Below are positions 1-64,000 of a stretch of 64,000 nucleotides of DNA, piece by piece. Numbering within the stretch: position 1 is the stretch's first letter; every line of letters begins with the position of its first letter. Source of the DNA: Rhodoblastus sp. 17X3 (lineage in GTDB: Bacteria > Pseudomonadota > Alphaproteobacteria > Rhizobiales > Beijerinckiaceae); contig NZ_JASHHX010000003.1 of NCBI RefSeq assembly GCF_030056575.1, positions 62,001 to 126,000 on the forward strand. The letters are read 5' to 3'. A program made the translations under genes and the position numbers. Under the pieces are notes generated by a model. That model made no database searches and was not told the origin of the DNA. It worked only from the letters and a program-made list of their open reading frames with translations.

Positions 1-123
1 CGGGACCGGCGTCGCCCGCGGCAGCGCCAGGGCGTCAAAGCTGACGGCGCCCTCGCGATGACATTTCCGGCAGTAGAGAATCACCCCCGCCAGGCCTAGC
101 TCGATGGCGTTCTCAATCGTCAT
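1..123 (-). CDS. Partial hypothetical protein with a Cys-x2-Cys pair
   Basis: A leftward reading frame enters from beyond the window edge. It begins at an ATG at 123 and gives 41 residues, including an YCRKCH motif that could be half of a zinc ribbon. The frame stays open upstream to a TAG at 238-240, with a possible TTG start at 165, so the true start is unclear. It lies outside the inferred left end of the island (261). The frame stops just short of the attachment site, so the gene may have been trimmed by an integration event. Function is not recognised. Confidence 0.45.
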   Translation of the reverse strand, partial: MTIENAIELGLAGVILYCRKCHREGAVSFDALALPRATPVP

Positions 124-256
124 GGGGTCGTAGGGGCGGTCGGGTTCACGGTGACGCCAATCCAAGACAGGCGTTTTTCGTTGCCCCAGACGATACCCCT
201 GATCGAGAGCGTCGGTTCTTGTTACCCGAAAATATCGCTAACTTGTTGATTTAAGT

Positions 257-277
257 GGTGCGGATGAGGGGATCGAA
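257..277. other. Island left attachment site (attL-like copy of tRNA-Thr 3' end)
   Basis: The 17 bases at 261-277 are identical to 18152-18168, which is the 3' end of tRNA-Thr. The preceding GGTG also matches the tRNA-side sequence apart from one missing C. A direct copy of a tRNA 3' end facing the same tRNA and its adjacent integrase, 17.9 kb away, is the classic mark of tRNA-targeted island integration. Confidence 0.75.
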
Positions 278-330
278 AAGCGCGCATAATTTATTGAAAT
301 ATTATGATTATCTGTAAAGAAAATAATTTT

Positions 331-352
331 ATACCAACAAATATACCAACAA
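331..352 (+). repeat. Left-end arm-type repeats (ATACCAACAA x2)
   Basis: Two direct copies of ATACCAACAA start at 331 and 343, twelve bases apart, within very AT-rich DNA just inside the left attachment site. The same motif occurs several times at 17984-18051 beside the integrase at the other end. Matching repeats at both ends of an integrated element suggest binding sites for the integrase arm domain. Confidence 0.55.
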
Positions 353-603
353 TTTGCAGTGCTGAGCCTGTGTGGCAGCCGGTTGGCTTCGGCTAAGCGG
401 CGGCGGCATTCGGCTCATACCGGCCCGTCGCGATCAAATTGACGACCGTCTCATCACGACCCTTTTCGGACCGTCAATGGCTTGGGATGAACGTCAGTAG
501 AGGCCGTGCTGCGCGCGTAGCCATCGACTCATGATGGGCGACGGCGTTCCGCGCCCGACATTACTTCATGGCCGCTTAAGAACGAAACTCGGGGTCGGTT
601 CCT
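353..603. other. Intergenic stretch, possible gene remnant
   Basis: No intact gene is visible between the AT-rich island end and the Ig-like protein gene. On the minus strand a short frame ending at about 394 (RDETVVNLIATGRYEP, stop TAG) looks protein-like and could be the tail of a decayed gene, but no family is recognised. Confidence 0.25.
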
Positions 604-3600
604 TCAGGCCTTGATGTTGATCCCGGCAAAGAGATGGTAGTTGCCGCCGATAAGGTCGACTGCCAACAAGCTGGCGCTCGTTTGGCTGAGCGCCCCGCTG
701 GTGGCGTTGGCGAACACCAACGTCTGGTTGGAGTGTGGGTCATAAAGCCAGGCGACGTCGTGAGCGGGCACCAGTTGGCTGGCGCTGCTCAGCCCGCCGT
801 ACACGCCAGTCACCCCCGCAATCTGTGAAAAATCGAGCAGATCGTTGACCGAGCCATGCTGGCCCGTGGCGCTGAACCCCGCAATCGTGTCGTAGCCAGC
901 CGGCGTCGAGTCGCCTGGCGCCCGATAAACGAATGTGTCGGCGACTGTATGCCCCAGGACATTCATTGCGTCGGCGCCGCCGCCAGCGGCGATGGTGTCG
1001 TCGCCCTGCAGGGCGACGATGGTGTCATTGCCGCCGCCCGTCGTGATGACATGCCGTCCCGTTCCTGCGGCGGTCACCTTCAGGGCGCCGCTGTCGCTTC
1101 CCGCGGCGAGATCGCCGCCAATGGTGACGGCGGCGGCGCCGCCGGTCAGCGTCAGGATTTCGCCCTGCGTCATCGCGCCAGCGTTGATCGTGTTGGCGCC
1201 GCTTCCGGTGGCGATCGACAGCGCGGCGACGACGCCCGTAGTGACGTTCAAGCCGCCCGAGACCGCCGTGGCCGCGAGATTGCTGCGCAGACCAGTGACG
1301 ACAAAATTCGCGCTGCCGACAAGCGTCAGGGCAATGTTCATCCCCATGGCGGCGGCGTTGACCGTCAGGGTTCCGGCATTGCCATCGTTGACGCTCGTCG
1401 CTCCATTGCCGACGATCACAGCGGCCAAGCCGGCCGCGTTCGCACCGAGCGTCACATTGCTGGCGCCGGTTAGCGCCAGATCCTGCACATTATAGACCCG
1501 GGCGAAGTCGGCGTCGGTAAGCGTCGCCGGCGCTGCAAGCATGATCGTGTCCGTCCCGCCGTTGCCGGTGATCGCGGCAGCAGCCGCGAGAGCCGACTCC
1601 GTGGCGAAGCTGAAAACGTCATTGCCCGGCGTTCCCTCGTAATAAGGCGCGGAGAGAACGCTGGTGTTGCCGGCCGCGTCGGTGGCCGTGACCTGGTAAT
1701 TGCGGACGAGGCTGTTGTTCTCGCCGGTCGCAAAGGTCCAGACGCCGTTTTGGCCTGCTAATGTCGTATTGAGTTTGGCTCCGCCGTCGTAGACCGTGAC
1801 CGTGCTGCCCGCCTCGGCGTTTCCGGTCAGGCTCCAGACGTTGCCGGCGTAGGCCGCGCTGGTGATCGACGGCTGAGGCGGTTGAGACGCGTCGACGGTG
1901 AAGCTGAAAGGCTCGCTCGTCGTTGTGTTGCCGGCCGGATCGATCGCGATCGCCGATATCGTATAGGACTGGCCATTGACCAGACCTGCCATCTTATAAC
2001 TCCAGGACCCGTCGGGCGCGACCATGACGGGAACCGGCTCGCCTGCTCCCGCCCCAGAGCTCGACGCCCCGATATTGGTCGGTAGCGTGAGCTCGACAAT
2101 ATCGCCTGGATCGGCCTGGCCGGTGAGAACGGTCGAGCCGTCGCTGAAATGTGCGGCGTTGATGTAGTTGACGCCGTCGGGGCCGACGACGATCGCGCTG
2201 TCGGAGATCGCGCTCTCGGTCGGCGGGGTTGTGTCGACGGTGAAGCTGAATGCGGCGCTCGTCGCAATATTTCCCGCCGGGTCGATCGCGGTCGCCGTCG
2301 CCGTGTAGGACTGGCCATTGACCAGGCCCGCCAAAGTGTAGCTCCAGGATCCATCTGGCGCGACCGTGGCAAAAGCCGCCTTGCCCGCTCCCGCGCCCGA
2401 ACTCGACGATCCGATATTGGTCGGCAAATTGAGTTCTACAATGTCGCCAGCCTCGGCCTGGCCGGTCAGAGTGGTCGAGCCGTTGTTGAAATGGTTGGCG
2501 TTGATGTAGTTCTGCCCGTCCGTCCCCACCGTCACTGCGCTGTCCGAGATCGCGCTCTCGCTCGTCGTCGTGTCGACGGTGAAGCTGAAGGGGTCGCTCG
2601 CCGCGACATTGCCGGCGGCGTCGATCGCGACCGCTGTCAGCGTGTAGGACTGGCCGTCGGCGAGGCCCGTCAACGTATAGCTCCAGGATCCGTCCGCGGC
2701 GACCACTGGATAGAACCTAAACGTGTTGCCCCCGCCTTCGGATAGATTCCAGCCCGGCGGGCCGGAAAGCCAAACCTCGTCGCCTGGATCGGCCTGGCCG
2801 GTGAGAACGGTCGAGCCGTCGCTGAAATGTGCGGCGTTGATGTAGTTGACGCCGTCGGGGCCGACGACGATCGCGCTGTCGGAGATCGCGCTCTCGGTCG
2901 GCGGGGTTGTGTCGACGGTGAAGCTGAATGCGGCGCTCGTCGCAATATTTCCCGCCGGGTCGATCGCGGTCGCCGTCGCCGTGTAGGACTGGCCATTGAC
3001 CAGGCCCGCCAAAGTGTAGCTCCAGGATCCATCTGGCGCGACCGTGGCAAAAGCCGCCTTGCCCGCTCCCGCGCCCGAACTCGACGATCCGATATTGGTC
3101 GGCAAATTGAGTTCTACAATGTCGCCAGCCTCGGCCTGGCCGGTCAGAGTGGTCGAGCCGTTGTTGAAATGGTTGGCGTTGATGTAGTTCTGCCCGTCCG
3201 TCCCCACCGTCACTGCGCTGTCCGAGATCGCGCTCTCGCTCGTCGTCGTGTCGACGGTGAAGCTGAAGGGGTCGCTCGCCGCGACATTGCCGGCGGTGTC
3301 GGTCGCGACTGCAACCAATGTATAGGACTGGCCGTCGGCGAGGCCCGCCAATGTATAGCTCCAGGATCCGTCCCCGGCGACAATTGGATAGACCGGCAAC
3401 GCTTTGCCCGCGCCGGCGCCACTGCTGGACGAACCTATCGGTGTGATGAGCTCGACAATATCACCCGGATCGGCATGGCCGGTCAGGGTTGTCGAGCCGT
3501 CGCTGAAATGGGCGGCGCTGATGTAGTTCCGGCCGTCCGCGCCCGTTGTCACCGCGCTGTCGGAGATCGCGCTCTCGGTCGGCGGAGTAGTGTCGACGGT

Positions 3601-4212
3601 GAAGCTGAACGTGTCGCTCGTCGCCGTGTTTCCGGCAAGGTCAGTCGCGGTGGCTGCCGCGGAAACGGTCTGCCCGTTGGTCAGACCTGTCAGCACGAAG
3701 GCCCAAGTTCCGTCCTCCGCCACCGTCGCCGCCTGAGCCGCGCCCCCGTTGACGCTGACCACGACGGTGTCGCCAGCTTCCGCCGCGCCCGTCAGCGTGT
3801 TCGTCCCATTGTTAAAATTGGCGGCGTTGAGGTAGTTCTGGCCGTCTGTCCCGGTCATCACCGCGATGTCCGATATTGCGCTTTCGTTCGTGCGAGTGTC
3901 CAGGACCACAATATTTCCGGCGACCGGAGCAAAGGCGCCTTGGGCATTGGGATTGAGCTGCAAGCTTGAGATGATGGCGCCGTCTGCGAGCGAAGACAGA
4001 TCGACAACGTATCCGGTCTGGCCGCCCGTGATATCGACTGTCACGCTCTGGTTGTTGATGTCAGTGAAGGTCACCACACCCGCATAGGTCGGATCAAGCC
4101 CGGTGATCGTGAACGGGACCGCCGCCTCTTGCGCAAGGCCGATCGGTGTATCCAAACCATCGTCAACCGAGAAGTTCAGGCCGGTGAAATACATATAGGC
4201 GTCGATGGCCAT
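604..4212 (-). CDS. Large secreted Ig-like repeat protein with RTX-like C-terminus
   Basis: A 1202-residue surface or secreted protein, probably adhesive. After an N-terminal domain of about 120 residues come six Ig-like modules of about 105-120 residues, each starting near ESAISD and ending FSFTVDT, as in BapA-type adhesins. The C-terminal third has Gly/Ala-rich repeats, the RTX-like motif GGGNDTIVALQGDDTI and a final domain typical of type I secretion substrates. There is no N-terminal signal peptide, which fits C-terminal type I export, although no transporter genes lie nearby. The ATG at 4212 is preceded by GGGAGGA at good spacing, so it is preferred over an upstream in-frame start at 4359. 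A large internal duplication is described separately. The gene lies at the island's left end. Confidence 0.8.
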   Translation of the reverse strand: MAIDAYMYFTGLNFSVDDGLDTPIGLAQEAAVPFTITGLDPTYAGVVTFTDINNQSVTVDITGGQTGYVVDLSSLADGAIISSLQLNPNAQGAFAPVAGNIVVLDTRTNESAISDIAVMTGTDGQNYLNAANFNNGTNTLTGAAEAGDTVVVSVNGGAAQAATVAEDGTWAFVLTGLTNGQTVSAAATATDLAGNTATSDTFSFTVDTTPPTESAISDSAVTTGADGRNYISAAHFSDGSTTLTGHADPGDIVELITPIGSSSSGAGAGKALPVYPIVAGDGSWSYTLAGLADGQSYTLVAVATDTAGNVAASDPFSFTVDTTTSESAISDSAVTVGTDGQNYINANHFNNGSTTLTGQAEAGDIVELNLPTNIGSSSSGAGAGKAAFATVAPDGSWSYTLAGLVNGQSYTATATAIDPAGNIATSAAFSFTVDTTPPTESAISDSAIVVGPDGVNYINAAHFSDGSTVLTGQADPGDEVWLSGPPGWNLSEGGGNTFRFYPVVAADGSWSYTLTGLADGQSYTLTAVAIDAAGNVAASDPFSFTVDTTTSESAISDSAVTVGTDGQNYINANHFNNGSTTLTGQAEAGDIVELNLPTNIGSSSSGAGAGKAAFATVAPDGSWSYTLAGLVNGQSYTATATAIDPAGNIATSAAFSFTVDTTPPTESAISDSAIVVGPDGVNYINAAHFSDGSTVLTGQADPGDIVELTLPTNIGASSSGAGAGEPVPVMVAPDGSWSYKMAGLVNGQSYTISAIAIDPAGNTTTSEPFSFTVDASQPPQPSITSAAYAGNVWSLTGNAEAGSTVTVYDGGAKLNTTLAGQNGVWTFATGENNSLVRNYQVTATDAAGNTSVLSAPYYEGTPGNDVFSFATESALAAAAAITGNGGTDTIMLAAPATLTDADFARVYNVQDLALTGASNVTLGANAAGLAAVIVGNGATSVNDGNAGTLTVNAAAMGMNIALTLVGSANFVVTGLRSNLAATAVSGGLNVTTGVVAALSIATGSGANTINAGAMTQGEILTLTGGAAAVTIGGDLAAGSDSGALKVTAAGTGRHVITTGGGNDTIVALQGDDTIAAGGGADAMNVLGHTVADTFVYRAPGDSTPAGYDTIAGFSATGQHGSVNDLLDFSQIAGVTGVYGGLSSASQLVPAHDVAWLYDPHSNQTLVFANATSGALSQTSASLLAVDLIGGNYHLFAGINIKA
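2102..2618 (-). repeat. Internal 517-bp direct repeat, copy 1 (partner 2780-3296)
   Basis: This segment is identical on reading to 2780-3296, an offset of 678 bases or exactly 226 codons. It covers parts of two adjacent Ig-like modules. Absence of silent differences points to a recent in-frame duplication or gene conversion within the adhesin gene. Confidence 0.8.
2780..3296 (-). repeat. Internal 517-bp direct repeat, copy 2 (partner 2102-2618)
   Basis: Second copy of the 517-bp direct repeat inside the Ig-like protein gene. Identity breaks at both edges (2779 and 3297), where neighbouring modules are only similar. The length is a multiple of three, so recombination between copies would remove or add two modules without a frameshift. 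Confidence 0.8.
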
Positions 4213-4917
4213 GTGATCCTCCCACTCAATAGATCGTATCGCAAACTCCATGTGCGACCGATCGACGAGAATGGTTGCCTGTCGGACTGGCGCGATTTTA
4301 AACCTGACCCGTCGGCCACGGCAGCGAATGTCGACGATTGCAGGGTCGCGACGGATCAATTTCCCGTGAAATTAGCCGTCGGATTTCGATGAGTAATTGC
4401 TCCGCTCCAGCCCCCATCCATAAGTGACAGCGCAGTCGGCCAGAACGAACAGGCTTCCAATCAGTTTTTTGACGCTAACGATTTCTGGCGGCTCGATAGG
4501 CATCCGGGGGAACGCCGAGATGAAAACTCGAATTACAATGACGTGATACAATTTTTTAATTCACGCCCCGCCCAGCTTGTCGCTCTCCTCGCCCGGAAAA
4601 CTAGCGGGTAGGAACCAACTGCCCAACAGTTGCCGCGCACAATCAGCAACGCGGCCGCCGCGCAATTCGATCCAATCCCTGTTATCCTTCGTTCCAATTC
4701 CGGCGACATAATATGAAATTCCGAATTTATTGGCGCACCGACCGCTTTCCGGCTCATTTCTTCCCTTTGGCCTGCGGCCGCTTTCCGCCCGGCAGGGACC
4801 TTGCCGGCGACATCGGCATCGGTCCGCTTCCCGCCGATTTCAGCCTGATCTCGACCGCCAAAGCAAAGTCGCCTCTCGGCTCGTTTCGGTCTTAGGACAT
4901 GCAGGTGCCGGCGGCGG
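4213..4917. other. 705-bp intergenic region without a recognisable gene
   Basis: The region separates the Ig-like protein gene from the AraC-type regulator. Open frames exist (for example plus 4713-4895 and minus 4533-4928), but they have no recognisable domains, no convincing ribosome-binding sites and an arginine-rich, shadow-like composition. The part near 4520-4570 is AT-rich and probably holds the adhesin promoter further right. Nothing else is supported. Confidence 0.4.
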
Positions 4918-5985
4918 CTATCGCACACTCAGCGGACGTTCCGATAGTTCATTGCTTGCCGGGTGGTTCAGTGTCTCCGGTCGCGGGATTTGAAAGTGCG
5001 CGGCGCGCCATTGCGTCATGGAGCAGCCGAAGCGCTCTTTAAACCATCGCGCTAATGCACTTTGCGCAGAAAAGCCAAGAATCTCAGCCACGGCCTGCAG
5101 GGAGCGGCCGCAGTCCTCGATCAATCGAAGCACTAGCGCCGCGCGCTGCTCGTCGAGAATGTCCGAAAACGTTGTGCCGCAAGCTGCTAACCGCCGGTGG
5201 ACCGTACGCCGGTCACAGCCCAAGTGCCCGGCGATAATCTCCGCCGAGCAGCGCCCGGTCGGCAAGAGCGCGGCGACAAGTTCGCGCACCTTGCCCGCCA
5301 TGTCGGGCGAACCCGCGGCGATGGCCTCTACATAGTTCTGCGCGTAACGCGCCATCAATGCGTCGGCGGCCTGCATCGGCCGATCCATGTCCGAAATGGG
5401 GCACACAATCGCGTCGTACTCCGCGCCGAAGGCGACGTTGCAGGCAAAAAATCGTCGGTACGTCTCTCGGTTCCTGGGCGGCGGATGGGTGAATTGCACG
5501 TCTAGCGGTCGCCAGCCCGGACCGAGAAAAGCGCTGAGGATGCGATACAAGACACCAAGAGTGAGTTCGATCGCTTGGCGCGCAGGCGCGGCTTGACCGA
5601 ATAGCATCGTAGGTGTGATCGCGACAAAATCGCCGTGATCTTCGATGCGAATATTGAGGGATTCATTATGGATATGAATGTAACGGGCGATCGCCTCCAT
5701 CGCGGCGCCAACGGTTGGCTGCTCTCGGACAACGAGCGCGACCGGCCCAAGATTCGAGAGACCTCCGCGCTCTGCGAGCCTTAATCCGAAATCATCGATT
5801 GCAGCCGCAGCGGCGGAAGCTTCGAGCAGGCGGCCCACGCCGCCAGCAGCGATCTTGATATCAGGGGCCTGAAGGCTCGTCGGTGGCAACCCCGCATTAC
5901 GCAGCATCAGCGCCGGATCGATGCCTACAGAGCGCGCCACGTCGGCAAAATGCGTGAGACAACCGCTGCGGATTAGATCAGTCAT
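4918..5985 (-). CDS. AraC-family transcriptional regulator
   Basis: A 355-residue regulator with an N-terminal sensor domain of the arabinose-binding-like AraC subgroup (about residues 10-190). The C-terminal AraC HTH (about residues 225-330) includes LQAVAEILGFSAQSALARWF, the second helix-turn-helix. It is divergent from the SDR gene and separated from it by a 134-bp promoter region. It probably controls the catabolic genes that follow and itself. The ATG at 5985 is preferred; a TTG at 6012 would add nine residues but has no better ribosome site. A 39-bp motif lies 22 bases upstream of this start and recurs before the next transcription unit. Confidence 0.85.
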   Translation of the reverse strand: MTDLIRSGCLTHFADVARSVGIDPALMLRNAGLPPTSLQAPDIKIAAGGVGRLLEASAAAAAIDDFGLRLAERGGLSNLGPVALVVREQPTVGAAMEAIARYIHIHNESLNIRIEDHGDFVAITPTMLFGQAAPARQAIELTLGVLYRILSAFLGPGWRPLDVQFTHPPPRNRETYRRFFACNVAFGAEYDAIVCPISDMDRPMQAADALMARYAQNYVEAIAAGSPDMAGKVRELVAALLPTGRCSAEIIAGHLGCDRRTVHRRLAACGTTFSDILDEQRAALVLRLIEDCGRSLQAVAEILGFSAQSALARWFKERFGCSMTQWRAAHFQIPRPETLNHPASNELSERPLSVR

Positions 5986-6006
5986 GTCGCAAAATCCATC
6001 CTCGCG

Positions 6007-6045
6007 TCTCAAATTGTAAAAATTATGTCCCGATCCGTCAAACAG
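6007..6045 (+). promoter_or_regulatory. Putative AraC-regulator operator, copy 1
   Basis: A 39-bp sequence containing CAAATTGTAAAAATTATGTC and ATCCGTCAAA, matching 6985-7023 at 34 of 39 positions. A -10-like TATATC starts at 6062, about 17 bases past the motif and ahead of the SDR gene. The motif would overlap the -35 region, as in class II activation by AraC proteins. It also lies just upstream of the regulator's own start, so autoregulation is likely. Confidence 0.6.
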
Positions 6046-6119
6046 CTCTTGTCATAATCGGTATATCTCGCGGAGTCGAGCGCAAGTTGTCGCGCTTTGC
6101 AAATCGACGGGAGACGACG

Positions 6120-6941
6120 ATGAACCTCAATGGCAAGACAGCCATAGTCACAGGCGGCGGCGCTGGTTTGGGCCGCGCGATCACGCTGGCCTATGCGCGG
6201 GCTGGCGCTCGTCTCGTCGTATGCGACATCAATGACCACGCGCTGGACGAAACCACGACGGCCGTGAAAGCGCTCGGCGCGGAATGCCTTTCGGTCCATT
6301 GCGACGTGTCATCAAGCGGAGCGGTCGCTTCAATGTTCGAACAGGTCTGCACCCAATTTGGAACGGTGCACGTTCTCGTCAACAATGCCGCCACGATCCC
6401 CGCGCGGCCCGAAGATGAGGCGCGGCGCAATATGCACTACGCATATCTGACAACGCCGCTGCCACGACGGTCGCTAGGATTCACGAGCGCGATGACCGAC
6501 GAGGACTGGCATCGCTTTTGGGACGTCAACGTTCACGGAGTCTTCTACTGCACGCGCGAAGCGCTGCGGCGCATGGAGCCACAGAAAGACGGTAAGATCA
6601 TCAACATCGCCTCGATTGCGGGCCTGTCGGCCTTTAGCGCCCACAGTCCTCACTATTCTGCGACCAAAGGGGCGGTGATTGCTTTCACGCGAGCGGTAGC
6701 CGCGGAAGTCGCCGGCGCGAACATATTTGTCAACGCTATAGCCCCCGGCGGCGTGCACACCGAAATTTTCGACGCCTATTTGAACAGTATTGGCGAACAG
6801 GGACGCAACCAGCTGTCTCAGATGATTCCGCTCGGTCGGCTCGGAACGCCGGATGAGTATGCGTCACTCGCTCTCTATCTCGCTTGCGATGGCCATTATC
6901 TCGTCGGGCAGACGATCAGCCCGAACGGCGGAATGATTTAA
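6120..6941 (+). CDS. Short-chain dehydrogenase/reductase (SDR)
   Basis: A 273-residue classical SDR. It has the cofactor motif TGGGAGLG near the N-terminus, the NNAA motif, an active-site serine region (IASIAG) and the catalytic YSATK. SDRs oxidise or reduce a hydroxyl/carbonyl with NAD(P)(H) in the cytoplasm. The acidic residue in VVCDIND after the second beta strand suggests NAD(H) preference. An insert of about 25 residues between the NNAA motif and the active-site helix is longer than usual. The ATG at 6120 follows GGGAG; a TTG at 6087 is less likely. Placed before a BKACE gene, it may convert a 3-hydroxy acid to the 3-keto acid, which is inference. Confidence 0.85.
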   Translation: MNLNGKTAIVTGGGAGLGRAITLAYARAGARLVVCDINDHALDETTTAVKALGAECLSVHCDVSSSGAVASMFEQVCTQFGTVHVLVNNAATIPARPEDEARRNMHYAYLTTPLPRRSLGFTSAMTDEDWHRFWDVNVHGVFYCTREALRRMEPQKDGKIINIASIAGLSAFSAHSPHYSATKGAVIAFTRAVAAEVAGANIFVNAIAPGGVHTEIFDAYLNSIGEQGRNQLSQMIPLGRLGTPDEYASLALYLACDGHYLVGQTISPNGGMI

Positions 6942-6984
6942 GCGACACAGCAGACTACGCCATGCCGGAATAATTTAGACGACG

Positions 6985-7023
6985 TCCCAAATTGTAAAAA
7001 TAATGTCCTAATCCGTCAAAAAG
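6985..7023 (+). promoter_or_regulatory. Putative AraC-regulator operator, copy 2
   Basis: Second copy of the 39-bp motif seen at 6007-6045, again followed about 16 bases later by a -10-like GATAGT (7039-7044). It precedes the carboxymuconolactone-decarboxylase-like gene and BKACE. The equal spacing to both -10 elements is the main argument that this is a shared activator site and not chance. Confidence 0.6.
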
Positions 7024-7193
7024 TTTCGCCGAAAGCGGGATAGTTTGGCGATCACGAGACAGATTGTCGCACCCAGATAACGAAGGTCGACAGGAATCAC
7101 GCCAACCAAGGATCGCATAGATGCGTCCGAGTTCGCGCGAACATCGTCGACACCGCGGCCGCGGTGGCCTGCGCCCAGGAATTGGAGATAATT

Positions 7194-7586
7194 ATGTCGG
7201 ATCAGCAGACCAAACCCCATACGCCCATCACCGACCACCTGCGGGCGACAGGCGCATGGAACCCGAACTGGGATCCGTTCGCCGAGCTTGACGCGATCTG
7301 GACCGAGAAATTCATGGACATGGCGATGACGCCAGTCGCACGCGGCGCGCTCGACGCCAAGACCTTCGAATTGATCGCCATCGCTGTCGACGCGTCCTGC
7401 ACACATATGTACGCGCCGGGGGTCCGACGTCACATCGCCAAGGCGCTCGAACTCGGCGTCACGAAAGAGGAAATCCTCGCCGTCCTGCAGGCGGCGAGCG
7501 TCCTCGGCATCCATTCGATGAGCCTCGGCGCACCGATCCTCCTTGACGAACTCGCCGCCAAGAACGCCCCCAAAGGCAAAGCCTGA
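7194..7586 (+). CDS. Carboxymuconolactone decarboxylase family protein
   Basis: A 130-residue all-helical protein of the CMD/AhpD superfamily, close to the usual family length. The recognisable core is ASCTHMYAPGVRRHI followed by AKALELGVTKEEILAVLQAA. The Cys-x2-Cys redox pair of AhpD is absent and only one cysteine is present, so a peroxidase role is unlikely. A decarboxylase or lactone-related role is possible but unproven. ATG at 7194 follows TTGGAGATAATT. It is the first gene after operator copy 2 and lies 35 bp before the BKACE gene, so the two are probably co-transcribed. Confidence 0.75.
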   Translation: MSDQQTKPHTPITDHLRATGAWNPNWDPFAELDAIWTEKFMDMAMTPVARGALDAKTFELIAIAVDASCTHMYAPGVRRHIAKALELGVTKEEILAVLQAASVLGIHSMSLGAPILLDELAAKNAPKGKA

Positions 7587-7621
7587 CCACTGCGACACTC
7601 AACTCAGCGGAGAACCACGTT

Positions 7622-8683
7622 ATGCATTTTCTCGACGATTCACTCCTGCCGGAGAACCAGCAGAAGCTCGTGATCCAGGTTGCGCCCTACGGCCCCGAAT
7701 GGCTTCCGAGCGATTTTCCCGAAGACATTCCCGTCAACATGGCCGAGCACGTACAGAAGGCGGTCGACTGCTATAACGCCGGCGCGACCGTGCTCCATGT
7801 CCACTGTCGAGAAGCAGACGGCAAGGGGTCAAAGCGCATAAGCATGTTTAACGAGTTGCTCGACCGCCTGCGCACGGCGGTTCCGAAAATGGTGCTGCAG
7901 GTCGGCGGTTCGATCTCATTCGCGCCCGAGGGCGAAGGCAAGGAAGCCAAGTGGCTCGGCGACGACACCCGGCATATGTTGACCGAGCTGACGCCGAAGC
8001 CCGACCAGGTGACGATCGCGATCAATACGTCGCAGATGAACATCACCGAACTTCTGACCGATGACGATGTCGCCGGCACCTCAATCGCCAACGCGGCGTA
8101 TTACATGGCTTATCGCGACATGCATTTGGAGGCGGGGCCGAAATTCTATCTCGAGCACCTCAAGCGTCTTCAGGAGAGCGGCATCCAGCCGCATTTCATG
8201 CTCGGGCACATCGCGCAGCTTGAAACGGTCGAGCGTTTGATACGCCGCGGCGTTTACAAGGGCCCCCTTATCCTGAACTACGTCGCCATCGGCGGCGGCA
8301 TGGCCGGAACGCATCCGGCCGATCTCCTGGAATTTGCTCGACGCACACCGGACGGCGCCGTCCTGACGATCGAGGGGATCATGCGTAACGTGGTTCCAAT
8401 GAACACGATCGCGATCGCGCTCGGCCTGCACGTGCGCGTAGGTATCGAGGACAATCTCTGGCGCCGCAAGGGCGAGAAAATGACCTCCGTGCAGCAGATC
8501 GAACAGATGGTGCGCATCTCTCGCGAACTCGGGCGCGATGTCGCGACCGGGCCTGAAGCGCGCGACATCTACCAGATCGGCGTGCAGTACAATTCGACCG
8601 AGGAGACGCTCGCCAAGCTCGGCATGGTTCCGAACCGCGCGCCAGGCCAGCGAGGGTTCCCCGTGCGAGCGGTCGCCGCCTAA
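7622..8683 (+). CDS. Beta-keto acid cleavage enzyme (BKACE, DUF849 family)
   Basis: A 353-residue TIM-barrel metalloenzyme. BKACE proteins condense a beta-keto acid with acetyl-CoA and release acetoacetate plus a new acyl-CoA; known members act on 3-keto-5-aminohexanoate and dehydrocarnitine. The zinc-binding HVHCREADG lies near residue 60, and the downstream glutamate is in RVGIEDNLW. An insertion of about 30 residues after the HxH motif (EGEGKEAKWLGDD region) distinguishes it from the shortest members. Substrate specificity cannot be read from sequence alone. The neighbouring SDR could supply its keto-acid substrate. Confidence 0.9.
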   Translation: MHFLDDSLLPENQQKLVIQVAPYGPEWLPSDFPEDIPVNMAEHVQKAVDCYNAGATVLHVHCREADGKGSKRISMFNELLDRLRTAVPKMVLQVGGSISFAPEGEGKEAKWLGDDTRHMLTELTPKPDQVTIAINTSQMNITELLTDDDVAGTSIANAAYYMAYRDMHLEAGPKFYLEHLKRLQESGIQPHFMLGHIAQLETVERLIRRGVYKGPLILNYVAIGGGMAGTHPADLLEFARRTPDGAVLTIEGIMRNVVPMNTIAIALGLHVRVGIEDNLWRRKGEKMTSVQQIEQMVRISRELGRDVATGPEARDIYQIGVQYNSTEETLAKLGMVPNRAPGQRGFPVRAVAA

Positions 8684-8700
8684 AAGCGCAACAGCAAAGT

Positions 8701-8723
8701 CCCCGCCGATAAGTCCGGCGGGG
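8701..8723 (+). terminator. Possible terminator hairpin after BKACE gene
   Basis: CCCCGCCG and CGGCGGGG form a perfect 8-bp stem with a 7-base loop, 17 bases after the BKACE stop codon. There is no strong T-tract, so it may act as an attenuator or mRNA stabiliser instead. Confidence 0.45.
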
Positions 8724-8732
8724 GGCCTTCTG

Positions 8733-8852
8733 GTCGCAGCAGGCAAAATAACCCGCGAGCCGGGCCTGTTGCTTTCTCTGGCGGAGGCGGCTGAAGCGCA
8801 TCGCGTGCTGGAATCGCGCAAGACGATCGGCGCCACAGTTCTGACGCCCTGA
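8733..8852 (+). pseudogene. Remnant of a quinone oxidoreductase C-terminus
   Basis: The frame ending in TGA at 8852 reads LAEAAEAHRVLESRKTIG then ATVLTP. This is the signature tail of NADPH:quinone oxidoreductase / zinc-type alcohol dehydrogenase family proteins. Only about 39 residues remain and no cofactor domain or start precedes them. It is the stump of a deleted gene lying between BKACE and the transporter, and suggests the catabolic cluster once held an extra reductase. Confidence 0.65.
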
Positions 8853-8887
8853 CATTCGGACAAGAAATAACGTTCGGGAGGAACGCC

Positions 8888-10273
8888 ATGCATATTCAAT
8901 CCGCAGACTCCGGTCGCGCGGAGCCGGACAGCTATTTGTTCGGACCGCGCCAGGCCTGGTTCGCCTATGCGATGACCATCAGCCTCATGATCTTCGACTA
9001 TGTCGACCGGCAGGTGATCGTCACGATCTTTCCGCACCTCAAGGCGGAGTGGGGGCTGTCCGACGCCCAGCTTGGCGGGCTCGTCTCGATTGTTGCTGTG
9101 TCCGTGGCCATCTTCGGAACTCCGGCGGCTCTCGTCGCCGACCGCTTCAGCCGGGTCAAGTCGATCGCGGGCATGGCCATCGTGTGGAGCCTGGCCTCCA
9201 TCTCCTGCATGTTCTCGGGAAGCTACACTCAGCTGTTCGCTGCGCGGGCTATGGTTGGATTTGGCGAGGCCGGCTATGGATCCGTCGGCGCCGCGGTGAT
9301 CGCGGGTCATTTCCCGCGGCGCATGCATGCCTCGTTGCTGGGCGGCTTCTTCGCGTCGGCCTCGGTTGGATCTGTACTTGGCGTCGTTCTCGGCGGCTTT
9401 ATCGCCGCCCGCTGGGGCTGGAAGGCGGCGTTCGGGGTCGTCGGCATTCCCGGCCTCGCGCTTGCTCTCCTGTATCTGGCGGTGAAGGACTACCGAACGG
9501 TCAGACTTGTCGCCCATGAAGGATCGGCGCGTCGCGACGCGGTTGCGACCGCCAAACAGATCGCGCACGCCATTTTCCGGCCGAAGACCATGTTGTGGGT
9601 CTGCCTCGGCGGTGCCGCGCAGTTGATCGTCGTCGCCACGCTCTGGGCCTGGCTTCCGAGCTACCTGAACAGGACTTACGGCATGCCGGCCGATCAGGCG
9701 GGCATGAAGGCGGCCCTCGTCGTCCTCGCCGGTGCGTTCGGCAGCGTGATCTGGGGCAATGTCGCCGACCGCGCCGGTCGGAGAGCCTTGACCAGCAAGC
9801 TGCACGTCGTTGCAGGAATCAGCCTCGCGACGATGGTTACGCTGGTGTTCGCCTTCGCCGCTCCACGTTGGGGCATCGTGACGACCGCCAACGCGCAGCT
9901 TGTCTTCATCGTGCTGGGCGGTTTCATGGCCGCTTCCACGGTTGGCCCGGTCGCCGCCGTCGTCCTCAATGTGATGCACCCCTCGGTGCGCGCAACCGGG
10001 GCGTCCGTGTTGTCGCTATTCCAGAACCTCTTCGGCCTTGCCGCTGGTCCGTTCATCGCCGGCGCTTTGTCCGACCGCTGGGGTCTGGAGACGGCGATGA
10101 TGTTCATGCCGTCGTTCTGCATCGTCGCGGCCGTCATGTTCCTGTTGGCCGTCCAAACCTACGAGGACGACGTGAGACATGTTCGCGAGCAGATCGCCGC
10201 GCAGGATAAGGAGCGGAACGCCTCGTCGCCTTTGGGCACGGAAAATTTCGCCAAAGCCGTCGCCGGACATTGA
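8888..10273 (+). CDS. MFS transporter
   Basis: A 461-residue major facilitator with about 12 membrane helices. The conserved loop between helices 2 and 3 is present as ALVADRFSRVKS, with a related GNVADRAGRRAL in the second half. The C-terminal tail is cytoplasmic and charged. It likely imports an organic acid used by the SDR/BKACE genes upstream or exports a product; the substrate is not determined. The GGGAGGAACGCC before ATG 8888 is a strong ribosome site. The next gene encodes an outer-membrane protein, a common pairing for uptake systems. Confidence 0.85.
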   Translation: MHIQSADSGRAEPDSYLFGPRQAWFAYAMTISLMIFDYVDRQVIVTIFPHLKAEWGLSDAQLGGLVSIVAVSVAIFGTPAALVADRFSRVKSIAGMAIVWSLASISCMFSGSYTQLFAARAMVGFGEAGYGSVGAAVIAGHFPRRMHASLLGGFFASASVGSVLGVVLGGFIAARWGWKAAFGVVGIPGLALALLYLAVKDYRTVRLVAHEGSARRDAVATAKQIAHAIFRPKTMLWVCLGGAAQLIVVATLWAWLPSYLNRTYGMPADQAGMKAALVVLAGAFGSVIWGNVADRAGRRALTSKLHVVAGISLATMVTLVFAFAAPRWGIVTTANAQLVFIVLGGFMAASTVGPVAAVVLNVMHPSVRATGASVLSLFQNLFGLAAGPFIAGALSDRWGLETAMMFMPSFCIVAAVMFLLAVQTYEDDVRHVREQIAAQDKERNASSPLGTENFAKAVAGH

Positions 10274-10342
10274 GGAAATCGCAAGATGCTTCAAGACGCG
10301 CCGCGCGCCGAAAATAAGCAAAAAATAGTTCAGGGTGGAAAA

Positions 10343-12166
10343 ATGAAGAGGGGCGGGATTCAAAATGATTGGGTCGCGGCGAATCTGCGCGCAGCGCTGC
10401 TTTCGGGCGTCGCTTGCACGGTTCTCGCGATCCTGGCGCCGCAAGCGCGCGCCGAGGAATTCAAGGTCGGCGACATCGACGTCAATGTTTCCGGCGCCGC
10501 GACCATGGGCTCCGAAATCAGGACGGCCCCGCGCGATCCGGCGCTGATCTTTCCGGCAAACGGCCGGAGAATGGGCGTTCCCGCGACGGCGATCAGCGGT
10601 CCGAACCAGGATGACGGCAACCTGAACTATGGGCAGGGGCAAGCCGTTTCGAGCGTCGCCAAGGCCTACGCCACGATCGATGCGCATAATCAGAATTTCG
10701 GCGTCTTCGTGACCGGAAAGATCTGGGGCGACGCTACCCAACTCTACCAGGATGTCCCGTGGGGCAACTACGCTAACGGATACGCGGCGGGGACGCCGCT
10801 CGGCCAGATGGGCTTCGATCCGCGAGAAAAATTTGCCGGATTCGCGATTCAGCAAGCCTACGCCTATACCAAGCAGAAGGTCGAGGGCGTGAGCGTCGAA
10901 GGCCGTATCGGCGAAATCAACGTCCCATGGGGCTTGTCGACCGCGATCCCGGGCGGCTTGTTCTACGCCGTCAACGCCGTCGATTATTCGGCGGTCGTCC
11001 GGCCCGGCGCGCAGGCCGCGGAATTAACGATCCCGACGCCCGGCGTCTTCACACGCATGGGCTTCCTGCAGGACAAGGCCATTTTTGAAAGCTTTCTGCT
11101 CTTCCAGGGACCCAGAAGCGTGGTGGCGGGCTGCGGCACATTCTTCTCATACGCCGACTGGGCCGCGCCCGGTTGCAACAATGTCTTTTTCAACCCGTTG
11201 TTCGCCGATCCGACGTCCTACCGAACCGATTACGCGCTCAATCGCAAAGCAGCGGCGCAGCCCAACGACATCAATTTTGGCGCCGGCGGCACGTATACAG
11301 CCGATTCGCTGCTGACCAAGTTCGGGCTCTATTACGCTCACGTCGATCAACCCACCCCGGTCGGCAATGGCGTCAAGACCTTGCGTCCCGGCCCCAATTA
11401 TTGGCTTCCGAGCAATCCGGGCGGACTCAATTCTGCGTACAATGTCGCATATCTTGGCGCAGTTGATTCGGGAACGATCAACTTCACGACGCAAATCAAG
11501 GCCACGACACTCTACGGCGAATATGTTTTTAGCCCGAACAAGCCCGTCAATTATAACGCCGCGGACCTCGTCTATCCGCTAGTCGGGCCTCAGTATCCGA
11601 CGCCTTTGCGCAATATATACAATTCTGTGCCTCCAGGCGGAGTTTTTGACGGCTACCATCGACTTGAGGTCGGCAATCTTGGCCTTGGCGTGCGCCAGAT
11701 TTTGCCGCCGATCCTTTACGCCTCGACGCTGACGCTCGGCGCCGAATTCGGTCTCAAGCAGGTTTACGATCTGCCGCCGGGTTTGCGCTTTGGTCGTTCG
11801 GAAGCGTTCGGACAAGGCCCACTCCCGGGCCATCTGTGCAAAGGCCCCGCAGTCCAGTGCACCCAGGCGGGTTACGTCACGGCGAACGCCACAGGCTATC
11901 GCCTGACCGCCGAGCTCCGGTATGACAATGTCCTGACGCCGGGCCTGAGCGTGATGCCGGCGATCGGACTGATCCAGGATGTCAGCGGCTGGTCCTACGA
12001 CGGCGTCTTCAATCAGGGCCGCATGGTGATGCCGCTCAGGGTCAGAGCGGAATATGGCAAGAAATATTTTGCCGAAGTCGTGTGGGCTCCGGCGCTTCAG
12101 ATTGCCACTTACGACAATACGTCCGACCGTCAATTCGTGAACTTCTCCGCTGGAATCCGTTTCTGA
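10343..12166 (+). CDS. DUF1302-type outer-membrane protein
   Basis: A 607-residue exported beta-rich protein resembling DUF1302 proteins. After a signal peptide (about residues 1-38, ending ARAEEF) comes the family-like start with alternating strands (DVNVSGAATMGSEIRTAPRD). The protein ends FSAGIRF, with a C-terminal phenylalanine as in beta-barrel porins. Such proteins often accompany degradation of hydrophobic compounds. The start at 10343 (GGGTGG before ATG) gives a better signal peptide than 10286, which has its own AGGA site and would add 19 residues. It follows the transporter by 69 bp. Confidence 0.7.
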   Translation: MKRGGIQNDWVAANLRAALLSGVACTVLAILAPQARAEEFKVGDIDVNVSGAATMGSEIRTAPRDPALIFPANGRRMGVPATAISGPNQDDGNLNYGQGQAVSSVAKAYATIDAHNQNFGVFVTGKIWGDATQLYQDVPWGNYANGYAAGTPLGQMGFDPREKFAGFAIQQAYAYTKQKVEGVSVEGRIGEINVPWGLSTAIPGGLFYAVNAVDYSAVVRPGAQAAELTIPTPGVFTRMGFLQDKAIFESFLLFQGPRSVVAGCGTFFSYADWAAPGCNNVFFNPLFADPTSYRTDYALNRKAAAQPNDINFGAGGTYTADSLLTKFGLYYAHVDQPTPVGNGVKTLRPGPNYWLPSNPGGLNSAYNVAYLGAVDSGTINFTTQIKATTLYGEYVFSPNKPVNYNAADLVYPLVGPQYPTPLRNIYNSVPPGGVFDGYHRLEVGNLGLGVRQILPPILYASTLTLGAEFGLKQVYDLPPGLRFGRSEAFGQGPLPGHLCKGPAVQCTQAGYVTANATGYRLTAELRYDNVLTPGLSVMPAIGLIQDVSGWSYDGVFNQGRMVMPLRVRAEYGKKYFAEVVWAPALQIATYDNTSDRQFVNFSAGIRF

Positions 12167-12240
12167 GCCTGCGAGTGTCGCCTCGCTCGCGGACACGCCG
12201 GGCGCGAGGAGCGGAATTCTGTTTAACGAAGGAGCAAAAA

Positions 12241-12546
12241 ATGAAATTGAATCGAATTCTTCCCCTCGCCGGCGTTCTGACCGTGCTGGCCGGTGCGGCC
12301 TTCGGTCAGGCTAACATTCCGGCTGGCGCCGGCGCGGGCGCCTATCGGCCGGCGCCAGGCTCCGCCGTTGGCGGCGCGGTAAATCCCCGGCCCGCCGCCC
12401 GGCCAGCTGCTGCCCAGGCTCCCGCGGCAGACGCGACCAGGCAGGCGGTTTCGAAAAGCTGCTCGCAGCAGGCTGATGCGCAGGGCTTGCACGGCAAGGC
12501 TCGCAAGACCTTCCGCGAAAAGTGCAAGCGAAGCGGCGGCCACTGA
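12241..12546 (+). CDS. PsiF-repeat-like secreted small protein
   Basis: A 101-residue protein with a cleavable signal peptide (residues 1-22, LAGAAFGQA). A Pro/Ala-rich linker follows, then one PsiF-like repeat at residues 70-98 with its two cysteines (SKSCSQQADAQGLHGKAR and FREKCKR). PsiF repeats occur in periplasmic proteins of unknown function. An AAGGAG site seven bases before the ATG supports this start. It lies 74 bp after the outer-membrane gene and a strong hairpin follows it, so it is probably the last gene of the transporter operon. Confidence 0.75.
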   Translation: MKLNRILPLAGVLTVLAGAAFGQANIPAGAGAGAYRPAPGSAVGGAVNPRPAARPAAAQAPAADATRQAVSKSCSQQADAQGLHGKARKTFREKCKRSGGH

Positions 12547-12576
12547 TCAAGTAAAAAGTCGTCCTGGTTTCTCGAG

Positions 12577-12606
12577 CGGCGCGGCGCCAAAAAAGCCGCC
12601 GCGCCG
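12577..12606 (+). terminator. Terminator-like hairpin after PsiF-like gene
   Basis: CGGCGCGGCG and CGCCGCGCCG form a perfect 10-bp stem around an A-rich 10-base loop, 30 bases after the stop codon. The following TGGTTTGC is only weakly T-rich. Confidence 0.6.
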
Positions 12607-12933
12607 TGGTTTGCATTGCGTATTACAAGTCGACGGGACGTAGGCCAACCAAACCGCCAGCGACTCCCAGAAAGGAGGCCGAACCGAGCTCCCGAGCGGG
12701 AGCGACGCCCGAGTGAGGGAGTGAAAGGCGGGGCAAATTCTGTAGCATTTGGTCGCAGACCGGCTGCGATTCCAACCAAGCCGCTTCACATCCAGCGGAC
12801 CCAATTAGGTGCCGAATGAACTCATAGAGAACGCCGGCGCCCAAACGCGTGGAAAACGCTCAAAACTGAGCCGCCAGATGAACAACCTCCCCAGAGTTCA
12901 TAACTAGCGCCGGCTCTGGCGATAGATTTGGCT
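12607..12933. other. Intergenic region between convergent units
   Basis: No gene is supported here. The stretch has the small hairpin GCTCCCGAGCGGGAGC (about 12689-12704) and ends about 30 bases downstream of the leftward DUF3422 gene. Short arginine-rich frames on both strands look like noise. Confidence 0.4.
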
Positions 12934-14274
12934 TCACTTTACCTTTTCCTCTTCTCGCGCCCTGATGCTGAGACGCCGGACGCGCTCCATGAAAGCCCAG
13001 GATGCGAGAATCGTAAGGGGTAGCGCCGCCGCCACCATCATGTCAGCGGTGATGCCTTTCGGCAGCCAGCCGGCATCCTTGAGGCCCTTGGCAAGATAGG
13101 TCGTCAGGCCCGAGAGATAATAGGCCAGCGCCGCGATGGAGATGCCCTGGACTATGCCTTGCAGGCGCATCTGCAAGCGTGCGCGGCGGTTCATATCTTC
13201 CAGCAAGTCGCGGTTTTGCTGTTCCAGTTCAAAGGTGATGCCGGTGCGCATGAGATCGATGGCGCGCTGCACTTGAGTGGACAAGCGCGCGAGCCGCATC
13301 TCCACAGCGTTGCAGGTCTCAATCGCGGGGTCGAGCCGGGTGCTGAAAAAGCCGGAGACGGTGGTGTAGGAACCTTCCTTTTCCTCACGGATGAGTTCGA
13401 GGCGGTTCTTGACGACGGCGTGGTAAGCGCGGCTGGCGCCGAAGCGGAATGCCGTGCGCGTCGAAAGCGCTTCGCTCGATGCCAGCAGATCGCTCAGCCG
13501 TTTCAGCAAGTGCTGGCTGGTGCGCGCTCCCTCGGTTTGGCTGAGCGCGTAGTTAATCTCCGCAATTTCACACTCCATACGCGCGAGTTCAGGGCTGGCG
13601 CGCCGCGCTTCCGGGAGCCCGAGCAGCGCCATGGTGCGGTACGTTTCTATATCGAGGAGCCGCTGGACGACCCGGCCGGCTCGGAGCGCGTCGCCCCTAT
13701 CCATTCTGATGAGCAGCCGCGTGAATTTATAGGGGCCGGCAACAAAATCGGTCAGCATGTGCGCTGCAGCGTTCGATACGCGGACGACGCACAGGCTTTC
13801 TGGCTTGAACAGCGGCGCTAGGGATTCGGGCGAAGGGCCGCCCGCAATGATCGCCAGATGCGCTGCCACCACAAGACGGCCCGGCGCCAGAAACGCGATC
13901 TCGCCTTCGCCGAGCGGATCGGGATGCGCAAAGGGGTCGGCTGCGTCCTGCGAGGTGGACCAGGTGTACGTTGTGAACTCGGTATGCTGCTCCCAGCGCA
14001 GCTCCCAATCGCCCACTGCCAAGTGGCAAAATTTGGCATCCTCCGGGGGGCTTTCTGCTCCACTCGCTTCGCATAGCGCGATAAGTGCCCGGCGGTCCGC
14101 GCGCACTTCCGCGTCATTGGTTGCAAAAGCAAAATGATAGACCCGCCGGGGCGCCTCAACGGGAAGGAAAGGGCGCGCGTGAAGTTCGGCAAGGATGGCG
14201 GAGCGAGCTTCGTGTTCTCTCATGCATGCCTGGCCATTCGTCATGCCGTGCCCTCCGTCCGGGCGCTGCATCAT
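12934..14274 (-). CDS. DUF3422 family membrane protein
   Basis: A 446-residue protein matching the DUF3422 family of Proteobacteria. It has a soluble N-terminal part (ELHARPFLPVEAPRRVYHFA near residue 30), a helical middle rich in Arg and Glu, and two membrane helices near the C-terminus (about residues 370-395 and 405-430), a layout reminiscent of CorA-type channels. The function is unknown. The start at 14274 follows GAGGAAG at proper spacing. The frame remains open to 14508, but the extra residues have no ribosome site support. It is convergent with the catabolic operon and may be passenger cargo of the island. Confidence 0.8.
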   Translation of the reverse strand: MMQRPDGGHGMTNGQACMREHEARSAILAELHARPFLPVEAPRRVYHFAFATNDAEVRADRRALIALCEASGAESPPEDAKFCHLAVGDWELRWEQHTEFTTYTWSTSQDAADPFAHPDPLGEGEIAFLAPGRLVVAAHLAIIAGGPSPESLAPLFKPESLCVVRVSNAAAHMLTDFVAGPYKFTRLLIRMDRGDALRAGRVVQRLLDIETYRTMALLGLPEARRASPELARMECEIAEINYALSQTEGARTSQHLLKRLSDLLASSEALSTRTAFRFGASRAYHAVVKNRLELIREEKEGSYTTVSGFFSTRLDPAIETCNAVEMRLARLSTQVQRAIDLMRTGITFELEQQNRDLLEDMNRRARLQMRLQGIVQGISIAALAYYLSGLTTYLAKGLKDAGWLPKGITADMMVAAALPLTILASWAFMERVRRLSIRAREEEKVK

Positions 14275-14624
14275 TTTTCTTCCTCTAATTTGCCGAAGGC
14301 GCCCGGTAGATACCGGCGCATGCGCCTCAGCAATTTTCGTAGCGCCCCATAACGTAAAAGCAGGAATGGTAAAGAGTGTTAACGCGATTGCAAAGTTCAC
14401 CCCTGACTCAGCAACCCGCTCGGGGGGCCAAGATTGCAAACCGCTTGTCGGCGCAGCAAGCGCGGCCCAGTTGGCGGACAACAGCCAAGAGCCAAACCGA
14501 GCGAGCATCCGCTTTTCGGCCGTCTCCAGCCCTTCGGTCTACGACCGCGTGCCGCCGCGAGCGGTCTTCTGCCGGCGGGCGCTAAATAGTGACAATAGTC
14601 CCAAAACGCAGGGGGCTTTCAGAT
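14275..14624. other. Upstream region of DUF3422 gene, with in-frame hydrophobic extension
   Basis: The minus-strand frame of the DUF3422 gene continues open to 14508 and includes a hydrophobic stretch (IALTLFTIPAFTLWGATKI) not expected in this family. It may be a remnant of another membrane protein or chance. The promoter of the DUF3422 gene must lie here. Nothing else is visible between 14509 and the recombinase stop at 14625. Confidence 0.35.
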
Positions 14625-15734
14625 TTAGCTCGATTTCTTGCCTCGCTCCAATTCGTCGGCCAACTGCCGCAAGATGGCGGAAGTCGATTCCCCCGGCCCG
14701 GAATTAGCGGGCTTCGCGAGGCCGCGAATGATTTCCGCCTGCCGATGCGGCGGAAGGTGACCGTAGCTGGAAAAAGTCGTCAGGCAATGTTCATGGCCAA
14801 GGTTCTGCGACCATGCTTTGAATTGCTCGGCGTCGAGTTTGAGTTCATAGGCCAGTTGAACCAGCGTGTTGCGAAAACTGTGCGGATTGAAGTAGGGCAG
14901 CCCGACTTGGGCAAAGGCGTCTTTGAAAAGCGCGCGGACGGGATGCGCATTGGCCCAATGGGCGCGATCAAGACCGCTGGCGACAAAGTGAAGGTTTGGG
15001 CCAGGTTCAACGCGAGATTTCGGGAAAATCGGATCGGCGGGGCCGAATTGCTTTTCCTGCCGCAGATAGCAGACCCAATCGACGACAATCTGTTTGACGT
15101 CGTCGCCGACTGGAAAGAACCATGTCGAAAAGGTCTTGGCGCGTTTAGTTTGTACGTCCCTCGCGTCCTGCTCCAGCAATTCATGCTCAAGATCAATGTG
15201 TTTGAGCTTGAAAGAAACGATGGCGCTGTCGCGGGCGCCCGTCAGGATGGCGAAGGCGACCAGCGCACGGTCGCGGCGCTGGATTTCCGTTTCGGTCGGC
15301 ATAGCGTCGAGAACGATGCGGATTTGGTCCAGCGTCGGGCAAGGCCGGTGGCGATGGGCCGAGGCGATGCGCGCCAAATTTTCGGGCGGGTTGAAATATT
15401 CGGCGTCCGCGTATTTCAAGGACGAGCGATATTCGGATTCCCCGGCCAGCCAGATGAAGAACGCCTTGAGAATGGCGAGAGTCGAATTGATGGTGGACGC
15501 CGAGAGCGGCGCGCCCGTCCGCACGTTGCGCTGCTCCATTAGATGCGCCTTAAATCCGCGCGCCTGTTCGATGTGGAATTTCTTGAAATCGCGGCGGCGA
15601 TTGTAGTCGTCAAAACGCTCCAGGGCTTTGGCCACGGCGTCGAGCGAAGTCTCGTCCCGCCCTTTGACGTCGGCGAGGAATTGCAGGTAACGACGCTTCA
15701 CACGCTCGTTTGCGGGGTGTCTTTTCGCGGTCAT
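14625..15734 (-). CDS. Tyrosine recombinase (second island integrase)
   Basis: A 369-residue phage-type integrase. The N-terminal SAM-like DNA-binding domain covers about residues 10-110 and the catalytic domain about 130-340. Active-site pieces are visible: arginine in ILTGARDSAIVSFK, HSFR at about residue 289, LGHEH and the tyrosine in FSSYGHL. Its start overlaps the stop of the HTH/zinc-ribbon gene (ATGA), so the two are translated together. This pairing recurs in rhizobial islands. It is a second recombinase in one island, possibly from a nested element or needed for excision. Confidence 0.85.
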   Translation of the reverse strand: MTAKRHPANERVKRRYLQFLADVKGRDETSLDAVAKALERFDDYNRRRDFKKFHIEQARGFKAHLMEQRNVRTGAPLSASTINSTLAILKAFFIWLAGESEYRSSLKYADAEYFNPPENLARIASAHRHRPCPTLDQIRIVLDAMPTETEIQRRDRALVAFAILTGARDSAIVSFKLKHIDLEHELLEQDARDVQTKRAKTFSTWFFPVGDDVKQIVVDWVCYLRQEKQFGPADPIFPKSRVEPGPNLHFVASGLDRAHWANAHPVRALFKDAFAQVGLPYFNPHSFRNTLVQLAYELKLDAEQFKAWSQNLGHEHCLTTFSSYGHLPPHRQAEIIRGLAKPANSGPGESTSAILRQLADELERGKKSS

Positions 15735-16207
15735 TTTTCATTCCTTCGGAAGTGAACATTCAGGGAGGGGTGGGCGCTATCGCTTAGGCGTTCCTGTGCA
15801 GGGCGGCGCGTAACCTTCAGATCGCCGCTTGCTACGGCGAGCGTGGCGGTTTTCGTCAGGCGATAGATCAGCGACCCGCAGGTCGGGCAGAGTCCAGCGA
15901 GTTGTCCCGTCGTCGGGGTCTTGGGGATGTAATCCGCCTCGTCGAAAGCCGGACGCTTCGGCGCCCGGCATCGCACACAATAGATTTCACCAGGGCGGCA
16001 AGGCTGCTTGCGCGGCTGGCGCGCTTTCACGAAGGCGCGCAATTCGCTCCCGAGAATCAGGAACGGACGTTTTGGCTCAATGAGCGGAAGGCCGGCGTCG
16101 ATCCATCGGCTTAGGGTGTGCTTGCTCACGCCCAGAAGCTTCGCGGCCTCCGAGACTGAATAGCTCCGATGGATCTTGACGCGGCGGACATTGTGCCGCC
16201 TCGCCAT
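15731..16207 (-). CDS. HTH (MerR/excisionase-like) protein with zinc ribbon
   Basis: A 158-residue DNA-binding protein. Residues 10-60 form an excisionase-type winged HTH (YSVSEAAKLLGVSKHTLSRW). Residues 75-115 contain two Cys pairs, CVRC and CPTC, spaced like a zinc ribbon. It probably directs or regulates the downstream recombinase, whose start codon overlaps this stop. It follows the AlpA-type gene by 3 bp, so AlpA, this gene and the recombinase form one leftward operon. Confidence 0.7.
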   Translation of the reverse strand: MARRHNVRRVKIHRSYSVSEAAKLLGVSKHTLSRWIDAGLPLIEPKRPFLILGSELRAFVKARQPRKQPCRPGEIYCVRCRAPKRPAFDEADYIPKTPTTGQLAGLCPTCGSLIYRLTKTATLAVASGDLKVTRRPAQERLSDSAHPSLNVHFRRNEK

Positions 16208-16210
16208 GCG

Positions 16211-16450
16211 TCAGCCGCCGTTTTCGATGAAAGCGCGAATGTCTTCGACCCGCCACGCGGTAATGCGCGCGCCAAGCTTCACAGGCTTCGGGAAGCGCCC
16301 TTCCTTGACGCCCGCCCACCAGGTCGACCGACCAACGGGGATGGGGCCATTCGGCGCGAGAATGGCGCTTAGGCGAACAAATCCAGTTTGGGGGAGAGTT
16401 TGCATTTTCGTTTCGGGGCGCTTGTTTGCGCCACCGTTGGTTTCAACCAT
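16211..16450 (-). CDS. AlpA-family regulatory protein
   Basis: A 79-residue AlpA-type HTH protein (VRLSAILAPNGPIPVGRSTW, then WWAGVKEGRFPKPVKLG). AlpA proteins of P4-like elements bind DNA and activate integrase genes or act as excisionases. It is the first gene of a three-gene leftward unit with the HTH/zinc-ribbon protein and the second recombinase. Length and motif spacing are normal for the family. Confidence 0.85.
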   Translation of the reverse strand: MVETNGGANKRPETKMQTLPQTGFVRLSAILAPNGPIPVGRSTWWAGVKEGRFPKPVKLGARITAWRVEDIRAFIENGG

Positions 16451-16764
16451 TCTATTTTCTCATCGCATTCGACGACGAGCCGGCATCCGAAAATCTTTAC
16501 GCCTTTCGCAATGCCGGGTAAGGTTGACCCGCTCCTAACTGAGCGCGGGTTAAAACCCTACGAGCCGTATCGACCCTGGCAGGGGTTGGTGCGGCTCTCT
16601 TGTTCTCGTCCGCCTCAATCCCGTGAGGCACGGCATGAACCAGCGCGGTTCATGTTTGTACTTTAGTTCACTATCGTCGGTCGCGTCTGTCAAAATCTGT
16701 TTTCCACAGCCCCTCTTATGTTCTTCGTGCGTTCTTCTTTTTGGACTTGCGCCAGGCCGAATTT
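16451..16764. other. Intergenic region with inverted repeats between integrase and alpA-like gene
   Basis: This stretch contains two palindromes: GCCTCA/TGAGGC (16612-16629) and CATGAACC/GGTTCATG (16634-16654), both with 5-6 base loops. They may be operators for the AlpA-type regulator or the terminator of the leftward integrase gene. The AlpA promoter should lie between 16451 and about 16550. No coding sequence is supported. Confidence 0.45.
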
Positions 16765-17982
16765 TCAAACCGATGCATTAAATTTGAGAACAAGGCCGCC
16801 GCGCCGCATTTCCTCGCAACGGTCGGCCCACCAGTCCATCATTCTTACGCGCTCATCCCAATATTCAGCGCGGGCATAGGCTTTGCGGATTTTGTTGCTC
16901 TCGACATGGGCCAATTGCGCTTCGATGGCGTCGGGATTCCAGAGGCTGCTTTCATTGAGGATCGACGACGCGGCTGATCGAAAACCGTGTCCCGTCATTT
17001 CGTCCTTGCCGAAGCCGAGGCGGCGCAGGGCGGCGTTGATGGTGTTTTCGCTCATGCAACGGCTCGCCGACCGGATGGAAGGGAACAGGAATTTTCCCTG
17101 GCCGGTTATTTCGCGTAAGGCGCCCAGAATTTCGAGTGCTTGCGGCGCCAGTGGGACGCGGTGCGGGCGCTTCATTTTCATACGTTCGCCCGGGATGGCC
17201 CAAGTAGCAGCCTCCAGATCAAATTCCACCCATTCCGCCGCGCGAAGCTCGCCGGGACGGACAAAGGTCAATGCCAACAATTCCAAGGCTGCAAGTGTCT
17301 CTGGCGTTCCTTCATAGGTTTGGATGGCGCGCAAAAGCCCGCCGAACCCTTTCGGTTCGATGATTGCGGCACGATGCTTGACGATTGGCGCGGCCAATGC
17401 GCCCTTGAGCGCGCTCGTCGGGTCGTTTTCGGCGCGGCCTGTTGCAACAGCATAACGGAAGACCTGGCCAATCGTACCGCGAAGGCGGTGCGCCGTGTCC
17501 CTTCGCCCACGCGCCTCAACCGGACGCAGGACCGCCAGAACTTCAGGGGCGGTCAATTCGGCAATCGGACGGGCGCCAATGGCCGGCGGGACAAAGCGCA
17601 ACTGCCATTCCAGTTTGGAAACGGTCGATTCCGCTTTTCCCTCACGCCGCTTCTTGTCCAAGAATTCGGCGGCTATCGTTTCGAAGGTGTTGGCCGATGC
17701 TGCGGCCTTGGCGGCTTTTTCCAGCTTTTTCGCCAGGGACGGGTCTTGCCCATTGGCTAGGCGTCGTTTGGCCTCCTCGCGGGCCACGCGCGCTTCCTTG
17801 AGGCCGGTTGCGGGGTAGACGCCGATTGCCAACGTCTTTTGCGCCTCGTTGAACCGATACGCCAGTCGCCAACGCTTCGCGCCATCGGGCGAAATCCACA
17901 ATTGCAGCCCGCCACCATCGGAAAGCTTGACGATTTTCGTGGCCGGTCTGGCGTTGCGGATTTGAAACTCGGTTAGAGCCAT
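16765..17982 (-). CDS. P4-type tyrosine integrase of the tRNA-Thr island
   Basis: A 405-residue integrase with an N-terminal DUF4102 arm-binding domain (residues 1-85, including KLSDGGGLQLWISPDGAKRW), a SAM-like core-binding domain (about 100-190) and the catalytic domain (about 205-385). Catalytic residues are visible in FVRPGELRAAEW (Arg), GHGFRSAAS (His-x2-Arg), LAHVE and AYARAEYWDER (Tyr nearby). It lies 163 bp from the 3' end of tRNA-Thr, and catalyses integration there. Copies of ATACCAAC surround its start region, so integrase binding may also repress its own gene. Confidence 0.92.
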   Translation of the reverse strand: MALTEFQIRNARPATKIVKLSDGGGLQLWISPDGAKRWRLAYRFNEAQKTLAIGVYPATGLKEARVAREEAKRRLANGQDPSLAKKLEKAAKAAASANTFETIAAEFLDKKRREGKAESTVSKLEWQLRFVPPAIGARPIAELTAPEVLAVLRPVEARGRRDTAHRLRGTIGQVFRYAVATGRAENDPTSALKGALAAPIVKHRAAIIEPKGFGGLLRAIQTYEGTPETLAALELLALTFVRPGELRAAEWVEFDLEAATWAIPGERMKMKRPHRVPLAPQALEILGALREITGQGKFLFPSIRSASRCMSENTINAALRRLGFGKDEMTGHGFRSAASSILNESSLWNPDAIEAQLAHVESNKIRKAYARAEYWDERVRMMDWWADRCEEMRRGGLVLKFNASV

Positions 17983-17983
17983 G

Positions 17984-18051
17984 TTGGTATCTCAATTGTT
18001 GGTATCTGGTGCATACCAATATTTATACCAACAAATTCGGCGGATACCAAC
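17984..18051. repeat. Right-end arm-type repeats (TTGGTAT / ATACCAA)
   Basis: Five copies of a TTGGTATC-type motif lie here. Two are in one orientation (17984 and 17999, fifteen bases apart). Three are in the other (18013, 18025 and 18044). The 18025 copy, ATACCAACAA, equals the left-end copies at 331 and 343. Placement between the integrase start and the attachment site fits arm-type integrase sites. Confidence 0.6.
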
Positions 18052-18145
18052 GGACCCCGTTGGACCCGCCGGGACTGAAAATCTAAGTAAGGCTCTTGCT
18101 TTTCAGTAACTTCTAGACGTTTCTGGATTGTCTGGGATGGGGATT

Positions 18146-18220
<75 letters not shown>

Positions 18221-18251
18221 TTTCCGCATTGGGCGGAACGGCGATCTGCTA

Positions 18252-18289
18252 GCAGTCCGCCGCCGCAGGCGCAAGGGGCGGCGGACTGC
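18252..18289 (-). terminator. Strong terminator hairpin after MHS transporter gene
   Basis: GCAGTCCGCCGCC (18252-18264) pairs perfectly with GGCGGCGGACTGC (18277-18289) across a 12-base loop. It lies between the leftward transporter gene and tRNA-Thr, so it separates the two transcripts. No T-run follows. Confidence 0.6.
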
Positions 18290-18309
18290 CGCCCCTTCGG
18301 CCAGAGGGA

Positions 18310-19986
18310 TCAGTCGCTGGCGTAGATGTTGCGATCCTTGGTTTCCGGCACCAGCACCAGGCCGACGACGACGGTCATCAGCGCGACGCAGACCGGATAC
18401 CACAGGCCGAAATAGATATTGCCGCTGGCCGCGACCATGGCGAAGGCGAGGGGCGGCAGGAAGCCGCCGAACCAGCCGTTGCCGATGTGATAGGGCAGCG
18501 ACACCGAGGTGTAACGGATGCGGGTCGGGAACAATTCGACCAGTTGCGCCGCGATCGGCCCATAGACCATGGCGACGAGGATCACGAGCAGGGTCAGCAG
18601 CCCAAGCACGCCGGGCTTGTTGATCCGCCCCGGATCGGCCGAAGCCGGATAGCCCGCGGCCTCGATCGCCGACAGCACTTCGGCCTCGAAGGCGGCGCGC
18701 TTCTGCGCCAATTGATCCTTGGGCAAGTTGGTTCCGTCGAAAGAGGCGATCTCCTTGCCGCCGATGGAGATCCGCGCGATCGAACCCGCCGGCGCCTTGA
18801 CGTTGGAATAGCTCACGGCGGAATTGGCGAGCACGTTCTTGACGATGTCGCAAGAGCTGGTGAAGGCGGCGTTTTCGATGGGATCGAACTGGAACGAACA
18901 TTGGGCCGGATCGGCGATAACCGTGACAGGCGCGGTGTCCTGCGCATGGGCCAGAGCCGGATTGGCCATGACCGTCAGGCCGTGGAAGATCGGGAAATAG
19001 AGCAGGGCGGCGAGCAGGCAGCCGCCCAGGATGATCGGCTTGCGGCCGACCTTGTCCGACAGCCAGCCGAAGAACAGGAAGAAGGGCGCGCCGAGAACCA
19101 GTGATCCCGCGATCAGCATATTGGCGGTGGCGCCGTCAACCTTCAGGATGCGGGTGAGGAAGAACAGGGCGTAGAACTGCCCGGTGTACCAGACCGCCGC
19201 CTGTCCGGCGGTGCCGCCGAGCAATGCGATCAGCGCGATCTTGGCGTTGCCCCATTTGCCGAAGGCTTCCGAGACCGGCGCGCGCGAGCCGCGACCCTGC
19301 GCCTTCATCTGGCGGAAGGCCGGCGTCTCGTTGAGCTGGAGGCGCATCCAGACCGAGGCGACCAGCAGGACGAAAGACAGCAGGAAGGGGAAGCGCCAGC
19401 CGTAAAGCTCGAAATTCTCTTCTCCGATGATCGCGCGCATCGCCACGATGACCAGGATCGACAGCAGTAGCCCGAGGGTCGCCGTGGTCTGAATCCAGGA
19501 GGTGTAATAGCCGCGGCGGCGCTGGGGCGCATGTTCGCCGACAAAGATCGCCGCGCCGCCATATTCGCCGCCGAGCGCCAGGCCTTGCAGGAGGCGCAGG
19601 ATGATCAGCAGGATTGGCGCGGTGAAGCCGATGGCGGCGAATGTGGGCAGCAGGCCAACCAGAAAGGTCGAAACGCCCATGATAAGAATGGTGATGAGGA
19701 AGGTGTATTTGCGCCCGACGAGGTCGCCGAGCCTGCCGAACAGAACAGCGCCGAGCGGGCGCACCGCGAAACCTGCCGCGAAGGCGAGCAGGGCGAAAAT
19801 ATAGCCCGCGGTCGGATTCACATTGGAAAAGAAATGCTTGGCGATAATCGCGGCCAGCGATCCGTAAAGGAAGAAATCATACCATTCAAAGATCGTCCCC
19901 GCCGAGGCGGCGAAGACGACGCGCTTTTCCTGCGCGGTCATGGGGCGGCTGCGGTCGTCCGCCTGCGCCAGAGCGGCCTGTGTCAT
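18310..19986 (-). CDS. MHS-family MFS transporter
   Basis: A 558-residue inner-membrane metabolite:proton symporter. The N-terminal half shows the MHS signature ASAGTIFEWYDFFLYGSLAA, the loop motif GRLGDLVGRKYTF and LLQGLALGGEYGGAAIFVGE. A hydrophilic insert of about 120 residues with two cysteines lies around residues 345-460, between helices of the second half, and probably faces the periplasm. This enlarged loop explains the length above the usual 430-450. The substrate is probably a small dicarboxylate or related organic acid, but this is not determinable. It belongs to the resident chromosome between the two mobile elements. Confidence 0.88.
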   Translation of the reverse strand: MTQAALAQADDRSRPMTAQEKRVVFAASAGTIFEWYDFFLYGSLAAIIAKHFFSNVNPTAGYIFALLAFAAGFAVRPLGAVLFGRLGDLVGRKYTFLITILIMGVSTFLVGLLPTFAAIGFTAPILLIILRLLQGLALGGEYGGAAIFVGEHAPQRRRGYYTSWIQTTATLGLLLSILVIVAMRAIIGEENFELYGWRFPFLLSFVLLVASVWMRLQLNETPAFRQMKAQGRGSRAPVSEAFGKWGNAKIALIALLGGTAGQAAVWYTGQFYALFFLTRILKVDGATANMLIAGSLVLGAPFFLFFGWLSDKVGRKPIILGGCLLAALLYFPIFHGLTVMANPALAHAQDTAPVTVIADPAQCSFQFDPIENAAFTSSCDIVKNVLANSAVSYSNVKAPAGSIARISIGGKEIASFDGTNLPKDQLAQKRAAFEAEVLSAIEAAGYPASADPGRINKPGVLGLLTLLVILVAMVYGPIAAQLVELFPTRIRYTSVSLPYHIGNGWFGGFLPPLAFAMVAASGNIYFGLWYPVCVALMTVVVGLVLVPETKDRNIYASD

Positions 19987-20128
19987 GGTTTGAATTCTCC
20001 TCCCGCGATCATGTTCATATCCTGAATTTCTTCTTATTGATTCAGGTCAATATGCCGTCCTCGCGCGGACGAGGGCAAGCCTTCGTTCCTGGATTCGCAC
20101 CAGTTATATTCGGTATTAAGTATGTATC

Positions 20129-20989
20129 CTATTCGGAGAGCCGGGAGCGCGTCAGCGCCAGCGCGACCGCACAGGCGTTTGAGACATTGAGGCTTTTGAT
20201 CGCGCCGGGCATGTCGAGCCGCGCCAGAACGTCGCATTTCTCGCGCGTGAGGCGGCGCAGGCCCTTGCCCTCGGCGCCCAGAACCAGCGCGACCGGACGG
20301 CTGAGCGGCGTCTTTTCAAGGCTTTCGGGGCCTTCCGAATCAAGGCCGACCCGCAGATAGCCCGCCGCGCCGAGCCGATCGAGCGCGCGGGCGAGATTGA
20401 CGACTTCGACAAGCGGCGCATGCTCCAGCCCGCCGGAGGCCGTCTTGGCCAGTACGCCCGAGAGTTCGGGCGCATTGCGCTCGGTCACGATCACTGCGTC
20501 CACGGCGAAGGCGGCGGCGGTGCGAAGAATGGCGCCGACATTATGCGGGTCGGTGATCTGGTCGAGCGCCAGCACCAGGCCGGACGTGTTCTCGATCTCG
20601 CTGACGTCGAGCGTGGGCAGAGGGCGAGCTTCGAGCAACACGCCCTGATGCACCGATTCGGCTCCGAGGCGCGACGACAACGTTTCGCCATCGACCAGAT
20701 GCAGCGGGACGCCGCGCGCCTCGATCTCCCCGGCAAGCTTTTCGGCGGCTGCGGGGGTGGCGAAGAGGTCGAGGCAGGCGCGGTCCGGGTTGCGCAGGGC
20801 CTCGCGTACGGCGTGATAGCCATAGAGTGTGGCGAGTTCGGCGGAAGGCCGCCGAAAGCTGCGCATTTCCGCCTTCTGCGCGTTTTTCGCCGCCGGGCCG
20901 GGCGCGATTTTCGGCGACCTGCGCGGGGGCTTCTCGCCCCGCGCCTCGCCAAAAGGCCGATCCGTTCGCCTCCCGCCTTGTTTCTTCAT
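20129..20989 (-). CDS. rlmB: 23S rRNA (guanosine-2'-O-)-methyltransferase RlmB
   Basis: A 286-residue SpoU-family enzyme that methylates a ribose in the peptidyl-transferase region of 23S rRNA (G2251 in E. coli) using SAM. An N-terminal basic, low-complexity tail (about residues 1-45) precedes the L30e-like substrate-binding domain (YGYHAVREAL). The SPOUT knot follows, with all three motifs: DQITDPHNVGAILRTA, LVLGAEGKGLR and SLNVSNACAVALA. ATG at 20989 follows GGAGG; the frame is open to 21100. It is a core chromosomal gene, and tRNA-Tyr is divergent from it, as often seen in alphaproteobacteria. Confidence 0.93.
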   Translation of the reverse strand: MKKQGGRRTDRPFGEARGEKPPRRSPKIAPGPAAKNAQKAEMRSFRRPSAELATLYGYHAVREALRNPDRACLDLFATPAAAEKLAGEIEARGVPLHLVDGETLSSRLGAESVHQGVLLEARPLPTLDVSEIENTSGLVLALDQITDPHNVGAILRTAAAFAVDAVIVTERNAPELSGVLAKTASGGLEHAPLVEVVNLARALDRLGAAGYLRVGLDSEGPESLEKTPLSRPVALVLGAEGKGLRRLTREKCDVLARLDMPGAIKSLNVSNACAVALALTRSRLSE

Positions 20990-21093
20990 GCACGCCTCCG
21001 CCGGGACCGGTCGCAGCCGACCCTCTGGGCCCTGTCCTCTCATGCGCGCGCCGCTTTGACAATCGGCCGCGACTGGCGCGCTCTTTTTTGGAG

Positions 21094-21122
21094 TTGACAC
21101 AAAGGACGGATATAAGCATAAG
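21094..21122 (+). promoter_or_regulatory. Putative promoter upstream of tRNA-Tyr
   Basis: TTGACA (21094-21099), a 17-bp spacer and CATAAG (21117-21122) resemble a housekeeping sigma promoter directed to the right toward tRNA-Tyr. A terminator-like hairpin between this promoter and the tRNA makes the assignment uncertain. Confidence 0.4.
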
Positions 21123-21137
21123 CCCCCCTGTCGAACG

Positions 21138-21160
21138 GCCCCGTTGTCACGGGGCTTTTT
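21138..21160 (+). terminator. Rho-independent terminator-like hairpin
   Basis: GCCCCGT and ACGGGGC form a perfect 7-bp stem with loop TGTC, followed directly by TTTTT. This is a textbook terminator on the plus strand. It sits between a promoter-like sequence and tRNA-Tyr, so it could end a short upstream RNA or attenuate readthrough. Confidence 0.65.
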
Positions 21161-21191
21161 CGTCGCCGGAAGGCCCTGCGCCTTCCCGGAT

Positions 21192-21276
21192 GGGAGAGTG
21201 TCCCGAGCGGCAAAGGGGGGGGACTGTAAATCCCCTGGCTATGCCTTCGTAGGTTCGAGTCCTACCTCTCCCACCA
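21192..21276 (+). tRNA. tRNA-Tyr(GUA)
   Basis: An 85-base class II tRNA: acceptor GGGAGAG/CTCTCCC, anticodon loop CTGTAAA with anticodon GTA, a long variable arm, T arm GTAGGTTCGAGTCCTAC and encoded CCA at 21274-21276. A phage integrase gene begins 70 bp downstream, so the tRNA 3' end is the likely prophage attachment site. Confidence 0.95.
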
Positions 21277-21345
21277 AACCACTTTTGTTCCCTTTAAAAA
21301 TCAATGGTTTGCTTAAGGTGGGTCAGCCACCCGGCGAACGGTGGG

Positions 21346-22488
21346 TCAGACCTTGTTCTGCTTTTCGCCTCGCGCGAGCAGTTTTCGCGCATTTCCGGCG
21401 AGGCGTTTCTGGTCGGCTTTCTTGACGTAGATTTCGGCCATCTTGGGGTCTGACCAGCCGTAAATCGCCATGAGCTGTTTCGTCGTCGCGCCGCGGTTGG
21501 CGGCGATGGTCGCGCCGGCCTTGCGCAAGCCGTGCGCGGCGCATTGCGGCAGACCGGCCGCATCGCATTGCTCGCGCCACCAATTGCCGAAGCCGTTCGA
21601 TGTGAAGGGTTTCCCTTTGTCCGTCGTGAGGAAGGTCAGGTGGCCGGTTTTGGTCGCTTCGATCACGGCCGCGAGTTCGTCGAGCACGGGCAGCTCCAAG
21701 GTCACGCCGCTCGACTTCGCCGTTTTTTTCGGCGTGAACTTCAGCCAGTCCTCAGTGACGCGATTCCCGTCCTCGTCTTCGATCTCGGTCGGCCTGATGT
21801 GCTGGCGCCCGAACTGGACGACGTCGCCGCGCCGGGCGCCGGTGAAGAGGAACAGCGCGAGAGCGAGGCGCTGCTTCGATCCGACCGGCCAATAAGCCTC
21901 GAATTGCGCGACCTCTTCCGGCTCCCATGCGTGAAAGCCGTCGCTGTTATAATGGACCGGCTTCACGTCGCGGGCGACGTTCGCCTTAAGGTGATTGTTT
22001 TCGACGGCCCATGTGAACATGGCCGACAGATATTTGATGCGGTTGTTCGCGGCCCCGGGCGTCGCGATGGCCTTGAGATCGCGCAGGACACGGACATGCT
22101 TGGCCTCAAGCTGCGCCAATGGGCATTGCCCTATGCGCTCTGGCGCGCCAGGCTTGCGCGGCTCGGCGAAACACCCTTCCAGGATGGAGCGGCGGACCCG
22201 CTGCGACTTCGCGTCGAGGCGCCGGAATTCGACCGAGCGCATGTATTCCTCACCCAGCCATTCCAGCGTGTTCTGCCTGACCTTTTCGAGGCCCGCCGGC
22301 TTTTCTGGCTTTTCGCAGCGAAGTTCTTCGAGCGCGGCGCTGTATTCCTGCAAGAATTCGACCGAGCCTTCCGGCGCGCGCAGGCGCTTTTTCTTGCCGC
22401 TGACGCGGACATAAGTTCGCGTCTGGCCGTGGCGGCTTTGGTCGCGGAAGATATATTTCAGGTCGATTTCGGCCATGGCGGCGCTCAT
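21346..22488 (-). CDS. Prophage tyrosine integrase
   Basis: A 380-residue integrase. It has an N-terminal basic, arm-binding part (residues 1-60), a SAM-like domain (about 65-165) and a catalytic domain with the arginine in LFTGARRGDVVQF, AHGLRK (His-x2-Arg), YGWSD and tyrosine in AEIYVKKAD. It acts on the tRNA-Tyr site next to it. The start codon ATG at 22488 overlaps the stop of the upstream HTH gene (ATGA), so integrase is the last gene of the leftward operon and depends on its promoter. Other in-frame starts are at 22476 and 22506. Confidence 0.9.
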   Translation of the reverse strand: MSAAMAEIDLKYIFRDQSRHGQTRTYVRVSGKKKRLRAPEGSVEFLQEYSAALEELRCEKPEKPAGLEKVRQNTLEWLGEEYMRSVEFRRLDAKSQRVRRSILEGCFAEPRKPGAPERIGQCPLAQLEAKHVRVLRDLKAIATPGAANNRIKYLSAMFTWAVENNHLKANVARDVKPVHYNSDGFHAWEPEEVAQFEAYWPVGSKQRLALALFLFTGARRGDVVQFGRQHIRPTEIEDEDGNRVTEDWLKFTPKKTAKSSGVTLELPVLDELAAVIEATKTGHLTFLTTDKGKPFTSNGFGNWWREQCDAAGLPQCAAHGLRKAGATIAANRGATTKQLMAIYGWSDPKMAEIYVKKADQKRLAGNARKLLARGEKQNKV

Positions 22489-22751
22489 GCTGAGACGTCG
22501 CTCCAAATGTCGGAGCCGTCGGCGTCATCCTGCCTCCCGGCCCCACGACGTGGCAAGCGGTTTAGCGCGGTCTCGATCTCGCCGGCCGACCATATCTTGC
22601 GACCGAACAGTTCGAACGGCGCGGGCATAAGGCCGTTTTCGACGGCCTTGGCGAAGGTGCTGGCTGAAACGCCGATGAACGCGGCGGCCTCTTCCGCGCC
22701 GAGCCCGATCGGATCGCGGGGGCATGGGCGGATCTTGCGCACGGCGTTCAT
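22485..22751 (-). CDS. HTH protein, probable excisionase-like
   Basis: An 88-residue protein with an AlpA/excisionase-type HTH: LGAEEAAAFIGVSASTFAKA, followed by a wing FELFGRKIWSAGEIETAL. It lies directly before the integrase and overlaps both neighbours by 4 bp. This is the usual place for a directionality factor controlling prophage excision, so that role is inferred. The ATG at 22751 is used because the frame upstream runs antisense-like through the methyltransferase. Confidence 0.75.
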   Translation of the reverse strand: MNAVRKIRPCPRDPIGLGAEEAAAFIGVSASTFAKAVENGLMPAPFELFGRKIWSAGEIETALNRLPRRGAGRQDDADGSDIWSDVSA

Positions 22752-24547
22752 TCTGCGGCCTCCACGAACAAATCGGCGCTGGAGGTGGTTGGTTTCGCTT
22801 TCCCGCGAGCAATCTCGACTTCGTCCAGGATGAAATTCGCCGCGACAAGGGCTCGCGCCATCACCGGCGAAACCGAATTGCCGCACATGCGGACTGATGA
22901 CGTCCCGGTCAGTTTCGACCCGTCGGGGCGGCGGTCGATCACGTAGGAGTCCGGAAAGCCCTGGGCGCGGAACAGTTCGCGCGGGCGCAGCATCCGCATG
23001 CCGATATCGACGATCTCGTAAGGCTCGCCCTTGACCATCACCAGGCCGAAGCGGTCGCGGGTCGGAACGGTGTGCATCGGCTCGGCCGGCGAGACGCCGT
23101 CCTTGTCGTTGCCGTAATATTTGACCAGGAAGGCGCGGACCTCGGCGCTATGCATTCCCTGCGCCGTCACGGTCGGGTGCGGCGCTTCGATATCGCTGGC
23201 GCGGCGGTCGGAGCCTTTGAGGCTGAGCAGCCCGGCGGAGACGACGGCCTGCTGCGCGCCGGTCGCCGTGACGGTCGAAACCGGCTCGTCCGCCGCGCGC
23301 GAGCCGGGGCAGGTTCCGCCATTGTGCTGGGCGAGAAAGGCGGCGACGACGCCATGGCGCGGCGCGCCGGCCATGACGGTATGGAGCGGCTCGGCGGGCA
23401 GATGGCCGGTGCTGTTTTCGCTGAACTTGGTCAGATGGACAGCGGCGAGGACAGAATCGGCCTTCGCCGTGATCGTCTGCAAGGGTTCGTCGCCCGGACG
23501 CGGTCGCGATTGTCCAGCCCTGCCGCCGCATCCGGCAATGACCGGGACGATGATCGCATTCTGATCCTTCTTCGAGGCAGTGACTGTGTGCAAAGGCGGG
23601 TCGGCCGGACGAGTCGCGCCGCCCTGCTGGGCATAGGTGACGACCGGAACGACCAACCCATGGGCATCGCGCGCCGCCGTGACGGTATTGAACGGGTCGT
23701 CGAGGCCCTGGCCGCGAAAATGGTCGCCGCCATGATTGCAGGTGACGATAAACGGCTCCGCCGCGTCGATCACATAGCGCTGCACGCCCTTGGCGATGCG
23801 CGCCATCGTCGCTTCGGCCAAGGGCCGGTTGACGCCGACGGCGCGGCCTTCCTCTTTGGTCAGGAAGATCGAATGGCAGGGCAGCGACCAGTCGATGATC
23901 TCCGCCGCCGTGCGCCAGGGCAGGAGCTTGCCGCGCTTGACCTCGTCCGATTTCGGATTGCCGTGCGTCGGCTCCGGCCAGACAATCGGGCGGCCATCGC
24001 AGCGCGCGACCAGAAACAGGCGCTTGCGGATCGTCGGCGCGCCATAGTCGCAGGCGCGCAGCTCGCGCCACTCGACCTTGTAGCCGAGCTTTTTAAGTTC
24101 GCCGGTCCATTTGGCGAAGGTTTCGCCCTTGCGTTCGGGGATCGGCCTATCGTTTTCGCAGAGCGGGCCCCAATCGCGAAATTCCTCGACGTTCTCCAAA
24201 CAGATCACGCGCGGCCGGCGCCTCTGGGCCCATAGCACGACCACCCACGCCAGATCGCGGATGTTGCGCGAGAGCGGTTTGCCGCCCTTGGCTTTCGAGT
24301 GGTGCTTGCAATCGGGCGAGGCCCACATCAGCCCGATCGGCCGGCCGGGCATGACCTCGTCGGGATTGACCTGCCAGATGTTGGAGTTGAGATGCTGCGT
24401 CGCCGGATGGTTGACCTCGTGCATGGCGAGGGCGTCGGCGTCGTGATTGATGGCGACGTCGGGCGAGCGGCCGAAGGCCATCTCGATTCCGAGGCTCGCG
24501 CCGCCGCCGCCGGCGAAGGAATCGAGAATGATTTCGTGCGCGCTCAT
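22748..24547 (-). CDS. Phage C5-cytosine DNA methyltransferase
   Basis: A 599-residue DNA (cytosine-5) methyltransferase using SAM. Motif I is DSFAGGGGASLGIEMA (residues 9-24), the catalytic loop ASPDCKHHS has Cys80 but PDC instead of the usual PPC, motif VI is LENVEEF (117-123), and QRR-like is TIRKRLFLV (172-180). C-terminal motifs IX-X include GFPDSY and RMCGNSVSP (553-561). Between them lies an unusual region (about 283-505) with seven units of about 34 residues, each containing a P-x2-T(V/I)-like core such as PLHTVTA. This is where the target-recognition domain should be. The enzyme probably protects phage DNA from host restriction. Confidence 0.88.
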   Translation of the reverse strand: MSAHEIILDSFAGGGGASLGIEMAFGRSPDVAINHDADALAMHEVNHPATQHLNSNIWQVNPDEVMPGRPIGLMWASPDCKHHSKAKGGKPLSRNIRDLAWVVVLWAQRRRPRVICLENVEEFRDWGPLCENDRPIPERKGETFAKWTGELKKLGYKVEWRELRACDYGAPTIRKRLFLVARCDGRPIVWPEPTHGNPKSDEVKRGKLLPWRTAAEIIDWSLPCHSIFLTKEEGRAVGVNRPLAEATMARIAKGVQRYVIDAAEPFIVTCNHGGDHFRGQGLDDPFNTVTAARDAHGLVVPVVTYAQQGGATRPADPPLHTVTASKKDQNAIIVPVIAGCGGRAGQSRPRPGDEPLQTITAKADSVLAAVHLTKFSENSTGHLPAEPLHTVMAGAPRHGVVAAFLAQHNGGTCPGSRAADEPVSTVTATGAQQAVVSAGLLSLKGSDRRASDIEAPHPTVTAQGMHSAEVRAFLVKYYGNDKDGVSPAEPMHTVPTRDRFGLVMVKGEPYEIVDIGMRMLRPRELFRAQGFPDSYVIDRRPDGSKLTGTSSVRMCGNSVSPVMARALVAANFILDEVEIARGKAKPTTSSADLFVEAAE

Positions 24548-25119
24548 CAGATTTCCCTCAAAGCTTCGGCCCGCGCCGCGTTCAATTCCGCCATCGCCTC
24601 GACCGATCCGCCGGCGTCGGGGTGGCGCTGCTTGGCGAGCTCGCGATAGCGCGCCTCGATCTGCAAGCGATCTCCGGAAAAGCTGGGGGAGAAGACGAAG
24701 ACCTCGCGCCACGGCTTCTTTCCAGCAGGCGCCGGAATGGAGATGAAGCCCTTCATGGTCGCGTGGACCAGCGCGAGCGTGCCGTGACGGAGCTCGACGC
24801 GCCGCGCCTCGATGATGTGGTGGATCGCCTGAAGGTTCGCCTCGACGGTCGCGTAGCGGTCCACCGCAATGCAAACCTGCAGCCCGTCCCAATGGAACCA
24901 GGCCGCGACGCCGGGATCTGACGGCCGCTCGGCGCCGAGCGTGACGTTGGACGACAGGACGATGTGCTCGAGCTTACGCCCGCTATCGCGCCCGAACGAA
25001 ACGAGCGAGCTGTAGACGTTTTTCAGCGCGCCAGCGAGCGACATTTTGAATTTTCCGGACTCGCGCGCTCTGGCGCGGGGGAGGCCTTCGGGCCACTGGA
25101 GAGGAAAGGCTGGGATCAT
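24547..25119 (-). CDS. J-domain-containing phage protein
   Basis: A 190-residue protein with a C-terminal J-like domain. RYRELAKQRHPDAGGSVEAM contains the HPD tripeptide, which in DnaJ proteins stimulates Hsp70 ATPase. The first 145 residues are unrelated to DnaJ and have no recognised domain. Phage J-domain proteins probably recruit host DnaK to phage complexes. The stop overlaps the methyltransferase start by one base, and its ATG overlaps the upstream gene by 4 bp. Confidence 0.75.
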   Translation of the reverse strand: MIPAFPLQWPEGLPRARARESGKFKMSLAGALKNVYSSLVSFGRDSGRKLEHIVLSSNVTLGAERPSDPGVAAWFHWDGLQVCIAVDRYATVEANLQAIHHIIEARRVELRHGTLALVHATMKGFISIPAPAGKKPWREVFVFSPSFSGDRLQIEARYRELAKQRHPDAGGSVEAMAELNAARAEALREI

Positions 25120-25331
25120 CGCCCGGGCCTTTCCGCCTTGATCGCTTCAACGATCTTCGCTCGCGCGGAAGGGTCGAACCCTTCGTCGGCGGCGGTAAGC
25201 GCCGCGAGGTCCGCGTCATAATCAAGCATATCGTCGGCGATCTGCTCGGGGGTCCAGCCAGCGAAGTCCGCGCCGTTTTCCTCCGCGCATTGGAGCGCGG
25301 CGACGACCATTTGTCGGATTTTATCGGCCAT
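25116..25331 (-). CDS. Hypothetical phage protein (71 aa, acidic)
   Basis: A small acidic protein with no family I recognise. Its middle (GWTPEQIADDMLDYDADLAA) looks helical. It is placed by tight overlaps with the J-domain gene (4 bp) and the gene before it (11 bp), which is the best support that it is translated. Confidence 0.6.
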   Translation of the reverse strand: MADKIRQMVVAALQCAEENGADFAGWTPEQIADDMLDYDADLAALTAADEGFDPSARAKIVEAIKAERPGR

Positions 25332-25635
25332 GATCGCCTCTACCGATTTCGTCGAGCGCCGCGGCGCCGCGAGCGCGCTGAGCTTCGTAGATCCGGATAA
25401 AGCGCAGCGCTTCGTCGTAGATCGGCTTCAGAATTGCTTCGGTCGCGCGCCGTTCGGAGCTGATGAACAGGGTCGGGTTCAGAATGCGGCCCACGGACTC
25501 TATGTCGCGGCTTTCGCGCTGAAATTGCAGGACCAGAGGCTCAAAGGGCTTGAGCAGCAGGTAAGCCGTGGAAAGCGCCGCGCCAAGTTCGAGCATCTGC
25601 TCGCGGGCGGCTTCGCGGGTGAGGGGCGGCGCCAT
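25321..25635 (-). CDS. Hypothetical phage protein (104 aa, helical)
   Basis: A predicted helical protein without recognised domains. ATG at 25635 overlaps the stop of the preceding gene (TGATG); an upstream in-frame start at 25656 is less likely. It is part of the overlapping early operon. Confidence 0.6.
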   Translation of the reverse strand: MAPPLTREAAREQMLELGAALSTAYLLLKPFEPLVLQFQRESRDIESVGRILNPTLFISSERRATEAILKPIYDEALRFIRIYEAQRARGAAALDEIGRGDHGR

Positions 25636-25934
25636 CAATGCGCCTCCCGGTCCCAAAGGAGCCAGCCGCGCACGGCGATAGAATCGTGCGGCGCGAGGCC
25701 GGTGGCGCAGGCGTAGAAGTCCAGATTGCCGGACTCGTCCGCGCGGAATTCATAGGGCCACGGGATCGAATATTCGCGGTAGCTGTCTTCGACCAGGAGG
25801 CGCAACTTCGTGTTGAGCGGCGGATCGTCCACGCGGTTGAAATCGCCCGTGGCCGGCAGCGGGGAGTGCAGGCGGGTGGTGACGGCGTCGTCAAAGGCTG
25901 GCTGCATGGTCAATCCTTTCAAAACCGCGCTCAT
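25635..25934 (-). CDS. Hypothetical phage protein (99 aa)
   Basis: Residues 30-95 include PPLNTKLRLLVEDSYREY and a C-terminal WLLWDREAH. No family is recognised. The ATG at 25934 overlaps the stop of the upstream HTH gene by 4 bp, and this start removes an arginine-poor, shadow-like extension. Confidence 0.6.
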   Translation of the reverse strand: MSAVLKGLTMQPAFDDAVTTRLHSPLPATGDFNRVDDPPLNTKLRLLVEDSYREYSIPWPYEFRADESGNLDFYACATGLAPHDSIAVRGWLLWDREAH

Positions 25935-26305
25935 TGCGCATCGTCCCTGTTCGCCAGCATTCTCAGCCGCGTGATGATCGTCGCCGGGCTCCGCTTGCGC
26001 CCGAACCGCGCCAGGCACGTTTCGGCGACCTCGCGGCAGACCGCGCCCGCGGCGCGCATGTCCTCGATCAGCACGTCTTCGTCCGGCGTGAAGGAGTGGA
26101 CCTGCGTCCCGTTTCTGCGCGTGTAGGAGATCGGCCGACGGTCCTTGGGCGCCTTCATCCCCATGCTGTGCATGGCGAAGTTGACCGTCGCTGGGTGACG
26201 ATTGAGGCGCGCCGCGATCTGGCTGGCTCTGAGATTTCTGAGCGCCAGCGATTCGATCTTGCCGCGCTCCTCCTGCGACAAGCGCCCGCGTTTGATATCT
26301 GCCAT
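25931..26305 (-). CDS. HTH DNA-binding phage protein
   Basis: A 124-residue protein with a resolvase/IS30-like HTH at residues 8-48 (RNLRASQIAARLNRHPATVN), where IAARL and HPATV form the recognition turn. A second helical segment (FTPDEDVLIEDMRAAG, then RSPATIITRL) resembles a second SANT/HTH-like unit. It is probably a regulator. Its start overlaps the stop of the clamp gene (TGATG). Confidence 0.65.
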   Translation of the reverse strand: MADIKRGRLSQEERGKIESLALRNLRASQIAARLNRHPATVNFAMHSMGMKAPKDRRPISYTRRNGTQVHSFTPDEDVLIEDMRAAGAVCREVAETCLARFGRKRSPATIITRLRMLANRDDAQ

Positions 26306-27429
26306 CACGACACCCTCATCGGCATGAGCACAATCAGCAGGTCCGGCGCGGCAGGGTCGCGCAGCAGGGCCGGATCGCCGGCGCCGCCGAGTTCGAACAG
26401 GGCTTTTTTGCCGTCCAGCGCCGCCAGCGCCTCGTTGACATATTTGGCGTTGAAGCCGGTGGTGAGCGGATCGGTGTCGTAATCGGCCTCCAGCTCCTCG
26501 CTGCCGTCGCCGATGTCGGCGTTGACGACCGAAAGCTTTAGCGCCGCGTCGGCGAAATCCAGCTTCACGGCGCGGCCGCGTTCGCTGGAAAGGACCGAGA
26601 CGCGGTCGATCGCGGCGGCGAGGCCGGCGCGGTCGAGAATGGCCGTCTTGTCGTTCTGGCGCGGGATGACGCGCTCGTAATCCGGGAACGTGCCATCGAT
26701 CAGCTTGGACAGCAGGCGCATGTCGCCGGCCTCGGCGGCGATCTTGCTCTCGCTGAGCGCCAGCGCGACGGCGCCGCCGGGCGCGGCCTGGGCGAGGCGC
26801 GCGATTTCGGCGCAGGTCTGGCGCGGCACGATCACGCCGGGCATCTGTTGGGCCGCTTTCGGGGCGGGCATGCCGAATCGGGCGAGGCGATGGCCGTCGG
26901 TCGCCACAAAGCGCAGTTCGGGGCCGGCGTCAGTCTGCGCGACATGGAGATAGACGCCGTTGAGGTAATAGCGCGTCTCTTCGGTCGAAATGGCGAAGGC
27001 GGTCTTCTGCAGGGCGCGCAGCAGGATCTTGGAGTCGAGCGCGAAGCGGTGCGGCAGTTCGCCGGCCTGGAGGTCAGGCCAGTCGGTCACGGGCAGGGTC
27101 TGCAGGGCGAAGCGCGCGCGGCCCGATTTGACGGCGAGGCGCGGATTTTCGCCCGCGGCGTCGAGCGAGACGGCGGCGCCGTCAGCAAGCTTGCGGGCGA
27201 TGTCGTGCAGGGTCGTCGCCGCGACGGTAAGCGCGCCGGACGCGGCGACCTCGGCGTCGATCCGGGTCTGCGCCTCCAGGTCGAGATTGGTGGCGCAGAG
27301 CGTCAAGCCGGCAGATGTCGCCTCCAGCCGGACATGGCCAAGAATCGGAATGGTCGATTTGCGCGCCGCGGCGCGGGTGACGAAATCGAGCGCCTTGAGC
27401 AGGGCGTTGCGGGGGAGGGTGAGTTTCAT
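26305..27429 (-). CDS. dnaN: Phage-encoded DNA polymerase III beta sliding clamp
   Basis: A 374-residue beta clamp with the three repeated clamp domains. Features include the N-terminal MKLTLPRNALLKALDFVTRA, the middle YLNGVYLHV and ATDGHRLARF, and a C-terminal LLIVLMPMRVS that matches the typical MPMR tail. The clamp forms a ring on DNA and tethers polymerases. Full-length clamps in temperate phages are unusual. No phage replicative polymerase is seen in the window, so it may redirect the host polymerase to phage origins. GAGG precedes the ATG. Confidence 0.9.
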   Translation of the reverse strand: MKLTLPRNALLKALDFVTRAAARKSTIPILGHVRLEATSAGLTLCATNLDLEAQTRIDAEVAASGALTVAATTLHDIARKLADGAAVSLDAAGENPRLAVKSGRARFALQTLPVTDWPDLQAGELPHRFALDSKILLRALQKTAFAISTEETRYYLNGVYLHVAQTDAGPELRFVATDGHRLARFGMPAPKAAQQMPGVIVPRQTCAEIARLAQAAPGGAVALALSESKIAAEAGDMRLLSKLIDGTFPDYERVIPRQNDKTAILDRAGLAAAIDRVSVLSSERGRAVKLDFADAALKLSVVNADIGDGSEELEADYDTDPLTTGFNAKYVNEALAALDGKKALFELGGAGDPALLRDPAAPDLLIVLMPMRVS

Positions 27430-27477
27430 GTGTCGCCTCGGAGAAGGGGCGGCCGGGCGCGGGGCCCGGCCTTTGCG

Positions 27478-28407
27478 TCAGGCGGACATTTCCGGCGCGG
27501 CCTCGAAGGCCGGCAGCTCGGTCTGTTCGGCGGCGCGGGGGAGGTCTTCGCGCACGCGCTGGGTCACGGCGAGATCGGGGCGATAGATCTGGTAGAACCA
27601 CAGGATCGAGCCGCCCGAGACGCGGTAGCGCAGGCGCACGGGGATGCGCGCCTTTTCGCCCATGAAGAAGGGCGCGACCGCCAGCATGAACAGGCCCGGC
27701 ACTTTCAGCACATTGCCATTGGCGTCGCGGTGCTCTTCCTCGAACACGATCTGCGCCGCGCCGGTCTGCAGCACGCTGGCGTTCTTGACGCGGGAATCGA
27801 CATTGACCTGGAGGCCGCGCGAGAGGGTGACGAGTTCCGCCGGCGTCGCGATCCTGGTCGCGAACAGGTCCTCGTAAAAGCTGGCCTCGTCGGGTGTCGG
27901 CGCCGTCAGTTCGGCGATGCGGTCCTCGATGAAGGCGGCGAAATCGATCTGCTTGAAGGGCTCGCCATTGGTCTGGACCCACGCCTTCCATTCCTCGGAC
28001 AGCGGGAATTCATAGGCCACGCGGTGCTTGCCATTGTCCGGCTCGCCGCCATTGACCGCCTCGTGATAATCGATCACGGCGGTGAGGCCCGGCTTCGTCC
28101 AGGTCGTATCGGCGAACAGGGCGGAATGGCCGGTCTTGTGGCGGACGGTCAGGGCGATGAAGCTGTCGAGCGTCAGCGCGCGGGCGACGCCGCGCTTGGC
28201 CGAAGGCTTGGTGCGCCAATGTTCGAACAAGCCCTGAACATTGACCAGCTGCGGCGTCGCGCCCGCGATCTTGAGAGCCGGGATCGTGGACGGCACGCCC
28301 TTGACGCCATCCGGCGCGGAGAGGTGGACGATTTCGCCGCCGCGCGCTTCGGCGGCGAGTTGCGTCAGTTTGGTTAGCGCTTCGGCGTTGGGAATTTCAT
28401 TGCTCAT
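27478..28407 (-). CDS. DUF2303 family phage protein
   Basis: A 309-residue protein of the DUF2303 (YfdQ-like) family, common in temperate phages of Proteobacteria and of unknown function. The body has DYHEAVNGGEPDNGKHRVAY and PLSEEWKAWVQTNGEP, both characteristic. It lies 26 bp after the small conserved gene 28434-28772, a frequent partner. GGAGCCC precedes the ATG. Confidence 0.85.
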   Translation of the reverse strand: MSNEIPNAEALTKLTQLAAEARGGEIVHLSAPDGVKGVPSTIPALKIAGATPQLVNVQGLFEHWRTKPSAKRGVARALTLDSFIALTVRHKTGHSALFADTTWTKPGLTAVIDYHEAVNGGEPDNGKHRVAYEFPLSEEWKAWVQTNGEPFKQIDFAAFIEDRIAELTAPTPDEASFYEDLFATRIATPAELVTLSRGLQVNVDSRVKNASVLQTGAAQIVFEEEHRDANGNVLKVPGLFMLAVAPFFMGEKARIPVRLRYRVSGGSILWFYQIYRPDLAVTQRVREDLPRAAEQTELPAFEAAPEMSA

Positions 28408-28433
28408 GTTGGGCGGGCTCCGTCAAAAAAGGG

Positions 28434-28772
28434 TCAGACCGCGCGCGAGAGATCGCGCGGGCCATTGAACATGTCGGTCTGTTGCGGGTGTTCGGTCGAA
28501 AGCGAGCCGTCGCTGTCGACGAAGAGATAGGTCGATCCGCGCACCTTCTTGGGGCGGTTGGAATCGATATCGGCGTCGATGGTCACGCCGCCGTTCTCGG
28601 CCTTGAACTTGATTTTCAGCGTGACACTGCCGGAGACGGACGTCTTCTTGCGGCCGGCGCGGCTGGCTTCGATCGCGGCCAGCGTGTCGGTGATCTCGGT
28701 GGTGAGGTCGGCGGCGATATCGCCGCCGTCAATCATTCCGAGCAGCGTGGAAGCATCGCGTATCTTGGCCAT
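28434..28772 (-). CDS. Hypothetical phage protein paired with DUF2303
   Basis: A 112-residue protein with a helical N-terminal half and a beta-rich centre (VSGSVTLKIKFKAENGGVTI). It ends near QTDMFNGPRDL. Proteins of this type usually precede DUF2303 genes in alphaproteobacterial prophages; the role is unknown. A GGACT-type site lies before the ATG. Confidence 0.7.
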   Translation of the reverse strand: MAKIRDASTLLGMIDGGDIAADLTTEITDTLAAIEASRAGRKKTSVSGSVTLKIKFKAENGGVTIDADIDSNRPKKVRGSTYLFVDSDGSLSTEHPQQTDMFNGPRDLSRAV

Positions 28773-28834
28773 TGTGAGTCCTTTCTTGTCGCCTGGTTGC
28801 GCTGGCGTGCGCCAACCGCTCGCCGGCCGTGTGG

Positions 28835-29437
28835 TTACGCCGCGCTCTGGCGCAGGGCGGGGAGGTAGGTTTTGAACTTTTCGAACAGCTCTTCGGCGAG
28901 GTCTGGCGCCGGGCGCAGCTTGTATTTCTTTGGCAGCGGCGCGAGCGCCTCGATCTCCGCCGCCCAGGGCTGCGGAGGCTTGGCGAGAAAGTCGCGGCGC
29001 TCGGTGCGCAGGGCGATCAAATCGGCGCGTTTGATGCGCGCGCGCTGGGCGGGGAGGGGCATCGCCAGCCCGGCGGCGGCGTAAATAACCGCGTCGAGTT
29101 CGAGCTTGAGAGAATAAAGGCCGAGTTCGAAGGACTCGGCGGCTTTCGTTCCCGATTGCCGCTTGATTCTGGCGGCAAGCGCGCGAGCGGCCGGCGTGGT
29201 CAGGTCGCCGATATAGGCCTCATGCGCGTCATGCAGCAGCACGACGGCGCGGTCTTGCGGCTGGGCCGCGTCGAAGGCGATCAGGGTGTGCCGGGCGACC
29301 GAGACCGGCTTTTCCGCCGCGCCGGCGTAGCGGTGGATCGTCGACAGCTGGTCGGCGATTTCCTTGAAATCGACCAGCTTCGGGTCGGGGTTGAGCAGGT
29401 CGAAGGCCTTGCCGCGCAGGGTCTGGGTCCAGATCAC
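28835..29437 (-). CDS. HD-domain phosphohydrolase
   Basis: A 200-residue HD-family hydrolase. Metal-binding residues appear as the histidine in SVARHTL, the HD pair in LLHDAHEAYIGD and a later aspartate in KRADLIAL, in the order of YfbR-like 5'-nucleotidases. Such phage enzymes dephosphorylate nucleotides and may reshape the dNTP pool during phage replication. The TTA-encoded stop precedes a 62-bp gap, and the start overlaps the next gene upstream by 4 bp. Confidence 0.82.
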   Translation of the reverse strand: MIWTQTLRGKAFDLLNPDPKLVDFKEIADQLSTIHRYAGAAEKPVSVARHTLIAFDAAQPQDRAVVLLHDAHEAYIGDLTTPAARALAARIKRQSGTKAAESFELGLYSLKLELDAVIYAAAGLAMPLPAQRARIKRADLIALRTERRDFLAKPPQPWAAEIEALAPLPKKYKLRPAPDLAEELFEKFKTYLPALRQSAA

Positions 29438-29712
29438 GGGCTGGGCTCCTGCTCGGCCTGTTCATAGGCGACGTGCACGAAGTGGCGCGTTTCATGAAAA
29501 AACGCCTCGCTCATCTCGACCACGCGCTCGGCGTGGTGCTTGGCGAGCAAGGCGGCGCCGGCCAATCCGTCGAGACCCACTACATTGTCGGACGCGATGA
29601 AATCCGCGTTCTCGATCCGCTCCTTGAGGCGCTCGAGATCGTGAATCGCGCGGATGAGGGAAGTCGCAGCATATCTCATGCGGCTTTCCGGCATGGGGGA
29701 AGTCGGTTTCAT
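29434..29712 (-). CDS. Hypothetical phage protein (92 aa)
   Basis: A helical protein with several histidines and glutamates (LAKHHAERVVEMSEAFFHET). No family is recognised. It overlaps its neighbours on both sides by 4 bp, supporting translation. Confidence 0.6.
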   Translation of the reverse strand: MKPTSPMPESRMRYAATSLIRAIHDLERLKERIENADFIASDNVVGLDGLAGAALLAKHHAERVVEMSEAFFHETRHFVHVAYEQAEQEPSP

Positions 29713-29957
29713 GGGCGCGTCTCCTCGAGGCGGGCGAGCAGCTTGCCGATGGGATCGCGGCTCGGGTTGTAAAAGCCGCTGCTTCCGGGCCGCGAAACAG
29801 GCCCGGAAGCAGCGGAGTGGCGGGCGGCCGGGGAGGTCGGCGCGGCCCGATCTGGCGCCGGATCGGCGGCGAGGCAGCAGATGATGACGGCGAGGACATA
29901 GGCCGTGACGCAGAGCGCGGCGGCGGCTTCCTCAAGGACGGCGAGGGCGCGGCTCAT
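29709..29957 (-). CDS. Small membrane protein of the early operon
   Basis: An 82-residue protein with one predicted N-terminal membrane helix (AAALCVTAYVLAVIICCLAA) followed by a polar Pro/Ser-rich tail. The role is unknown. Start and stop overlap neighbouring genes by 4 bp. Confidence 0.55.
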   Translation of the reverse strand: MSRALAVLEEAAAALCVTAYVLAVIICCLAADPAPDRAAPTSPAARHSAASGPVSRPGSSGFYNPSRDPIGKLLARLEETRP

Positions 29958-30238
29958 GAATGCGCCTCCGCCGCTTTCGCCGGAAAATCTTCAGCGTCTA
30001 GTTTTTCGTGGGCGTTAAGTGCGGCCTCTGCGCCTGTCTGCGTCAATGTGAAAAGGTCGTCGCCGCCAGTGAGTTCGTTGCCCGCACGGCGTCTGGCGTA
30101 TCCTTCTCCAACCATCGCCATCCATATCGCGTAGTCATCGCCGCCGGGTCCGGTCACGAAGTGGTTGCGATAGGATTTGCGGCGCGGGTTCGGCAAGCCG
30201 AGCGCATGGCGCGCAAGTTCGCGTTGTTCAGGACTCAT
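29954..30238 (-). CDS. Conserved hypothetical phage protein (94 aa)
   Basis: A recurring small phage protein type recognisable by ALGLPNPRRKSYRNHFVTGP near the N-terminus. The function is unknown. It overlaps the genes on both sides by 4 bp. Confidence 0.7.
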   Translation of the reverse strand: MSPEQRELARHALGLPNPRRKSYRNHFVTGPGGDDYAIWMAMVGEGYARRRAGNELTGGDDLFTLTQTGAEAALNAHEKLDAEDFPAKAAEAHS

Positions 30239-30513
30239 GCAGCCCTCCTGTGCTGGCCGGTTCCGGTGACGCCGCGATCGCGGCAGGCGGGGCGGGCGGG
30301 GCTGAGGCGCTCGCGCAGGATCTGCGCGGCGGCGATGGCGCCGAAAGTGGCGCTTTCCTCCAGCAGGGCCAGCGCGAGGCGGGCGGCGCTTTTCTCGCCC
30401 TGGGCGAGCGCGTCGTCGGCATGGCGCAGGATGCTTTCCGCGGCGGCGGTGGTGGGCCTGGTCTCGCCAAGCGGTTGGCGAACGCCAGAGCGCGGCGCGA
30501 AGGTCCCGGTCAT
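30235..30513 (-). CDS. Hypothetical phage protein (92 aa, Ala/Arg-rich)
   Basis: A helical alanine-rich protein (SAARLALALLEESATFGA). No family is recognised and composition alone is weak support. Placement in the overlapping chain (4 bp on each side) makes it likely real. Confidence 0.5.
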   Translation of the reverse strand: MTGTFAPRSGVRQPLGETRPTTAAAESILRHADDALAQGEKSAARLALALLEESATFGAIAAAQILRERLSPARPACRDRGVTGTGQHRRAA

Positions 30514-30887
30514 TGGCCGGACTCCGCGCGCGCCTTCGTCAGCGTGACGAGCGAGGCGAAATCGCCAGAGGCGAGGCTTTGGGCGCCGGACGCATGGATA
30601 GAGATCTCCGGCGCGGCTTCCGGCTGATCACTCTCCTGCTCGCGGTCGATTGGCGACTGGATCAGGTTGACCCGTGCCACATTGGCGAGGTTGATCGCGG
30701 TTTCGTGGTTGATCCAGCGGCGGCGGTCGCCATCGCGGACGGTGCGCCATTCAAGGCCGAACAGCCATTTGTCGTCGCCGTCGAGGAAGGAGAACAGCTG
30801 GTCGACGTCGGCGCCGGGCACCTCGACGATCAGTTTGAGGGAGCGCCCGGCTTCGCGGACGTTGAGGGTGACATGGAAGAACGCCAT
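30510..30887 (-). CDS. Hypothetical phage protein (125 aa)
   Basis: The N-terminal half is beta-rich (FFHVTLNVREAGRSLKLIVE) and a central segment reads WRTVRDGDRRRWINHETAIN. The function is unknown. ATG at 30887 follows GGAGG and overlaps the previous stop (TAATG), so it is preferred over 30947. Confidence 0.6.
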   Translation of the reverse strand: MAFFHVTLNVREAGRSLKLIVEVPGADVDQLFSFLDGDDKWLFGLEWRTVRDGDRRRWINHETAINLANVARVNLIQSPIDREQESDQPEAAPEISIHASGAQSLASGDFASLVTLTKARAESGQ

Positions 30888-31252
30888 TATTTGCCTCCGC
30901 TCTGGCATAGGTTGGCGCTCGCTCCGGCATGCGCCGACCGCTCGCACAAGGGCGCCTCGATGCGCGCGAGCTGGGCCCGCATCTCGCGGTCGAATTCGAG
31001 GAGAGGCGCGGCCTGGGCGGCTTCATGCGGCGGGGTCGATGTCTCGCAATAGGTGCGGAAGGCCTCTTCCATCGCGTGGAGAAAATGGTCTTTGACCTGG
31101 CGCGCCGTCCAGCCGCGATCGAGCAGCTGGGGCTGGGTGACCGAGCCGCATTCGCGGCGAAGGTCGTTCAGGTCCTGCGCCATCAGCGCAGTGATTTCGC
31201 GCGGATCGGTCAAATGCGATCGCGCGCCGTCGAGGGCGTAAAGCTGGGACAA
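30887..31252 (-). CDS. First gene of leftward early operon, hypothetical (121 aa)
   Basis: A protein with no recognised family. The visible features are a helical central part (DLNDLRRECGSVTQPQLLD, QVKDHFLHAMEEAF) and a basic C-terminus. The start is TTG at 31252, with GGAG seven bases upstream. It is the first gene after promoter PL, with a leader of about 30 bases, the position held by antitermination or regulatory genes in lambdoid phages. No sequence similarity supports such a role. Confidence 0.6.
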   Translation of the reverse strand: MSQLYALDGARSHLTDPREITALMAQDLNDLRRECGSVTQPQLLDRGWTARQVKDHFLHAMEEAFRTYCETSTPPHEAAQAAPLLEFDREMRAQLARIEAPLCERSAHAGASANLCQSGGK

Positions 31253-31288
31253 GGCAAGGCTCCATCGGTGGGAAGGCCGATGGAGGAG

Positions 31289-31316
31289 AGAATAGCGGAC
31301 AGATGTACGCTGTCAA
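31289..31316 (-). promoter_or_regulatory. Leftward early promoter (PL) with repressor operator
   Basis: On the minus strand TTGACA (31316-31311), a 16-bp spacer and TATTCT (31294-31289) form a strong promoter for the early operon. The spacer holds AGCGGACAGATGTACGCT (31294-31311), an 18-bp near-palindrome that recurs with one change in the rightward promoter. A related, less perfect site is TCTGACACGCGTACGCT (31323-31339). Repressor binding here would block sigma contacts. Confidence 0.8.
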
Positions 31317-31366
31317 GTCATATCTGACACGCGTACGCTGCTGGGCGTTTTTGCGTTGACTGGGTC

Positions 31367-31394
31367 TTGGCAGGCCGTCCCCGCGCGATAATCT
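31367..31394 (+). promoter_or_regulatory. Putative promoter of the Mrr-like gene
   Basis: TTGGCA (31367-31372), a 16-bp spacer and TAATCT (31389-31394) point rightward toward the nuclease-like gene. It is back to back with PL and has no copy of the 18-bp operator inside, so it may stay active in the lysogen. Confidence 0.5.
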
Positions 31395-31398
31395 GCCT

Positions 31399-31421
31399 GC
31401 ATTGGGGAGGCCTCCCAATGC
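31399..31421 (+). promoter_or_regulatory. Inverted repeat at the predicted 5' end of the Mrr-like mRNA
   Basis: GCATTGGGGAGG and CCTCCCAATGC form an 11-bp inverted repeat with one bulged G, starting about five bases after the -10 element. It could be an operator or a 5' stem that limits translation of a potentially toxic nuclease. Confidence 0.5.
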
Positions 31422-31461
31422 CAAAAGCCCTTTTCCTGTTTAGTCTTTGGGGATTATTCCC

Positions 31462-32433
31462 ATGATGTTCCATACCACCGCCATCAAGAGCGTTGGCGAT
31501 TCGATCCGGAAATGGATCATCAATCAGTTCGTTCTGGCGATTCAGCATTTGACGGACGCAGCCGACAGGCGCGCGGCCATCGAGTGGCTTGAAAATGCGC
31601 GAGATACGCTGAGCTCGCAGGCGACAATGATCGAAAAGGCGAAGGCTCTCAACGCCAGCATCGAATATCGCGCGACAGCAAAGATCGTCGCCAACAGTGT
31701 CGCGACGACCGTCCGGAACTACAAACAGTCGAATCTCCCGCTTCCTGTCAAACTCGCAATCCCGGCGACGCTGGCTGCGGCGCCTTTTGTTGGAGGGCAG
31801 GCGGCGGGGTTAGCGGCGTTTGGCGGTGCGATCGGTCTTCCGGTTCTGCTTTTGCTATTCATCGGCGCGGCTGGCGTCACCTCGATCATTGAAGGCGCCG
31901 TCAAATCTCCGGAAACACGAAGCCAGATCGCCGCGATCATCGCCAAAATCACGGAGGATGAATTTTCACGCCGCCTGAATGCGAAAATGAAAGCGGCTAT
32001 GAAGGCGGAGCCCGCGGCGCCCGCTTTTACTCCCGTCCCGCCTGAGGAGGCCGAGTTGCGGGCCTTTTTGCTCGCGATGGATCCATTCCAGTTCGAGAGC
32101 CATGTCGTCGCATTCTTCCAAAATGCCGGCCTCGTCGCCTGGGTCACGCGCAAGGCCAATGACTATGGCGTCGATGGCTTTGCGAAGCATCCCAAAGGCC
32201 TCATCGCCACCCAGTGCAAGCGCTATGCAATGGACAATAAGGTTGGCGGACCAGCTATTCGCGAATTTTGGGGATCAATCGAAGCAAGCGGGGCGTTTCG
32301 CGGCTATATCGTCACCACCTCGTCCTTCACTACGGACGCGATCAGCGCGGCGGCGCTAACTGACAAGGTTGTTCTGATAGATGGCGCCACGCTTGTCCGA
32401 TGGCATTTTGAGCCGCCGAGCTTCGCCGATTGA
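31462..32433 (+). CDS. Membrane-anchored Mrr-like restriction endonuclease
   Basis: A 323-residue protein. Residues 1-95 are helical and basic, about 98-145 are hydrophobic enough for two membrane helices (GLPVLLLLFIGAAGVTSII), and 205-320 form an Mrr_cat/PD-(D/E)xK nuclease domain. That domain starts MDPFQFESHVVAFFQNAG and has catalytic Asp in DYGVDGF and the QxK in IATQCKRY. Mrr-type enzymes cut foreign or modified DNA. The gene lies between PL and the repressor, has its own promoter and opposes both neighbours. That is the usual place for a lysogen-expressed exclusion or defence gene. ATG 31462 or 31465 are both possible. Confidence 0.78.
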   Translation: MMFHTTAIKSVGDSIRKWIINQFVLAIQHLTDAADRRAAIEWLENARDTLSSQATMIEKAKALNASIEYRATAKIVANSVATTVRNYKQSNLPLPVKLAIPATLAAAPFVGGQAAGLAAFGGAIGLPVLLLLFIGAAGVTSIIEGAVKSPETRSQIAAIIAKITEDEFSRRLNAKMKAAMKAEPAAPAFTPVPPEEAELRAFLLAMDPFQFESHVVAFFQNAGLVAWVTRKANDYGVDGFAKHPKGLIATQCKRYAMDNKVGGPAIREFWGSIEASGAFRGYIVTTSSFTTDAISAAALTDKVVLIDGATLVRWHFEPPSFAD

Positions 32434-32478
32434 ATTCGCCGCGCCACTACGGAAACGCCAATTAAACTTAGTGGTTTT

Positions 32479-33180
32479 TTATATGCCGAATAGTTCACTC
32501 ATCGTCAGAACCTTATGGACGCTGAGGATAGTGTTTTTCTTATAGCGGATTTCAGCCTTCGGATTGAGTTGTTCGACGATGATCTCGTCTTGGGTCTCGC
32601 GCTTGAAGGTTTTGATGTAGGCCTCGATCGGCGCGCCGTCATGGGCCTTGAGTTGGATGACCACCGAATCGCCGCGGCGGTGGAACCGATGGGGATGAAG
32701 GAAGCAAAGATCGCCAGGGCGGTGCAGCGGCGACATGGATTCGCCGACGACCTGGATGGCGTAGGCGTCCAGCACGCTTTCGAGCGCCGGCGGCCGGCGC
32801 ACATATTCGATGATGTTCGGCGAAATTTCGAAGCCGTTGACGGCTGAGCCGGCCGCCGTGCCGCGCACCGGGAGATCGCGGCGCATTGATTCGGCGGCGG
32901 GGCGTTTGACAGGCGCCGGCGCAATCTCGCGGTTTCTCCAGTTTTTGGCTGTCGTTTCGCCGAAGGGGCCGCCAGACGCCAGCAAATCATTGACCGGGAC
33001 GCCAAGCCACGCCGCGATCTTGCGCAGGGTCTCCATGCTGGGCGTGCCGCCGCGCCCGATCGTACGCGTCAACGTGTCCTTGTTTAGGCCAGCTGCGGTC
33101 GCGAAGGCGCTCAGCGTCATTCCGCGCTCCTGCGCGAGGCCGATCAGCTTGTTCATGACGGGGTCTTTGGGCAAGGGCAT
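32479..33180 (-). CDS. LexA/CI-type phage repressor (HTH plus S24 peptidase)
   Basis: A 233-residue repressor. Residues 8-65 form an XRE-type HTH (LSAFATAAGLNKDTLTRTIG). The C-terminal S24 domain carries the nucleophile in VVGESMSPL (Ser148) and a general-base lysine in EAYIKTF (Lys190). An Ala-Gly site at about 110-111 (RGTAAGSAV) lies about 37 residues before the serine, as in self-cleaving LexA-like repressors, so RecA-triggered induction is expected. ATG at 33180 is preferred over upstream starts. It should bind the 18-bp operators at 31294 and 33235. Confidence 0.9.
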   Translation of the reverse strand: MPLPKDPVMNKLIGLAQERGMTLSAFATAAGLNKDTLTRTIGRGGTPSMETLRKIAAWLGVPVNDLLASGGPFGETTAKNWRNREIAPAPVKRPAAESMRRDLPVRGTAAGSAVNGFEISPNIIEYVRRPPALESVLDAYAIQVVGESMSPLHRPGDLCFLHPHRFHRRGDSVVIQLKAHDGAPIEAYIKTFKRETQDEIIVEQLNPKAEIRYKKNTILSVHKVLTMSELFGI

Positions 33181-33181
33181 G

Positions 33182-33202
33182 CGCAATTCTTGCGGAATTG
33201 CG
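33182..33202 (-). promoter_or_regulatory. Palindrome at the repressor start
   Basis: CGCAATTC and GAATTGCG form a perfect 8-bp inverted repeat with a 5-base centre, ending one base before the repressor start codon. As RNA it would fold over the ribosome-binding region; as DNA it could be a separate regulator site. It does not resemble the 18-bp operator. Confidence 0.55.
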
Positions 33203-33229
33203 TACGCGATGCGAGCCGGAATACGTCTG

Positions 33230-33257
33230 TTGACAGCGGACAGTTGTACGCTATAGT
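33230..33257 (+). promoter_or_regulatory. Rightward early promoter (PR) with repressor operator
   Basis: TTGACA (33230-33235), a 16-bp spacer and TATAGT (33252-33257). The operator AGCGGACAGTTGTACGCT (33235-33252) fills the spacer and differs from the PL copy at one base. Transcription would start at about 33264-33265, at or next to the ATG of the Cro-like gene, predicting a leaderless mRNA. Confidence 0.82.
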
Positions 33258-33264
33258 CAGCGAC

Positions 33265-33513
33265 ATGACTTCGATTGAAAGCCTCATCGCCGTGTTCGAC
33301 GCCTATGCCGCCTTCTCGCGGCAGGCGGAGGCGACCGTTGCGACCAAATTCCTCGGACGCGGCAACCGCATGAGCGAGTTGCGGGCCGGCGGCGACATGG
33401 GCGCCCGGACCATCGCCAAGGCTTTGCAGGCTTTTTCCAATCATTGGCCGGAGGGGGCTGTTTGGCCGGAGGGGGTCGATCGGCCTTCGAAGGAAGGCGC
33501 GGGGGCGGCTTGA
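33265..33513 (+). CDS. Cro-like first gene of rightward operon
   Basis: An 82-residue protein of a type found opposite the repressor in many alphaproteobacterial prophages, ending FSNHWPEGAVWPEGVDRP. It probably has an HTH in residues 22-60 (ATVATKFLGRGNRMSELRAG). A Cro-like role at the shared operators is inferred from position. No ribosome site precedes the ATG because the promoter abuts it. The WPEG segment is encoded by a short tandem DNA repeat. Confidence 0.72.
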   Translation: MTSIESLIAVFDAYAAFSRQAEATVATKFLGRGNRMSELRAGGDMGARTIAKALQAFSNHWPEGAVWPEGVDRPSKEGAGAA

Positions 33514-33722
33514 TGGTTCGCGCGTCAGCTCTCCCGTCTTTGTTGGGCTCTCGCCAATCTCGCCAGCGCGAGAGCGAGCGCCGCCCGGGCCTTGCCAAGC
33601 CGGGCTTTGCGCTCAAGTTCGCTTCGTTCGTTCAGCTTTTGTGTCTGTGTCTGTCTGTCTCTCTCCAAGCCTTCGGCGTCTTCCCAGCCGCCTTTGGCCT
33701 CATTCCGCAGGGGAGCGTGTGA
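33513..33722 (+). CDS. Hypothetical small membrane-like protein (69 aa)
   Basis: It starts within the Cro-like stop codon (TGATG). Residues 38-60 are hydrophobic (VQLLCLCLSVSLQAFGVFPA) and are encoded partly by a GT/CT-rich simple repeat, so the coding nature is uncertain. Overlaps at both ends are the main support. Confidence 0.4.
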   Translation: MVRASALPSLLGSRQSRQRESERRPGLAKPGFALKFASFVQLLCLCLSVSLQAFGVFPAAFGLIPQGSV

Positions 33723-34129
33723 TGACGTCCTCTGCATTGTCGTCTTCATCCTTTCGAAAGAGCCATTCGACGACCCAACAATCGGGCAATCGGATGAGCA
33801 AATCTACGTGTTCCGCTACGCATTTTTGCGGGTTCGATCCCGCAAAATTGGTGGTCTTCCTGCGCGAGAAATTCCCGCATGACACCGCCAAGAGCGTGGC
33901 TGCGGCGCTGAACATCTCGCCCCGCAATGTCGAGAACTGGCTGGCGCTGCGCGCCTCGCCCGGTTTTCTGACCACGGGCGCGATGATCGACCGCTGGGGC
34001 GCGGAATTCCTTGTCGCCGTCATGTCTTCGCCGCCCGGATGGGCGCGCGAGGCTGTGGCGCGCGAAGAATTTGCCGAACTGGAGCGGCGTCGCGCCGTTC
34101 TGAAATCCAGATTGCGGCGCGACGACTAG
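33722..34129 (+). CDS. HTH-containing phage regulator
   Basis: A 135-residue protein with a Ser-rich N-terminal 40 residues and then an HTH (KSVAAALNISPRNVENWLAL, about residues 57-76). It has a charged C-terminus ending in an Arg-rich helix. It is probably a CII-like or late regulator by position in the rightward operon, but this is not shown by sequence. ATG overlaps the preceding stop (TGATG). Confidence 0.7.
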   Translation: MTSSALSSSSFRKSHSTTQQSGNRMSKSTCSATHFCGFDPAKLVVFLREKFPHDTAKSVAAALNISPRNVENWLALRASPGFLTTGAMIDRWGAEFLVAVMSSPPGWAREAVAREEFAELERRRAVLKSRLRRDD

Positions 34130-34152
34130 GCGCGCCTGGCCCGAGGTTCTTC

Positions 34153-34335
34153 ATGTCCGGTTTCCGCGAGCTCGCGCATCGCTGGCTCTCCGCGCTTTTT
34201 CGCGCCACGACCAATCGCGCCTTCGACGTCGCCGAATTCTGCTTTGCCCGCGCCAAGGATCACGACGCGCGGGCGGAGCGGCGCCGCGCCCGGCGCATGC
34301 TGGAGCGCTCGCAAGAGCCGGGCGCCAACCCATGA
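34153..34335 (+). CDS. Hypothetical basic phage protein (60 aa)
   Basis: A small Arg-rich helical protein (AKDHDARAERRRARRMLERS). No family is recognised. It overlaps the next small gene by 4 bp. Confidence 0.5.
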   Translation: MSGFRELAHRWLSALFRATTNRAFDVAEFCFARAKDHDARAERRRARRMLERSQEPGANP

Positions 34336-34457
34336 TCTTCCTGCGCTGGATCTATCTCAAAGGCGGCCGGCGCGTGGCGGTGTTTTCGCTGCGGCGCCGG
34401 AGAAATCCCGACGGGATCTGGCGCGCCATTCAAATCGAGTTTCGGAGGGTGGCGTGA
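34332..34457 (+). CDS. Very small phage ORF (41 aa)
   Basis: An open frame from ATG 34332 to TGA 34457 giving a basic peptide (LRWIYLKGGRRVAVFSLRRR). It overlaps the preceding stop (ATGA) and the following GTG start (GTGA), so it fits exactly into the translationally coupled chain. That placement is the only evidence; no homologue is recognised. Confidence 0.5.
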   Translation: MIFLRWIYLKGGRRVAVFSLRRRRNPDGIWRAIQIEFRRVA

Positions 34458-35269
34458 GCGAACTGACCGAACTGTCCATCGACGGCTTCACGCCGCCCGC
34501 GCCGCCGGAGTCCGGCCCCGCGCCGCAGCTGCAATGGATCAAGCTGGCCCTGCTGCGGGTCGATCGCGCCTATCAGCGCGATATCCTCCGCAATGGCCAA
34601 AGGCAGATCGCCCGCATCGCGGCGGCGTTCGACTGGGCCTGCTTCGCGCCGGTGATCGTCGCTCCGATCGAGGGCGGCCTTTACGCCATCATCGACGGCC
34701 AGCACCGCTCCACCGGGGCGCTGCTGGCCGGCAAGCAGGAGGTTCCCTGCCAGATCGTCATCGCCGACGCCCGCAAGCAGGCGATCGCCTTTTCCGCGAT
34801 CAATGGCGCGGTGACGCGGATGTCGGCGCTGGCGACGTTCCGCGCCGCGCTGGCCGGCGGCGAGCCGGAAGCGGTCGAGATCGACCGGCTGGCGCGCGAG
34901 GCCGGCATTCGCGTCCTCGGCTATCCGCTCGCGGCGGCTCAGATGAAGCGCGGCGACTGCACCTGTCCCCAGGAGCTGCGTTCGCTGTTCCGCCGCTTCG
35001 GTCCCGCCGACCTGTTGCGCGCCTTTGTGGCTTTGTCCGCCTCGGGCGGCGAGATTCGCGGCTATGTCTCGCCCCCTGTCCTGCGGGGGCTGTGCGCGCT
35101 GTTCGCGGCCAAGCCGCTCGGGATCGACGTGATCCGCGTCTTTTTCCGGCGCGTCGATTTTCCGTCCGTGGTGACGGAGGCGAAACGTCGCGATGGCTTT
35201 TCGCTCGCCGATGAAATCCGCGCGGTGCTGGCGGAGAAGATGGTTCAGGCCGCGCGGAGGGCTTCCTGA
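34454..35269 (+). CDS. ParB/DGQHR-like phage protein
   Basis: A 271-residue protein with a ParB/sulfiredoxin-like core. The motif IDGQHRSTGALLAG (about residue 79) is the hallmark of DGQHR/ParB-like proteins and is preceded by VDRAYQRDI (about 36-44). ParB folds bind CTP or act as nucleases; this phage subgroup is uncharacterised. Its GTG start overlaps the preceding stop. It lies before the primase, suggesting a replication or segregation role. Confidence 0.75.
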   Translation: MSELTELSIDGFTPPAPPESGPAPQLQWIKLALLRVDRAYQRDILRNGQRQIARIAAAFDWACFAPVIVAPIEGGLYAIIDGQHRSTGALLAGKQEVPCQIVIADARKQAIAFSAINGAVTRMSALATFRAALAGGEPEAVEIDRLAREAGIRVLGYPLAAAQMKRGDCTCPQELRSLFRRFGPADLLRAFVALSASGGEIRGYVSPPVLRGLCALFAAKPLGIDVIRVFFRRVDFPSVVTEAKRRDGFSLADEIRAVLAEKMVQAARRAS

Positions 35270-35526
35270 TGGATGCGGGGCAGGAAGTTCAATTCGAGCC
35301 AGTTGGCCGGCCGCAGCCGCTCTTTGGCTGGATCCTCCCGTCCTTTGAGGATCGTATTGTCAACGACGTCCGCGCCGGATTTTCTTTCGAAGCGATCTGC
35401 GCGCGGCAGACATGCGACGCCGAAGTTGCGCTGGCCGTGATCGCGCGGGCGCGCGCACATGACTTTCTGACCGAGGACGAAGCTTCCTTCCGTGGCGTCG
35501 GCAGGGAGGCCGCAGCATGCGCCTGA
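35269..35526 (+). CDS. Hypothetical phage protein (85 aa)
   Basis: A helical protein. The central FSFEAICARQTCDAEVALAV could be an HTH, since it resembles the weak HTH of small phage regulators, but this is not firm. It overlaps the neighbours by 1 and 10 bp. Confidence 0.55.
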   Translation: MDAGQEVQFEPVGRPQPLFGWILPSFEDRIVNDVRAGFSFEAICARQTCDAEVALAVIARARAHDFLTEDEASFRGVGREAAACA

Positions 35527-36707
35527 GCGACGCCCAGATCGAGGAGCTCAACGCCCGCGCCGATCTCGGCGCGCTGGCCGCTCAATTTGGCGCGACGTTG
35601 CGGAAATCCGGCCGCAACCTGATCGGCTCCTGCCCGCTGTGCGGCGGCGGCAAGCGCGCGACGCGGTTCGAGATCAAGGACAATGGCGCGCTTTGGCTGT
35701 GCGCGGTCTGCGCCGAGGGCGGCGACGCCCTGGCGCTCGTCCAGAAGGCGCGCGGCGGCGATTTCCGCGCGGCGGTCGAATTCCTGGGCGGCGCGGCGTC
35801 GCTCTCGGCCGAGGACGAGGCGCGGCTGGCACGCAAACGCGCCGCCGAGCAGGAGAAGCGCGAAAAGGCCGCCGCCTTCTTTCGCGCGCAGGAAATCGCG
35901 CGGGCGCAAAAGCTCTGGGATCACGCCGAACTGTTCGGCCGCGAGGGCGTCGAAAGCTATTTGCGGGGGCGGGGCTGCCTGCTGCCCGGGACGGCCGACA
36001 TTCGCGGCGCGCGCGCCGTGCCTTATTTCCATGGCGAGACGGTTGACGAGCTCGGGCGGCGCTCGCCGCGCGTGCTGATGCGCGGTCCGGCCATGGTGTC
36101 CGCAGTGCGCGACAATGACGGCGCCTTCTGCGCCGTCCATGTGACCTATCTCGACGCCTCGCTGACGCGGAAAGCCAAGGTGAGCGACCCGGACGGCGGC
36201 GAGGCGCTGCCGGCGAAAAAGGTGCGCGGCGCCAAGGCGGGCGGCCATATCGTGCTTCGCCTGCCGGAAGATCCCAAAAGGCTGTTCTTGGGCGAGGGGA
36301 TCGAGACGGTGCTTTCGGTCGCCACGGCCCTGAAGCGCGAGGGCCGGATGCGCGGCTCGGACGCGTTCTGGTCTGCGGTCGATCTCGGCAATCTCGGCGG
36401 CAAGGCTGTTTCGAGCGTGGCGCATCCGACGCTGAAGACGCCCGGCGGGAAGGCGCAGCGGGTTCCCGGCGCGGAGCCGGATTTTTCCGCGCCGGGGATC
36501 GCTCTTCCCCCCTGCGTGACCGAGCTGGTCCTGCTCGGCGACGGCGATTCCGACGCCTTCACCACCGGGCTGGCGATGCAGCGGGCGGCGGCGCGCTATG
36601 CCCGGCCCGGGCTGTCGATCCGGATCGTGATGGCTCCGGCGGGGCTGGATTTCAACGATTTATTGGTGAGCGCGGCGAGCGCCCAAAGCAAGGAGCACGC
36701 GGCATGA
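35517..36707 (+). CDS. Phage primase (CHC2 zinc finger plus Toprim)
   Basis: A 396-residue DnaG-like primase without a helicase domain. An N-terminal zinc finger has Cys39, Cys42, Cys62 and Cys65 (GSCPLCGGG, WLCAVCAEGG). The Toprim domain has the glutamate in LFLGEGIETVLS and the acidic pair in LVLLGDGDSDAF, and ends GLDFNDLL. It would make RNA primers at the phage origin, together with the DUF5906 helicase downstream. Its stop overlaps the next start by 4 bp. Confidence 0.88.
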   Translation: MRLSDAQIEELNARADLGALAAQFGATLRKSGRNLIGSCPLCGGGKRATRFEIKDNGALWLCAVCAEGGDALALVQKARGGDFRAAVEFLGGAASLSAEDEARLARKRAAEQEKREKAAAFFRAQEIARAQKLWDHAELFGREGVESYLRGRGCLLPGTADIRGARAVPYFHGETVDELGRRSPRVLMRGPAMVSAVRDNDGAFCAVHVTYLDASLTRKAKVSDPDGGEALPAKKVRGAKAGGHIVLRLPEDPKRLFLGEGIETVLSVATALKREGRMRGSDAFWSAVDLGNLGGKAVSSVAHPTLKTPGGKAQRVPGAEPDFSAPGIALPPCVTELVLLGDGDSDAFTTGLAMQRAAARYARPGLSIRIVMAPAGLDFNDLLVSAASAQSKEHAA

Positions 36708-37114
36708 CGAAATCGAGAACACGGCGGGAGACCGAGCGCGCGCTGGTCGAGTTGCTGCGCGACGGCAAGACCCGGGCGGCGGCCGCAGAGGCGCTCGGGG
36801 TCCAGCGCAATTCGATCGCCACCATCATTCACGAGATGCGGCGCGCGGGCCGCTGGCCGCTCGATCTGGTCGAGGTCAGCGCCGCCACGCCCTTCGAGCT
36901 GGACGACGACGAGTCGCGGCCCTGCATCGAGGCCAATGTGCGGCATTTGCGCGATCTGGAGCGCGAGCACGCCTATGGCGCCGGCGAGCTGAACATCGAG
37001 CCCTGCGACATCGGGCAGGCGGTGATGAACACGCGCCGGCTGATGCGCCAGGCGGGCGCCAGCGCCAGCTATCTGTCCTCGCCCGCCGGGCTTTGCGCGG
37101 AGAGCCATCAATGA
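36704..37114 (+). CDS. HTH phage protein (136 aa)
   Basis: The N-terminal HTH (RAAAAEALGVQRNSIATIIH, residues 24-43) suggests DNA binding. The rest is helical with IEPCDIGQAVMNTRRLMRQA near the end. The exact role is unknown. It lies between primase and a small gene, overlapping both by 4 bp. Confidence 0.65.
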   Translation: MTKSRTRRETERALVELLRDGKTRAAAAEALGVQRNSIATIIHEMRRAGRWPLDLVEVSAATPFELDDDESRPCIEANVRHLRDLEREHAYGAGELNIEPCDIGQAVMNTRRLMRQAGASASYLSSPAGLCAESHQ

Positions 37115-37371
37115 GCGCGGATGATTTTTTCACACAGGCTGACCAGGCCGTGCGCGGCGCTGTGGCCGATCTGTGCGCCAAAGCCGGAGCCGAGGGAACG
37201 GAGCCGGAAGATGTCTGCGCGACGCTGCTGTCGATCCTCGTCGCCTGCGCCTTCGACGTCGCTGAGGCGACGCCTCTGCCGTCAGACCGGGCGCTGCAGT
37301 TGGTGTGCGACATCGCGACGCGCCATGCCGCGATCTGCGCGGCCGAGGAAGGCGCGGTCGGGAATGCGTGA
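37111..37371 (+). CDS. Hypothetical phage protein (86 aa)
   Basis: An acidic helical protein (EPEDVCATLLSILVACAFDV) of unknown function. ATG at 37111 overlaps the preceding stop (ATGA). It overlaps the methyltransferase start by 8 bp. Confidence 0.6.
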   Translation: MSADDFFTQADQAVRGAVADLCAKAGAEGTEPEDVCATLLSILVACAFDVAEATPLPSDRALQLVCDIATRHAAICAAEEGAVGNA

Positions 37372-37936
37372 GATTTGGCCTTTCGATCCGCTGCGCCCGT
37401 TCTCTTTCGACGTGATCGTCGCCGATCCGCCATGGTTGTTCGATCTGCGCTCGGAGAACGGCGAGGGCAAATCGCCTCAGGCGCATTATGATTGCATGTC
37501 GATCGAAGATATCGCCGCGATGCCTGTCGGCGATCTCGCGCGTGGCGACTGCTGGTTGTTTCTCTGGACCTGCGCGCCCTCGCTCGATCGCGCATTCGAC
37601 GTTCTGCGCGCCTGGCGCTTCACCTATTGCTCGCGTTTTTCCTGGGCGAAGAAGACCGTGAACGGGAAGAAGCGGCTCGGCCCCGGCTATGTCGTTCGGA
37701 CGCTCCACGAGGACATTCTGATCGGGAAGATTGGCGATCCGCGCCGCGCCAAGGCGCTCAACTCGCTGTTCGACGGCGTCGCACGCGAGCACTCGCGCAA
37801 GCCGGATGAGTTCTTTTCGCTGATCGAGGGTTTCGCGCCCGACGCTTTCCGGCTCGACCTGTTCTCGCGTCAGAACCGCCCGGGCTGGACCAATTGGGGC
37901 AATGAGGCGACAAAATTCGATGAGGTCGCGCCTTGA
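37364..37936 (+). CDS. MT-A70 family adenine N6-methyltransferase
   Basis: A 190-residue enzyme with the MT-A70 catalytic motif VADPPW (residues 17-22) and the SAM-contacting C-terminal part ALNSLFDGVAREHSRKPDEF. Members methylate adenine N6 in DNA or RNA. A small, single-domain form is typical for phages, where it likely modifies phage DNA against restriction. The stop overlaps a TTG start of the helicase gene (TTGA). Confidence 0.85.
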   Translation: MREIWPFDPLRPFSFDVIVADPPWLFDLRSENGEGKSPQAHYDCMSIEDIAAMPVGDLARGDCWLFLWTCAPSLDRAFDVLRAWRFTYCSRFSWAKKTVNGKKRLGPGYVVRTLHEDILIGKIGDPRRAKALNSLFDGVAREHSRKPDEFFSLIEGFAPDAFRLDLFSRQNRPGWTNWGNEATKFDEVAP

Positions 37937-39471
37937 CCGATCCCTCCAAATTGATCGCGGATATGGTCGAAGGCGCGGCTGTCGTCTCCGGCGCGCTATG
38001 CGCAGAGGACATGGCTGACAATTTTGCGCCGAAGTCTCCCGCTCGCCCGGCCGAAGATGAGCCGGCTCTCGCCCCGCGCCAGTTTGGGTTCGATATCGAC
38101 AGCCTCAACCGGGAGTTCGCGCTCGTCCTGATGGGGTCCAAGGCGGTCGTCTTTCTTGAGCAGCCGGACGCCATGGTGGAGGACCAGCAGCGCATCCTGA
38201 CGATCGAGGCCTTTAATGCGTGGTTTGCCAATCGCTTTACCGAAATCTGCGGCTCCGACGGCAAGATCAAGGCCGTCACCTGGGCCAAGGCGTGGTTGTC
38301 GTCGAAGCTGCGTCGCTCCTATCGCGGGGTCGAATTCTTCCCGGACCCAAACAATGCGCCGGGCACCAAGGATTATCTGAACCTGTGGAGCGGGCTGGTC
38401 TGCCTGCCGCTGCCCAGGAGCGACCCGCGCGCCTATGGCACCTTCGCCGACCATCTTCTGAACAACGTCTGTCGCGGCGATCCTGGGCTCTACAAATGGG
38501 TGTTCGGCTTTTTCGCTCACATGATCCAGCGGCCGCGCGAGCGGCTCGGCGTGGCGCTGGTGATGCGCGGCAAGATGGGCTCCGGCAAGACCAAGGTCGG
38601 CGAAGTGTTCGGCTCGCTGGCGCCGCGCCACTATTTCCTTGTCGACGACCCGCGCTACGTCACCGGGCAGTTCAACGCCCATATGGCGACGTGCCTGCTG
38701 TTGCAGGCCGATGAAGCGGTCTGGGCGGGCGACAAGGCGGCTGAAGGGCGGCTGAAGGGCCTTGTGACCTCGCCGATCCAGCAGATCGAGGCCAAGGGCG
38801 TCGATCCGATCCGGCTGAAAAACTACGTCCGGCTGATCATGACATCAAACGAGGAATGGGTCGTGCCCGCCGGCAAGGACGAGCGGCGCTTCTGCGTCCT
38901 CGATATCGACCCGCGCTGCTCCCAGAACCATGAGTATTTCGCTGAAATGGATCTCGAACTGGCGAACGGCGGGCGAGAGGCGCTGTTGCGCGATTTGCTC
39001 GATTTCGACCTTTCGAGCGTCAATCTGCGCCAGATCCCGCGCACCGAGGCGCTGCTGGAACAGAAAATACGCTCGCTCGATTCCGTCGAGAGCTGGTGGT
39101 TCGAACGCCTGATGGCCGGGACGACGACGCGCGGCGGCGGCCAATGGCGGCAGGAAATGCCGTGCGAGAGTCTGTTCGACGATTATATCGCGGCGTCCGA
39201 ACGCATCGGCGTCAAGCGCAAACAGGAGCAGACCGTTTTCGGGATGAAGCTGGCCAAGCTGGTGGCGGGGCTGGAGAAAAAGCGGCCCTGGGTCGATATC
39301 GAGGACAAGACCGGCATTTCCGTCCGACGCCGCGCCTGGTGCTACCTGCTGCCCTCGCTCAGCCACTGCCGCGAGGCCTTCGCCGAGGCGCTTTGTCAGG
39401 ACGTGACATGGCCGGACGACGATGGCGCGGGCGAAGACGAGGGCCGCGAGAGACCGGACTGGGAGGGGTAA
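37933..39471 (+). CDS. DUF5906 primase-helicase (D5-like)
   Basis: A 512-residue SF3-like phage helicase. Walker A is GKMGSGKT (residues 213-220), Walker B is LLLQADEAVW (255-264), sensor 1 is IMTSNEEW (302-309) and an arginine-finger region is GKDERRF (314-320). Residues 60-140 resemble the D5_N-type lead domain. The helicase would open the phage origin, consistent with the repeat array 20 bp downstream. The start is TTG at 37933 with GAGG upstream. The C-terminus is Asp/Glu-rich. Confidence 0.85.
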   Translation: MTDPSKLIADMVEGAAVVSGALCAEDMADNFAPKSPARPAEDEPALAPRQFGFDIDSLNREFALVLMGSKAVVFLEQPDAMVEDQQRILTIEAFNAWFANRFTEICGSDGKIKAVTWAKAWLSSKLRRSYRGVEFFPDPNNAPGTKDYLNLWSGLVCLPLPRSDPRAYGTFADHLLNNVCRGDPGLYKWVFGFFAHMIQRPRERLGVALVMRGKMGSGKTKVGEVFGSLAPRHYFLVDDPRYVTGQFNAHMATCLLLQADEAVWAGDKAAEGRLKGLVTSPIQQIEAKGVDPIRLKNYVRLIMTSNEEWVVPAGKDERRFCVLDIDPRCSQNHEYFAEMDLELANGGREALLRDLLDFDLSSVNLRQIPRTEALLEQKIRSLDSVESWWFERLMAGTTTRGGGQWRQEMPCESLFDDYIAASERIGVKRKQEQTVFGMKLAKLVAGLEKKRPWVDIEDKTGISVRRRAWCYLLPSLSHCREAFAEALCQDVTWPDDDGAGEDEGRERPDWEG

Positions 39472-39490
39472 AACGCTTTTTCTCGGGGTT

Positions 39491-39782
39491 TGGTCCAACC
39501 TTTGCCGGTTTGGTCCAACCTCAAAAACAAGGTTGGACCAAAATAACTCTTTTATTTCAATGCTTGGTCCAACCTGTCCAACCTGTCCAACCTTTTTGCC
39601 TCATGTGTGCGCGCGCGCAGGCGGGCGCGAAACCCGGCGAAGAAAAATTCCAGAAAGTTGCTTTATAGGTTGGACAGGTTGGACAGGTTGGACCAGATAT
39701 AAAAAAAGCAAACGAAAACAAGTGCTTATTCTGGTCCAACCTTTGGTGTTTTGAAAAGTCATAGGTTGGATAGGTTGGACCA
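39491..39782. repeat. Iteron-like repeat array, probable phage replication origin
   Basis: Twelve copies of a 9-10 bp motif, TGGTCCAACC or its shortened form TGTCCAACC, lie in both orientations. Plus-orientation copies start at 39491, 39511, 39565, 39575, 39584 and 39732. Inverted copies start at 39531, 39668, 39677, 39686, 39764 and 39773. The trimers at 39565-39592 and 39668-39695 are perfect 28-bp inverted repeats separated by 75 bp. The gap between helicase and the next gene is AT-richer than its surroundings (TATAAAAAAAGC at 39698). No gene fits. Position beside primase and helicase suggests the origin. Confidence 0.75.
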
Positions 39783-39795
39783 AAAGGGGCGAGCG

Positions 39796-40161
39796 ATGGG
39801 CGAAATGGAAAAGGCGCTTTTGCAGGTCGTGAACGGGCACGCGTTTCTGACGTGGCGCGGATTTGAGACGGGCGCGGCCGGTGCGGAATTTCAGAATCTG
39901 CGGAAGGCGTGGCCTGATCACATCGGAGAGTTCAGCCGCGCACTGGACTGGCTGCAATGCGTTCCGCCGCGCCTGACGGTCAACCGCGACTTCGACAGTT
40001 ATCGGCTTAAACACGCCGCCGAGCATTGGGCGGGCGGCTATGTCAGCAACGGCGCGCTGATCGCCGCCGCGCTGCATCTCGGGTTTGTCGTCGAGCCGAT
40101 CGCCGGGTCGCTCAACGCCTACATCTCCGTGTCCGGCGAAACCAAATGGCCGAAATCCTGA
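39796..40161 (+). CDS. Hypothetical phage protein (121 aa)
   Basis: A protein with no recognised family. It has WRGFETGAAGAEFQNLRKAW near residue 20 and a helical C-terminal half (HAAEHWAGGYVSNGALIAAA). It begins right after the last repeat of the array with GGGGCGAG before the ATG and ends 10 bp before the next gene. Confidence 0.6.
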   Translation: MGEMEKALLQVVNGHAFLTWRGFETGAAGAEFQNLRKAWPDHIGEFSRALDWLQCVPPRLTVNRDFDSYRLKHAAEHWAGGYVSNGALIAAALHLGFVVEPIAGSLNAYISVSGETKWPKS

Positions 40162-40171
40162 GGGGCTGACC

Positions 40172-41131
40172 ATGAGCGGCGAAAAACTGAAGCGGATGGC
40201 GGTGATCGAGTTGGCCCGGAAATGGGGCGGGGCGATGCGGGCGGCGGTCGTGGCCACGCCGAAGCAGCGGATCGATATCGAAGCGCTGCTCGCCTGGGCC
40301 TATCTGCGCGAGCTGCCGAAAGTGCCGCGCATTCCCAATGCGCCGGAGGAGTTTCGCCGCGCCTGGGACAAGGTGAGCCAGATGGGCGAGGAATTGTCGC
40401 TGGCTGGCCTCGACGATAATCGCTTCGGCGTCGTGCCTGATTTCTTTGCGCAGGATCTGCCGCATAACGACGCGCTGATCGTCCACGATGCGGTCTGCGC
40501 GCTTGACGCCTTCTGCCTGAGCCTGCCCGACGACTGGTCGCCGCTGGAGGATCTGGGCGATCTGGGCGGCCATGCCGGCGCTGTGGCGGCCAAGGCGCTG
40601 GATCGGCTCACGTCGATCGACGACAAGGGCCAGCGCCGCCTGCGCCGCACGCCGCGCCGCCTGCTGATGCGCCACGCCATTCTCGGAGGCGCGCCGGATT
40701 GGGAGATCGAGCCGCCGGAGGTGCGCTTCGTGCAGGAATATGGCGCCGACAAGTGGTTTGTGCGTGAGGTGATCGTGACGGATGGCGCTTTCGGATCATC
40801 GCGGTTCGAGGTCGAGCTCGACGGCTTCGACCATGTCCGGCGCATGCCCAAGCCCTTCGCCTATCGCAAGACCGAACTTTCGCCCGATCCGACCGACGGC
40901 TGCGTGGCGCGGGCCGAATATGAGGTTTGGCGCTATGCGCTTGACGCGCTGGTCGCCGATCTCGATGGCCGGCTGGAGCGGTTTGACGTGGTGGCAAGCC
41001 CTCGGTCGATGCGCCCGTGGGAGGAGCCTGCGCCGCAGCTGGGGCGGGTGCTGCCTGATCTGACGCGGCGCGTCGCTCGCGATTCGGGAAAAGTGCGCGG
41101 CGGCCAAAAAAAGATTACAAGCGTCGCTTGA
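40172..41131 (+). CDS. Hypothetical phage protein (319 aa)
   Basis: A longer protein with no family I can name. Its N-terminal 60 residues are basic and helical (IELARKWGGAMRAAVVAT), and a central block includes ALIVHDAVCALDAFCLSLPD. The C-terminal third ends with a basic tail (RDSGKVRGGQKKITS). A terminator 50 bp downstream shows that it ends the rightward early operon. Confidence 0.6.
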   Translation: MSGEKLKRMAVIELARKWGGAMRAAVVATPKQRIDIEALLAWAYLRELPKVPRIPNAPEEFRRAWDKVSQMGEELSLAGLDDNRFGVVPDFFAQDLPHNDALIVHDAVCALDAFCLSLPDDWSPLEDLGDLGGHAGAVAAKALDRLTSIDDKGQRRLRRTPRRLLMRHAILGGAPDWEIEPPEVRFVQEYGADKWFVREVIVTDGAFGSSRFEVELDGFDHVRRMPKPFAYRKTELSPDPTDGCVARAEYEVWRYALDALVADLDGRLERFDVVASPRSMRPWEEPAPQLGRVLPDLTRRVARDSGKVRGGQKKITSVA

Positions 41132-41180
41132 CTTGCGACAGATATTTGGTGCAGTCTCAGTCACAGACAAACAGGTTTAG

Positions 41181-41210
41181 AAAACCCGCTTCGGCAACGA
41201 GGCGGGTTTT
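41181..41210 (+). terminator. Terminator ending the early rightward operon
   Basis: AAAACCCGCTTCG pairs with CGAGGCGGGTTTT (one mismatch) around GCAA, followed by GCTTTTGG. It is a convincing rho-independent terminator between early genes and the late packaging genes. Confidence 0.8.
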
Positions 41211-41403
41211 GCTTTTGGAAAACGGTTCACCCTCCCTGGGTAGAACGTTCATCGCCACCTGAGGCTTCCGTCATGCGTCGCAGCGCCGAAAATCGTGCGC
41301 AGAGGCGACCAAGGGCGAGGAAGTGAAAGACGCGCTCGCCTTCATTCGCCGCCGCGTTCGGCTTGAGCTCGAACTTCTCCGATATATCGAAGGATTACCC
41401 GAC

Positions 41404-41607
41404 ATGGCTTCCCCTCAGCTTGAAGCTCTCGCCCAGGCCGTCGCCAACCTCTCGGCGGCTTCGCAGTCTGCGGTGAATGTGATTTCGGCGCATGCCGCGG
41501 TTTCCGTAGATCCCGCGCAACTCGCCAACTTCGCCGCTCAAGTGCAGGCTGCGACCGACGCGATCAATCAGGCTGTCGCGGCGAACCCCGCTCCGCCGGC
41601 GGCGTGA
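41404..41607 (+). CDS. Small helical phage protein
   Basis: A 67-residue alanine-rich helical protein (LEALAQAVANLSAASQSAVN and FAAQVQAATDAINQAV). It resembles coiled-coil accessory proteins near terminase genes but has no firm family. ATG at 41404 follows AAGGA at good spacing. A GTG at 41323 would add 27 residues but is only two bases from its GAGGA. Confidence 0.5.
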   Translation: MASPQLEALAQAVANLSAASQSAVNVISAHAAVSVDPAQLANFAAQVQAATDAINQAVAANPAPPAA

Positions 41608-41623
41608 CAGGCTTGGGCCAGTC

Positions 41624-41947
41624 ATGGCGCTAAAGTGCAGGCCGCCGATATTGGCTTGCGCCGACAGGTCGGCGGCGCGCGTTCCCCCAAAGGTGCGGGA
41701 CAGCTTTTATATTACGCCAGAGTTCAAGGCCTGGCGTGAGATCGTCATCGGACGGGCAGGGCGGAGATGTGAGAAATGCGGGCGCGCCGAGCGGCGTATG
41801 TTCGCGGACCATATCATCGAGGTGAAAGACGGCGGCGCGAAGCTTGACCTTGCCAATGGCCAATGCCTGTGTGGCTCCTGTCATACCTTGAAGACCAACC
41901 AAGAGAAGGCCAAGCGTCTGGCGCGTCCTTTCTCGGTGGAGGGGTAG
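41624..41947 (+). CDS. HNH endonuclease
   Basis: A 107-residue HNH nuclease. It has Cys pairs CEKCGR and CLCGSCH, the catalytic segment FADHIIEVKDGGAKLDLANG and a final HTLKT. HNH proteins beside terminase genes take part in HK97-type DNA packaging at cos sites. Length and position just before terminase fit that group. Confidence 0.85.
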   Translation: MALKCRPPILACADRSAARVPPKVRDSFYITPEFKAWREIVIGRAGRRCEKCGRAERRMFADHIIEVKDGGAKLDLANGQCLCGSCHTLKTNQEKAKRLARPFSVEG

Positions 41948-42067
41948 GGGGTTTAATTCCCCAAGCGAAGGCAAGCACGCGACCGCATTCAATCCCAGCC
42001 GGAGATTTTTCACCGTCTGGTTTGCCTTCGATAAACAATCAAACATCAATCAAAGCGAGCGTTATCA

Positions 42068-42406
42068 ATGGCGCGAGGCGGCAAACGTCTTGGCGCGGGG
42101 CGGAAACCGGGATCGGTGAACAAGCGCTCGCGCGTGACATCGGCCAAGGTCATAGCAGCTGGCGACACGCCGCTGGACATCATGCTGGCGTCGATGCGCC
42201 AGCTGTTTAAGGAAGAGAAATTCGCGGAGGCGGCGATGATCGCTCAGCGGGCCGCGCCGTATGTCCATCAGAAATTCACCGCAACGCAGGAGCCGGCCAA
42301 GCGCCACGCCGAACAGGTCGTCCAGAGCGACCTATTCGGCCCGCAGGCGACGCAACCGGCAGCGGAAAATAACGCTCCTGATGAGTTCGACAAGTTCCTG
42401 CATTGA
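42068..42406 (+). CDS. Probable small terminase subunit
   Basis: A 112-residue protein beginning ARGGKRLGAGRKPGSVNKRS, a basic signature seen in phage proteins directly before large terminase genes. The rest is helical. A small-terminase role is inferred from the position and the 4-bp overlap with the large subunit; a DNA-binding domain is not evident. Confidence 0.55.
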   Translation: MARGGKRLGAGRKPGSVNKRSRVTSAKVIAAGDTPLDIMLASMRQLFKEEKFAEAAMIAQRAAPYVHQKFTATQEPAKRHAEQVVQSDLFGPQATQPAAENNAPDEFDKFLH

Positions 42407-44145
42407 GCGGCTGGGATCTCTCTTGCCGGGATTGGGAGCAGCGCCTTCGCGAAGGTCGCTCCCTCGTTCCTGATCTTCCGCTCGATCACGCTGCGGCCGA
42501 GCGCGCGGTGCAGGTCTTCAACCTACTTCGGCTGCCCGACGTCCAGGGCAACCCGCTGCTGGCCGACGCCGCGGGCGAATGGTTCCGCGACATCGTCCGC
42601 GCCATCTTCGGCTCGTGGGACGAACAGGCTCAGATCCGTCACATCCGCGAGCTCTTCGCTCTCGTCGGCAAGAAAAACAGCAAGACCACCTATAGCGCGG
42701 GCCTCGGCCTCACCTGGCTGCTGCTCAACAAGCGCCCGAAAGCATCGGGCATCATCGTGGCGCCGACGCAGGACATCGCCGACATCGCCTTCGAAGCCGC
42801 GCAGGGCATGATCCAGCTCAACCCGAGCCTGCGCGACGTCCGGCTGCATGTTCAAAACCATCTCAAGAAGATCACCAACCGGATGACGGGTGCGACGCTC
42901 GAGATCTTCACCTTCGATTCGAATGTGCTTACCGGGCAGAAAGCCGCATTCTGGCTGCTAGACGAGCTTCACGTTATCGGCAAGAAAGCGAAAGCAGCTT
43001 CCGCGGTCGGCCAGCTGCGCGGCGGCATGGTGTCGATCCCGGAAGCGTTCGGGATCATCATCTCGACGCAATCGGACGAAGCGCCGACGGGCATTTTCAA
43101 GTCGGATCTCAACGCGGCTCGCGGCATCCGCGACGGGCGTATCAAGACGAGCAAGACGCTCCCGGTGCTCTACGAGTTTCCGGACGCCATCGCCCGAGAC
43201 GAATCGCAATGGAGCGATCCTAAGAACTGGCCAATGGTGATGCCCAATAACGGGCGCTCGATCACCGTGGCGCGCATGCAGGAATCGCGGGCCGAAGCCG
43301 AGACCAAGGGGCGCGAGGAAATCATCCGCTGGGCCTCGCAGCATCTGAACATCCAGATCGGCGTCGGGCTCAAGACCGATAACTGGCCCGGCGCGCAATA
43401 CTGGCAGCGAAACGGCGACAAGAGCCTCACGCTCGCCGAGATCATCGAACGCTGCGACCTGCTGACGATCGGCGTCGACGGCGGCGGCCTTTACGATCTG
43501 CTTGGCTTCTCGCTGCTCGGCCGAGAAATTTACGACGCTCTCGTTCCGGTTGAGCCGGGCTCCGGCGATTATGAGGTCAGGCAAAAAACCCGCTGGCTGC
43601 ATTGGGGCTGCGCCTGGTTGCATCGCGGCGCGCTCGAGCAGCAAAAGGACGTGGCGCCGAAGTTCCTCGAACTTGAGGCGACTGGCGACCTTACCATTGT
43701 CGACGCGATGGACGATGCTTTCGAAGAGGTCGCGGATCTCATCGACGAGATCAACCAGTCCGGAAAACTCGCCAAACTCGGCTTCGACCCGGTAGGGGTC
43801 AAGGAAATCATCGATCGGATCGCCCGGCGCGGAATTTCCCAGGAGAGCGGGCAGGTCGAGGGCGTCAAGCAGGGCTACACACTGCAAGGCACCATCAAGA
43901 CCGTCGCCAACAAGCTGGCCGATGGCGACCTGACCCATTGCGGCCAGGAGCTGATGGCGTGGTGTGTCGGTAATTGCATGCTCAAGGGCTCCGATAACGC
44001 GACGATGGTCACGAAGCAGGCCAGCGGCACGGCCAAAATCGACCCGGTGATGGCGCTTTTTGACGCCGCGCATCTGATGCCAGCCGACGGCGCCGCCAAC
44101 GAAAGCATTTATTCGGAAGATCGCGGCCTCGTCGTTTTTGGCTGA
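42403..44145 (+). CDS. Terminase large subunit
   Basis: A 580-residue packaging ATPase-nuclease. The Walker A region is LFALVGKKNSKTTYSAGL (deviant, Lys-rich) near residue 86, and Walker B is AFWLLDELHVIGKK. The C-terminal nuclease has aspartates in LTIGVDGGGLYDL and DPVGVKEIIDR. It drives DNA into the prohead. The start is TTG at 42403, overlapping the preceding stop. It belongs to the HK97-type/P27-like terminases. Confidence 0.9.
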   Translation: MSGWDLSCRDWEQRLREGRSLVPDLPLDHAAAERAVQVFNLLRLPDVQGNPLLADAAGEWFRDIVRAIFGSWDEQAQIRHIRELFALVGKKNSKTTYSAGLGLTWLLLNKRPKASGIIVAPTQDIADIAFEAAQGMIQLNPSLRDVRLHVQNHLKKITNRMTGATLEIFTFDSNVLTGQKAAFWLLDELHVIGKKAKAASAVGQLRGGMVSIPEAFGIIISTQSDEAPTGIFKSDLNAARGIRDGRIKTSKTLPVLYEFPDAIARDESQWSDPKNWPMVMPNNGRSITVARMQESRAEAETKGREEIIRWASQHLNIQIGVGLKTDNWPGAQYWQRNGDKSLTLAEIIERCDLLTIGVDGGGLYDLLGFSLLGREIYDALVPVEPGSGDYEVRQKTRWLHWGCAWLHRGALEQQKDVAPKFLELEATGDLTIVDAMDDAFEEVADLIDEINQSGKLAKLGFDPVGVKEIIDRIARRGISQESGQVEGVKQGYTLQGTIKTVANKLADGDLTHCGQELMAWCVGNCMLKGSDNATMVTKQASGTAKIDPVMALFDAAHLMPADGAANESIYSEDRGLVVFG

Positions 44146-44169
44146 CCCTCCGTTTCTCAAGGAAATTCC

Positions 44170-44349
44170 ATGACCGAAGCGCCGCAGCCGCAGGCCAGAA
44201 ACTGGCACATCCGCATCGATGTCCGCGATCTCGCCGGCGGCGCCGGGCTCCTGCTCATCCTTGTCGGCGCGGCGACGATCCATTGGGGCCTGGCCGTCGC
44301 CGTCGCGGGCGCCGGGCTGTTCGCCTTCGCCTTCCGCCTGTCGCGCTGA
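44170..44349 (+). CDS. Small membrane protein between terminase and portal (59 aa)
   Basis: ATG 44170 to TGA 44349. The C-terminal half forms a hydrophobic hairpin (LLLILVGAATIHWGLAVAVA). It could be a holin-like or accessory membrane protein, but no family is recognised. It is 24 bp after terminase and 10 bp before portal, and GGAAA precedes the ATG. Confidence 0.6.
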   Translation: MTEAPQPQARNWHIRIDVRDLAGGAGLLLILVGAATIHWGLAVAVAGAGLFAFAFRLSR

Positions 44350-44359
44350 GGCCTGACCG

Positions 44360-45664
44360 ATGGGGTTCATGACCGCCATGGCGCGCGGCGGTCCATTCCG
44401 CGGCGAGAGCCTTCAGCGCTCCGATGCGACCGACGATGAGTCGGCCTGGTCGAGTTTCGGCATGTCGACGACGTCGCTCGCCGGCGTCGCGATCAACCAG
44501 CAGACGGCGCTTTGCGTCACCGCCGTGATGGCGTGCGTCACCATGCTGGCCGAAGACCTTGCCAAGCTGACGCCGCGCCTGTTCCGTCTGCGTGACGACG
44601 GCGGTCGCACCAAGGTCGTCGATCATCCGATCGCCAGGCTGTTGCGCCGCCCGAACGATTGGCAGAGTGGCTTCGAATTCCGCGAGATGATGCAGGTGAG
44701 CCTCGTCCTGCGCGGCAACGCCTATGCGCTGATCATCCGCAACCGGCGCGGCGATCCCATCCGCCTCGTGCCGATCAACGCCGACCGCTGTTGTCTCTGG
44801 GAAGCGCCGACCGGCGAAATTTTCTACCGCGTCACGCCGATGGGGTTGCATGAACTGGCGATGCTGGAGGGCCAGCCGTTCCTGATCCCGGCCTCGGATA
44901 TGCTGCATATTCGCGGCTTCTCGATGAACGGCCTGGTCGGCTCGTCGCGCATCGCCCTCGCCAGCGACGCCATCGGCCTTGCTATGGGCTACGAGCAGCA
45001 GGCCGCCCGCTGGATGGGCAATGGCTCGCGCCCTTCCGGCATCCTGACGACCGATGCGAAGCTGACCGAACCGGCGGCCAAGCGCATCAGCGACGATTGG
45101 AAAAAACTGCATGGCGGCTTGATGAACGCCGGCAAGATCGCCGTGCTGGAACAGGGTCTCAAGTTCCAGCAGATCAGCCTGTCCGCGTCGGATCTCGAAT
45201 TTATTTCCTCGCGCCAATTCCAGGTGCAGGAAATCGCCCGCATCTTCCGCGTGCCGCTGCATATGATCGGCGATCTGGCGAAATCGACGAACAACAATAT
45301 CGCGCAGCAGAGCCAGGAATACGCCAACTATACCTTGTCCGGGTTCACCGCCCGCTGGACGTCGAAATTCGACGTGACCTTCGACCTTGAGGAAGAAGGC
45401 CTCGTCATGGATTGGGATTACGCGGCCCTGACTCGCGCCGATCTCGCCAGCCGCTACAACGCCTATCGCACCGGCATCATGTCGATGTTCCTGACGCCGG
45501 ATGAAGCGCGCATCGATGACGGCCTCATGCCAATGGGCGGGGACGCCGCAAAGCTGCAAAAGCCGACGAACATGGGCGCCGGCGGGTCGCAATCGACCGG
45601 AACCAAAGCCGATGGCGGCGGCAGGCCGGACGGCGCGACCGCCGATGGATTGGGGAATGTCTGA
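44360..45664 (+). CDS. HK97-type portal protein
   Basis: A 434-residue portal forming the dodecameric DNA gate of the head. Typical parts are VMACVTMLAEDLAKLTPRLF near residue 60, FEFREMMQVSLVLRGNAYAL, PASDMLHIRGFSMNGLVGSS and the C-terminal VPLHMIGDLAKSTNNNIAQQ. The C-terminus is Gly/Pro-rich. The stop overlaps the protease start (TGATG). Confidence 0.93.
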   Translation: MGFMTAMARGGPFRGESLQRSDATDDESAWSSFGMSTTSLAGVAINQQTALCVTAVMACVTMLAEDLAKLTPRLFRLRDDGGRTKVVDHPIARLLRRPNDWQSGFEFREMMQVSLVLRGNAYALIIRNRRGDPIRLVPINADRCCLWEAPTGEIFYRVTPMGLHELAMLEGQPFLIPASDMLHIRGFSMNGLVGSSRIALASDAIGLAMGYEQQAARWMGNGSRPSGILTTDAKLTEPAAKRISDDWKKLHGGLMNAGKIAVLEQGLKFQQISLSASDLEFISSRQFQVQEIARIFRVPLHMIGDLAKSTNNNIAQQSQEYANYTLSGFTARWTSKFDVTFDLEEEGLVMDWDYAALTRADLASRYNAYRTGIMSMFLTPDEARIDDGLMPMGGDAAKLQKPTNMGAGGSQSTGTKADGGGRPDGATADGLGNV

Positions 45665-47679
45665 TGCCGGATGATTTCAGCAAATGGCTGGCTGCGCAGT
45701 CCGCCGGCGGCACAGGACAGCGCGACGTAAAGGTCCGCACGGTCGGCGCTTCGGTCGCTCGTTCCGCCGCTCCGGACAGCCGCCTCATCAGCTTCCAGTT
45801 CTCGGACCAGTCCGTCGCGCGCGACGGCCACACTATCGCGACGGACGGATGGGATTTGGCCAATTTTCTGGCCAATCCGGTCTTTCTCTGGTGTCACGAG
45901 TCGAGCAATCCGCCCGTCGGCAAGGTCGTCTCGATTGGCGCGCAGGGCTCGCGCCTGTGCGGGGATGTCGAATTCGCCGACGCGGAAACCTATCCCTTCG
46001 CCGACACCATCTTCCGCCTCTACAAGGGCGGCTTCCTCAACGCCTGCTCGGTGTCCTGGCTGCCGATCTCCTGGGCCTATTCCTCGGACAAGGCGCGCGC
46101 CGGCGGCATCGATTTCAAACGGCAGGAAATGCTCGAAATCTCCGCCGTCCCGGTTCCGGCCGCGCCGACGGCGCTGGCGACGGCGCGCACCGCCGGGATC
46201 GACACCGGCCCGCTCTATGAATGGGCTGAACGCGTCCTCGATGGCGGCGACAGGATCCTGATCCCGCGCAGCGAAGTCGAGCAGCTGCGCCGCGCCGCCA
46301 AAATGCCGGTCTTTCGGAACAAGCGCGGCGCGGATGACGCCGTTGCGAATGATCAAGCCGAATTCGATGCGGTGAAACAACAGGTCGTCGATGGCGTGGA
46401 TGCGATCATCGGCCATCTTTGCGACGATATCGAAAATGACGACCATTATGACGCCGACCAGCGCATCGATGCGATCGCAGCCGTCAAGACGGTCGGTGAA
46501 ATCGCCAAGGCTGCTTATTCCGAAACGGAAATTCAGCAGAACAGGAAGCGGTTCAACGAAGACCAGCCGCGCGACGAAAATGGAAAATTTGCGTCCGGAG
46601 GCGGATCGTCTAGTTCGTCAGGAGATTCCGAAAGTTCTTCTGAGCCGCTGACAAAGCAACAGCGGATGCAAAAGGCGGTCGACAAGCTCGCCAAAGGAAC
46701 CGCCTTGGTGATGGCGGGCCATATTGCCTTGGCCATCGCACGGGCTGCGGCAGGAACTGCGGAGGGCGCCGTTGTAGGAGGCCCGGTTGGCGCGGTTGTC
46801 GGAATGGCCCTGTTCTCCGGCGCCACGACAATGGTCAGCGCCTGCACCGATATCGCGCATGTCGCGATCGACCATTTCATCGATCCCGGCGCGCACAAGG
46901 ATGCATTCAAGCAGTGGGCGTTCGAAGCGGGCCAAAATATGGAACAGCGCGTCGCCGATGCGTTCGGGTTCGGCGATGGCGGATCGAATGGAAGGAAAGC
47001 GGCAATGGCCGGGAAGCGAAATATTGCCGCCAATGGCTCGGCGGGCGCGGCGAAACTGCCGAAGCGCGGGCTTTACGAAGTCTCCTGGCTGGCCTCGATC
47101 CTGTCCGAGCTCGGCTATGTCAAGGCTTGGACCGATGACGAGGCCGCATGGGAAGGCGACGGCTCGAAAGTGCCGGCCATGCTGCAGGAGGCTCTCAAGC
47201 AGCTTGGCGCGGCGCTCGTCGCGATGACCGAGGAGGAAGTCGCCGAACTGCTCGCCAGTTTTGACGCGCCGGGCCAGGAGGGCGCCGAAGAGACGGTCGA
47301 AATGCGCGCCGCGGGCCTGCGCCGCGCCGCATTCCGCCGCCTGCGCCGGCTCGATCCCGCCGCACTTTCCGCAGTCAATAGCGCCATGGCCGCCCATTTG
47401 CGCGGCGAGACCGTCGCTTTCTCGCGCGCCAAAGCCGCGCCGGTTGCGTTCAAGCGCGCCGGCAAGGTGCTGTCGTCCGAAAGCGCGTCCAGGCTGGAAG
47501 AGATCCATGGGGCGGCGGAAAGCTGCCGCGCCATGCTGCGCGCCTTCATCGACGAAGCGTGCGGCGCCCCGCAGGACGACACCCAGGATACAGACGACAC
47601 GAACGCCGACGACGCCGAGGCCCGCGCGCTGCGCGCCCGCCGCGCCCGCGCCCGCCGCCACGCCTTCACGGCGGCCTGA
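45664..47679 (+). CDS. Prohead protease fused to scaffold-like region, with inserted module
   Basis: A 671-residue protein. Residues 30-190 are an HK97-type prohead protease (S78), with catalytic His in FLWCHES and Ser in NACSVSWLP. Residues 215-300 are helical and acidic. An insert at about 297-450 starts PRDENGKFASGGG, then a Ser-rich linker and a glycine-zipper hydrophobic stretch (EGAVVGGPVGAVVGMALFSG). After it a scaffold-like C-terminal part resumes (GLYEVSWLASILSELGYV) and ends in an Arg-rich tail. Protease plus scaffold is known for this family; the inserted module is unusual. Confidence 0.82.
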   Translation: MPDDFSKWLAAQSAGGTGQRDVKVRTVGASVARSAAPDSRLISFQFSDQSVARDGHTIATDGWDLANFLANPVFLWCHESSNPPVGKVVSIGAQGSRLCGDVEFADAETYPFADTIFRLYKGGFLNACSVSWLPISWAYSSDKARAGGIDFKRQEMLEISAVPVPAAPTALATARTAGIDTGPLYEWAERVLDGGDRILIPRSEVEQLRRAAKMPVFRNKRGADDAVANDQAEFDAVKQQVVDGVDAIIGHLCDDIENDDHYDADQRIDAIAAVKTVGEIAKAAYSETEIQQNRKRFNEDQPRDENGKFASGGGSSSSSGDSESSSEPLTKQQRMQKAVDKLAKGTALVMAGHIALAIARAAAGTAEGAVVGGPVGAVVGMALFSGATTMVSACTDIAHVAIDHFIDPGAHKDAFKQWAFEAGQNMEQRVADAFGFGDGGSNGRKAAMAGKRNIAANGSAGAAKLPKRGLYEVSWLASILSELGYVKAWTDDEAAWEGDGSKVPAMLQEALKQLGAALVAMTEEEVAELLASFDAPGQEGAEETVEMRAAGLRRAAFRRLRRLDPAALSAVNSAMAAHLRGETVAFSRAKAAPVAFKRAGKVLSSESASRLEEIHGAAESCRAMLRAFIDEACGAPQDDTQDTDDTNADDAEARALRARRARARRHAFTAA

Positions 47680-47704
47680 GACTTAGAAAACCTTTTTCGC
47701 CAAT

Positions 47705-47746
47705 CCCTCGCTTCAACGAGGGCCATCCTGCTCGCCCGAGCGGGCT
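47705..47746 (+). other. Hairpins between protease and capsid genes
   Basis: CCCTCG/CGAGGG (47705-47722) and a second GC-rich palindrome near 47730-47746 occupy the 91-bp gap. They could act as mRNA-processing or stabilising elements upstream of the highly expressed capsid gene. Confidence 0.4.
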
Positions 47747-47770
47747 CTCTAGACCTGACAAGGACATCAC

Positions 47771-49171
47771 ATGGATAAGCTCGCTGAGCTGCGCCGTAAA
47801 CTCGGCGCGCTGACCGATGAACTGAATTCCGACGCCATCATCTCCGACGCCGCCCTGTTCGACGCCAAGGAGGCCGAAATCCGCGCGACGACCGAAGCCA
47901 TCGCGCGTCTGGAAACCGCCCAGCAGCGCGCCGCCGCACTCGCCAAGCCGGCCATCGGCGTTCATGGCGCCGCCGCATCCGGCGCCGAGGCCGCCGCCGA
48001 CGCCGGCGCGCGCACCATGTCGGCCATGGCCAATGAGCTCGCCGCGCTGCCGCGCCGCTCCGGCCAGAAGCCCGATTTCTCCGACGCCATTTCGGTCGCT
48101 CGCCGCGGCCTCAATTTCGGCCTCGATACGTCCCGGCACTTCCGCAGCTTCGGCGAACAGCTGCAGGCCATCGCCAATTATTACACCAGCCGCGGTTCGA
48201 ACACCGATGGCCGCCTGGTGCGCGCCCCCACCGGCGCCGGCGAGGTCGATCCGACCGGCGGCGGCTTCCTCGTCCAGGTCGATTTCGCCGCCGCCGTCTT
48301 CATGATCGCGCATAACATGGGCGAAATCCTTTCGCGCGTGAACAAGATCCCGATCTCCGCCAACGCCAACGGGCTGAAGATCCCGGGCGTCGACGAAACC
48401 AGCCGCGCCACCGGCTCGCGCTGGGGCGGCGTGCAGTCGAACTGGGCGGCCGAAGGCATCGCGGGAACGGAAAGCCGTCCGAAATTCCGCCTGATCGAAT
48501 TCGATCTGAAGAAGCTCATCTCCAAGATGACCATGACGGACGAGCTCCTGCAGGACTCGACCGCTTTGACCGCGATCGCCTCGCAGGCCTTCTCGGAAGA
48601 AATCATGTTCATGACTGAGGACGCCATCTTCGAGGGCACCGGCGCCGGCCAGCCGCTCGGCATCATCAATTCCGGCGCGCTCGTGACCGTCGCGAAGCAG
48701 ACCGGCCAGGCCGCCGCCACGATCGTCAAGGAAAACATCGACGCCATGTGGTCGCGCATGGCGCCGCGCTCGCGCAAGAACGCCATCTGGCTCATCAACC
48801 AGGATATCGAGCCGCAGCTCAACCAGATGAACCAGGCGGTCGGCACTGGCGGCCAGCTGGTCTATCTGCCGCCGGGCGGCATCGCCAACGCCCCGAACGC
48901 CACCCTCTACGGCCGCGAGCTGGTCGCGACCGAATATAACTCGGCGCTCGGCGCAGTCGGCGACATCGCGCTGGTCGATCTCAGCCAATACACGATCGTC
49001 GACAAGGGCGGCGTGCAGATGGCGACCTCGATGCATGTCGCGTTCGATACCGATGAAATGCGCTTCCGCATCACCTACCGCGTCGATGGCAAGCCCATGT
49101 GGGCCGCGCCGGTCACGCCGTTCAAGGGCTCGCTGACCAAATCGCCCTTCGTCGCGCTCGCCGCGCGCTGA
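47771..49171 (+). CDS. HK97-type major capsid protein
   Basis: A 466-residue capsid protein. An N-terminal coiled-coil delta domain (residues 1-60, KLAELRRKLGALTDELNSDA) would be removed by the protease. The HK97 fold follows, with FLVQVDFAAAVFMIAHNMGE, SKMTMTDELLQDS, GTGAGQPLGIINSGALV, and ILWLINQD-like NAIWLINQDIEPQLNQM. AAGGACATCAC precedes the ATG. Confidence 0.94.
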   Translation: MDKLAELRRKLGALTDELNSDAIISDAALFDAKEAEIRATTEAIARLETAQQRAAALAKPAIGVHGAAASGAEAAADAGARTMSAMANELAALPRRSGQKPDFSDAISVARRGLNFGLDTSRHFRSFGEQLQAIANYYTSRGSNTDGRLVRAPTGAGEVDPTGGGFLVQVDFAAAVFMIAHNMGEILSRVNKIPISANANGLKIPGVDETSRATGSRWGGVQSNWAAEGIAGTESRPKFRLIEFDLKKLISKMTMTDELLQDSTALTAIASQAFSEEIMFMTEDAIFEGTGAGQPLGIINSGALVTVAKQTGQAAATIVKENIDAMWSRMAPRSRKNAIWLINQDIEPQLNQMNQAVGTGGQLVYLPPGGIANAPNATLYGRELVATEYNSALGAVGDIALVDLSQYTIVDKGGVQMATSMHVAFDTDEMRFRITYRVDGKPMWAAPVTPFKGSLTKSPFVALAAR

Positions 49172-49189
49172 TCCTGGCGTCCAGCTGCT

Positions 49190-49214
49190 CGCCCCGGGCC
49201 TGACGCCCGGGGCG
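49190..49214 (+). terminator. Hairpin after capsid gene
   Basis: CGCCCCGGGC/GCCCGGGGCG, a perfect 10-bp stem with a 5-base loop, 18 bases after the capsid stop. There is no T-tract, so partial termination or 3'-end protection of capsid mRNA are both possible. Confidence 0.5.
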
Positions 49215-49248
49215 CTTCCTCCCAATTCAAACTTTCGGAGACGCCGAC

Positions 49249-49734
49249 ATGGCTCGCCAGACTTCGCTTCCCTATCAGTTCCCGCCGGTCGCGCTGCTTG
49301 CGCCGGCCGCCGACGCCGCGGGGCGCACCAGCGCCTATCGCAACCTCAAGAACGCCCACAAGGCCTACGTCATCGCCCACGTCAATCAGGGCAACGCCGC
49401 CACTGTCGCCCTGACGCTGACGCAGGCCAAGGACGTCGCCGGTACGGGCGCCAAGGCCATCAGCACGGCCATGCCGATCTGGCTGCAGGCCGACACGTCC
49501 GTCTCCGACGCCAACGCCGTCCAGACCGCCGCGGCGAGCTTCACCACCGACGCCACGACCAAGGACAAGATCGTCATCTTCGAAATCGTGCCCGAGGCCG
49601 TGCTCGACGTCGCCAATGGCTTCAAGACCATCGCCCTCACCACGGGCGCGTCCAACGCCGCCAACATCACCGAGGCGACGCTGATCGTGCTCGAGCAATA
49701 TCAGGGCGCCTCGGCTCCTTCGACCTACGCCTGA
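49249..49734 (+). CDS. Phage structural protein, probably head-associated
   Basis: A 161-residue Ala/Thr-rich beta protein (KAYVIAHVNQGNAATVALTL) of a type often found directly after the capsid gene. It may be a decoration protein, inferred from position and from its own flanking hairpins that suggest high expression. No family name is certain. Confidence 0.65.
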   Translation: MARQTSLPYQFPPVALLAPAADAAGRTSAYRNLKNAHKAYVIAHVNQGNAATVALTLTQAKDVAGTGAKAISTAMPIWLQADTSVSDANAVQTAAASFTTDATTKDKIVIFEIVPEAVLDVANGFKTIALTTGASNAANITEATLIVLEQYQGASAPSTYA

Positions 49735-49741
49735 CCTCGCT

Positions 49742-49762
49742 GGAGCGGCCTTTCGCCGCTCC
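49742..49762 (+). terminator. Hairpin after head-associated gene
   Basis: GGAGCGGC/GCCGCTCC forms a perfect 8-bp stem with loop CTTTC, followed by GGTCCCCTTTC. It is similar in placement to the hairpin after the capsid gene. Confidence 0.5.
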
Positions 49763-49828
49763 GGTCCCCTTTCACGGAATCGCCTTTGCGGCGGCCGGTT
49801 CAACGGCCGGTTCTGGAGACTGACAATC

Positions 49829-50581
49829 ATGGGCACTCGTTCGCGCTACGAAGCCGGGGTTCTTCGCTTCTTCGACGACGCCAGTTTCGAAACCTCGCTT
49901 TCGATGGCGGCGCTGTTCTTCCAGGAAGATTTTATCGGCGCCGGCCACGGCGGAATTCCTGCCTCGGGGTCGCCGTCAGTCGGCTATCCCTGGGTCAAGA
50001 AAATCGTCGGCGCGGCGCCGCCGACGCTGGCGCTCGTCGCCAATGCGGCGGGCGGCCAGGTGCAGTCGGCCCTGACGGCGACCTCGGAAAAGCAGGAGGC
50101 GACGCTCTACTGGAATGATTCGCTGGCGATCGACATGACCAAGAAGGCTGTGGTCGAGATCCGCGCCGCCCTGACCGTTCCGCCCTCGGCCGCCGGCGTG
50201 CAGTTCGTGCTTGGCCTGGCCTCGAGCTGGATCGATGGGCCGGACAATAACTCCTATTATGTCGAGTTTGGCGCGACGGCCAACAACAGCCTTCTGGTGC
50301 GCTCCAAGGATGGCGTGACGACCAATTCGCTCGCCGCGTCGAACGCTGGCGCGGCGGTCGCTCTCGATACGGCGTTCCACCTGTTCCGCATCGACGCCTC
50401 GGACGCGACCGATGTCGGTTTCTACTTCGATGGCGCCCGCGTCAACGCCGCCAAGTCGGTCGCCTTCGCCGCCACCGGCGCCAACGCGATCCTGCAGCCC
50501 TATGTCTCGGTCTACAAACCCTCGGGCACGGGGCTAGCGACGGCGCTGATCGACAAGGTCGACGTCTGGGCCGGCCGCTGA
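49829..50581 (+). CDS. Phage structural protein with LamG-like beta fold
   Basis: A 250-residue protein. The pattern KKAVVEIRAALTVPPSAAGV, then NSYYVEFGATANNSLLVRSK and a C-terminal LIDKVDVWAG suggests a concanavalin/LamG-like jelly roll, often found in phage surface proteins. It may decorate the head or bind carbohydrates. The TGATG at its end couples it to a tiny downstream frame. Confidence 0.6.
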   Translation: MGTRSRYEAGVLRFFDDASFETSLSMAALFFQEDFIGAGHGGIPASGSPSVGYPWVKKIVGAAPPTLALVANAAGGQVQSALTATSEKQEATLYWNDSLAIDMTKKAVVEIRAALTVPPSAAGVQFVLGLASSWIDGPDNNSYYVEFGATANNSLLVRSKDGVTTNSLAASNAGAAVALDTAFHLFRIDASDATDVGFYFDGARVNAAKSVAFAATGANAILQPYVSVYKPSGTGLATALIDKVDVWAGR

Positions 50582-50760
50582 TGCAGCCAAGAACGATAAA
50601 CCGGATGGCGCGGCCTGAACAAGGCCGCGTTCCGCCCGGGGCGGAGAACCGCAAGGCGCCCAATGGCGGCGCCGTCGAAGGCCCCGCGCAGGCGGAACAG
50701 CCGCCGCGCCATGACGCCACGCGCGCCGGACGGCCGTCGCAGGATCGGAGACAGTCATGA
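50581..50760 (+). CDS. Possible small ORF (59 aa)
   Basis: ATG 50581 to TGA 50760 overlaps both neighbours (TGATG and ATGA). The peptide is proline- and arginine-rich and disordered. The DNA includes an inverted repeat CGCGGCCT/AGGCCGCG at about 50609-50630, resembling the intergenic hairpins of this cluster. It may thus be a spacer instead of a gene. Confidence 0.35.
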   Translation: MQPRTINRMARPEQGRVPPGAENRKAPNGGAVEGPAQAEQPPRHDATRAGRPSQDRRQS

Positions 50761-51104
50761 GCTTCCCCACTTTGATCCCCGCGCCGATCGCCAGCGGGCA
50801 GGCGCTGTCGGGCCAGATCGATCTCGGCGACAAGACCCTTGTCGGTATCATCATGCCGGCGGCGTGGACCGCCGCAGGCCTCACCTTTCAGGTCTCGCCG
50901 GATGGCGGCGCGACTTTCATTGAGCACACCAACAGCGCCGGAGCCGCGACCAATTTCACCGTCGCGGCCAGCCAATATATCGCCGTCGATCCCGCGCTCT
51001 GGCGCGGCGTCAATTCGCTCAAGCTGCGCTCCGGCACGTCCGGCGCGCCCGTCAACCAGGGCGCGCTGGCGGCGATCATTCTCGTCGTGCGGCCGGTGCT
51101 CTGA
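50757..51104 (+). CDS. Hypothetical phage structural protein (115 aa)
   Basis: A beta-rich protein (TFQVSPDGGATFIEHTNSAG, then GALAAIILVVRP) of a type seen in head-tail clusters of alphaproteobacterial siphophages. The role is unknown. The ATG overlaps the preceding TGA. Confidence 0.6.
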   Translation: MSFPTLIPAPIASGQALSGQIDLGDKTLVGIIMPAAWTAAGLTFQVSPDGGATFIEHTNSAGAATNFTVAASQYIAVDPALWRGVNSLKLRSGTSGAPVNQGALAAIILVVRPVL

Positions 51105-51106
51105 TC

Positions 51107-51796
51107 ATGACGGGCTTTCAGAAGCCGCTCACCACGATCGTCACGCCGGCGTCCAGCTTCGGACTGATCGACCTGACGACGTTGAAGAGCGATCTTGGCG
51201 TCAAGATCAAGGACGATGACGCCTTTCTGAACCGGCTCATTTCTCGGGCCTCGGCGGCGATCGTGCAATTCTGCAACCGCGATCTCGTGCCGCAGACCTA
51301 TCTCGATCAATTCTTCCCGGAACGCGATTCCTGGCCGCGCGCGTCGATCGGCGGCGAGGAGCCGCTTCAGCTCGCCCGCTGGCCCTTGTGCCAGCTGCCC
51401 ATTGTGCCGCCGGCCACATCCGCCGCCCCGGCGGTCGTCTCGGTCGTCGAGGACGGCGTCACGCTGGTCGAGGGCGTCGATTTCCTGTCCGACCCGGAAA
51501 ACGCCAGGCTGATCCGGCTTGACGCCAATGGTTATCCGACGCGCTGGCGCGCCCAGCCGATCGCAGTGACCTATTCCGCGGGCTATGCGCCGATCCCGAA
51601 TGACGTCGTCGAGGCCTGCGAAATGCATGTTCTCTCGCGCTACAAGGCGCGCGGCCGCGACCTCACGGTCCGGTCCCAGACGCTGACCGGCGTGTTCCAG
51701 GCGCAATATTGGGGCGACCCGGCGAAAGGCGCGATGAACGTCATGGATATGCTTGCCCCGACCTTGCTGAATTATCGCGTCCCGGTGGTCGGCTGA
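51107..51796 (+). CDS. Head-tail connector protein (gp6-like)
   Basis: A 229-residue protein with the gp6-type helical start (LTTLKSDLGVKIKDDDAFLN, LISRASAAIVQFCNRDLVPQ) and a later YSAGYAPIPNDVVEACEMHV. Gp6-like proteins form a ring under the portal. The stop overlaps the next ATG (TGATGG). Confidence 0.8.
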   Translation: MTGFQKPLTTIVTPASSFGLIDLTTLKSDLGVKIKDDDAFLNRLISRASAAIVQFCNRDLVPQTYLDQFFPERDSWPRASIGGEEPLQLARWPLCQLPIVPPATSAAPAVVSVVEDGVTLVEGVDFLSDPENARLIRLDANGYPTRWRAQPIAVTYSAGYAPIPNDVVEACEMHVLSRYKARGRDLTVRSQTLTGVFQAQYWGDPAKGAMNVMDMLAPTLLNYRVPVVG

Positions 51797-52170
51797 TGGA
51801 TATCGCCGGCGGCATGGCGCAAATGCAGGCGATGGCGGTCGAGGCGGTGGTCGCCGGCGGCGGCGACATGACCTTGACCCGCAACGCCCAGGTCGCGGCG
51901 GACCCTTCGACGCCATGGAAGACCCAGACGCAGGTCAATGAAGCCCCGGCCAAGGTCATCCTGCAGCCGCTGGACATCGCCTTTTTCAAGGAAGGCGCCG
52001 ATCTCTCGGGGCAGGGCGGCGCTCTGATCGCCTTCGAAACAGCGCCCGATTTTACCCCGGCCCCGGGCGACATGCTGACCGACGCCAATGGCGTGAAATA
52101 TTCCATCCTGCAATCGACGCCCGTGGTTCCGCTCAATGCGCAGCTGTGGCGCCTTGTGATCCGGGCCTGA
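51796..52170 (+). CDS. Probable head-tail joining protein
   Basis: A 124-residue protein with a beta-rich centre (AKVILQPLDIAFFKEGADLS) and a C-terminal strand QLWRLVIRA. It probably closes or extends the connector by position after gp6; sequence alone does not name it. Confidence 0.55.
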   Translation: MDIAGGMAQMQAMAVEAVVAGGGDMTLTRNAQVAADPSTPWKTQTQVNEAPAKVILQPLDIAFFKEGADLSGQGGALIAFETAPDFTPAPGDMLTDANGVKYSILQSTPVVPLNAQLWRLVIRA

Positions 52171-52174
52171 CGCC

Positions 52175-52480
52175 ATGAAATATGTCACGATAAGTTCGAC
52201 AGACGGAACGGCTAACACCGTCAAAATCATTGACGAAGGTGGCAATGAATTTCTGGCTGCAAGCCACGTAAATATCGCATTGCGCCCAAATGAGCCGAAC
52301 CGCGCGGAAATCGGAATTGAGCTCCTCAATGCGAGCATTCATGCCGAAGTAAATGTTGTCGTCCGCGATCTGAATACCGGAAAATTCCGGCCGGTCGCGC
52401 AAATAATCTTTGCCGACAATGGTGAAGTCATGGATTTCACCCATGGAGAAACCATAGGCGTCACCGACCGATGCCGATGA
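52175..52480 (+). CDS. Hypothetical low-GC insertion gene (101 aa)
   Basis: A protein of unknown family with mixed alpha/beta character (EIGIELLNASIHAEVNVVVR). The gene is clearly more AT-rich than its neighbours, with different codon choice (for example AAA, ATA, AAT), suggesting a recent arrival (moron). It overlaps the next gene by 10 bp. GTGATCC precedes but no strong ribosome site is seen. Confidence 0.6.
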   Translation: MKYVTISSTDGTANTVKIIDEGGNEFLAASHVNIALRPNEPNRAEIGIELLNASIHAEVNVVVRDLNTGKFRPVAQIIFADNGEVMDFTHGETIGVTDRCR

Positions 52481-52917
52481 CGGCGCAACAAACCCAGGAC
52501 GCGGCGAACGCCCTGTTTTGGACGGCGTGGCAGGCTGGGAGCCCGGCCTTGAACGGCGGCGCCGTCGCCCGCGTCGAATGGGACGCTGTCGGCGACGCCG
52601 ATCTCAAGGACAAGGACGACGCCTTCGCCCGGGTGAAATTCCTGACGCTCTCCGGGCGCCAGACCTCGTTCGGGCCGCCGGGCGGCCGGCGCTTCACCAA
52701 TAATTTCGCGGTTTCCGTCGAAATCTACGTCCCCCGCGGCCGCGGCCGACGGGTCGCGGACGAGCTGGCGCAAATCGCCGTCGCCGCCTTCGAGGGCGTC
52801 GCGCTTCAGGGCGGCGACGCCTTTTTCACCGGCGTCTATCCGAAGGAAGCCGGCGCCTACGCCAATTACTGGGAAATCGATGTCGCGGCTTACGGCCAAT
52901 ACACCTCGCTCGCCTAA
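52471..52917 (+). CDS. Tail terminator-like protein
   Basis: A 148-residue protein with the alpha/beta pattern of tail-completion proteins: NALFWTAWQAGSPALNGGAV, then FAVSVEIYVPRGRGRRVADE and VYPKEAGAYANYWEIDV. Position between connector and tail tube fits. The start at 52471 could also be 52477 (second Met). Confidence 0.65.
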   Translation: MPMTAQQTQDAANALFWTAWQAGSPALNGGAVARVEWDAVGDADLKDKDDAFARVKFLTLSGRQTSFGPPGGRRFTNNFAVSVEIYVPRGRGRRVADELAQIAVAAFEGVALQGGDAFFTGVYPKEAGAYANYWEIDVAAYGQYTSLA

Positions 52918-52929
52918 AGGACGCAGCTC

Positions 52930-54405
52930 ATGACCATCACACTCGACTCCAATTCAACCCAGCTCTCCGGCGCCGCCGAAGTCCTCGGCTCGCCCGGCAC
53001 GCTGCCCGGGACGCCGGTCTGGTATGTGCTGCAGCCGAACAATTATTCCGATTTCGGCGCCAAGATCAAAACCGCGCCGCGCATGCCGATCACGCAAGGG
53101 CGCCAGCGCCTGAAGGGCCCGCTGGTCGATCTCGACGCCGCCGGCTCGTTCGAGGTGGATTTCAGCCAGAACGCCTTCATTCCCTTCATGCCCGGCCTGT
53201 TCTTCGCGGCCTGGCGCAACAAGTGCGTCAACGTCCCCTCGGCGGTGTCGTCGACGGTCTATACCGTCGCCTCGGCGACCGGCGCCGTCACCAATTCGCT
53301 GGTGGTCGGAACGGGGTTCGGCGTCGCGGGCAACAATGGCCTGAAACTCGTCACCGCCGTGACCGGCACGACCATCGCTTGTTCCGGCCTCGCCGTCGAA
53401 ACGCCGCCTTCGACCGCGCTGCTCTCGGTCTGCGGCGTCCAGGGCGTGTCCGGCGATCTGCAGATCAACGCCGCTGGCTCACTGCCCCAGATCACTTCGA
53501 CCACGCTGGATTTCACCACGCTCGGGCTGCTCCCCGGCGAATGGATCTATATCGGCGGCGATTCCGCCCCGATGCAATTCGCCAACGCCGCCAACAACGG
53601 CTGGGCGCGCGTTTCGGCCATCGCCGCGCATGCGTTGACGCTCGACCGCTGGCCCGGCATCATGGCCTCGACCGTCATGGCGACCGACACCGGATCGTCC
53701 AAGACCGTTCAGATCTTCTTCGGCAACGTCATCCGCAATGAGCCGACTGCGGCGCTCATCACCAAGCAGTCCTATGCGCTCGAGCGCCAGATCGCCTCCG
53801 GCGATTATGAAACCCTGACCGGCATGTTCATCTCGGGCGCCGACATCAAGATCAGCGCCGGCCAGAAGATCACCTTCAACCTGCAATGGGCCGGCAAGAC
53901 CCGCACGACGTCAGCTTCCGCCGCTTCCGGCACGCGCGTGCCGCTGGTGGTCGAATCGGCGTTCAACGCCACCTCGAACGCCTCGCTGGTGCAAATGGTG
54001 CGCAACGACACCAATGCGCCGATCTTCGCCTATATCACCGACACCACGCTGAGCGTCAAAAACAACCTGACCCCGGTCAAGGCGGTCGGCGTGCTCGGCT
54101 CGATCGACCAGACCGCCGGCTTCTTCGAGGCGGGGGCCCAGACCACGGCCTATTACACCACCGAGGCCGCGCTGACCGCGATCATCAACAATGTCGATTT
54201 CTCGACCAGTTTTGGCATGGCGGCGAAAAACGCCGGCTGGATCTTCGATCTTCCGACCGCCGTCGGCTCCGACGCCACCATCAAGGTCGAGCTCAACAAG
54301 CCGATTACGCTGCCGCTGAAACTCGATAGCGCGGAAAACCCGACCTATCTGCACTCGATGCTGGCGGTCCAGTTCCCCTATTTGCCGACCGTGATCGCGC
54401 CGTAA
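52930..54405 (+). CDS. Tail tube (major tail) protein
   Basis: A 491-residue phage_tail_tube-type protein. It is longer than the usual 250-350 residues. Typical parts are RMPITQGRQRLKGPLVDLDA and FSQNAFIPFMPGLFFA at the N-terminus and SYALERQIASGDYETLTGMF in the middle. Pre-chaperone position supports the assignment. GGACGCAGCTC precedes the ATG. Confidence 0.82.
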   Translation: MTITLDSNSTQLSGAAEVLGSPGTLPGTPVWYVLQPNNYSDFGAKIKTAPRMPITQGRQRLKGPLVDLDAAGSFEVDFSQNAFIPFMPGLFFAAWRNKCVNVPSAVSSTVYTVASATGAVTNSLVVGTGFGVAGNNGLKLVTAVTGTTIACSGLAVETPPSTALLSVCGVQGVSGDLQINAAGSLPQITSTTLDFTTLGLLPGEWIYIGGDSAPMQFANAANNGWARVSAIAAHALTLDRWPGIMASTVMATDTGSSKTVQIFFGNVIRNEPTAALITKQSYALERQIASGDYETLTGMFISGADIKISAGQKITFNLQWAGKTRTTSASAASGTRVPLVVESAFNATSNASLVQMVRNDTNAPIFAYITDTTLSVKNNLTPVKAVGVLGSIDQTAGFFEAGAQTTAYYTTEAALTAIINNVDFSTSFGMAAKNAGWIFDLPTAVGSDATIKVELNKPITLPLKLDSAENPTYLHSMLAVQFPYLPTVIAP

Positions 54406-54450
54406 GGCGTCTCCGCAAAACACGCGATTGCTCCGAAAAAGGAAAACAGC

Positions 54451-54900
54451 ATGTCGTCACCCTATGCGCGCTTCAAGACCGACAAGGCCAAGGAGACGGA
54501 AGGAACCTGGGTCGATTTCGGCGGCTTCGAGCTGAAACTGAAACGCGCCAATCCGTCGAACAAGGCTTACGCCAATCTGATGGAAAAGCTGCTGCTCAAG
54601 CCCTACGCCCGCGCGGTCAACGCCGGCACGCTCGACGACAGCGTGTCGGGCCCGATCATCGCCCGCATCCTGGCGGCGGCCATCGTCACTGACTGGCGCT
54701 CCGAGCTCGGCGACCACCTCATCGAGGGCGAGGACGGCGCCGCGGTTCCGTTCTCGCAGGACGCCTGCGAAAAGATGCTGGCCGATCTGCCCGACCTGCA
54801 GCGCCATGTCCAGGCCGAGGCCGCGCGGCTTGACAATTTCATCGCGGAGCAGCGCGAGGCCGACGCAAAAAACTCCGAGACTTCCTCGACTTCGATCTGA
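54451..54900 (+). CDS. Tail assembly chaperone (G-like), frame-0 product
   Basis: A 149-residue chaperone with ARFKTDKAKETEGTWVDFGG at the start and LKLKRANPSNKAYANLMEKL. It matches tail assembly chaperones that keep the tape measure soluble. It contains the heptamer A_AAA_AAC in frame at 54867-54873, ten codons before its stop, so part of the ribosomes would shift to make the longer product. Confidence 0.82.
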   Translation: MSSPYARFKTDKAKETEGTWVDFGGFELKLKRANPSNKAYANLMEKLLLKPYARAVNAGTLDDSVSGPIIARILAAAIVTDWRSELGDHLIEGEDGAAVPFSQDACEKMLADLPDLQRHVQAEAARLDNFIAEQREADAKNSETSSTSI

Positions 54901-55193
54901 TCCACGGCGATCATATCCGGAGCCTCGAGGAACAGGGCGTTGAGCTGCCTCCCGCCCTGACGCGCCCCAAACTCGGGGAAGGCCTCGCCTTCTTCTGGTC
55001 CGCGTTTCTGGAACTGTCCTCCTGCCGTTCGATCGGGTTCGGCGTTGTCGGCCAGATCCCCTGGCTCGCGATCCGCGCCTTCGCGCAGGACCGCGAGCTT
55101 GACGACGAAGACGCCGATTATTTCCTGGCGATGATCCGCGCGCTCGACGGCGTCTATCTCGAACATATGAACAAGGGGACGGGCGATGGCTGA
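54451..55193 (+). CDS. Tail assembly chaperone GT-like fusion by -1 frameshift
   Basis: A -1 shift at A_AAA_AAC (54867-54873) joins residues 1-141 of the G-like protein to the frame that continues LRDFLDFDLIHGDHIRSLEE to the TGA at 55191-55193. This extension (about 106 codons) has real coding character (FFWSAFLELSSCRSIGFGVV and QDRELDDEDADYFLAMIRAL) but no start codon with a ribosome site near its beginning. The arrangement is that of lambda gpG/gpGT. The fusion would be about 247 residues and recruit tail tube protein to the tape measure. Confidence 0.78.
54867..54873 (+). promoter_or_regulatory. Programmed -1 frameshift site A_AAA_AAC
   Basis: GCA AAA AAC in frame 0 is the X_XXY_YYZ slippery heptamer with X=Y=A. 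The -1 frame is open for more than 100 codons after it, and the frame-0 stop follows 8 codons later. Confidence 0.8.
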
Positions 55194-55653
55194 TTTCCGC
55201 ATGCTCGCCTCGTCCCTGCGTCAGCGCGCGGCCGCTGTTTCGTCCGCCGTGACGCAAGTGCAGATCGATATCGCCGAGGCCATTCTCAACGAACTGGAAA
55301 GCGCGACGCCGGTCCTGACCGGACGCGCGCAGGAAAACTGGCATGTCGCCATCGGCGCGCCGGCCGACCGCTTCGACGCGACGCCCGGCAAGCGTCTTCG
55401 GTCCGCAGCCGAGGAACATCGCAAGGCGGCCGCGCGCATCATCCGGTCCGGATTGCGCGATCTCGGCATTCAGCCCGGCCCCGGGCAGGGCGGCGCGATC
55501 TATATCGACAACGCCGTGCCTTACATCTTGAAGCTTTTGCATGGCGAGAGCCGGCAGGCGCCTCCCGGCTGGGTCGAGGAGGCGGTCAAGCGCGGCGTGG
55601 CGCGCGGCATGCAGCAGCAATCGTCCAAAAGCATTGGCGTTAAGGTGGCGTGA
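55186..55653 (+). CDS. HK97 gp10-like tail completion protein
   Basis: A 155-residue protein with HK97_gp10 features: ELESATPVLTGRAQENWHVA near residue 38 and YIDNAVPYILKLLHGESRQA near 105. This family completes the head-tail or tail-end junction. It overlaps the frameshifted product by 8 bp and the next ATG by one base. Confidence 0.75.
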   Translation: MADFRMLASSLRQRAAAVSSAVTQVQIDIAEAILNELESATPVLTGRAQENWHVAIGAPADRFDATPGKRLRSAAEEHRKAAARIIRSGLRDLGIQPGPGQGGAIYIDNAVPYILKLLHGESRQAPPGWVEEAVKRGVARGMQQQSSKSIGVKVA

Positions 55654-55952
55654 TGGTTGAAAAATGTGCCATTATCGATGTAACTATCGAGTTATTGCCA
55701 GATATTTCGCAGATCATCGATGACGGTGGTCTTAAAATTTTGTGCAGTCTCGATTCCCCACATAACGGTTGTTACGGCACAATCCGTTTTATCATCACAG
55801 GGGATGCGTTGCCTGATTTCTGCGCTACTGAAAAAGGCAAGAAATATCCGCACGTCGGTTTTAAAATTCAGACGGAACGTTACGGACGCCAGCGTTTGAA
55901 CCGGATCGTTGAAATCTATCCGATGGCCGCCGATAGTGAGGTGACGATCTGA
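55653..55952 (+). CDS. Hypothetical low-GC insertion gene (99 aa)
   Basis: A protein of unknown family with several cysteines (KCAIIDV, LKILCSLDS, NGCYGTI). The gene is distinctly AT-rich relative to neighbours, much like 52175-52480, and seems inserted between a tail gene and the tape measure gene. Start and stop overlap its neighbours by one base each (TGATG), so it is translationally coupled. Confidence 0.6.
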   Translation: MVEKCAIIDVTIELLPDISQIIDDGGLKILCSLDSPHNGCYGTIRFIITGDALPDFCATEKGKKYPHVGFKIQTERYGRQRLNRIVEIYPMAADSEVTI

Positions 55953-58900
55953 TGGCGGAAGAAGAACACGTCGTCATATCGGTCGAGCAGCAGGGCGCGG
56001 ACCAAGCCGCGTCCGGCATCGGCCGCGTCGCGGATGCGGCGGACCAGGCGGCCGGATCGACAGACAAGCTTTCCGCGTCGCAGGCCGGCGCGTCTTCGGC
56101 GCTGAAAGAAACCGGGGCGGCGGCGCAAGCCTCCGGCTCCAATCTGTCCTTCCTGCAGCAGCAGATGGCGCAGCTTTCGAGCGTCGGCAATGGCGTGGCG
56201 CTGGCGCTGAAAAGCGTGGCGACGGCGGCGACCGGCTCGCTGGTCGCGTCGCTGGGCTCCTATCAGGACAGCTTGCGCCAGACCGAAGGCTCGCTGCAAG
56301 TCCTGCTGCATTCCGCCGAAGACGCCAAACAGGCTATGACTGACCTCGTCGAGCTTTCCGGGCGTTCCGGATCGAGCGTCGGCGATCTCAAGCGCGCCTA
56401 TGCCGATATCTATAATTCCTCGGCCGCCGACGGGACCGAAGGCGCGAAATCGCTGCTCACGACCTTGCAGGACCTCAACACGGTCTATCTGACCGGGCCG
56501 AAGGAAGGCGCGGAGGTGATCCGCGACCTCGCCAGGGCGATGAAAGACGGCTCGGGCTGGTCCGAGGTCTATGACAAGGCGCTGAACCAGGCGCCGGGCA
56601 TCGCTTTGGCGATGGAGAACGCCTTCCACAAGAGCGGCGATAGCCTCAAGACCTTTTTGCAGGCGGCGCAGCAGGATTCCGGCGCGCTGGAAAAGCAGTT
56701 GAGCGGCTTGCAGGCGCGGCTCGCGCTCATGAGCGCGCGCGGCGGCGATACTCCGGTCGAGCGCTTCCGCACGGACCAGATCAAAAAGCAGATTTCGGAC
56801 GTCGAAGACCAGTTGGCCCTGGCCAACAAGGACATCGCCGCGACCTTCGGCCAGTGGGCGCAGGACATGTCCGGCAATATCGCCGCAGCGGCGGAAAAAA
56901 CCGCGCTGACCGGCGACCAGATGGCGGCGCGGCTGAAGCAGAGTTTTCTCAACGCCGAAAGCGCGATCGCGAGCTCGATCTTCGGCGGCGGCGGCGACGC
57001 CAATAGTCTGGGACAGCAGGCGTTCACGCTGCTGATCCAGAATATCGACACGGTGACGCGGCTGGCCAATATCGGCGCCGTCGCGCTGACCGGCTATTTC
57101 GCGCCTTTCGTCGGCGGCTCGGACTTGGCCGGCGTTCTCGGCATGGCTGCGGCGCTGCTGCAATTCGGTGAAACGACCGATACGGCCAGCAAGGCGGCGC
57201 TGGTTTTGGGCTCGGCGCTCGCCGGCTGGAATGCGCTGGGGCCGGTCGGCGGCGTGATCGGCGGCTTGACCGCCCTGATCGTCACCAATCGCGACGCGGT
57301 CGATCAATGGATCGCGTCGGTTTCCGGCGGCCAGATCGATGGCCTCGGCGGCCTGTTCGATGTCGCCCGCGCCAAGGCATCCGGGTTCTTTTCCTATGTC
57401 TCCGGCCAGGCGAATGCGGCCGGCCAGTCGCTTGAAACCGCGTTTTCGGGCGCCTTGGATACGGTCGGCTCTGTCTTCAAAAAAATCAAGCAGGCCGCGC
57501 TTGACGGCTGGACCTTCGTTACCGAGACCTGGAGCAAACTGCCGGACTTCCTTCAGGACATGATCCGCGGCATCGGCGTTACCTTGGCTGGCGCCAAGAT
57601 CGGCGAAATGCTGGGACTGTCTCCGACCCAGGGCGCGGCGCTGGCGCAATTGTTCGACCTGACTATGCGCAACGCCGGCGGCTATGAAAAGCTGGGAGAA
57701 GCGGCGAAATCCGCCCGGGACTCCGTCTCTGGTCTGATGGAAAGCGCGGCCCCGGCGGCCAAGCAGGCGAGCGCCAGCATCGAAAGCGAGGCGTCCAAAC
57801 TCGCCGCCGCCAAATCTGCCGCGCACGCCGCCAGCCGGAGCGCCATGGCGGACAGCCTGGCGGACTATTACAGCAAGAACGAGACGATCCATCTCGGCTC
57901 GCGCTCCGATCGGCCGTCGGCCGGCGAGGACGAAGGCGAAGGATCGTCGATTGCGGATAAAGCCGCTGCGACGCTCAGGGATCGCAAGGCGGCTTTGCAG
58001 GGACTGCCTTCGAATGCTCGCGACTTCGTGGCGCTGGCCGCCGGCGCTGCAATCTCGGACGCCAAAGCCAAAGTCTCTGACCTGACCTCGGCCTTTGGCG
58101 GGACGGCGCAAGCCGCGGCGAGCCTGTCCAGGCCGCTGGACGACGTCAAAGCCAAGAGCGAACAGGTCGCGTCGTGGTGGGACAAGATCAAGATCCAGAT
58201 GTTCGCCATGCTGGCGACGGGCTCCTTTGATCCGATCAAACTGGTTCTGGCGTCGAACGCCGCCGAGGGCCTGACCCATATCAATGAACTGACCAAGGAC
58301 ATTTCGCACGGCCTCAACGACATGCAGCGCGAGGAAGCGGTCTCGGTCGCGACTTTCGCCGGCTACAGCCAGGGCGGGATCGCCGGCGCGGCGATGGGCT
58401 GGTTCGGCGCCAAACTCGCGACGACGAAGCAAAGCCTTTCCGAGATGGCGGCCGAGGCCGGAACGACGGCGTTGCGGCTTGCTTCCGAACTCGGATCCGG
58501 AGGTCCGATCGGCGTCGCCCTCGGCGAAATGTCCCACAAATTCGCCGGCATGATGGCGCCCGCCGTCGATCAGGCCGCAGCCTCCGCCAGAAAGGTCGCC
58601 GACGATTGGGGTGTCTCCGGCGTCATCGGTCAGGCCTTGAACGGTTTGCTCGGCCTGTTCGATCAAGTCGGCCAGCGGTCCAGCCAGGCGGCGCAGCGGG
58701 CGTCCCAAGGCGTGAGCGAGCCCAACAAGGCGTCGGCCGGCGCGCCCTTCCTTGATCGCGCCGCCGATCAGGTCAACCAGGCCTATGAATCGGCCAAATT
58801 ATTCGCGTCGGGCCTGTTTCAGAACCCGACCGGGGGCGCGGCGCTGACTGTCGGCTCCGCTCCCTTCACGACCTATACGGCTGGCGCGCAGCTCTATCCT

Positions 58901-60250
58901 CCGGCGAGCAATGACAACGCCTCGCTGTGGCGGCAGGCGCAGCTCGAGCGCAGCGTGACGCCGCAGGGCGTCGCCAATCTCGGCGTCGCCAATGACAATT
59001 CCGGCCTCGGCCTGTTCGCTTCGGCGGGGACGAACGATCCGCTAACGACCATTGCCCGCAACACCGATCTGATGGTGCGGCAGAATAACGATAATGGTCG
59101 GGCCGCAATGCTCGATCAAATCAGCGCGAGCCTCACGAGCCAGAACGACGTCTATAAAGCGGTCCAGACCATCCCGGGCATGAGCCTTGACCAAGGTTCG
59201 AGCGGTTCGGCGTCGGATATTTCGCCGGAACTGAACACCCAAAACGGTTTGCTGCGCGACATCTCCGCCAGCACGAAGTCAATGAGCAGCGACGCGTCGC
59301 AGGCGAATAATTATCTCGGCGACATCGCCAACAGCCAGAAGATGAGCCTGGATTCCTATAACGCCAAGGACCAGCCGTCCGGCGGCGGCTCGTTCGTCAC
59401 CACGGCAGGGCTGCAGGCGACCAGGGCGGCGGCTCAAAACAAGATCACAAATGAAAATCAGCAGCGTCTCTATGGCTCCGGCTATGTGCCGCTGGAGACA
59501 GACGTCGGGCTGCTGTCCGCCCAGATGACGGGCTATAATTATTCGAAGAACCCTTACGCCGGGGATGTCCTGCCGCAGGGCCATCTCTACGCCGCCCAGC
59601 AGGCCAACCAGGCCTATCAGGGCGGCCTGGCCTCGCCGGTTCAGGCCGCGCTCGACATCACCCAGCAGGGGATCGATCTTCAGAACGCGCCGCAGTTTTC
59701 CGCGCTGCTCAAGGCGCTCGAGGAAATTCCGGGCGCCAATCAGCAATTGTTCCAGCAATTGCTGGCCTCCAAACAGGAGGCGAACCCGCAAACCATTGCG
59801 ATGATCCAGACGCTGAATTCCTTCGGCGGCCAGATCAACACGCTGCAGGGCTATCTCGATTCGATCCCGGACGGCCCGTGGAAGCAGCCGATGCAGAACC
59901 TGGTCGACGCCCTGATGGCGAATACCGGCGTGCTGCGCACCGCGACCGACTCCTTCGGCCATATCAGCGCCTTCGGCTATTCCGGCCAATATACCGGCGC
60001 GGTTCCCGCCGACGTCAACCAATGGGGCGGCGCGCCGCAAAACATCGCCTCCAGCAATGTCGTCCAGCTCGTCTCCGCCAACGCGGTCAAGGCGTCGACC
60101 AGGGACACGTCGAAGCAGAGCGCCGGGTCGAACGTCACCGTCAACATGACCGTCAATGGCGTCTCCGATCCCAATTCCTTCAACGCCTCGCAGGAGCAGA
60201 TCATGGCCGGCCTGGCTTATGCGATGCAGCACGCCGTGGCGGGCATGTAA
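55952..60250 (+). CDS. Tape measure protein
   Basis: A 1432-residue tape measure that sets tail length, implying a tail of roughly 200 nm if the usual 0.15 nm per residue holds. It begins with a polar coiled-coil region (EQQGADQAASGIGRVADAAD), has a tape-measure core (DSLRQTEGSLQVLLHSAEDA, DGSGWSEVYDKALNQAPGIA) and membrane-like segments at about 375-440. The C-terminus ends VNMTVNGVSDPNSFNASQEQ, as in many siphophages. TMP stop overlaps the next ATG (TAATG). Confidence 0.9.
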   Translation: MAEEEHVVISVEQQGADQAASGIGRVADAADQAAGSTDKLSASQAGASSALKETGAAAQASGSNLSFLQQQMAQLSSVGNGVALALKSVATAATGSLVASLGSYQDSLRQTEGSLQVLLHSAEDAKQAMTDLVELSGRSGSSVGDLKRAYADIYNSSAADGTEGAKSLLTTLQDLNTVYLTGPKEGAEVIRDLARAMKDGSGWSEVYDKALNQAPGIALAMENAFHKSGDSLKTFLQAAQQDSGALEKQLSGLQARLALMSARGGDTPVERFRTDQIKKQISDVEDQLALANKDIAATFGQWAQDMSGNIAAAAEKTALTGDQMAARLKQSFLNAESAIASSIFGGGGDANSLGQQAFTLLIQNIDTVTRLANIGAVALTGYFAPFVGGSDLAGVLGMAAALLQFGETTDTASKAALVLGSALAGWNALGPVGGVIGGLTALIVTNRDAVDQWIASVSGGQIDGLGGLFDVARAKASGFFSYVSGQANAAGQSLETAFSGALDTVGSVFKKIKQAALDGWTFVTETWSKLPDFLQDMIRGIGVTLAGAKIGEMLGLSPTQGAALAQLFDLTMRNAGGYEKLGEAAKSARDSVSGLMESAAPAAKQASASIESEASKLAAAKSAAHAASRSAMADSLADYYSKNETIHLGSRSDRPSAGEDEGEGSSIADKAAATLRDRKAALQGLPSNARDFVALAAGAAISDAKAKVSDLTSAFGGTAQAAASLSRPLDDVKAKSEQVASWWDKIKIQMFAMLATGSFDPIKLVLASNAAEGLTHINELTKDISHGLNDMQREEAVSVATFAGYSQGGIAGAAMGWFGAKLATTKQSLSEMAAEAGTTALRLASELGSGGPIGVALGEMSHKFAGMMAPAVDQAAASARKVADDWGVSGVIGQALNGLLGLFDQVGQRSSQAAQRASQGVSEPNKASAGAPFLDRAADQVNQAYESAKLFASGLFQNPTGGAALTVGSAPFTTYTAGAQLYPPASNDNASLWRQAQLERSVTPQGVANLGVANDNSGLGLFASAGTNDPLTTIARNTDLMVRQNNDNGRAAMLDQISASLTSQNDVYKAVQTIPGMSLDQGSSGSASDISPELNTQNGLLRDISASTKSMSSDASQANNYLGDIANSQKMSLDSYNAKDQPSGGGSFVTTAGLQATRAAAQNKITNENQQRLYGSGYVPLETDVGLLSAQMTGYNYSKNPYAGDVLPQGHLYAAQQANQAYQGGLASPVQAALDITQQGIDLQNAPQFSALLKALEEIPGANQQLFQQLLASKQEANPQTIAMIQTLNSFGGQINTLQGYLDSIPDGPWKQPMQNLVDALMANTGVLRTATDSFGHISAFGYSGQYTGAVPADVNQWGGAPQNIASSNVVQLVSANAVKASTRDTSKQSAGSNVTVNMTVNGVSDPNSFNASQEQIMAGLAYAMQHAVAGM

Positions 60251-60846
60251 TGGTCGATCAGGCCCAACTCCCCGACGAGGTCGAGAAAGGCGCCCAAGGC
60301 GGCCCTTTGTTCCAGACCACGATCCTGTCCGGGCTGTCCGGCGTCGAGCAGCGCAATGTCGACTGGGCCTTGCGCCGCGCGCAATACACCATCGGCTATG
60401 GCCTGCAGGACAATGGCAACTGGCAGATCGTGCGCGATTTCTTCATCGCGCAACGGGGCCGCGCCTACGCCTTCCTGTTCAAGGACTGGTCCGATTATTT
60501 CGCGACCAGCCAGACGCTCGGCCTCGGCGACGGCGCGACGACCGATTTCCAGCTGATCAAGGTCTATTCCAACACCTCCGGGCGCACCTATACCCGCAAC
60601 ATCACCCAGCCGAAGACCGGCACGATCGCGATCACGCTCAATGGCGTGTCGTCGTCGGCCTGGTCGCTCCAGCCCGGCGGCGTGATCCGCTTCGCCACGG
60701 CGCCAGGGTCCGGCGTCGTCGTCATGGCGACCTATTTCGAATTCTTCGTTCCCGTCCGCTTCGACCAGGACAATCTGCCGGTCGCGATGCAGACCGGACA
60801 GGCCGGCGCGATCAGCGCGATCAAACTGGTCGAGGTGCTGGAGTGA
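60250..60846 (+). CDS. DUF2460 distal tail protein (GTA-type)
   Basis: A 198-residue protein of the DUF2460 family, the distal tail component of gene transfer agents and related siphophages. Typical parts are RRAQYTIGYGLQDNGNWQIV, FFIAQRGRAYAFLFKDWSDY and a C-terminal FFVPVRFDQDNLP. The stop overlaps the next GTG start (GTGA). Confidence 0.9.
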   Translation: MVDQAQLPDEVEKGAQGGPLFQTTILSGLSGVEQRNVDWALRRAQYTIGYGLQDNGNWQIVRDFFIAQRGRAYAFLFKDWSDYFATSQTLGLGDGATTDFQLIKVYSNTSGRTYTRNITQPKTGTIAITLNGVSSSAWSLQPGGVIRFATAPGSGVVVMATYFEFFVPVRFDQDNLPVAMQTGQAGAISAIKLVEVLE

Positions 60847-61892
60847 AGGCGTTCCCGAGCGCGCTGCTGACGGCGATCGGCGGGACCACCACCACGCTGG
60901 CGCGCGTCGCCATCCTGATCAGCAAGAGCGGCTTCGCCGTGCGCTTCACCGATGCGCAATTGCCGCTTGTCTTGAACACCAATACCTATGTCCCCGGCCG
61001 CGGCGTCGAAATTTCGGCGATCCAGTCGCGCAACGACGGCACGGCGGCCAATTGCTCCCTCACGGTCTCGTCGATCATCGGCGGGACGATCGATTTCAAC
61101 GCCGTGGCGTCCGGCCAGTTCGATCAGGCCTTTTTCGCGGTCGGCGTCATCGATTACGCCAATCCGGCCGGCGGCGTCGGCATTATTTTCAAGGGCCGCG
61201 TCGGCCAGATCACCTTGACGGACCGCGGCGTCGCGCAAATGCAGCTGCGTGGCAATATCGTCAATGCGATGCGCCAGATCACCGAGAAATATCAGCCGGC
61301 CTGCCGCGCCGATCTCGGCGACCCGCGCTGCAAGATCCCGATCCTGCCGCCGGACGTCCAGCGTTCGACCACCTACAATGTCGGCGATAACGTGCGCGCG
61401 CAGAGCGGCGGGACCGGCTGGGCGAACTACAATAACCTCTACTACACATGCACGGCCTCGACCGGCGCGACCGCCGCGACCGCTCCGGCTTACGGAACGA
61501 CGGTCGGCTCGGTCACGACGGACGGCGACGCTCAATTCGTCGCTAAAGACGCCTGGCTGCGTTATGCGACGGTCGCGGCGATCACGGGGACGTTCACCAT
61601 CGCCCTGAACGTCTTCGAGCCGCGCGCGGTCGACGGCTGGTTCGCCTTTGGCGGCGTCATCTGGCGCTCCGGCGCGAATGCCGGAACCATGGTCGAGACG
61701 CGCGCCTGGCAGGCCTCCGGCGGCGTGGTCACGATCATGTTGCCGGCGCCCGGCGCAGTCGCCATCGGCGACGAATGCGAGATTTACGCCGGCTGCGACC
61801 TGCAGCCGTCGACCTGCGTCGGGCGCTTCAACAACATCAACAATTATCGTGGCGAGCCGCATGTGCCGACGCCGCAGTCGATAGGCGCATGA
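60843..61892 (+). CDS. DUF2163/BR0599-type tail hub protein
   Basis: A 349-residue protein. The N-terminal DUF2163 part (residues 1-175, LARVAILISKSGFAVRFTDA, FKGRVGQITLTDRGVAQMQL) ends with the conserved YQPACRADLGDPRC. The C-terminal BR0599-like part has AGCDLQPSTCVGRFNNINNY. An insert at about 180-240 (CTASTGATAATAPAYGTTVG) resembles carbohydrate-binding modules that decorate tail hubs. The GTG at 60843 overlaps the previous stop. Confidence 0.88.
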   Translation: MKAFPSALLTAIGGTTTTLARVAILISKSGFAVRFTDAQLPLVLNTNTYVPGRGVEISAIQSRNDGTAANCSLTVSSIIGGTIDFNAVASGQFDQAFFAVGVIDYANPAGGVGIIFKGRVGQITLTDRGVAQMQLRGNIVNAMRQITEKYQPACRADLGDPRCKIPILPPDVQRSTTYNVGDNVRAQSGGTGWANYNNLYYTCTASTGATAATAPAYGTTVGSVTTDGDAQFVAKDAWLRYATVAAITGTFTIALNVFEPRAVDGWFAFGGVIWRSGANAGTMVETRAWQASGGVVTIMLPAPGAVAIGDECEIYAGCDLQPSTCVGRFNNINNYRGEPHVPTPQSIGA

Positions 61893-61893
61893 C

Positions 61894-64000
61894 GTGACGA
61901 CCGACGGCTTTTTTCTCAATGGCGCGCTGTTCGGCCGGCAGACGATCACGCCGACCGTCACGGGCAAGGGCTGGAACCCGGCCGGCGACGCGCAGTCCAA
62001 TCCGGTCGTCTATGGCAAGCTGCTGCAGGACGCGTCGGTCTCGGCCAATACTTACGGGACCGTCATCCCGGTGAGTTTTGGCGCGCGCCGGATCGTGGGC
62101 GCGGTCATCTGGGCCAAGCCGCTGATTCAATCGACGACGTCGGTTTTCACCGACGCCAAGGGCGAATGGGACACGATCGTCACCATCAACCCCGATGGTC
62201 CGAGCGGGGTCGCCGGAAAATTCTACAATGGCGATTCGGTGTCGCAGATCATCTACCGGACCTACGCCACTTTCGCCGTGGCCTTCGGCCGCCCCGGGGC
62301 CAGCGCGGCGCAGACCGCCTATCGGACGAAAATTCTCGTCGGCGGCGTCAGCCCGGACGATCCCTTCGCGTCGCCGTCCGGCTCGGCGACCAGCACGACG
62401 ACCATTCTCAGCAGCACGGGATCGGTCCCGTCGCAATATATCTCGAAACTTTGGGCCGATGGCACGCTGATCTACGATATCGAGATCGGCTGGCTGGCCG
62501 GGAGCGGGAGCTTCAGGCTTTACGACGGGTCGGAAGATCAATTGCCGGATCCGGTGATGCAGGCGGACAAGGGCATTTATTGCCCGGCCTATCGCGGTCT
62601 GATCTATTGCGTCATCGAAGCTTTGCAGGTCGATGTCTACGGCCAGAAAGTGCCGACGATCACCGCCGAGATCCTGGAAGGAAGGTCTGGCGAGGTCGGG
62701 ACGTTAAAACAATTCTCCGGCGTCGGCGATCTCGAAAACACCTATGGCCTTTACGGCCTTCAGATCGACTGGTCGTCGAGGACGCTTTACACGACGCTTT
62801 CGAGCACTGGCTCAGGAGGGACTGCGCCGAAATATCTGACGGCGTGGTCGCTTGACGCCAAGTCGATCATTTCACGCAACCTCTGCGTCAATGGCGGTTA
62901 TCAGAGTTTCGACATTTGCTCGGCGTTCAATGGCTTCGTGCTGACGACCAGCTTTTACGCCAGCGGCCTCGGCTACCAGGCGGAATTGACCGTCAGGGAC
63001 AGCGTCGGGACCGTTCTGGACGCCAGGCAATATCCGCAATTGAACAACAATGTGAACGGCGACGGATTGATGTGCGCGTCGCACCACATCGCTTATGATA
63101 CGGCGGGAAATCAAACCATTTATGTCTGGTCGCTGTTCAGCCCGGTGATCGTCGCCGGCATTTTCGATCCGGTCGCCAAAGCGCTTTCATCGTCTCCGGC
63201 GATCGTGATCAGTTCGTTGCCCGAATGGCCGACGAACGGCTGGCAAGGCGCAGGTGTCGCCAATTACGGCGGCCCGAAAGTGGTTCGCGGGGCGTCCTAC
63301 CGCGGCGGCTGCGATATTTTCATCGCCAATTATTGCGACGATGGCGCAATTCGCGTCTGGCGCGTCACGTTCTTGCCAAATGGCGTTGGGTGTCAGGTCA
63401 ACATAATCTATCTGCGCGCGACCTCTGACGCGCCAGTGTCGATGATGTATGACGGCGCGCGCAACGAGATCATGCTGATCTACGGCACGAGCGGCAGCCA
63501 GCATTACGCCGACAAGATCAACGCCGTCTCCGGATCGATCAGATGGAGCGCTGCGCTTCCGTCGAGTTTTACTGATTTCTCCAGCCCGTGCGGGATGATC
63601 GCAAATTCGCCGTTCGGCAATGGCTTATATGACAATTTGCGGTGCGATTATTATGCCGCGCAAGCATCGTCAAGTCACAACATCCTGACGATTGGCAATC
63701 AGTCCGGAGAAATGCGTGTTATCCAGAATACAAGCGGCACTTATTGGGACTGGGCGTTCATCGATGCCGACAATACCCTCTATAGCGATTATGGAGGGGA
63801 CGCCGCCAGGGGCTATCTGCAAGGCCCGGTTTATCTTCCCTTCGCCGGCGCGGCGTCGGGCTCGAGCGGAATAGCGCTTCAGGAGATCATCAAGGACGCC
63901 TCGATGATCTGTGGCTACAGCCCGACAGACATTGTGTGCGAAAACATCGACGATACGGTCGTCGGCGCGATCCTGTATGACGCGTCGGATTTTCGCTCTT
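61894..64000 (+). CDS. Host-specificity/baseplate megaprotein (partial, runs off window)
   Basis: An open frame from GTG 61894 to the window end, at least 702 residues. The N-terminal part (LLQDASVSANTYGTVIPVSF, then GARRIVGAVIW) is the typical start of phage central tail proteins. The region from 63870 on (LQEIIKDASMICGYSPTDIV) matches the later domain of GTA-type host-specificity proteins. Between them is a beta-rich region of about 480 residues, probably the tip that contacts the host. It follows the tail hub by 1 bp without an NlpC/P60 gene between. The stop is outside the window. Confidence 0.75.
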   Translation, partial: MTTDGFFLNGALFGRQTITPTVTGKGWNPAGDAQSNPVVYGKLLQDASVSANTYGTVIPVSFGARRIVGAVIWAKPLIQSTTSVFTDAKGEWDTIVTINPDGPSGVAGKFYNGDSVSQIIYRTYATFAVAFGRPGASAAQTAYRTKILVGGVSPDDPFASPSGSATSTTTILSSTGSVPSQYISKLWADGTLIYDIEIGWLAGSGSFRLYDGSEDQLPDPVMQADKGIYCPAYRGLIYCVIEALQVDVYGQKVPTITAEILEGRSGEVGTLKQFSGVGDLENTYGLYGLQIDWSSRTLYTTLSSTGSGGTAPKYLTAWSLDAKSIISRNLCVNGGYQSFDICSAFNGFVLTTSFYASGLGYQAELTVRDSVGTVLDARQYPQLNNNVNGDGLMCASHHIAYDTAGNQTIYVWSLFSPVIVAGIFDPVAKALSSSPAIVISSLPEWPTNGWQGAGVANYGGPKVVRGASYRGGCDIFIANYCDDGAIRVWRVTFLPNGVGCQVNIIYLRATSDAPVSMMYDGARNEIMLIYGTSGSQHYADKINAVSGSIRWSAALPSSFTDFSSPCGMIANSPFGNGLYDNLRCDYYAAQASSSHNILTIGNQSGEMRVIQNTSGTYWDWAFIDADNTLYSDYGGDAARGYLQGPVYLPFAGAASGSSGIALQEIIKDASMICGYSPTDIVCENIDDTVVGAILYDASDFRS

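What the first reader, a model, noticed from the sequence alone, without database searches (positions are those of the whole stretch)
39491..39782. Array of 12 TGGTCCAACC-type repeats with nested 28-bp inverted repeats
Seen: six copies in each orientation in 292 bp, including trimers that form perfect 28-bp inverted repeats 75 bp apart, and an A-rich tract at about 39698. The array starts 20 bp after the helicase gene and ends 13 bp before the next gene. Established: phage origins often carry iterons near primase and helicase genes. Inference: this is the phage origin and some early protein is its initiator. The mixed single and tripled units in both orientations differ from simple direct iterons.
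Basis: partly seen in the sequence, partly recalled or inferred. Interest (0 to 1): 0.7.

Follow-up and report, generated by a model that had tools for sequence, protein, structure and literature searches.

The report
Prophage replication origin beside its helicase
Behind a prophage's helicase gene lies an array of 12 short DNA sites, two mirror-image half-origins, which is very probably where the phage starts copying its DNA; more than a hundred relatives suggest that the helicase itself reads the sites and that the match can be predicted from its sequence.

Summary
Twelve 9-bp units (GTCCAACCT; 11 exact), six per orientation, fill 39493-39780 between a DUF5906 helicase gene and the next gene. 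Their order ++-+++---+-- reads the same on both strands: two mirrored half-origins. The same layout lies 3' of DUF5906 and VapE helicases elsewhere: 66 of 74 distinct DUF5906 loci found by helicase profile have a repeat array there, 48 with a strict tandem dyad; VapE 53 of 65. Iteron sequence differs between lineages while the layout stays: inverted unit, 28-29 bp AT-enriched spacer, trimer. Spacers match the IHF consensus far above chance, mainly on one strand. Iteron bases covary with the helicase's C-terminal winged helix: residue 434 with base 7, residue 449 (447 in VapE) with base 5, in both families. Two small plasmids whose only annotated replication-like gene is a DUF5906 helicase carry such dyads. 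Best reading: this is the prophage's origin and the helicase is its initiator, as in SaPI Rep/ori. No replication or binding was measured. The kind is known; the 12-site dyad, IHF-like half-sites and two-residue code were not found described in my searches.

The parts
37933..39471 (+). DUF5906 helicase, proposed initiator (512 aa). C-terminal winged helix about 405-475; T434 in the predicted recognition helix 429-443, C411 at the start of helix 411-422, K449 at the wing.
   Evidence: PF19263 E 1.4e-22; phrog_1156 DNA primase E 9e-42; AlphaFold2 mean pLDDT 77.6; Foldseek 6k9c E 2e-16, 7pds E 2e-8
39493..39501 (+). iteron 1
39513..39521 (+). iteron 2
39530..39538 (-). iteron 3, inner inverted unit of the left half-origin
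39539..39566 (.). left 28-bp AT-rich spacer (77% AT without its outer 3 bp)
39544..39556 (-). IHF-like site AATAAAAGAGTTA, 1 mismatch to WATCAANNNNTTR
   Evidence: 200 of 5000 shuffles of this spacer do as well
39567..39593 (+). iterons 4-6, left trimer
39594..39666 (.). central 73-bp spacer, dyad axis near 39630 (45% AT)
39667..39693 (-). iterons 7-9, right trimer
39694..39733 (.). right 40-bp AT-rich spacer (11-12 bp longer than the usual 28-29)
39716..39728 (+). IHF-like site AAACAAGTGCTTA, 1 mismatch, mirrored orientation
   Evidence: 118 of 5000 shuffles do as well
39734..39742 (+). iteron 10, inner inverted unit of the right half-origin
39763..39771 (-). iteron 11 (AGGTTGGAT, one mismatch)
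39772..39780 (-). iteron 12

Best explanation
The array is the replication origin of this prophage. Shown by comparison: it consists of two inverted half-origins, each made of outer iterons, one inverted iteron, an AT-enriched spacer with an IHF-like site, and a tandem trimer. Inferred: the C-terminal winged helix of the adjacent DUF5906 helicase binds the iterons, reading base 7 with residue 434 and base 5 with residues 449 and 411. Host IHF bends each spacer and folds the inner inverted iteron back on the trimer. Helicase subunits collect at each half, melt the AT-rich spacer and load as two oppositely facing rings. The primase of the operon (35517-36707) then starts bidirectional synthesis after induction.
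For: Position: 66 of 74 distinct DUF5906 loci found with a helicase profile have a significant repeat array within 500 bp 3' of the gene; 48 of those 66 are strict tandem dyads. Controls: 5 of 74 inside the gene; 13 of 53 on the 5' side, none of the 13 a dyad. VapE: 53 of 65, of which 42 of 52 in loci found by helicase profile only. Architecture: convergent central pair in 32 of 37 deduplicated GTCCAACC arrays, divergent in 0; inner gap 28 or 29 bp in 30 of 55 gaps up to 60 bp and in 63 of 98 gaps in the DUF5906 set. Spacer: IHF consensus with at most 1 mismatch on the expected strand in 12 of 39 (shuffles 0.29) and 26 of 67 (shuffles 0.65, max 3); other strand 5 of 39 and 0 of 67. Code, DUF5906 (54 helicases): T434 with C7 in 34 of 34, other residues with non-C in 16 of 20, top of 337 columns; nearest-pair test uncorrected p 3e-5 for 434/base 7 and for 411/base 5, each rank 1 of 337. 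Code, VapE (51 loci): residue 434 top for base 7 (z 10.5, next 5.2), 447 top for base 5 (z 17.0, next 7.9) of 194 columns; T or M with C7 in 37 of 37, K with A/T in 25 of 27, R with C/G in 22 of 23. Plasmids: Roseomonas 9.7 kb and Vibrio pMP1 7.6 kb carry such dyads after their DUF5906 gene. Host has IhfA and IhfB. Precedent: SaPI Rep and Cch2; fold match to PriRep1 with dsDNA.
Against: No binding, melting or replication measured. The helicase profiles were built mostly from array-linked helicases, so the loci they find may be biased towards array carriers. GC skew of the window has a cumulative maximum, not a minimum, near 41-43 kb. MP1412, FP1, DLP4 and VarioGold lack a clear array right after the related helicase; 8 of 74 DUF5906 and 12 of 65 VapE loci did not pass. 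Of five plasmids examined, two had no significant array. The window's right spacer is 40 bp, and its two IHF matches alone are modest (4% and 2.4% of shuffles). Most spacers (27 of 39, 41 of 67) are not within 1 mismatch of the IHF consensus. The pair test for residue 434 in VapE ranks it only 13 of 194. C-terminal domains compared alone give hhalign E 3e-4 but probability 39%.
Confidence: 0.86

Rival explanations
1. A partition site (parS-like) bound by the ParB-like DUF6551 protein at 34244-35269.
For: A ParB-like gene is in the same operon (phrog_1033 E 2e-15); centromere arrays are also clustered repeats (general knowledge).
Against: The ParB-like query matched none of the 72 loci with the 18-mer (many of these pieces are short). 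Iteron bases covary with helicase residues.
Confidence: 0.03
2. An operator or regulatory array controlling the genes downstream, bound by a repressor or HTH protein.
For: It is intergenic, with a gene starting 13 bp behind; an initiator could also autoregulate by binding iterons.
Against: No sigma-70-like promoter and no terminator-like site. The gene directly 3' was matched in 2 of 72 loci and the next one in 7 of 72; the repressor and HTH queries matched none of the 72 (short pieces).
Confidence: 0.05
3. An RNA element: the long inverted repeat folds in the transcript.
For: Perfect 29-nt inverted repeat.
Against: No Rfam match; central distance 46-137 bp in relatives; no coherent pair covariation in the inner spacer; unit sequence follows the helicase.
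Confidence: 0.02
4. Array bound by the helicase for something other than initiation, such as fork restart, copy control or superinfection exclusion.
For: Binding is inferred from covariation only; iterons in plasmids also serve copy control (general knowledge).
Against: Two small plasmids with no other annotated replication-like gene have such dyads; SaPI and SCC precedents act as origin or putative origin.
Confidence: 0.06

Closest known systems
SaPI Rep/ori (VapE-type PriRep1, SaPI5 primase-helicase)
   Same: Origin of short iterons directly 3' of the helicase gene, recognised by the helicase's C-terminal domain, apparently as two hexamers (passages of PMC7581432). VapE relatives match 7pds at E 1e-103; 7pds is titled PriRep1 with dsDNA, its SaPI origin is recalled.
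   Different: Here a prophage region with a terminase gene; DUF5906 not VapE; mirrored 12-site layout with fixed inner spacing and IHF-like sites. I did not compare with SaPI iteron sequences.
SCCmec Cch2 and its putative origin
   Same: Initiator helicase whose C-terminal domain binds direct repeats downstream of the gene.
   Different: Three 5-nt AAGTG iterons there; 12 nine-bp units in a dyad here.
Phage NrS-1 primase-helicase
   Same: Best fold match of the window helicase (6k9c, E 2e-16).
   Different: Its origin was not examined here.
Iteron plasmids with IHF (R6K, pSC101; recalled)
   Same: Initiator iterons near an AT-rich region with an IHF site.
   Different: Direct iterons with a Rep protein and DnaA boxes (recalled); here both orientations, a helicase as reader, and no TTWTNCACA in the array.

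Membership tests
SaPI-type rep/ori | initiator is a VapE-type helicase | tested here: inconclusive
   Window protein is DUF5906, a related AAA+ family: profile comparison E 1e-7, probability 94%; Foldseek to 7pds E 2e-8. Some relatives with the same iteron have VapE.
SaPI-type rep/ori | iteron origin directly 3' of the helicase gene | tested here: met
   Position and repeats; origin activity not tested.
SaPI-type rep/ori | C-terminal domain of the helicase recognises the iterons | tested here: met
   By covariation only; binding not testable here.
SaPI-type rep/ori | carried by a satellite that depends on a helper phage | tested here: not met
   Own large terminase gene downstream at 42403-44145 (phrog_9 E 1e-93); other structural genes were not scanned. 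It looks like a prophage, so not a SaPI.
Iteron plasmid origin | direct repeats in one orientation plus DnaA boxes | tested here: not met
   Six units in each orientation; no TTWTNCACA in the array (box recalled).
IHF-assisted origin | IHF binding site at a fixed place | tested here: inconclusive
   Family-wide enrichment; the window's two sites have one mismatch each; host encodes IHF; binding not tested.
Phage P4 alpha ori/crr | initiator helicase with two separate iteron regions | not tested
   recalled only

The most novel reading that the evidence does not exclude
DUF5906 and VapE helicases form one large class of phage and plasmid initiators that share a mirrored 12-site, IHF-assisted origin. 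Its iteron sequence is set by a small residue code (434 for base 7; 447/449 with 411 for base 5) that has shifted many times, producing private origin specificities. Origins, and perhaps replication compatibility between prophages, could then be read from protein sequence.
Probability: 0.6. Interest if true: 0.85.

Novelty: new variant of a known kind. Interest (0 to 1): 0.74.

Why it matters
To my knowledge the origins of most temperate phages are unmapped. Here a helicase gene points to its origin, and a few residues point to the iteron. The rule can be tested in many phages and small plasmids, and asks why origin specificity turns over while the architecture stays rigid.

Tried and rejected
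Hairpin in the inner spacer: no coherent pair covariation. RNA family: none at the gathering score. Promoter or terminator: none. GC skew as origin evidence: points the wrong way. Blastn of the 34-bp trimer region in 50,697 phage records: five short matches inside annotated genes at E 1-4, judged chance; cultured relatives looked at carry other iterons or none. Text search for the iteron strings: 96 papers hold at least two of the five strings, 20 listed, none of the 20 on phage origins by title, and the 16-mer in none of the 20. Searches for such origins gave no description of this layout; I read passages of PMC7581432, PMC2605562 and PMC10803314 and only listings of the rest. The IHF consensus is recalled; 15 papers hold that string together with 'integration host factor' (listing only). 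A fold of L077 from a single sequence was useless (pLDDT 34.5).

What limits the counts. One search was exploratory on 62 loci picked by hand (49 of the 80 among them); one search used 57 loci (38 with an inverted, tandem pattern). The counts I rely on are. The DUF5906 profile was made of the window, 11 helicases found next to arrays and 2 found by helicase search; the VapE profile of 13 array-linked helicases and 5 from phage records. In one search, 6 of 80 loci were dropped as near-duplicates, 30 of 95, and there beating the best of 15 shuffles was the only control (no 5' or in-gene control). The spacer sets share several contigs (e.g. L011/L204, L038/L208, L056/L235). Eight of 66 arrays lacked a usable central dyad and five of 58 iterons could not be anchored. 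In the VapE set a few iterons (L103, L120, L133, L170, L174) are probably anchored out of register and were left in; the 37 of 37 includes L174 and L120. Spacer profile: 14 of 29 candidates from other iteron families score above the 99% level of shuffles, but the better of two orientations was taken.

Full report
OBSERVATION. Between the DUF5906 helicase gene (stop at 39471) and the next gene (ATG 39796) lie 12 copies of GTCCAACCT, six per strand, 11 exact. The order ++-+++---+-- equals its own reverse complement: each half reads outer, outer, inverted, AT-rich spacer, trimer. The trimers are a perfect 29-nt inverted repeat 73 nt apart. In 200 Markov resamplings of the window no 292-bp stretch held more than 2 copies of the 8-mer. 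In the 4.18-Mb genome a 17-mer of two tandem units occurs elsewhere only once, with two mismatches.

SAME ARRAY ELSEWHERE. An exact scan for GTCCAACCTGTCCAACCT found 72 viral contigs. L030, L046, L049 and L077 have exactly the order ++-+++---+--. L046 and L049 are close to the window phage (98% helicase identity); L030 and L077 have a VapE helicase instead. A strict two-sided pattern hit 6 genomes among GTDB contigs: two Neoroseomonas, Caldovatus, a Bosea MAG, a Rhizobiales MAG and Luteimonas. The 17-mer occurs in 4 of 397 sampled genomes of the host's order and 2 of 398 of its phylum, the own genome included in both. The gene 5' of the array is DUF5906 in 14 of the 72 loci, and of 20 further flanking proteins scanned 13 are VapE-like. 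The other seven: L007 (SF2 helicase with an intein), L044 (Prim-Pol), L027 (terminase-like), and L010, L042, L048, L053 (no Pfam match at the flank scanned). Fifty-one arrays (45 from viral contigs or the window, 6 from GTDB contigs) have five or more units; 37 remain after removing near-identical ones. In these 37 the central pair converges in 32 and diverges in 0; the inner minus-to-plus gap is 28 or 29 bp in 30 of 55 gaps up to 60 bp, with further peaks at 37-38 and 47-49 (about 29 plus decayed units); 7 of 37 orientation strings are exactly self-complementary against 0.73 expected (max 4 in 2000 shuffles of unit orientation).

HELICASE-FIRST TEST. To avoid picking by repeat, I searched viral contigs with the DUF5906 profile. 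Of 80 loci, 74 had distinct helicases. A repeat array over the 99% shuffle level lies within 500 bp 3' of the stop in 66 of 74; inside the gene 5 of 74; on the 5' side 13 of 53. The 5' hits are GC-rich words and none is a tandem dyad, against 48 of 66 on the 3' side. The profile itself came mostly from array-linked helicases, so this is not a fully neutral sample. Iterons differ widely (GTCCAACC, GTCCCACC, GTCCTACC, GTCCGACC, GTCATAGG and others; 28 distinct 9-mers among 53 anchored arrays) in one layout. For VapE helicases a repeat array beats the best of 15 shuffles within 800 bp in 53 of 65 distinct loci, 42 of 52 in the helicase-profile picks. Eight isolated phage records were looked at: Marinobacter phage PS3, Pseudomonas phage Haddon (one gene further on), Listeria phage LWP01 and Corynebacterium phage Adelaide have repeats of other sequence; VarioGold, DLP4, MP1412 and FP1 show none clearly behind the gene.

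SPACER. The inner spacer has a sequence of its own. In 39 deduplicated halves the IHF consensus WATCAANNNNTTR fits perfectly on the expected strand in 7 (shuffles 0.02) and with at most one mismatch in 12 (0.29); on the other strand in 0 and 5. In the helicase-first set: 10 and 26 of 67 (0.04 and 0.65), other strand 0 and 0; AT 0.57 in the spacer core against 0.36 in the loci. The two sets share some contigs. A spacer profile from GTCCAACC arrays also recognises spacers of other iteron families, e.g. PS3. The window's halves have one mismatch each, matched by 4% and 2.4% of shuffles. The host encodes IhfB and IhfA above an NCBIfam cut-off and an HU-like protein below it. GC-rich versions of the spacer fit IHF badly, so another bending protein is possible.

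WHO READS THE ITERONS. The window helicase model ends in a winged helix (helices 411-422 and 429-443, strands 448-472). Over 54 DUF5906 helicases (53 loci and the window) residue 434 is the best of 337 columns for iteron base 7 (z 11.9, next 6.0): Thr with C in 34 of 34, other residues with another base in 16 of 20. In 27 disjoint nearest pairs, 434 ranks first for base 7 (p 3.4e-5) and 411 first for base 5 (p 2.8e-5), before correction for 337 columns, about 0.01 after it. In 51 VapE loci, aligned separately (40 found by helicase profile, 11 otherwise), the homologous residue (paired by hhalign) is again best for base 7 (z 10.5, next 5.2), and residue 447, paired there with window 449, is best for base 5 (z 17.0, next 7.9) of 194 columns: Thr or Met with C7 in 37 of 37, others with non-C in 11 of 14; Lys with A or T in 25 of 27, Arg with C or G in 22 of 23. 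The pair test there is weaker: 447 ranks 2 (p 2.4e-3), 434 ranks 13. Residue 449 in DUF5906 shows the same tendency (Arg with C in 16 of 21; Lys with A or T in 9 of 10). Covariation at homologous positions of two families is hard to explain unless the helicase binds the iterons. The window has T434 and K449 with C7 and A5, as the code predicts; its C411 goes with C5 (8) more often than with A5 (4) in the set.

FUNCTION. Small plasmids make the origin reading likely: Roseomonas 9.7 kb and Vibrio vulnificus pMP1 7.6 kb have DUF5906 as the only annotated replication-like gene (the PLSDB gene table is incomplete) and a significant dyad array behind it (0 of 200 shuffles each). pMNOD07 has weaker repeats (33 of 200 shuffles), Rhizobium pTH2c none, E. 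coli pEC224_4 has an array but also a RepB gene. For SaPI Rep, the origin lies directly downstream of the gene, is made of iterons and is recognised by the C-terminal domain; Cch2 likewise binds repeats behind its gene (PMC7581432 passages). The window model matches PriRep1 with dsDNA and SaPI5 primase-helicase. Loading of two rings, IHF bending and bidirectional forks are inference. The GC skew does not support an origin here, which for an integrated prophage says little.

VERDICT. It is a new variant of the initiator-helicase plus downstream-iteron kind, not a SaPI.

Noticed in passing
L007:1971-2243 and 2600-5236: GTCCAACC array near an SF2 (ResIII) helicase gene carrying Hom_end_hint and homing-endonuclease domains, with no DUF5906 match in the piece held.
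   Followed up: partly
L044:2434-2614: Array next to a Prim-Pol protein (weak DUF3987) instead of DUF5906 or VapE: the iteron may also serve a third helicase family.
   Followed up: no
L169, L171, L172, 3' of the VapE gene: Expanded arrays with 14-18 copies of CTGGGACA.
   Followed up: no
L198, L199, L200: Small plasmids (7.6-9.8 kb) with DUF5906 as the only annotated replication-like gene: perhaps an uncatalogued plasmid replicon type; the record shows no replicon type.
   Followed up: partly
window 34244-35269: ParB-like DUF6551 protein at the start of the early operon.
   Followed up: no
window 37121-37936: MT-A70 methyltransferase gene overlapping the helicase start.
   Followed up: no
window 41000-56000: Cumulative GC skew peaks near 41-43 kb and falls after about 47 kb.
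   Followed up: no
own genome, L185: A second IhfA-like protein just under the NCBIfam cut-off (100 vs 111 bits).
   Followed up: no
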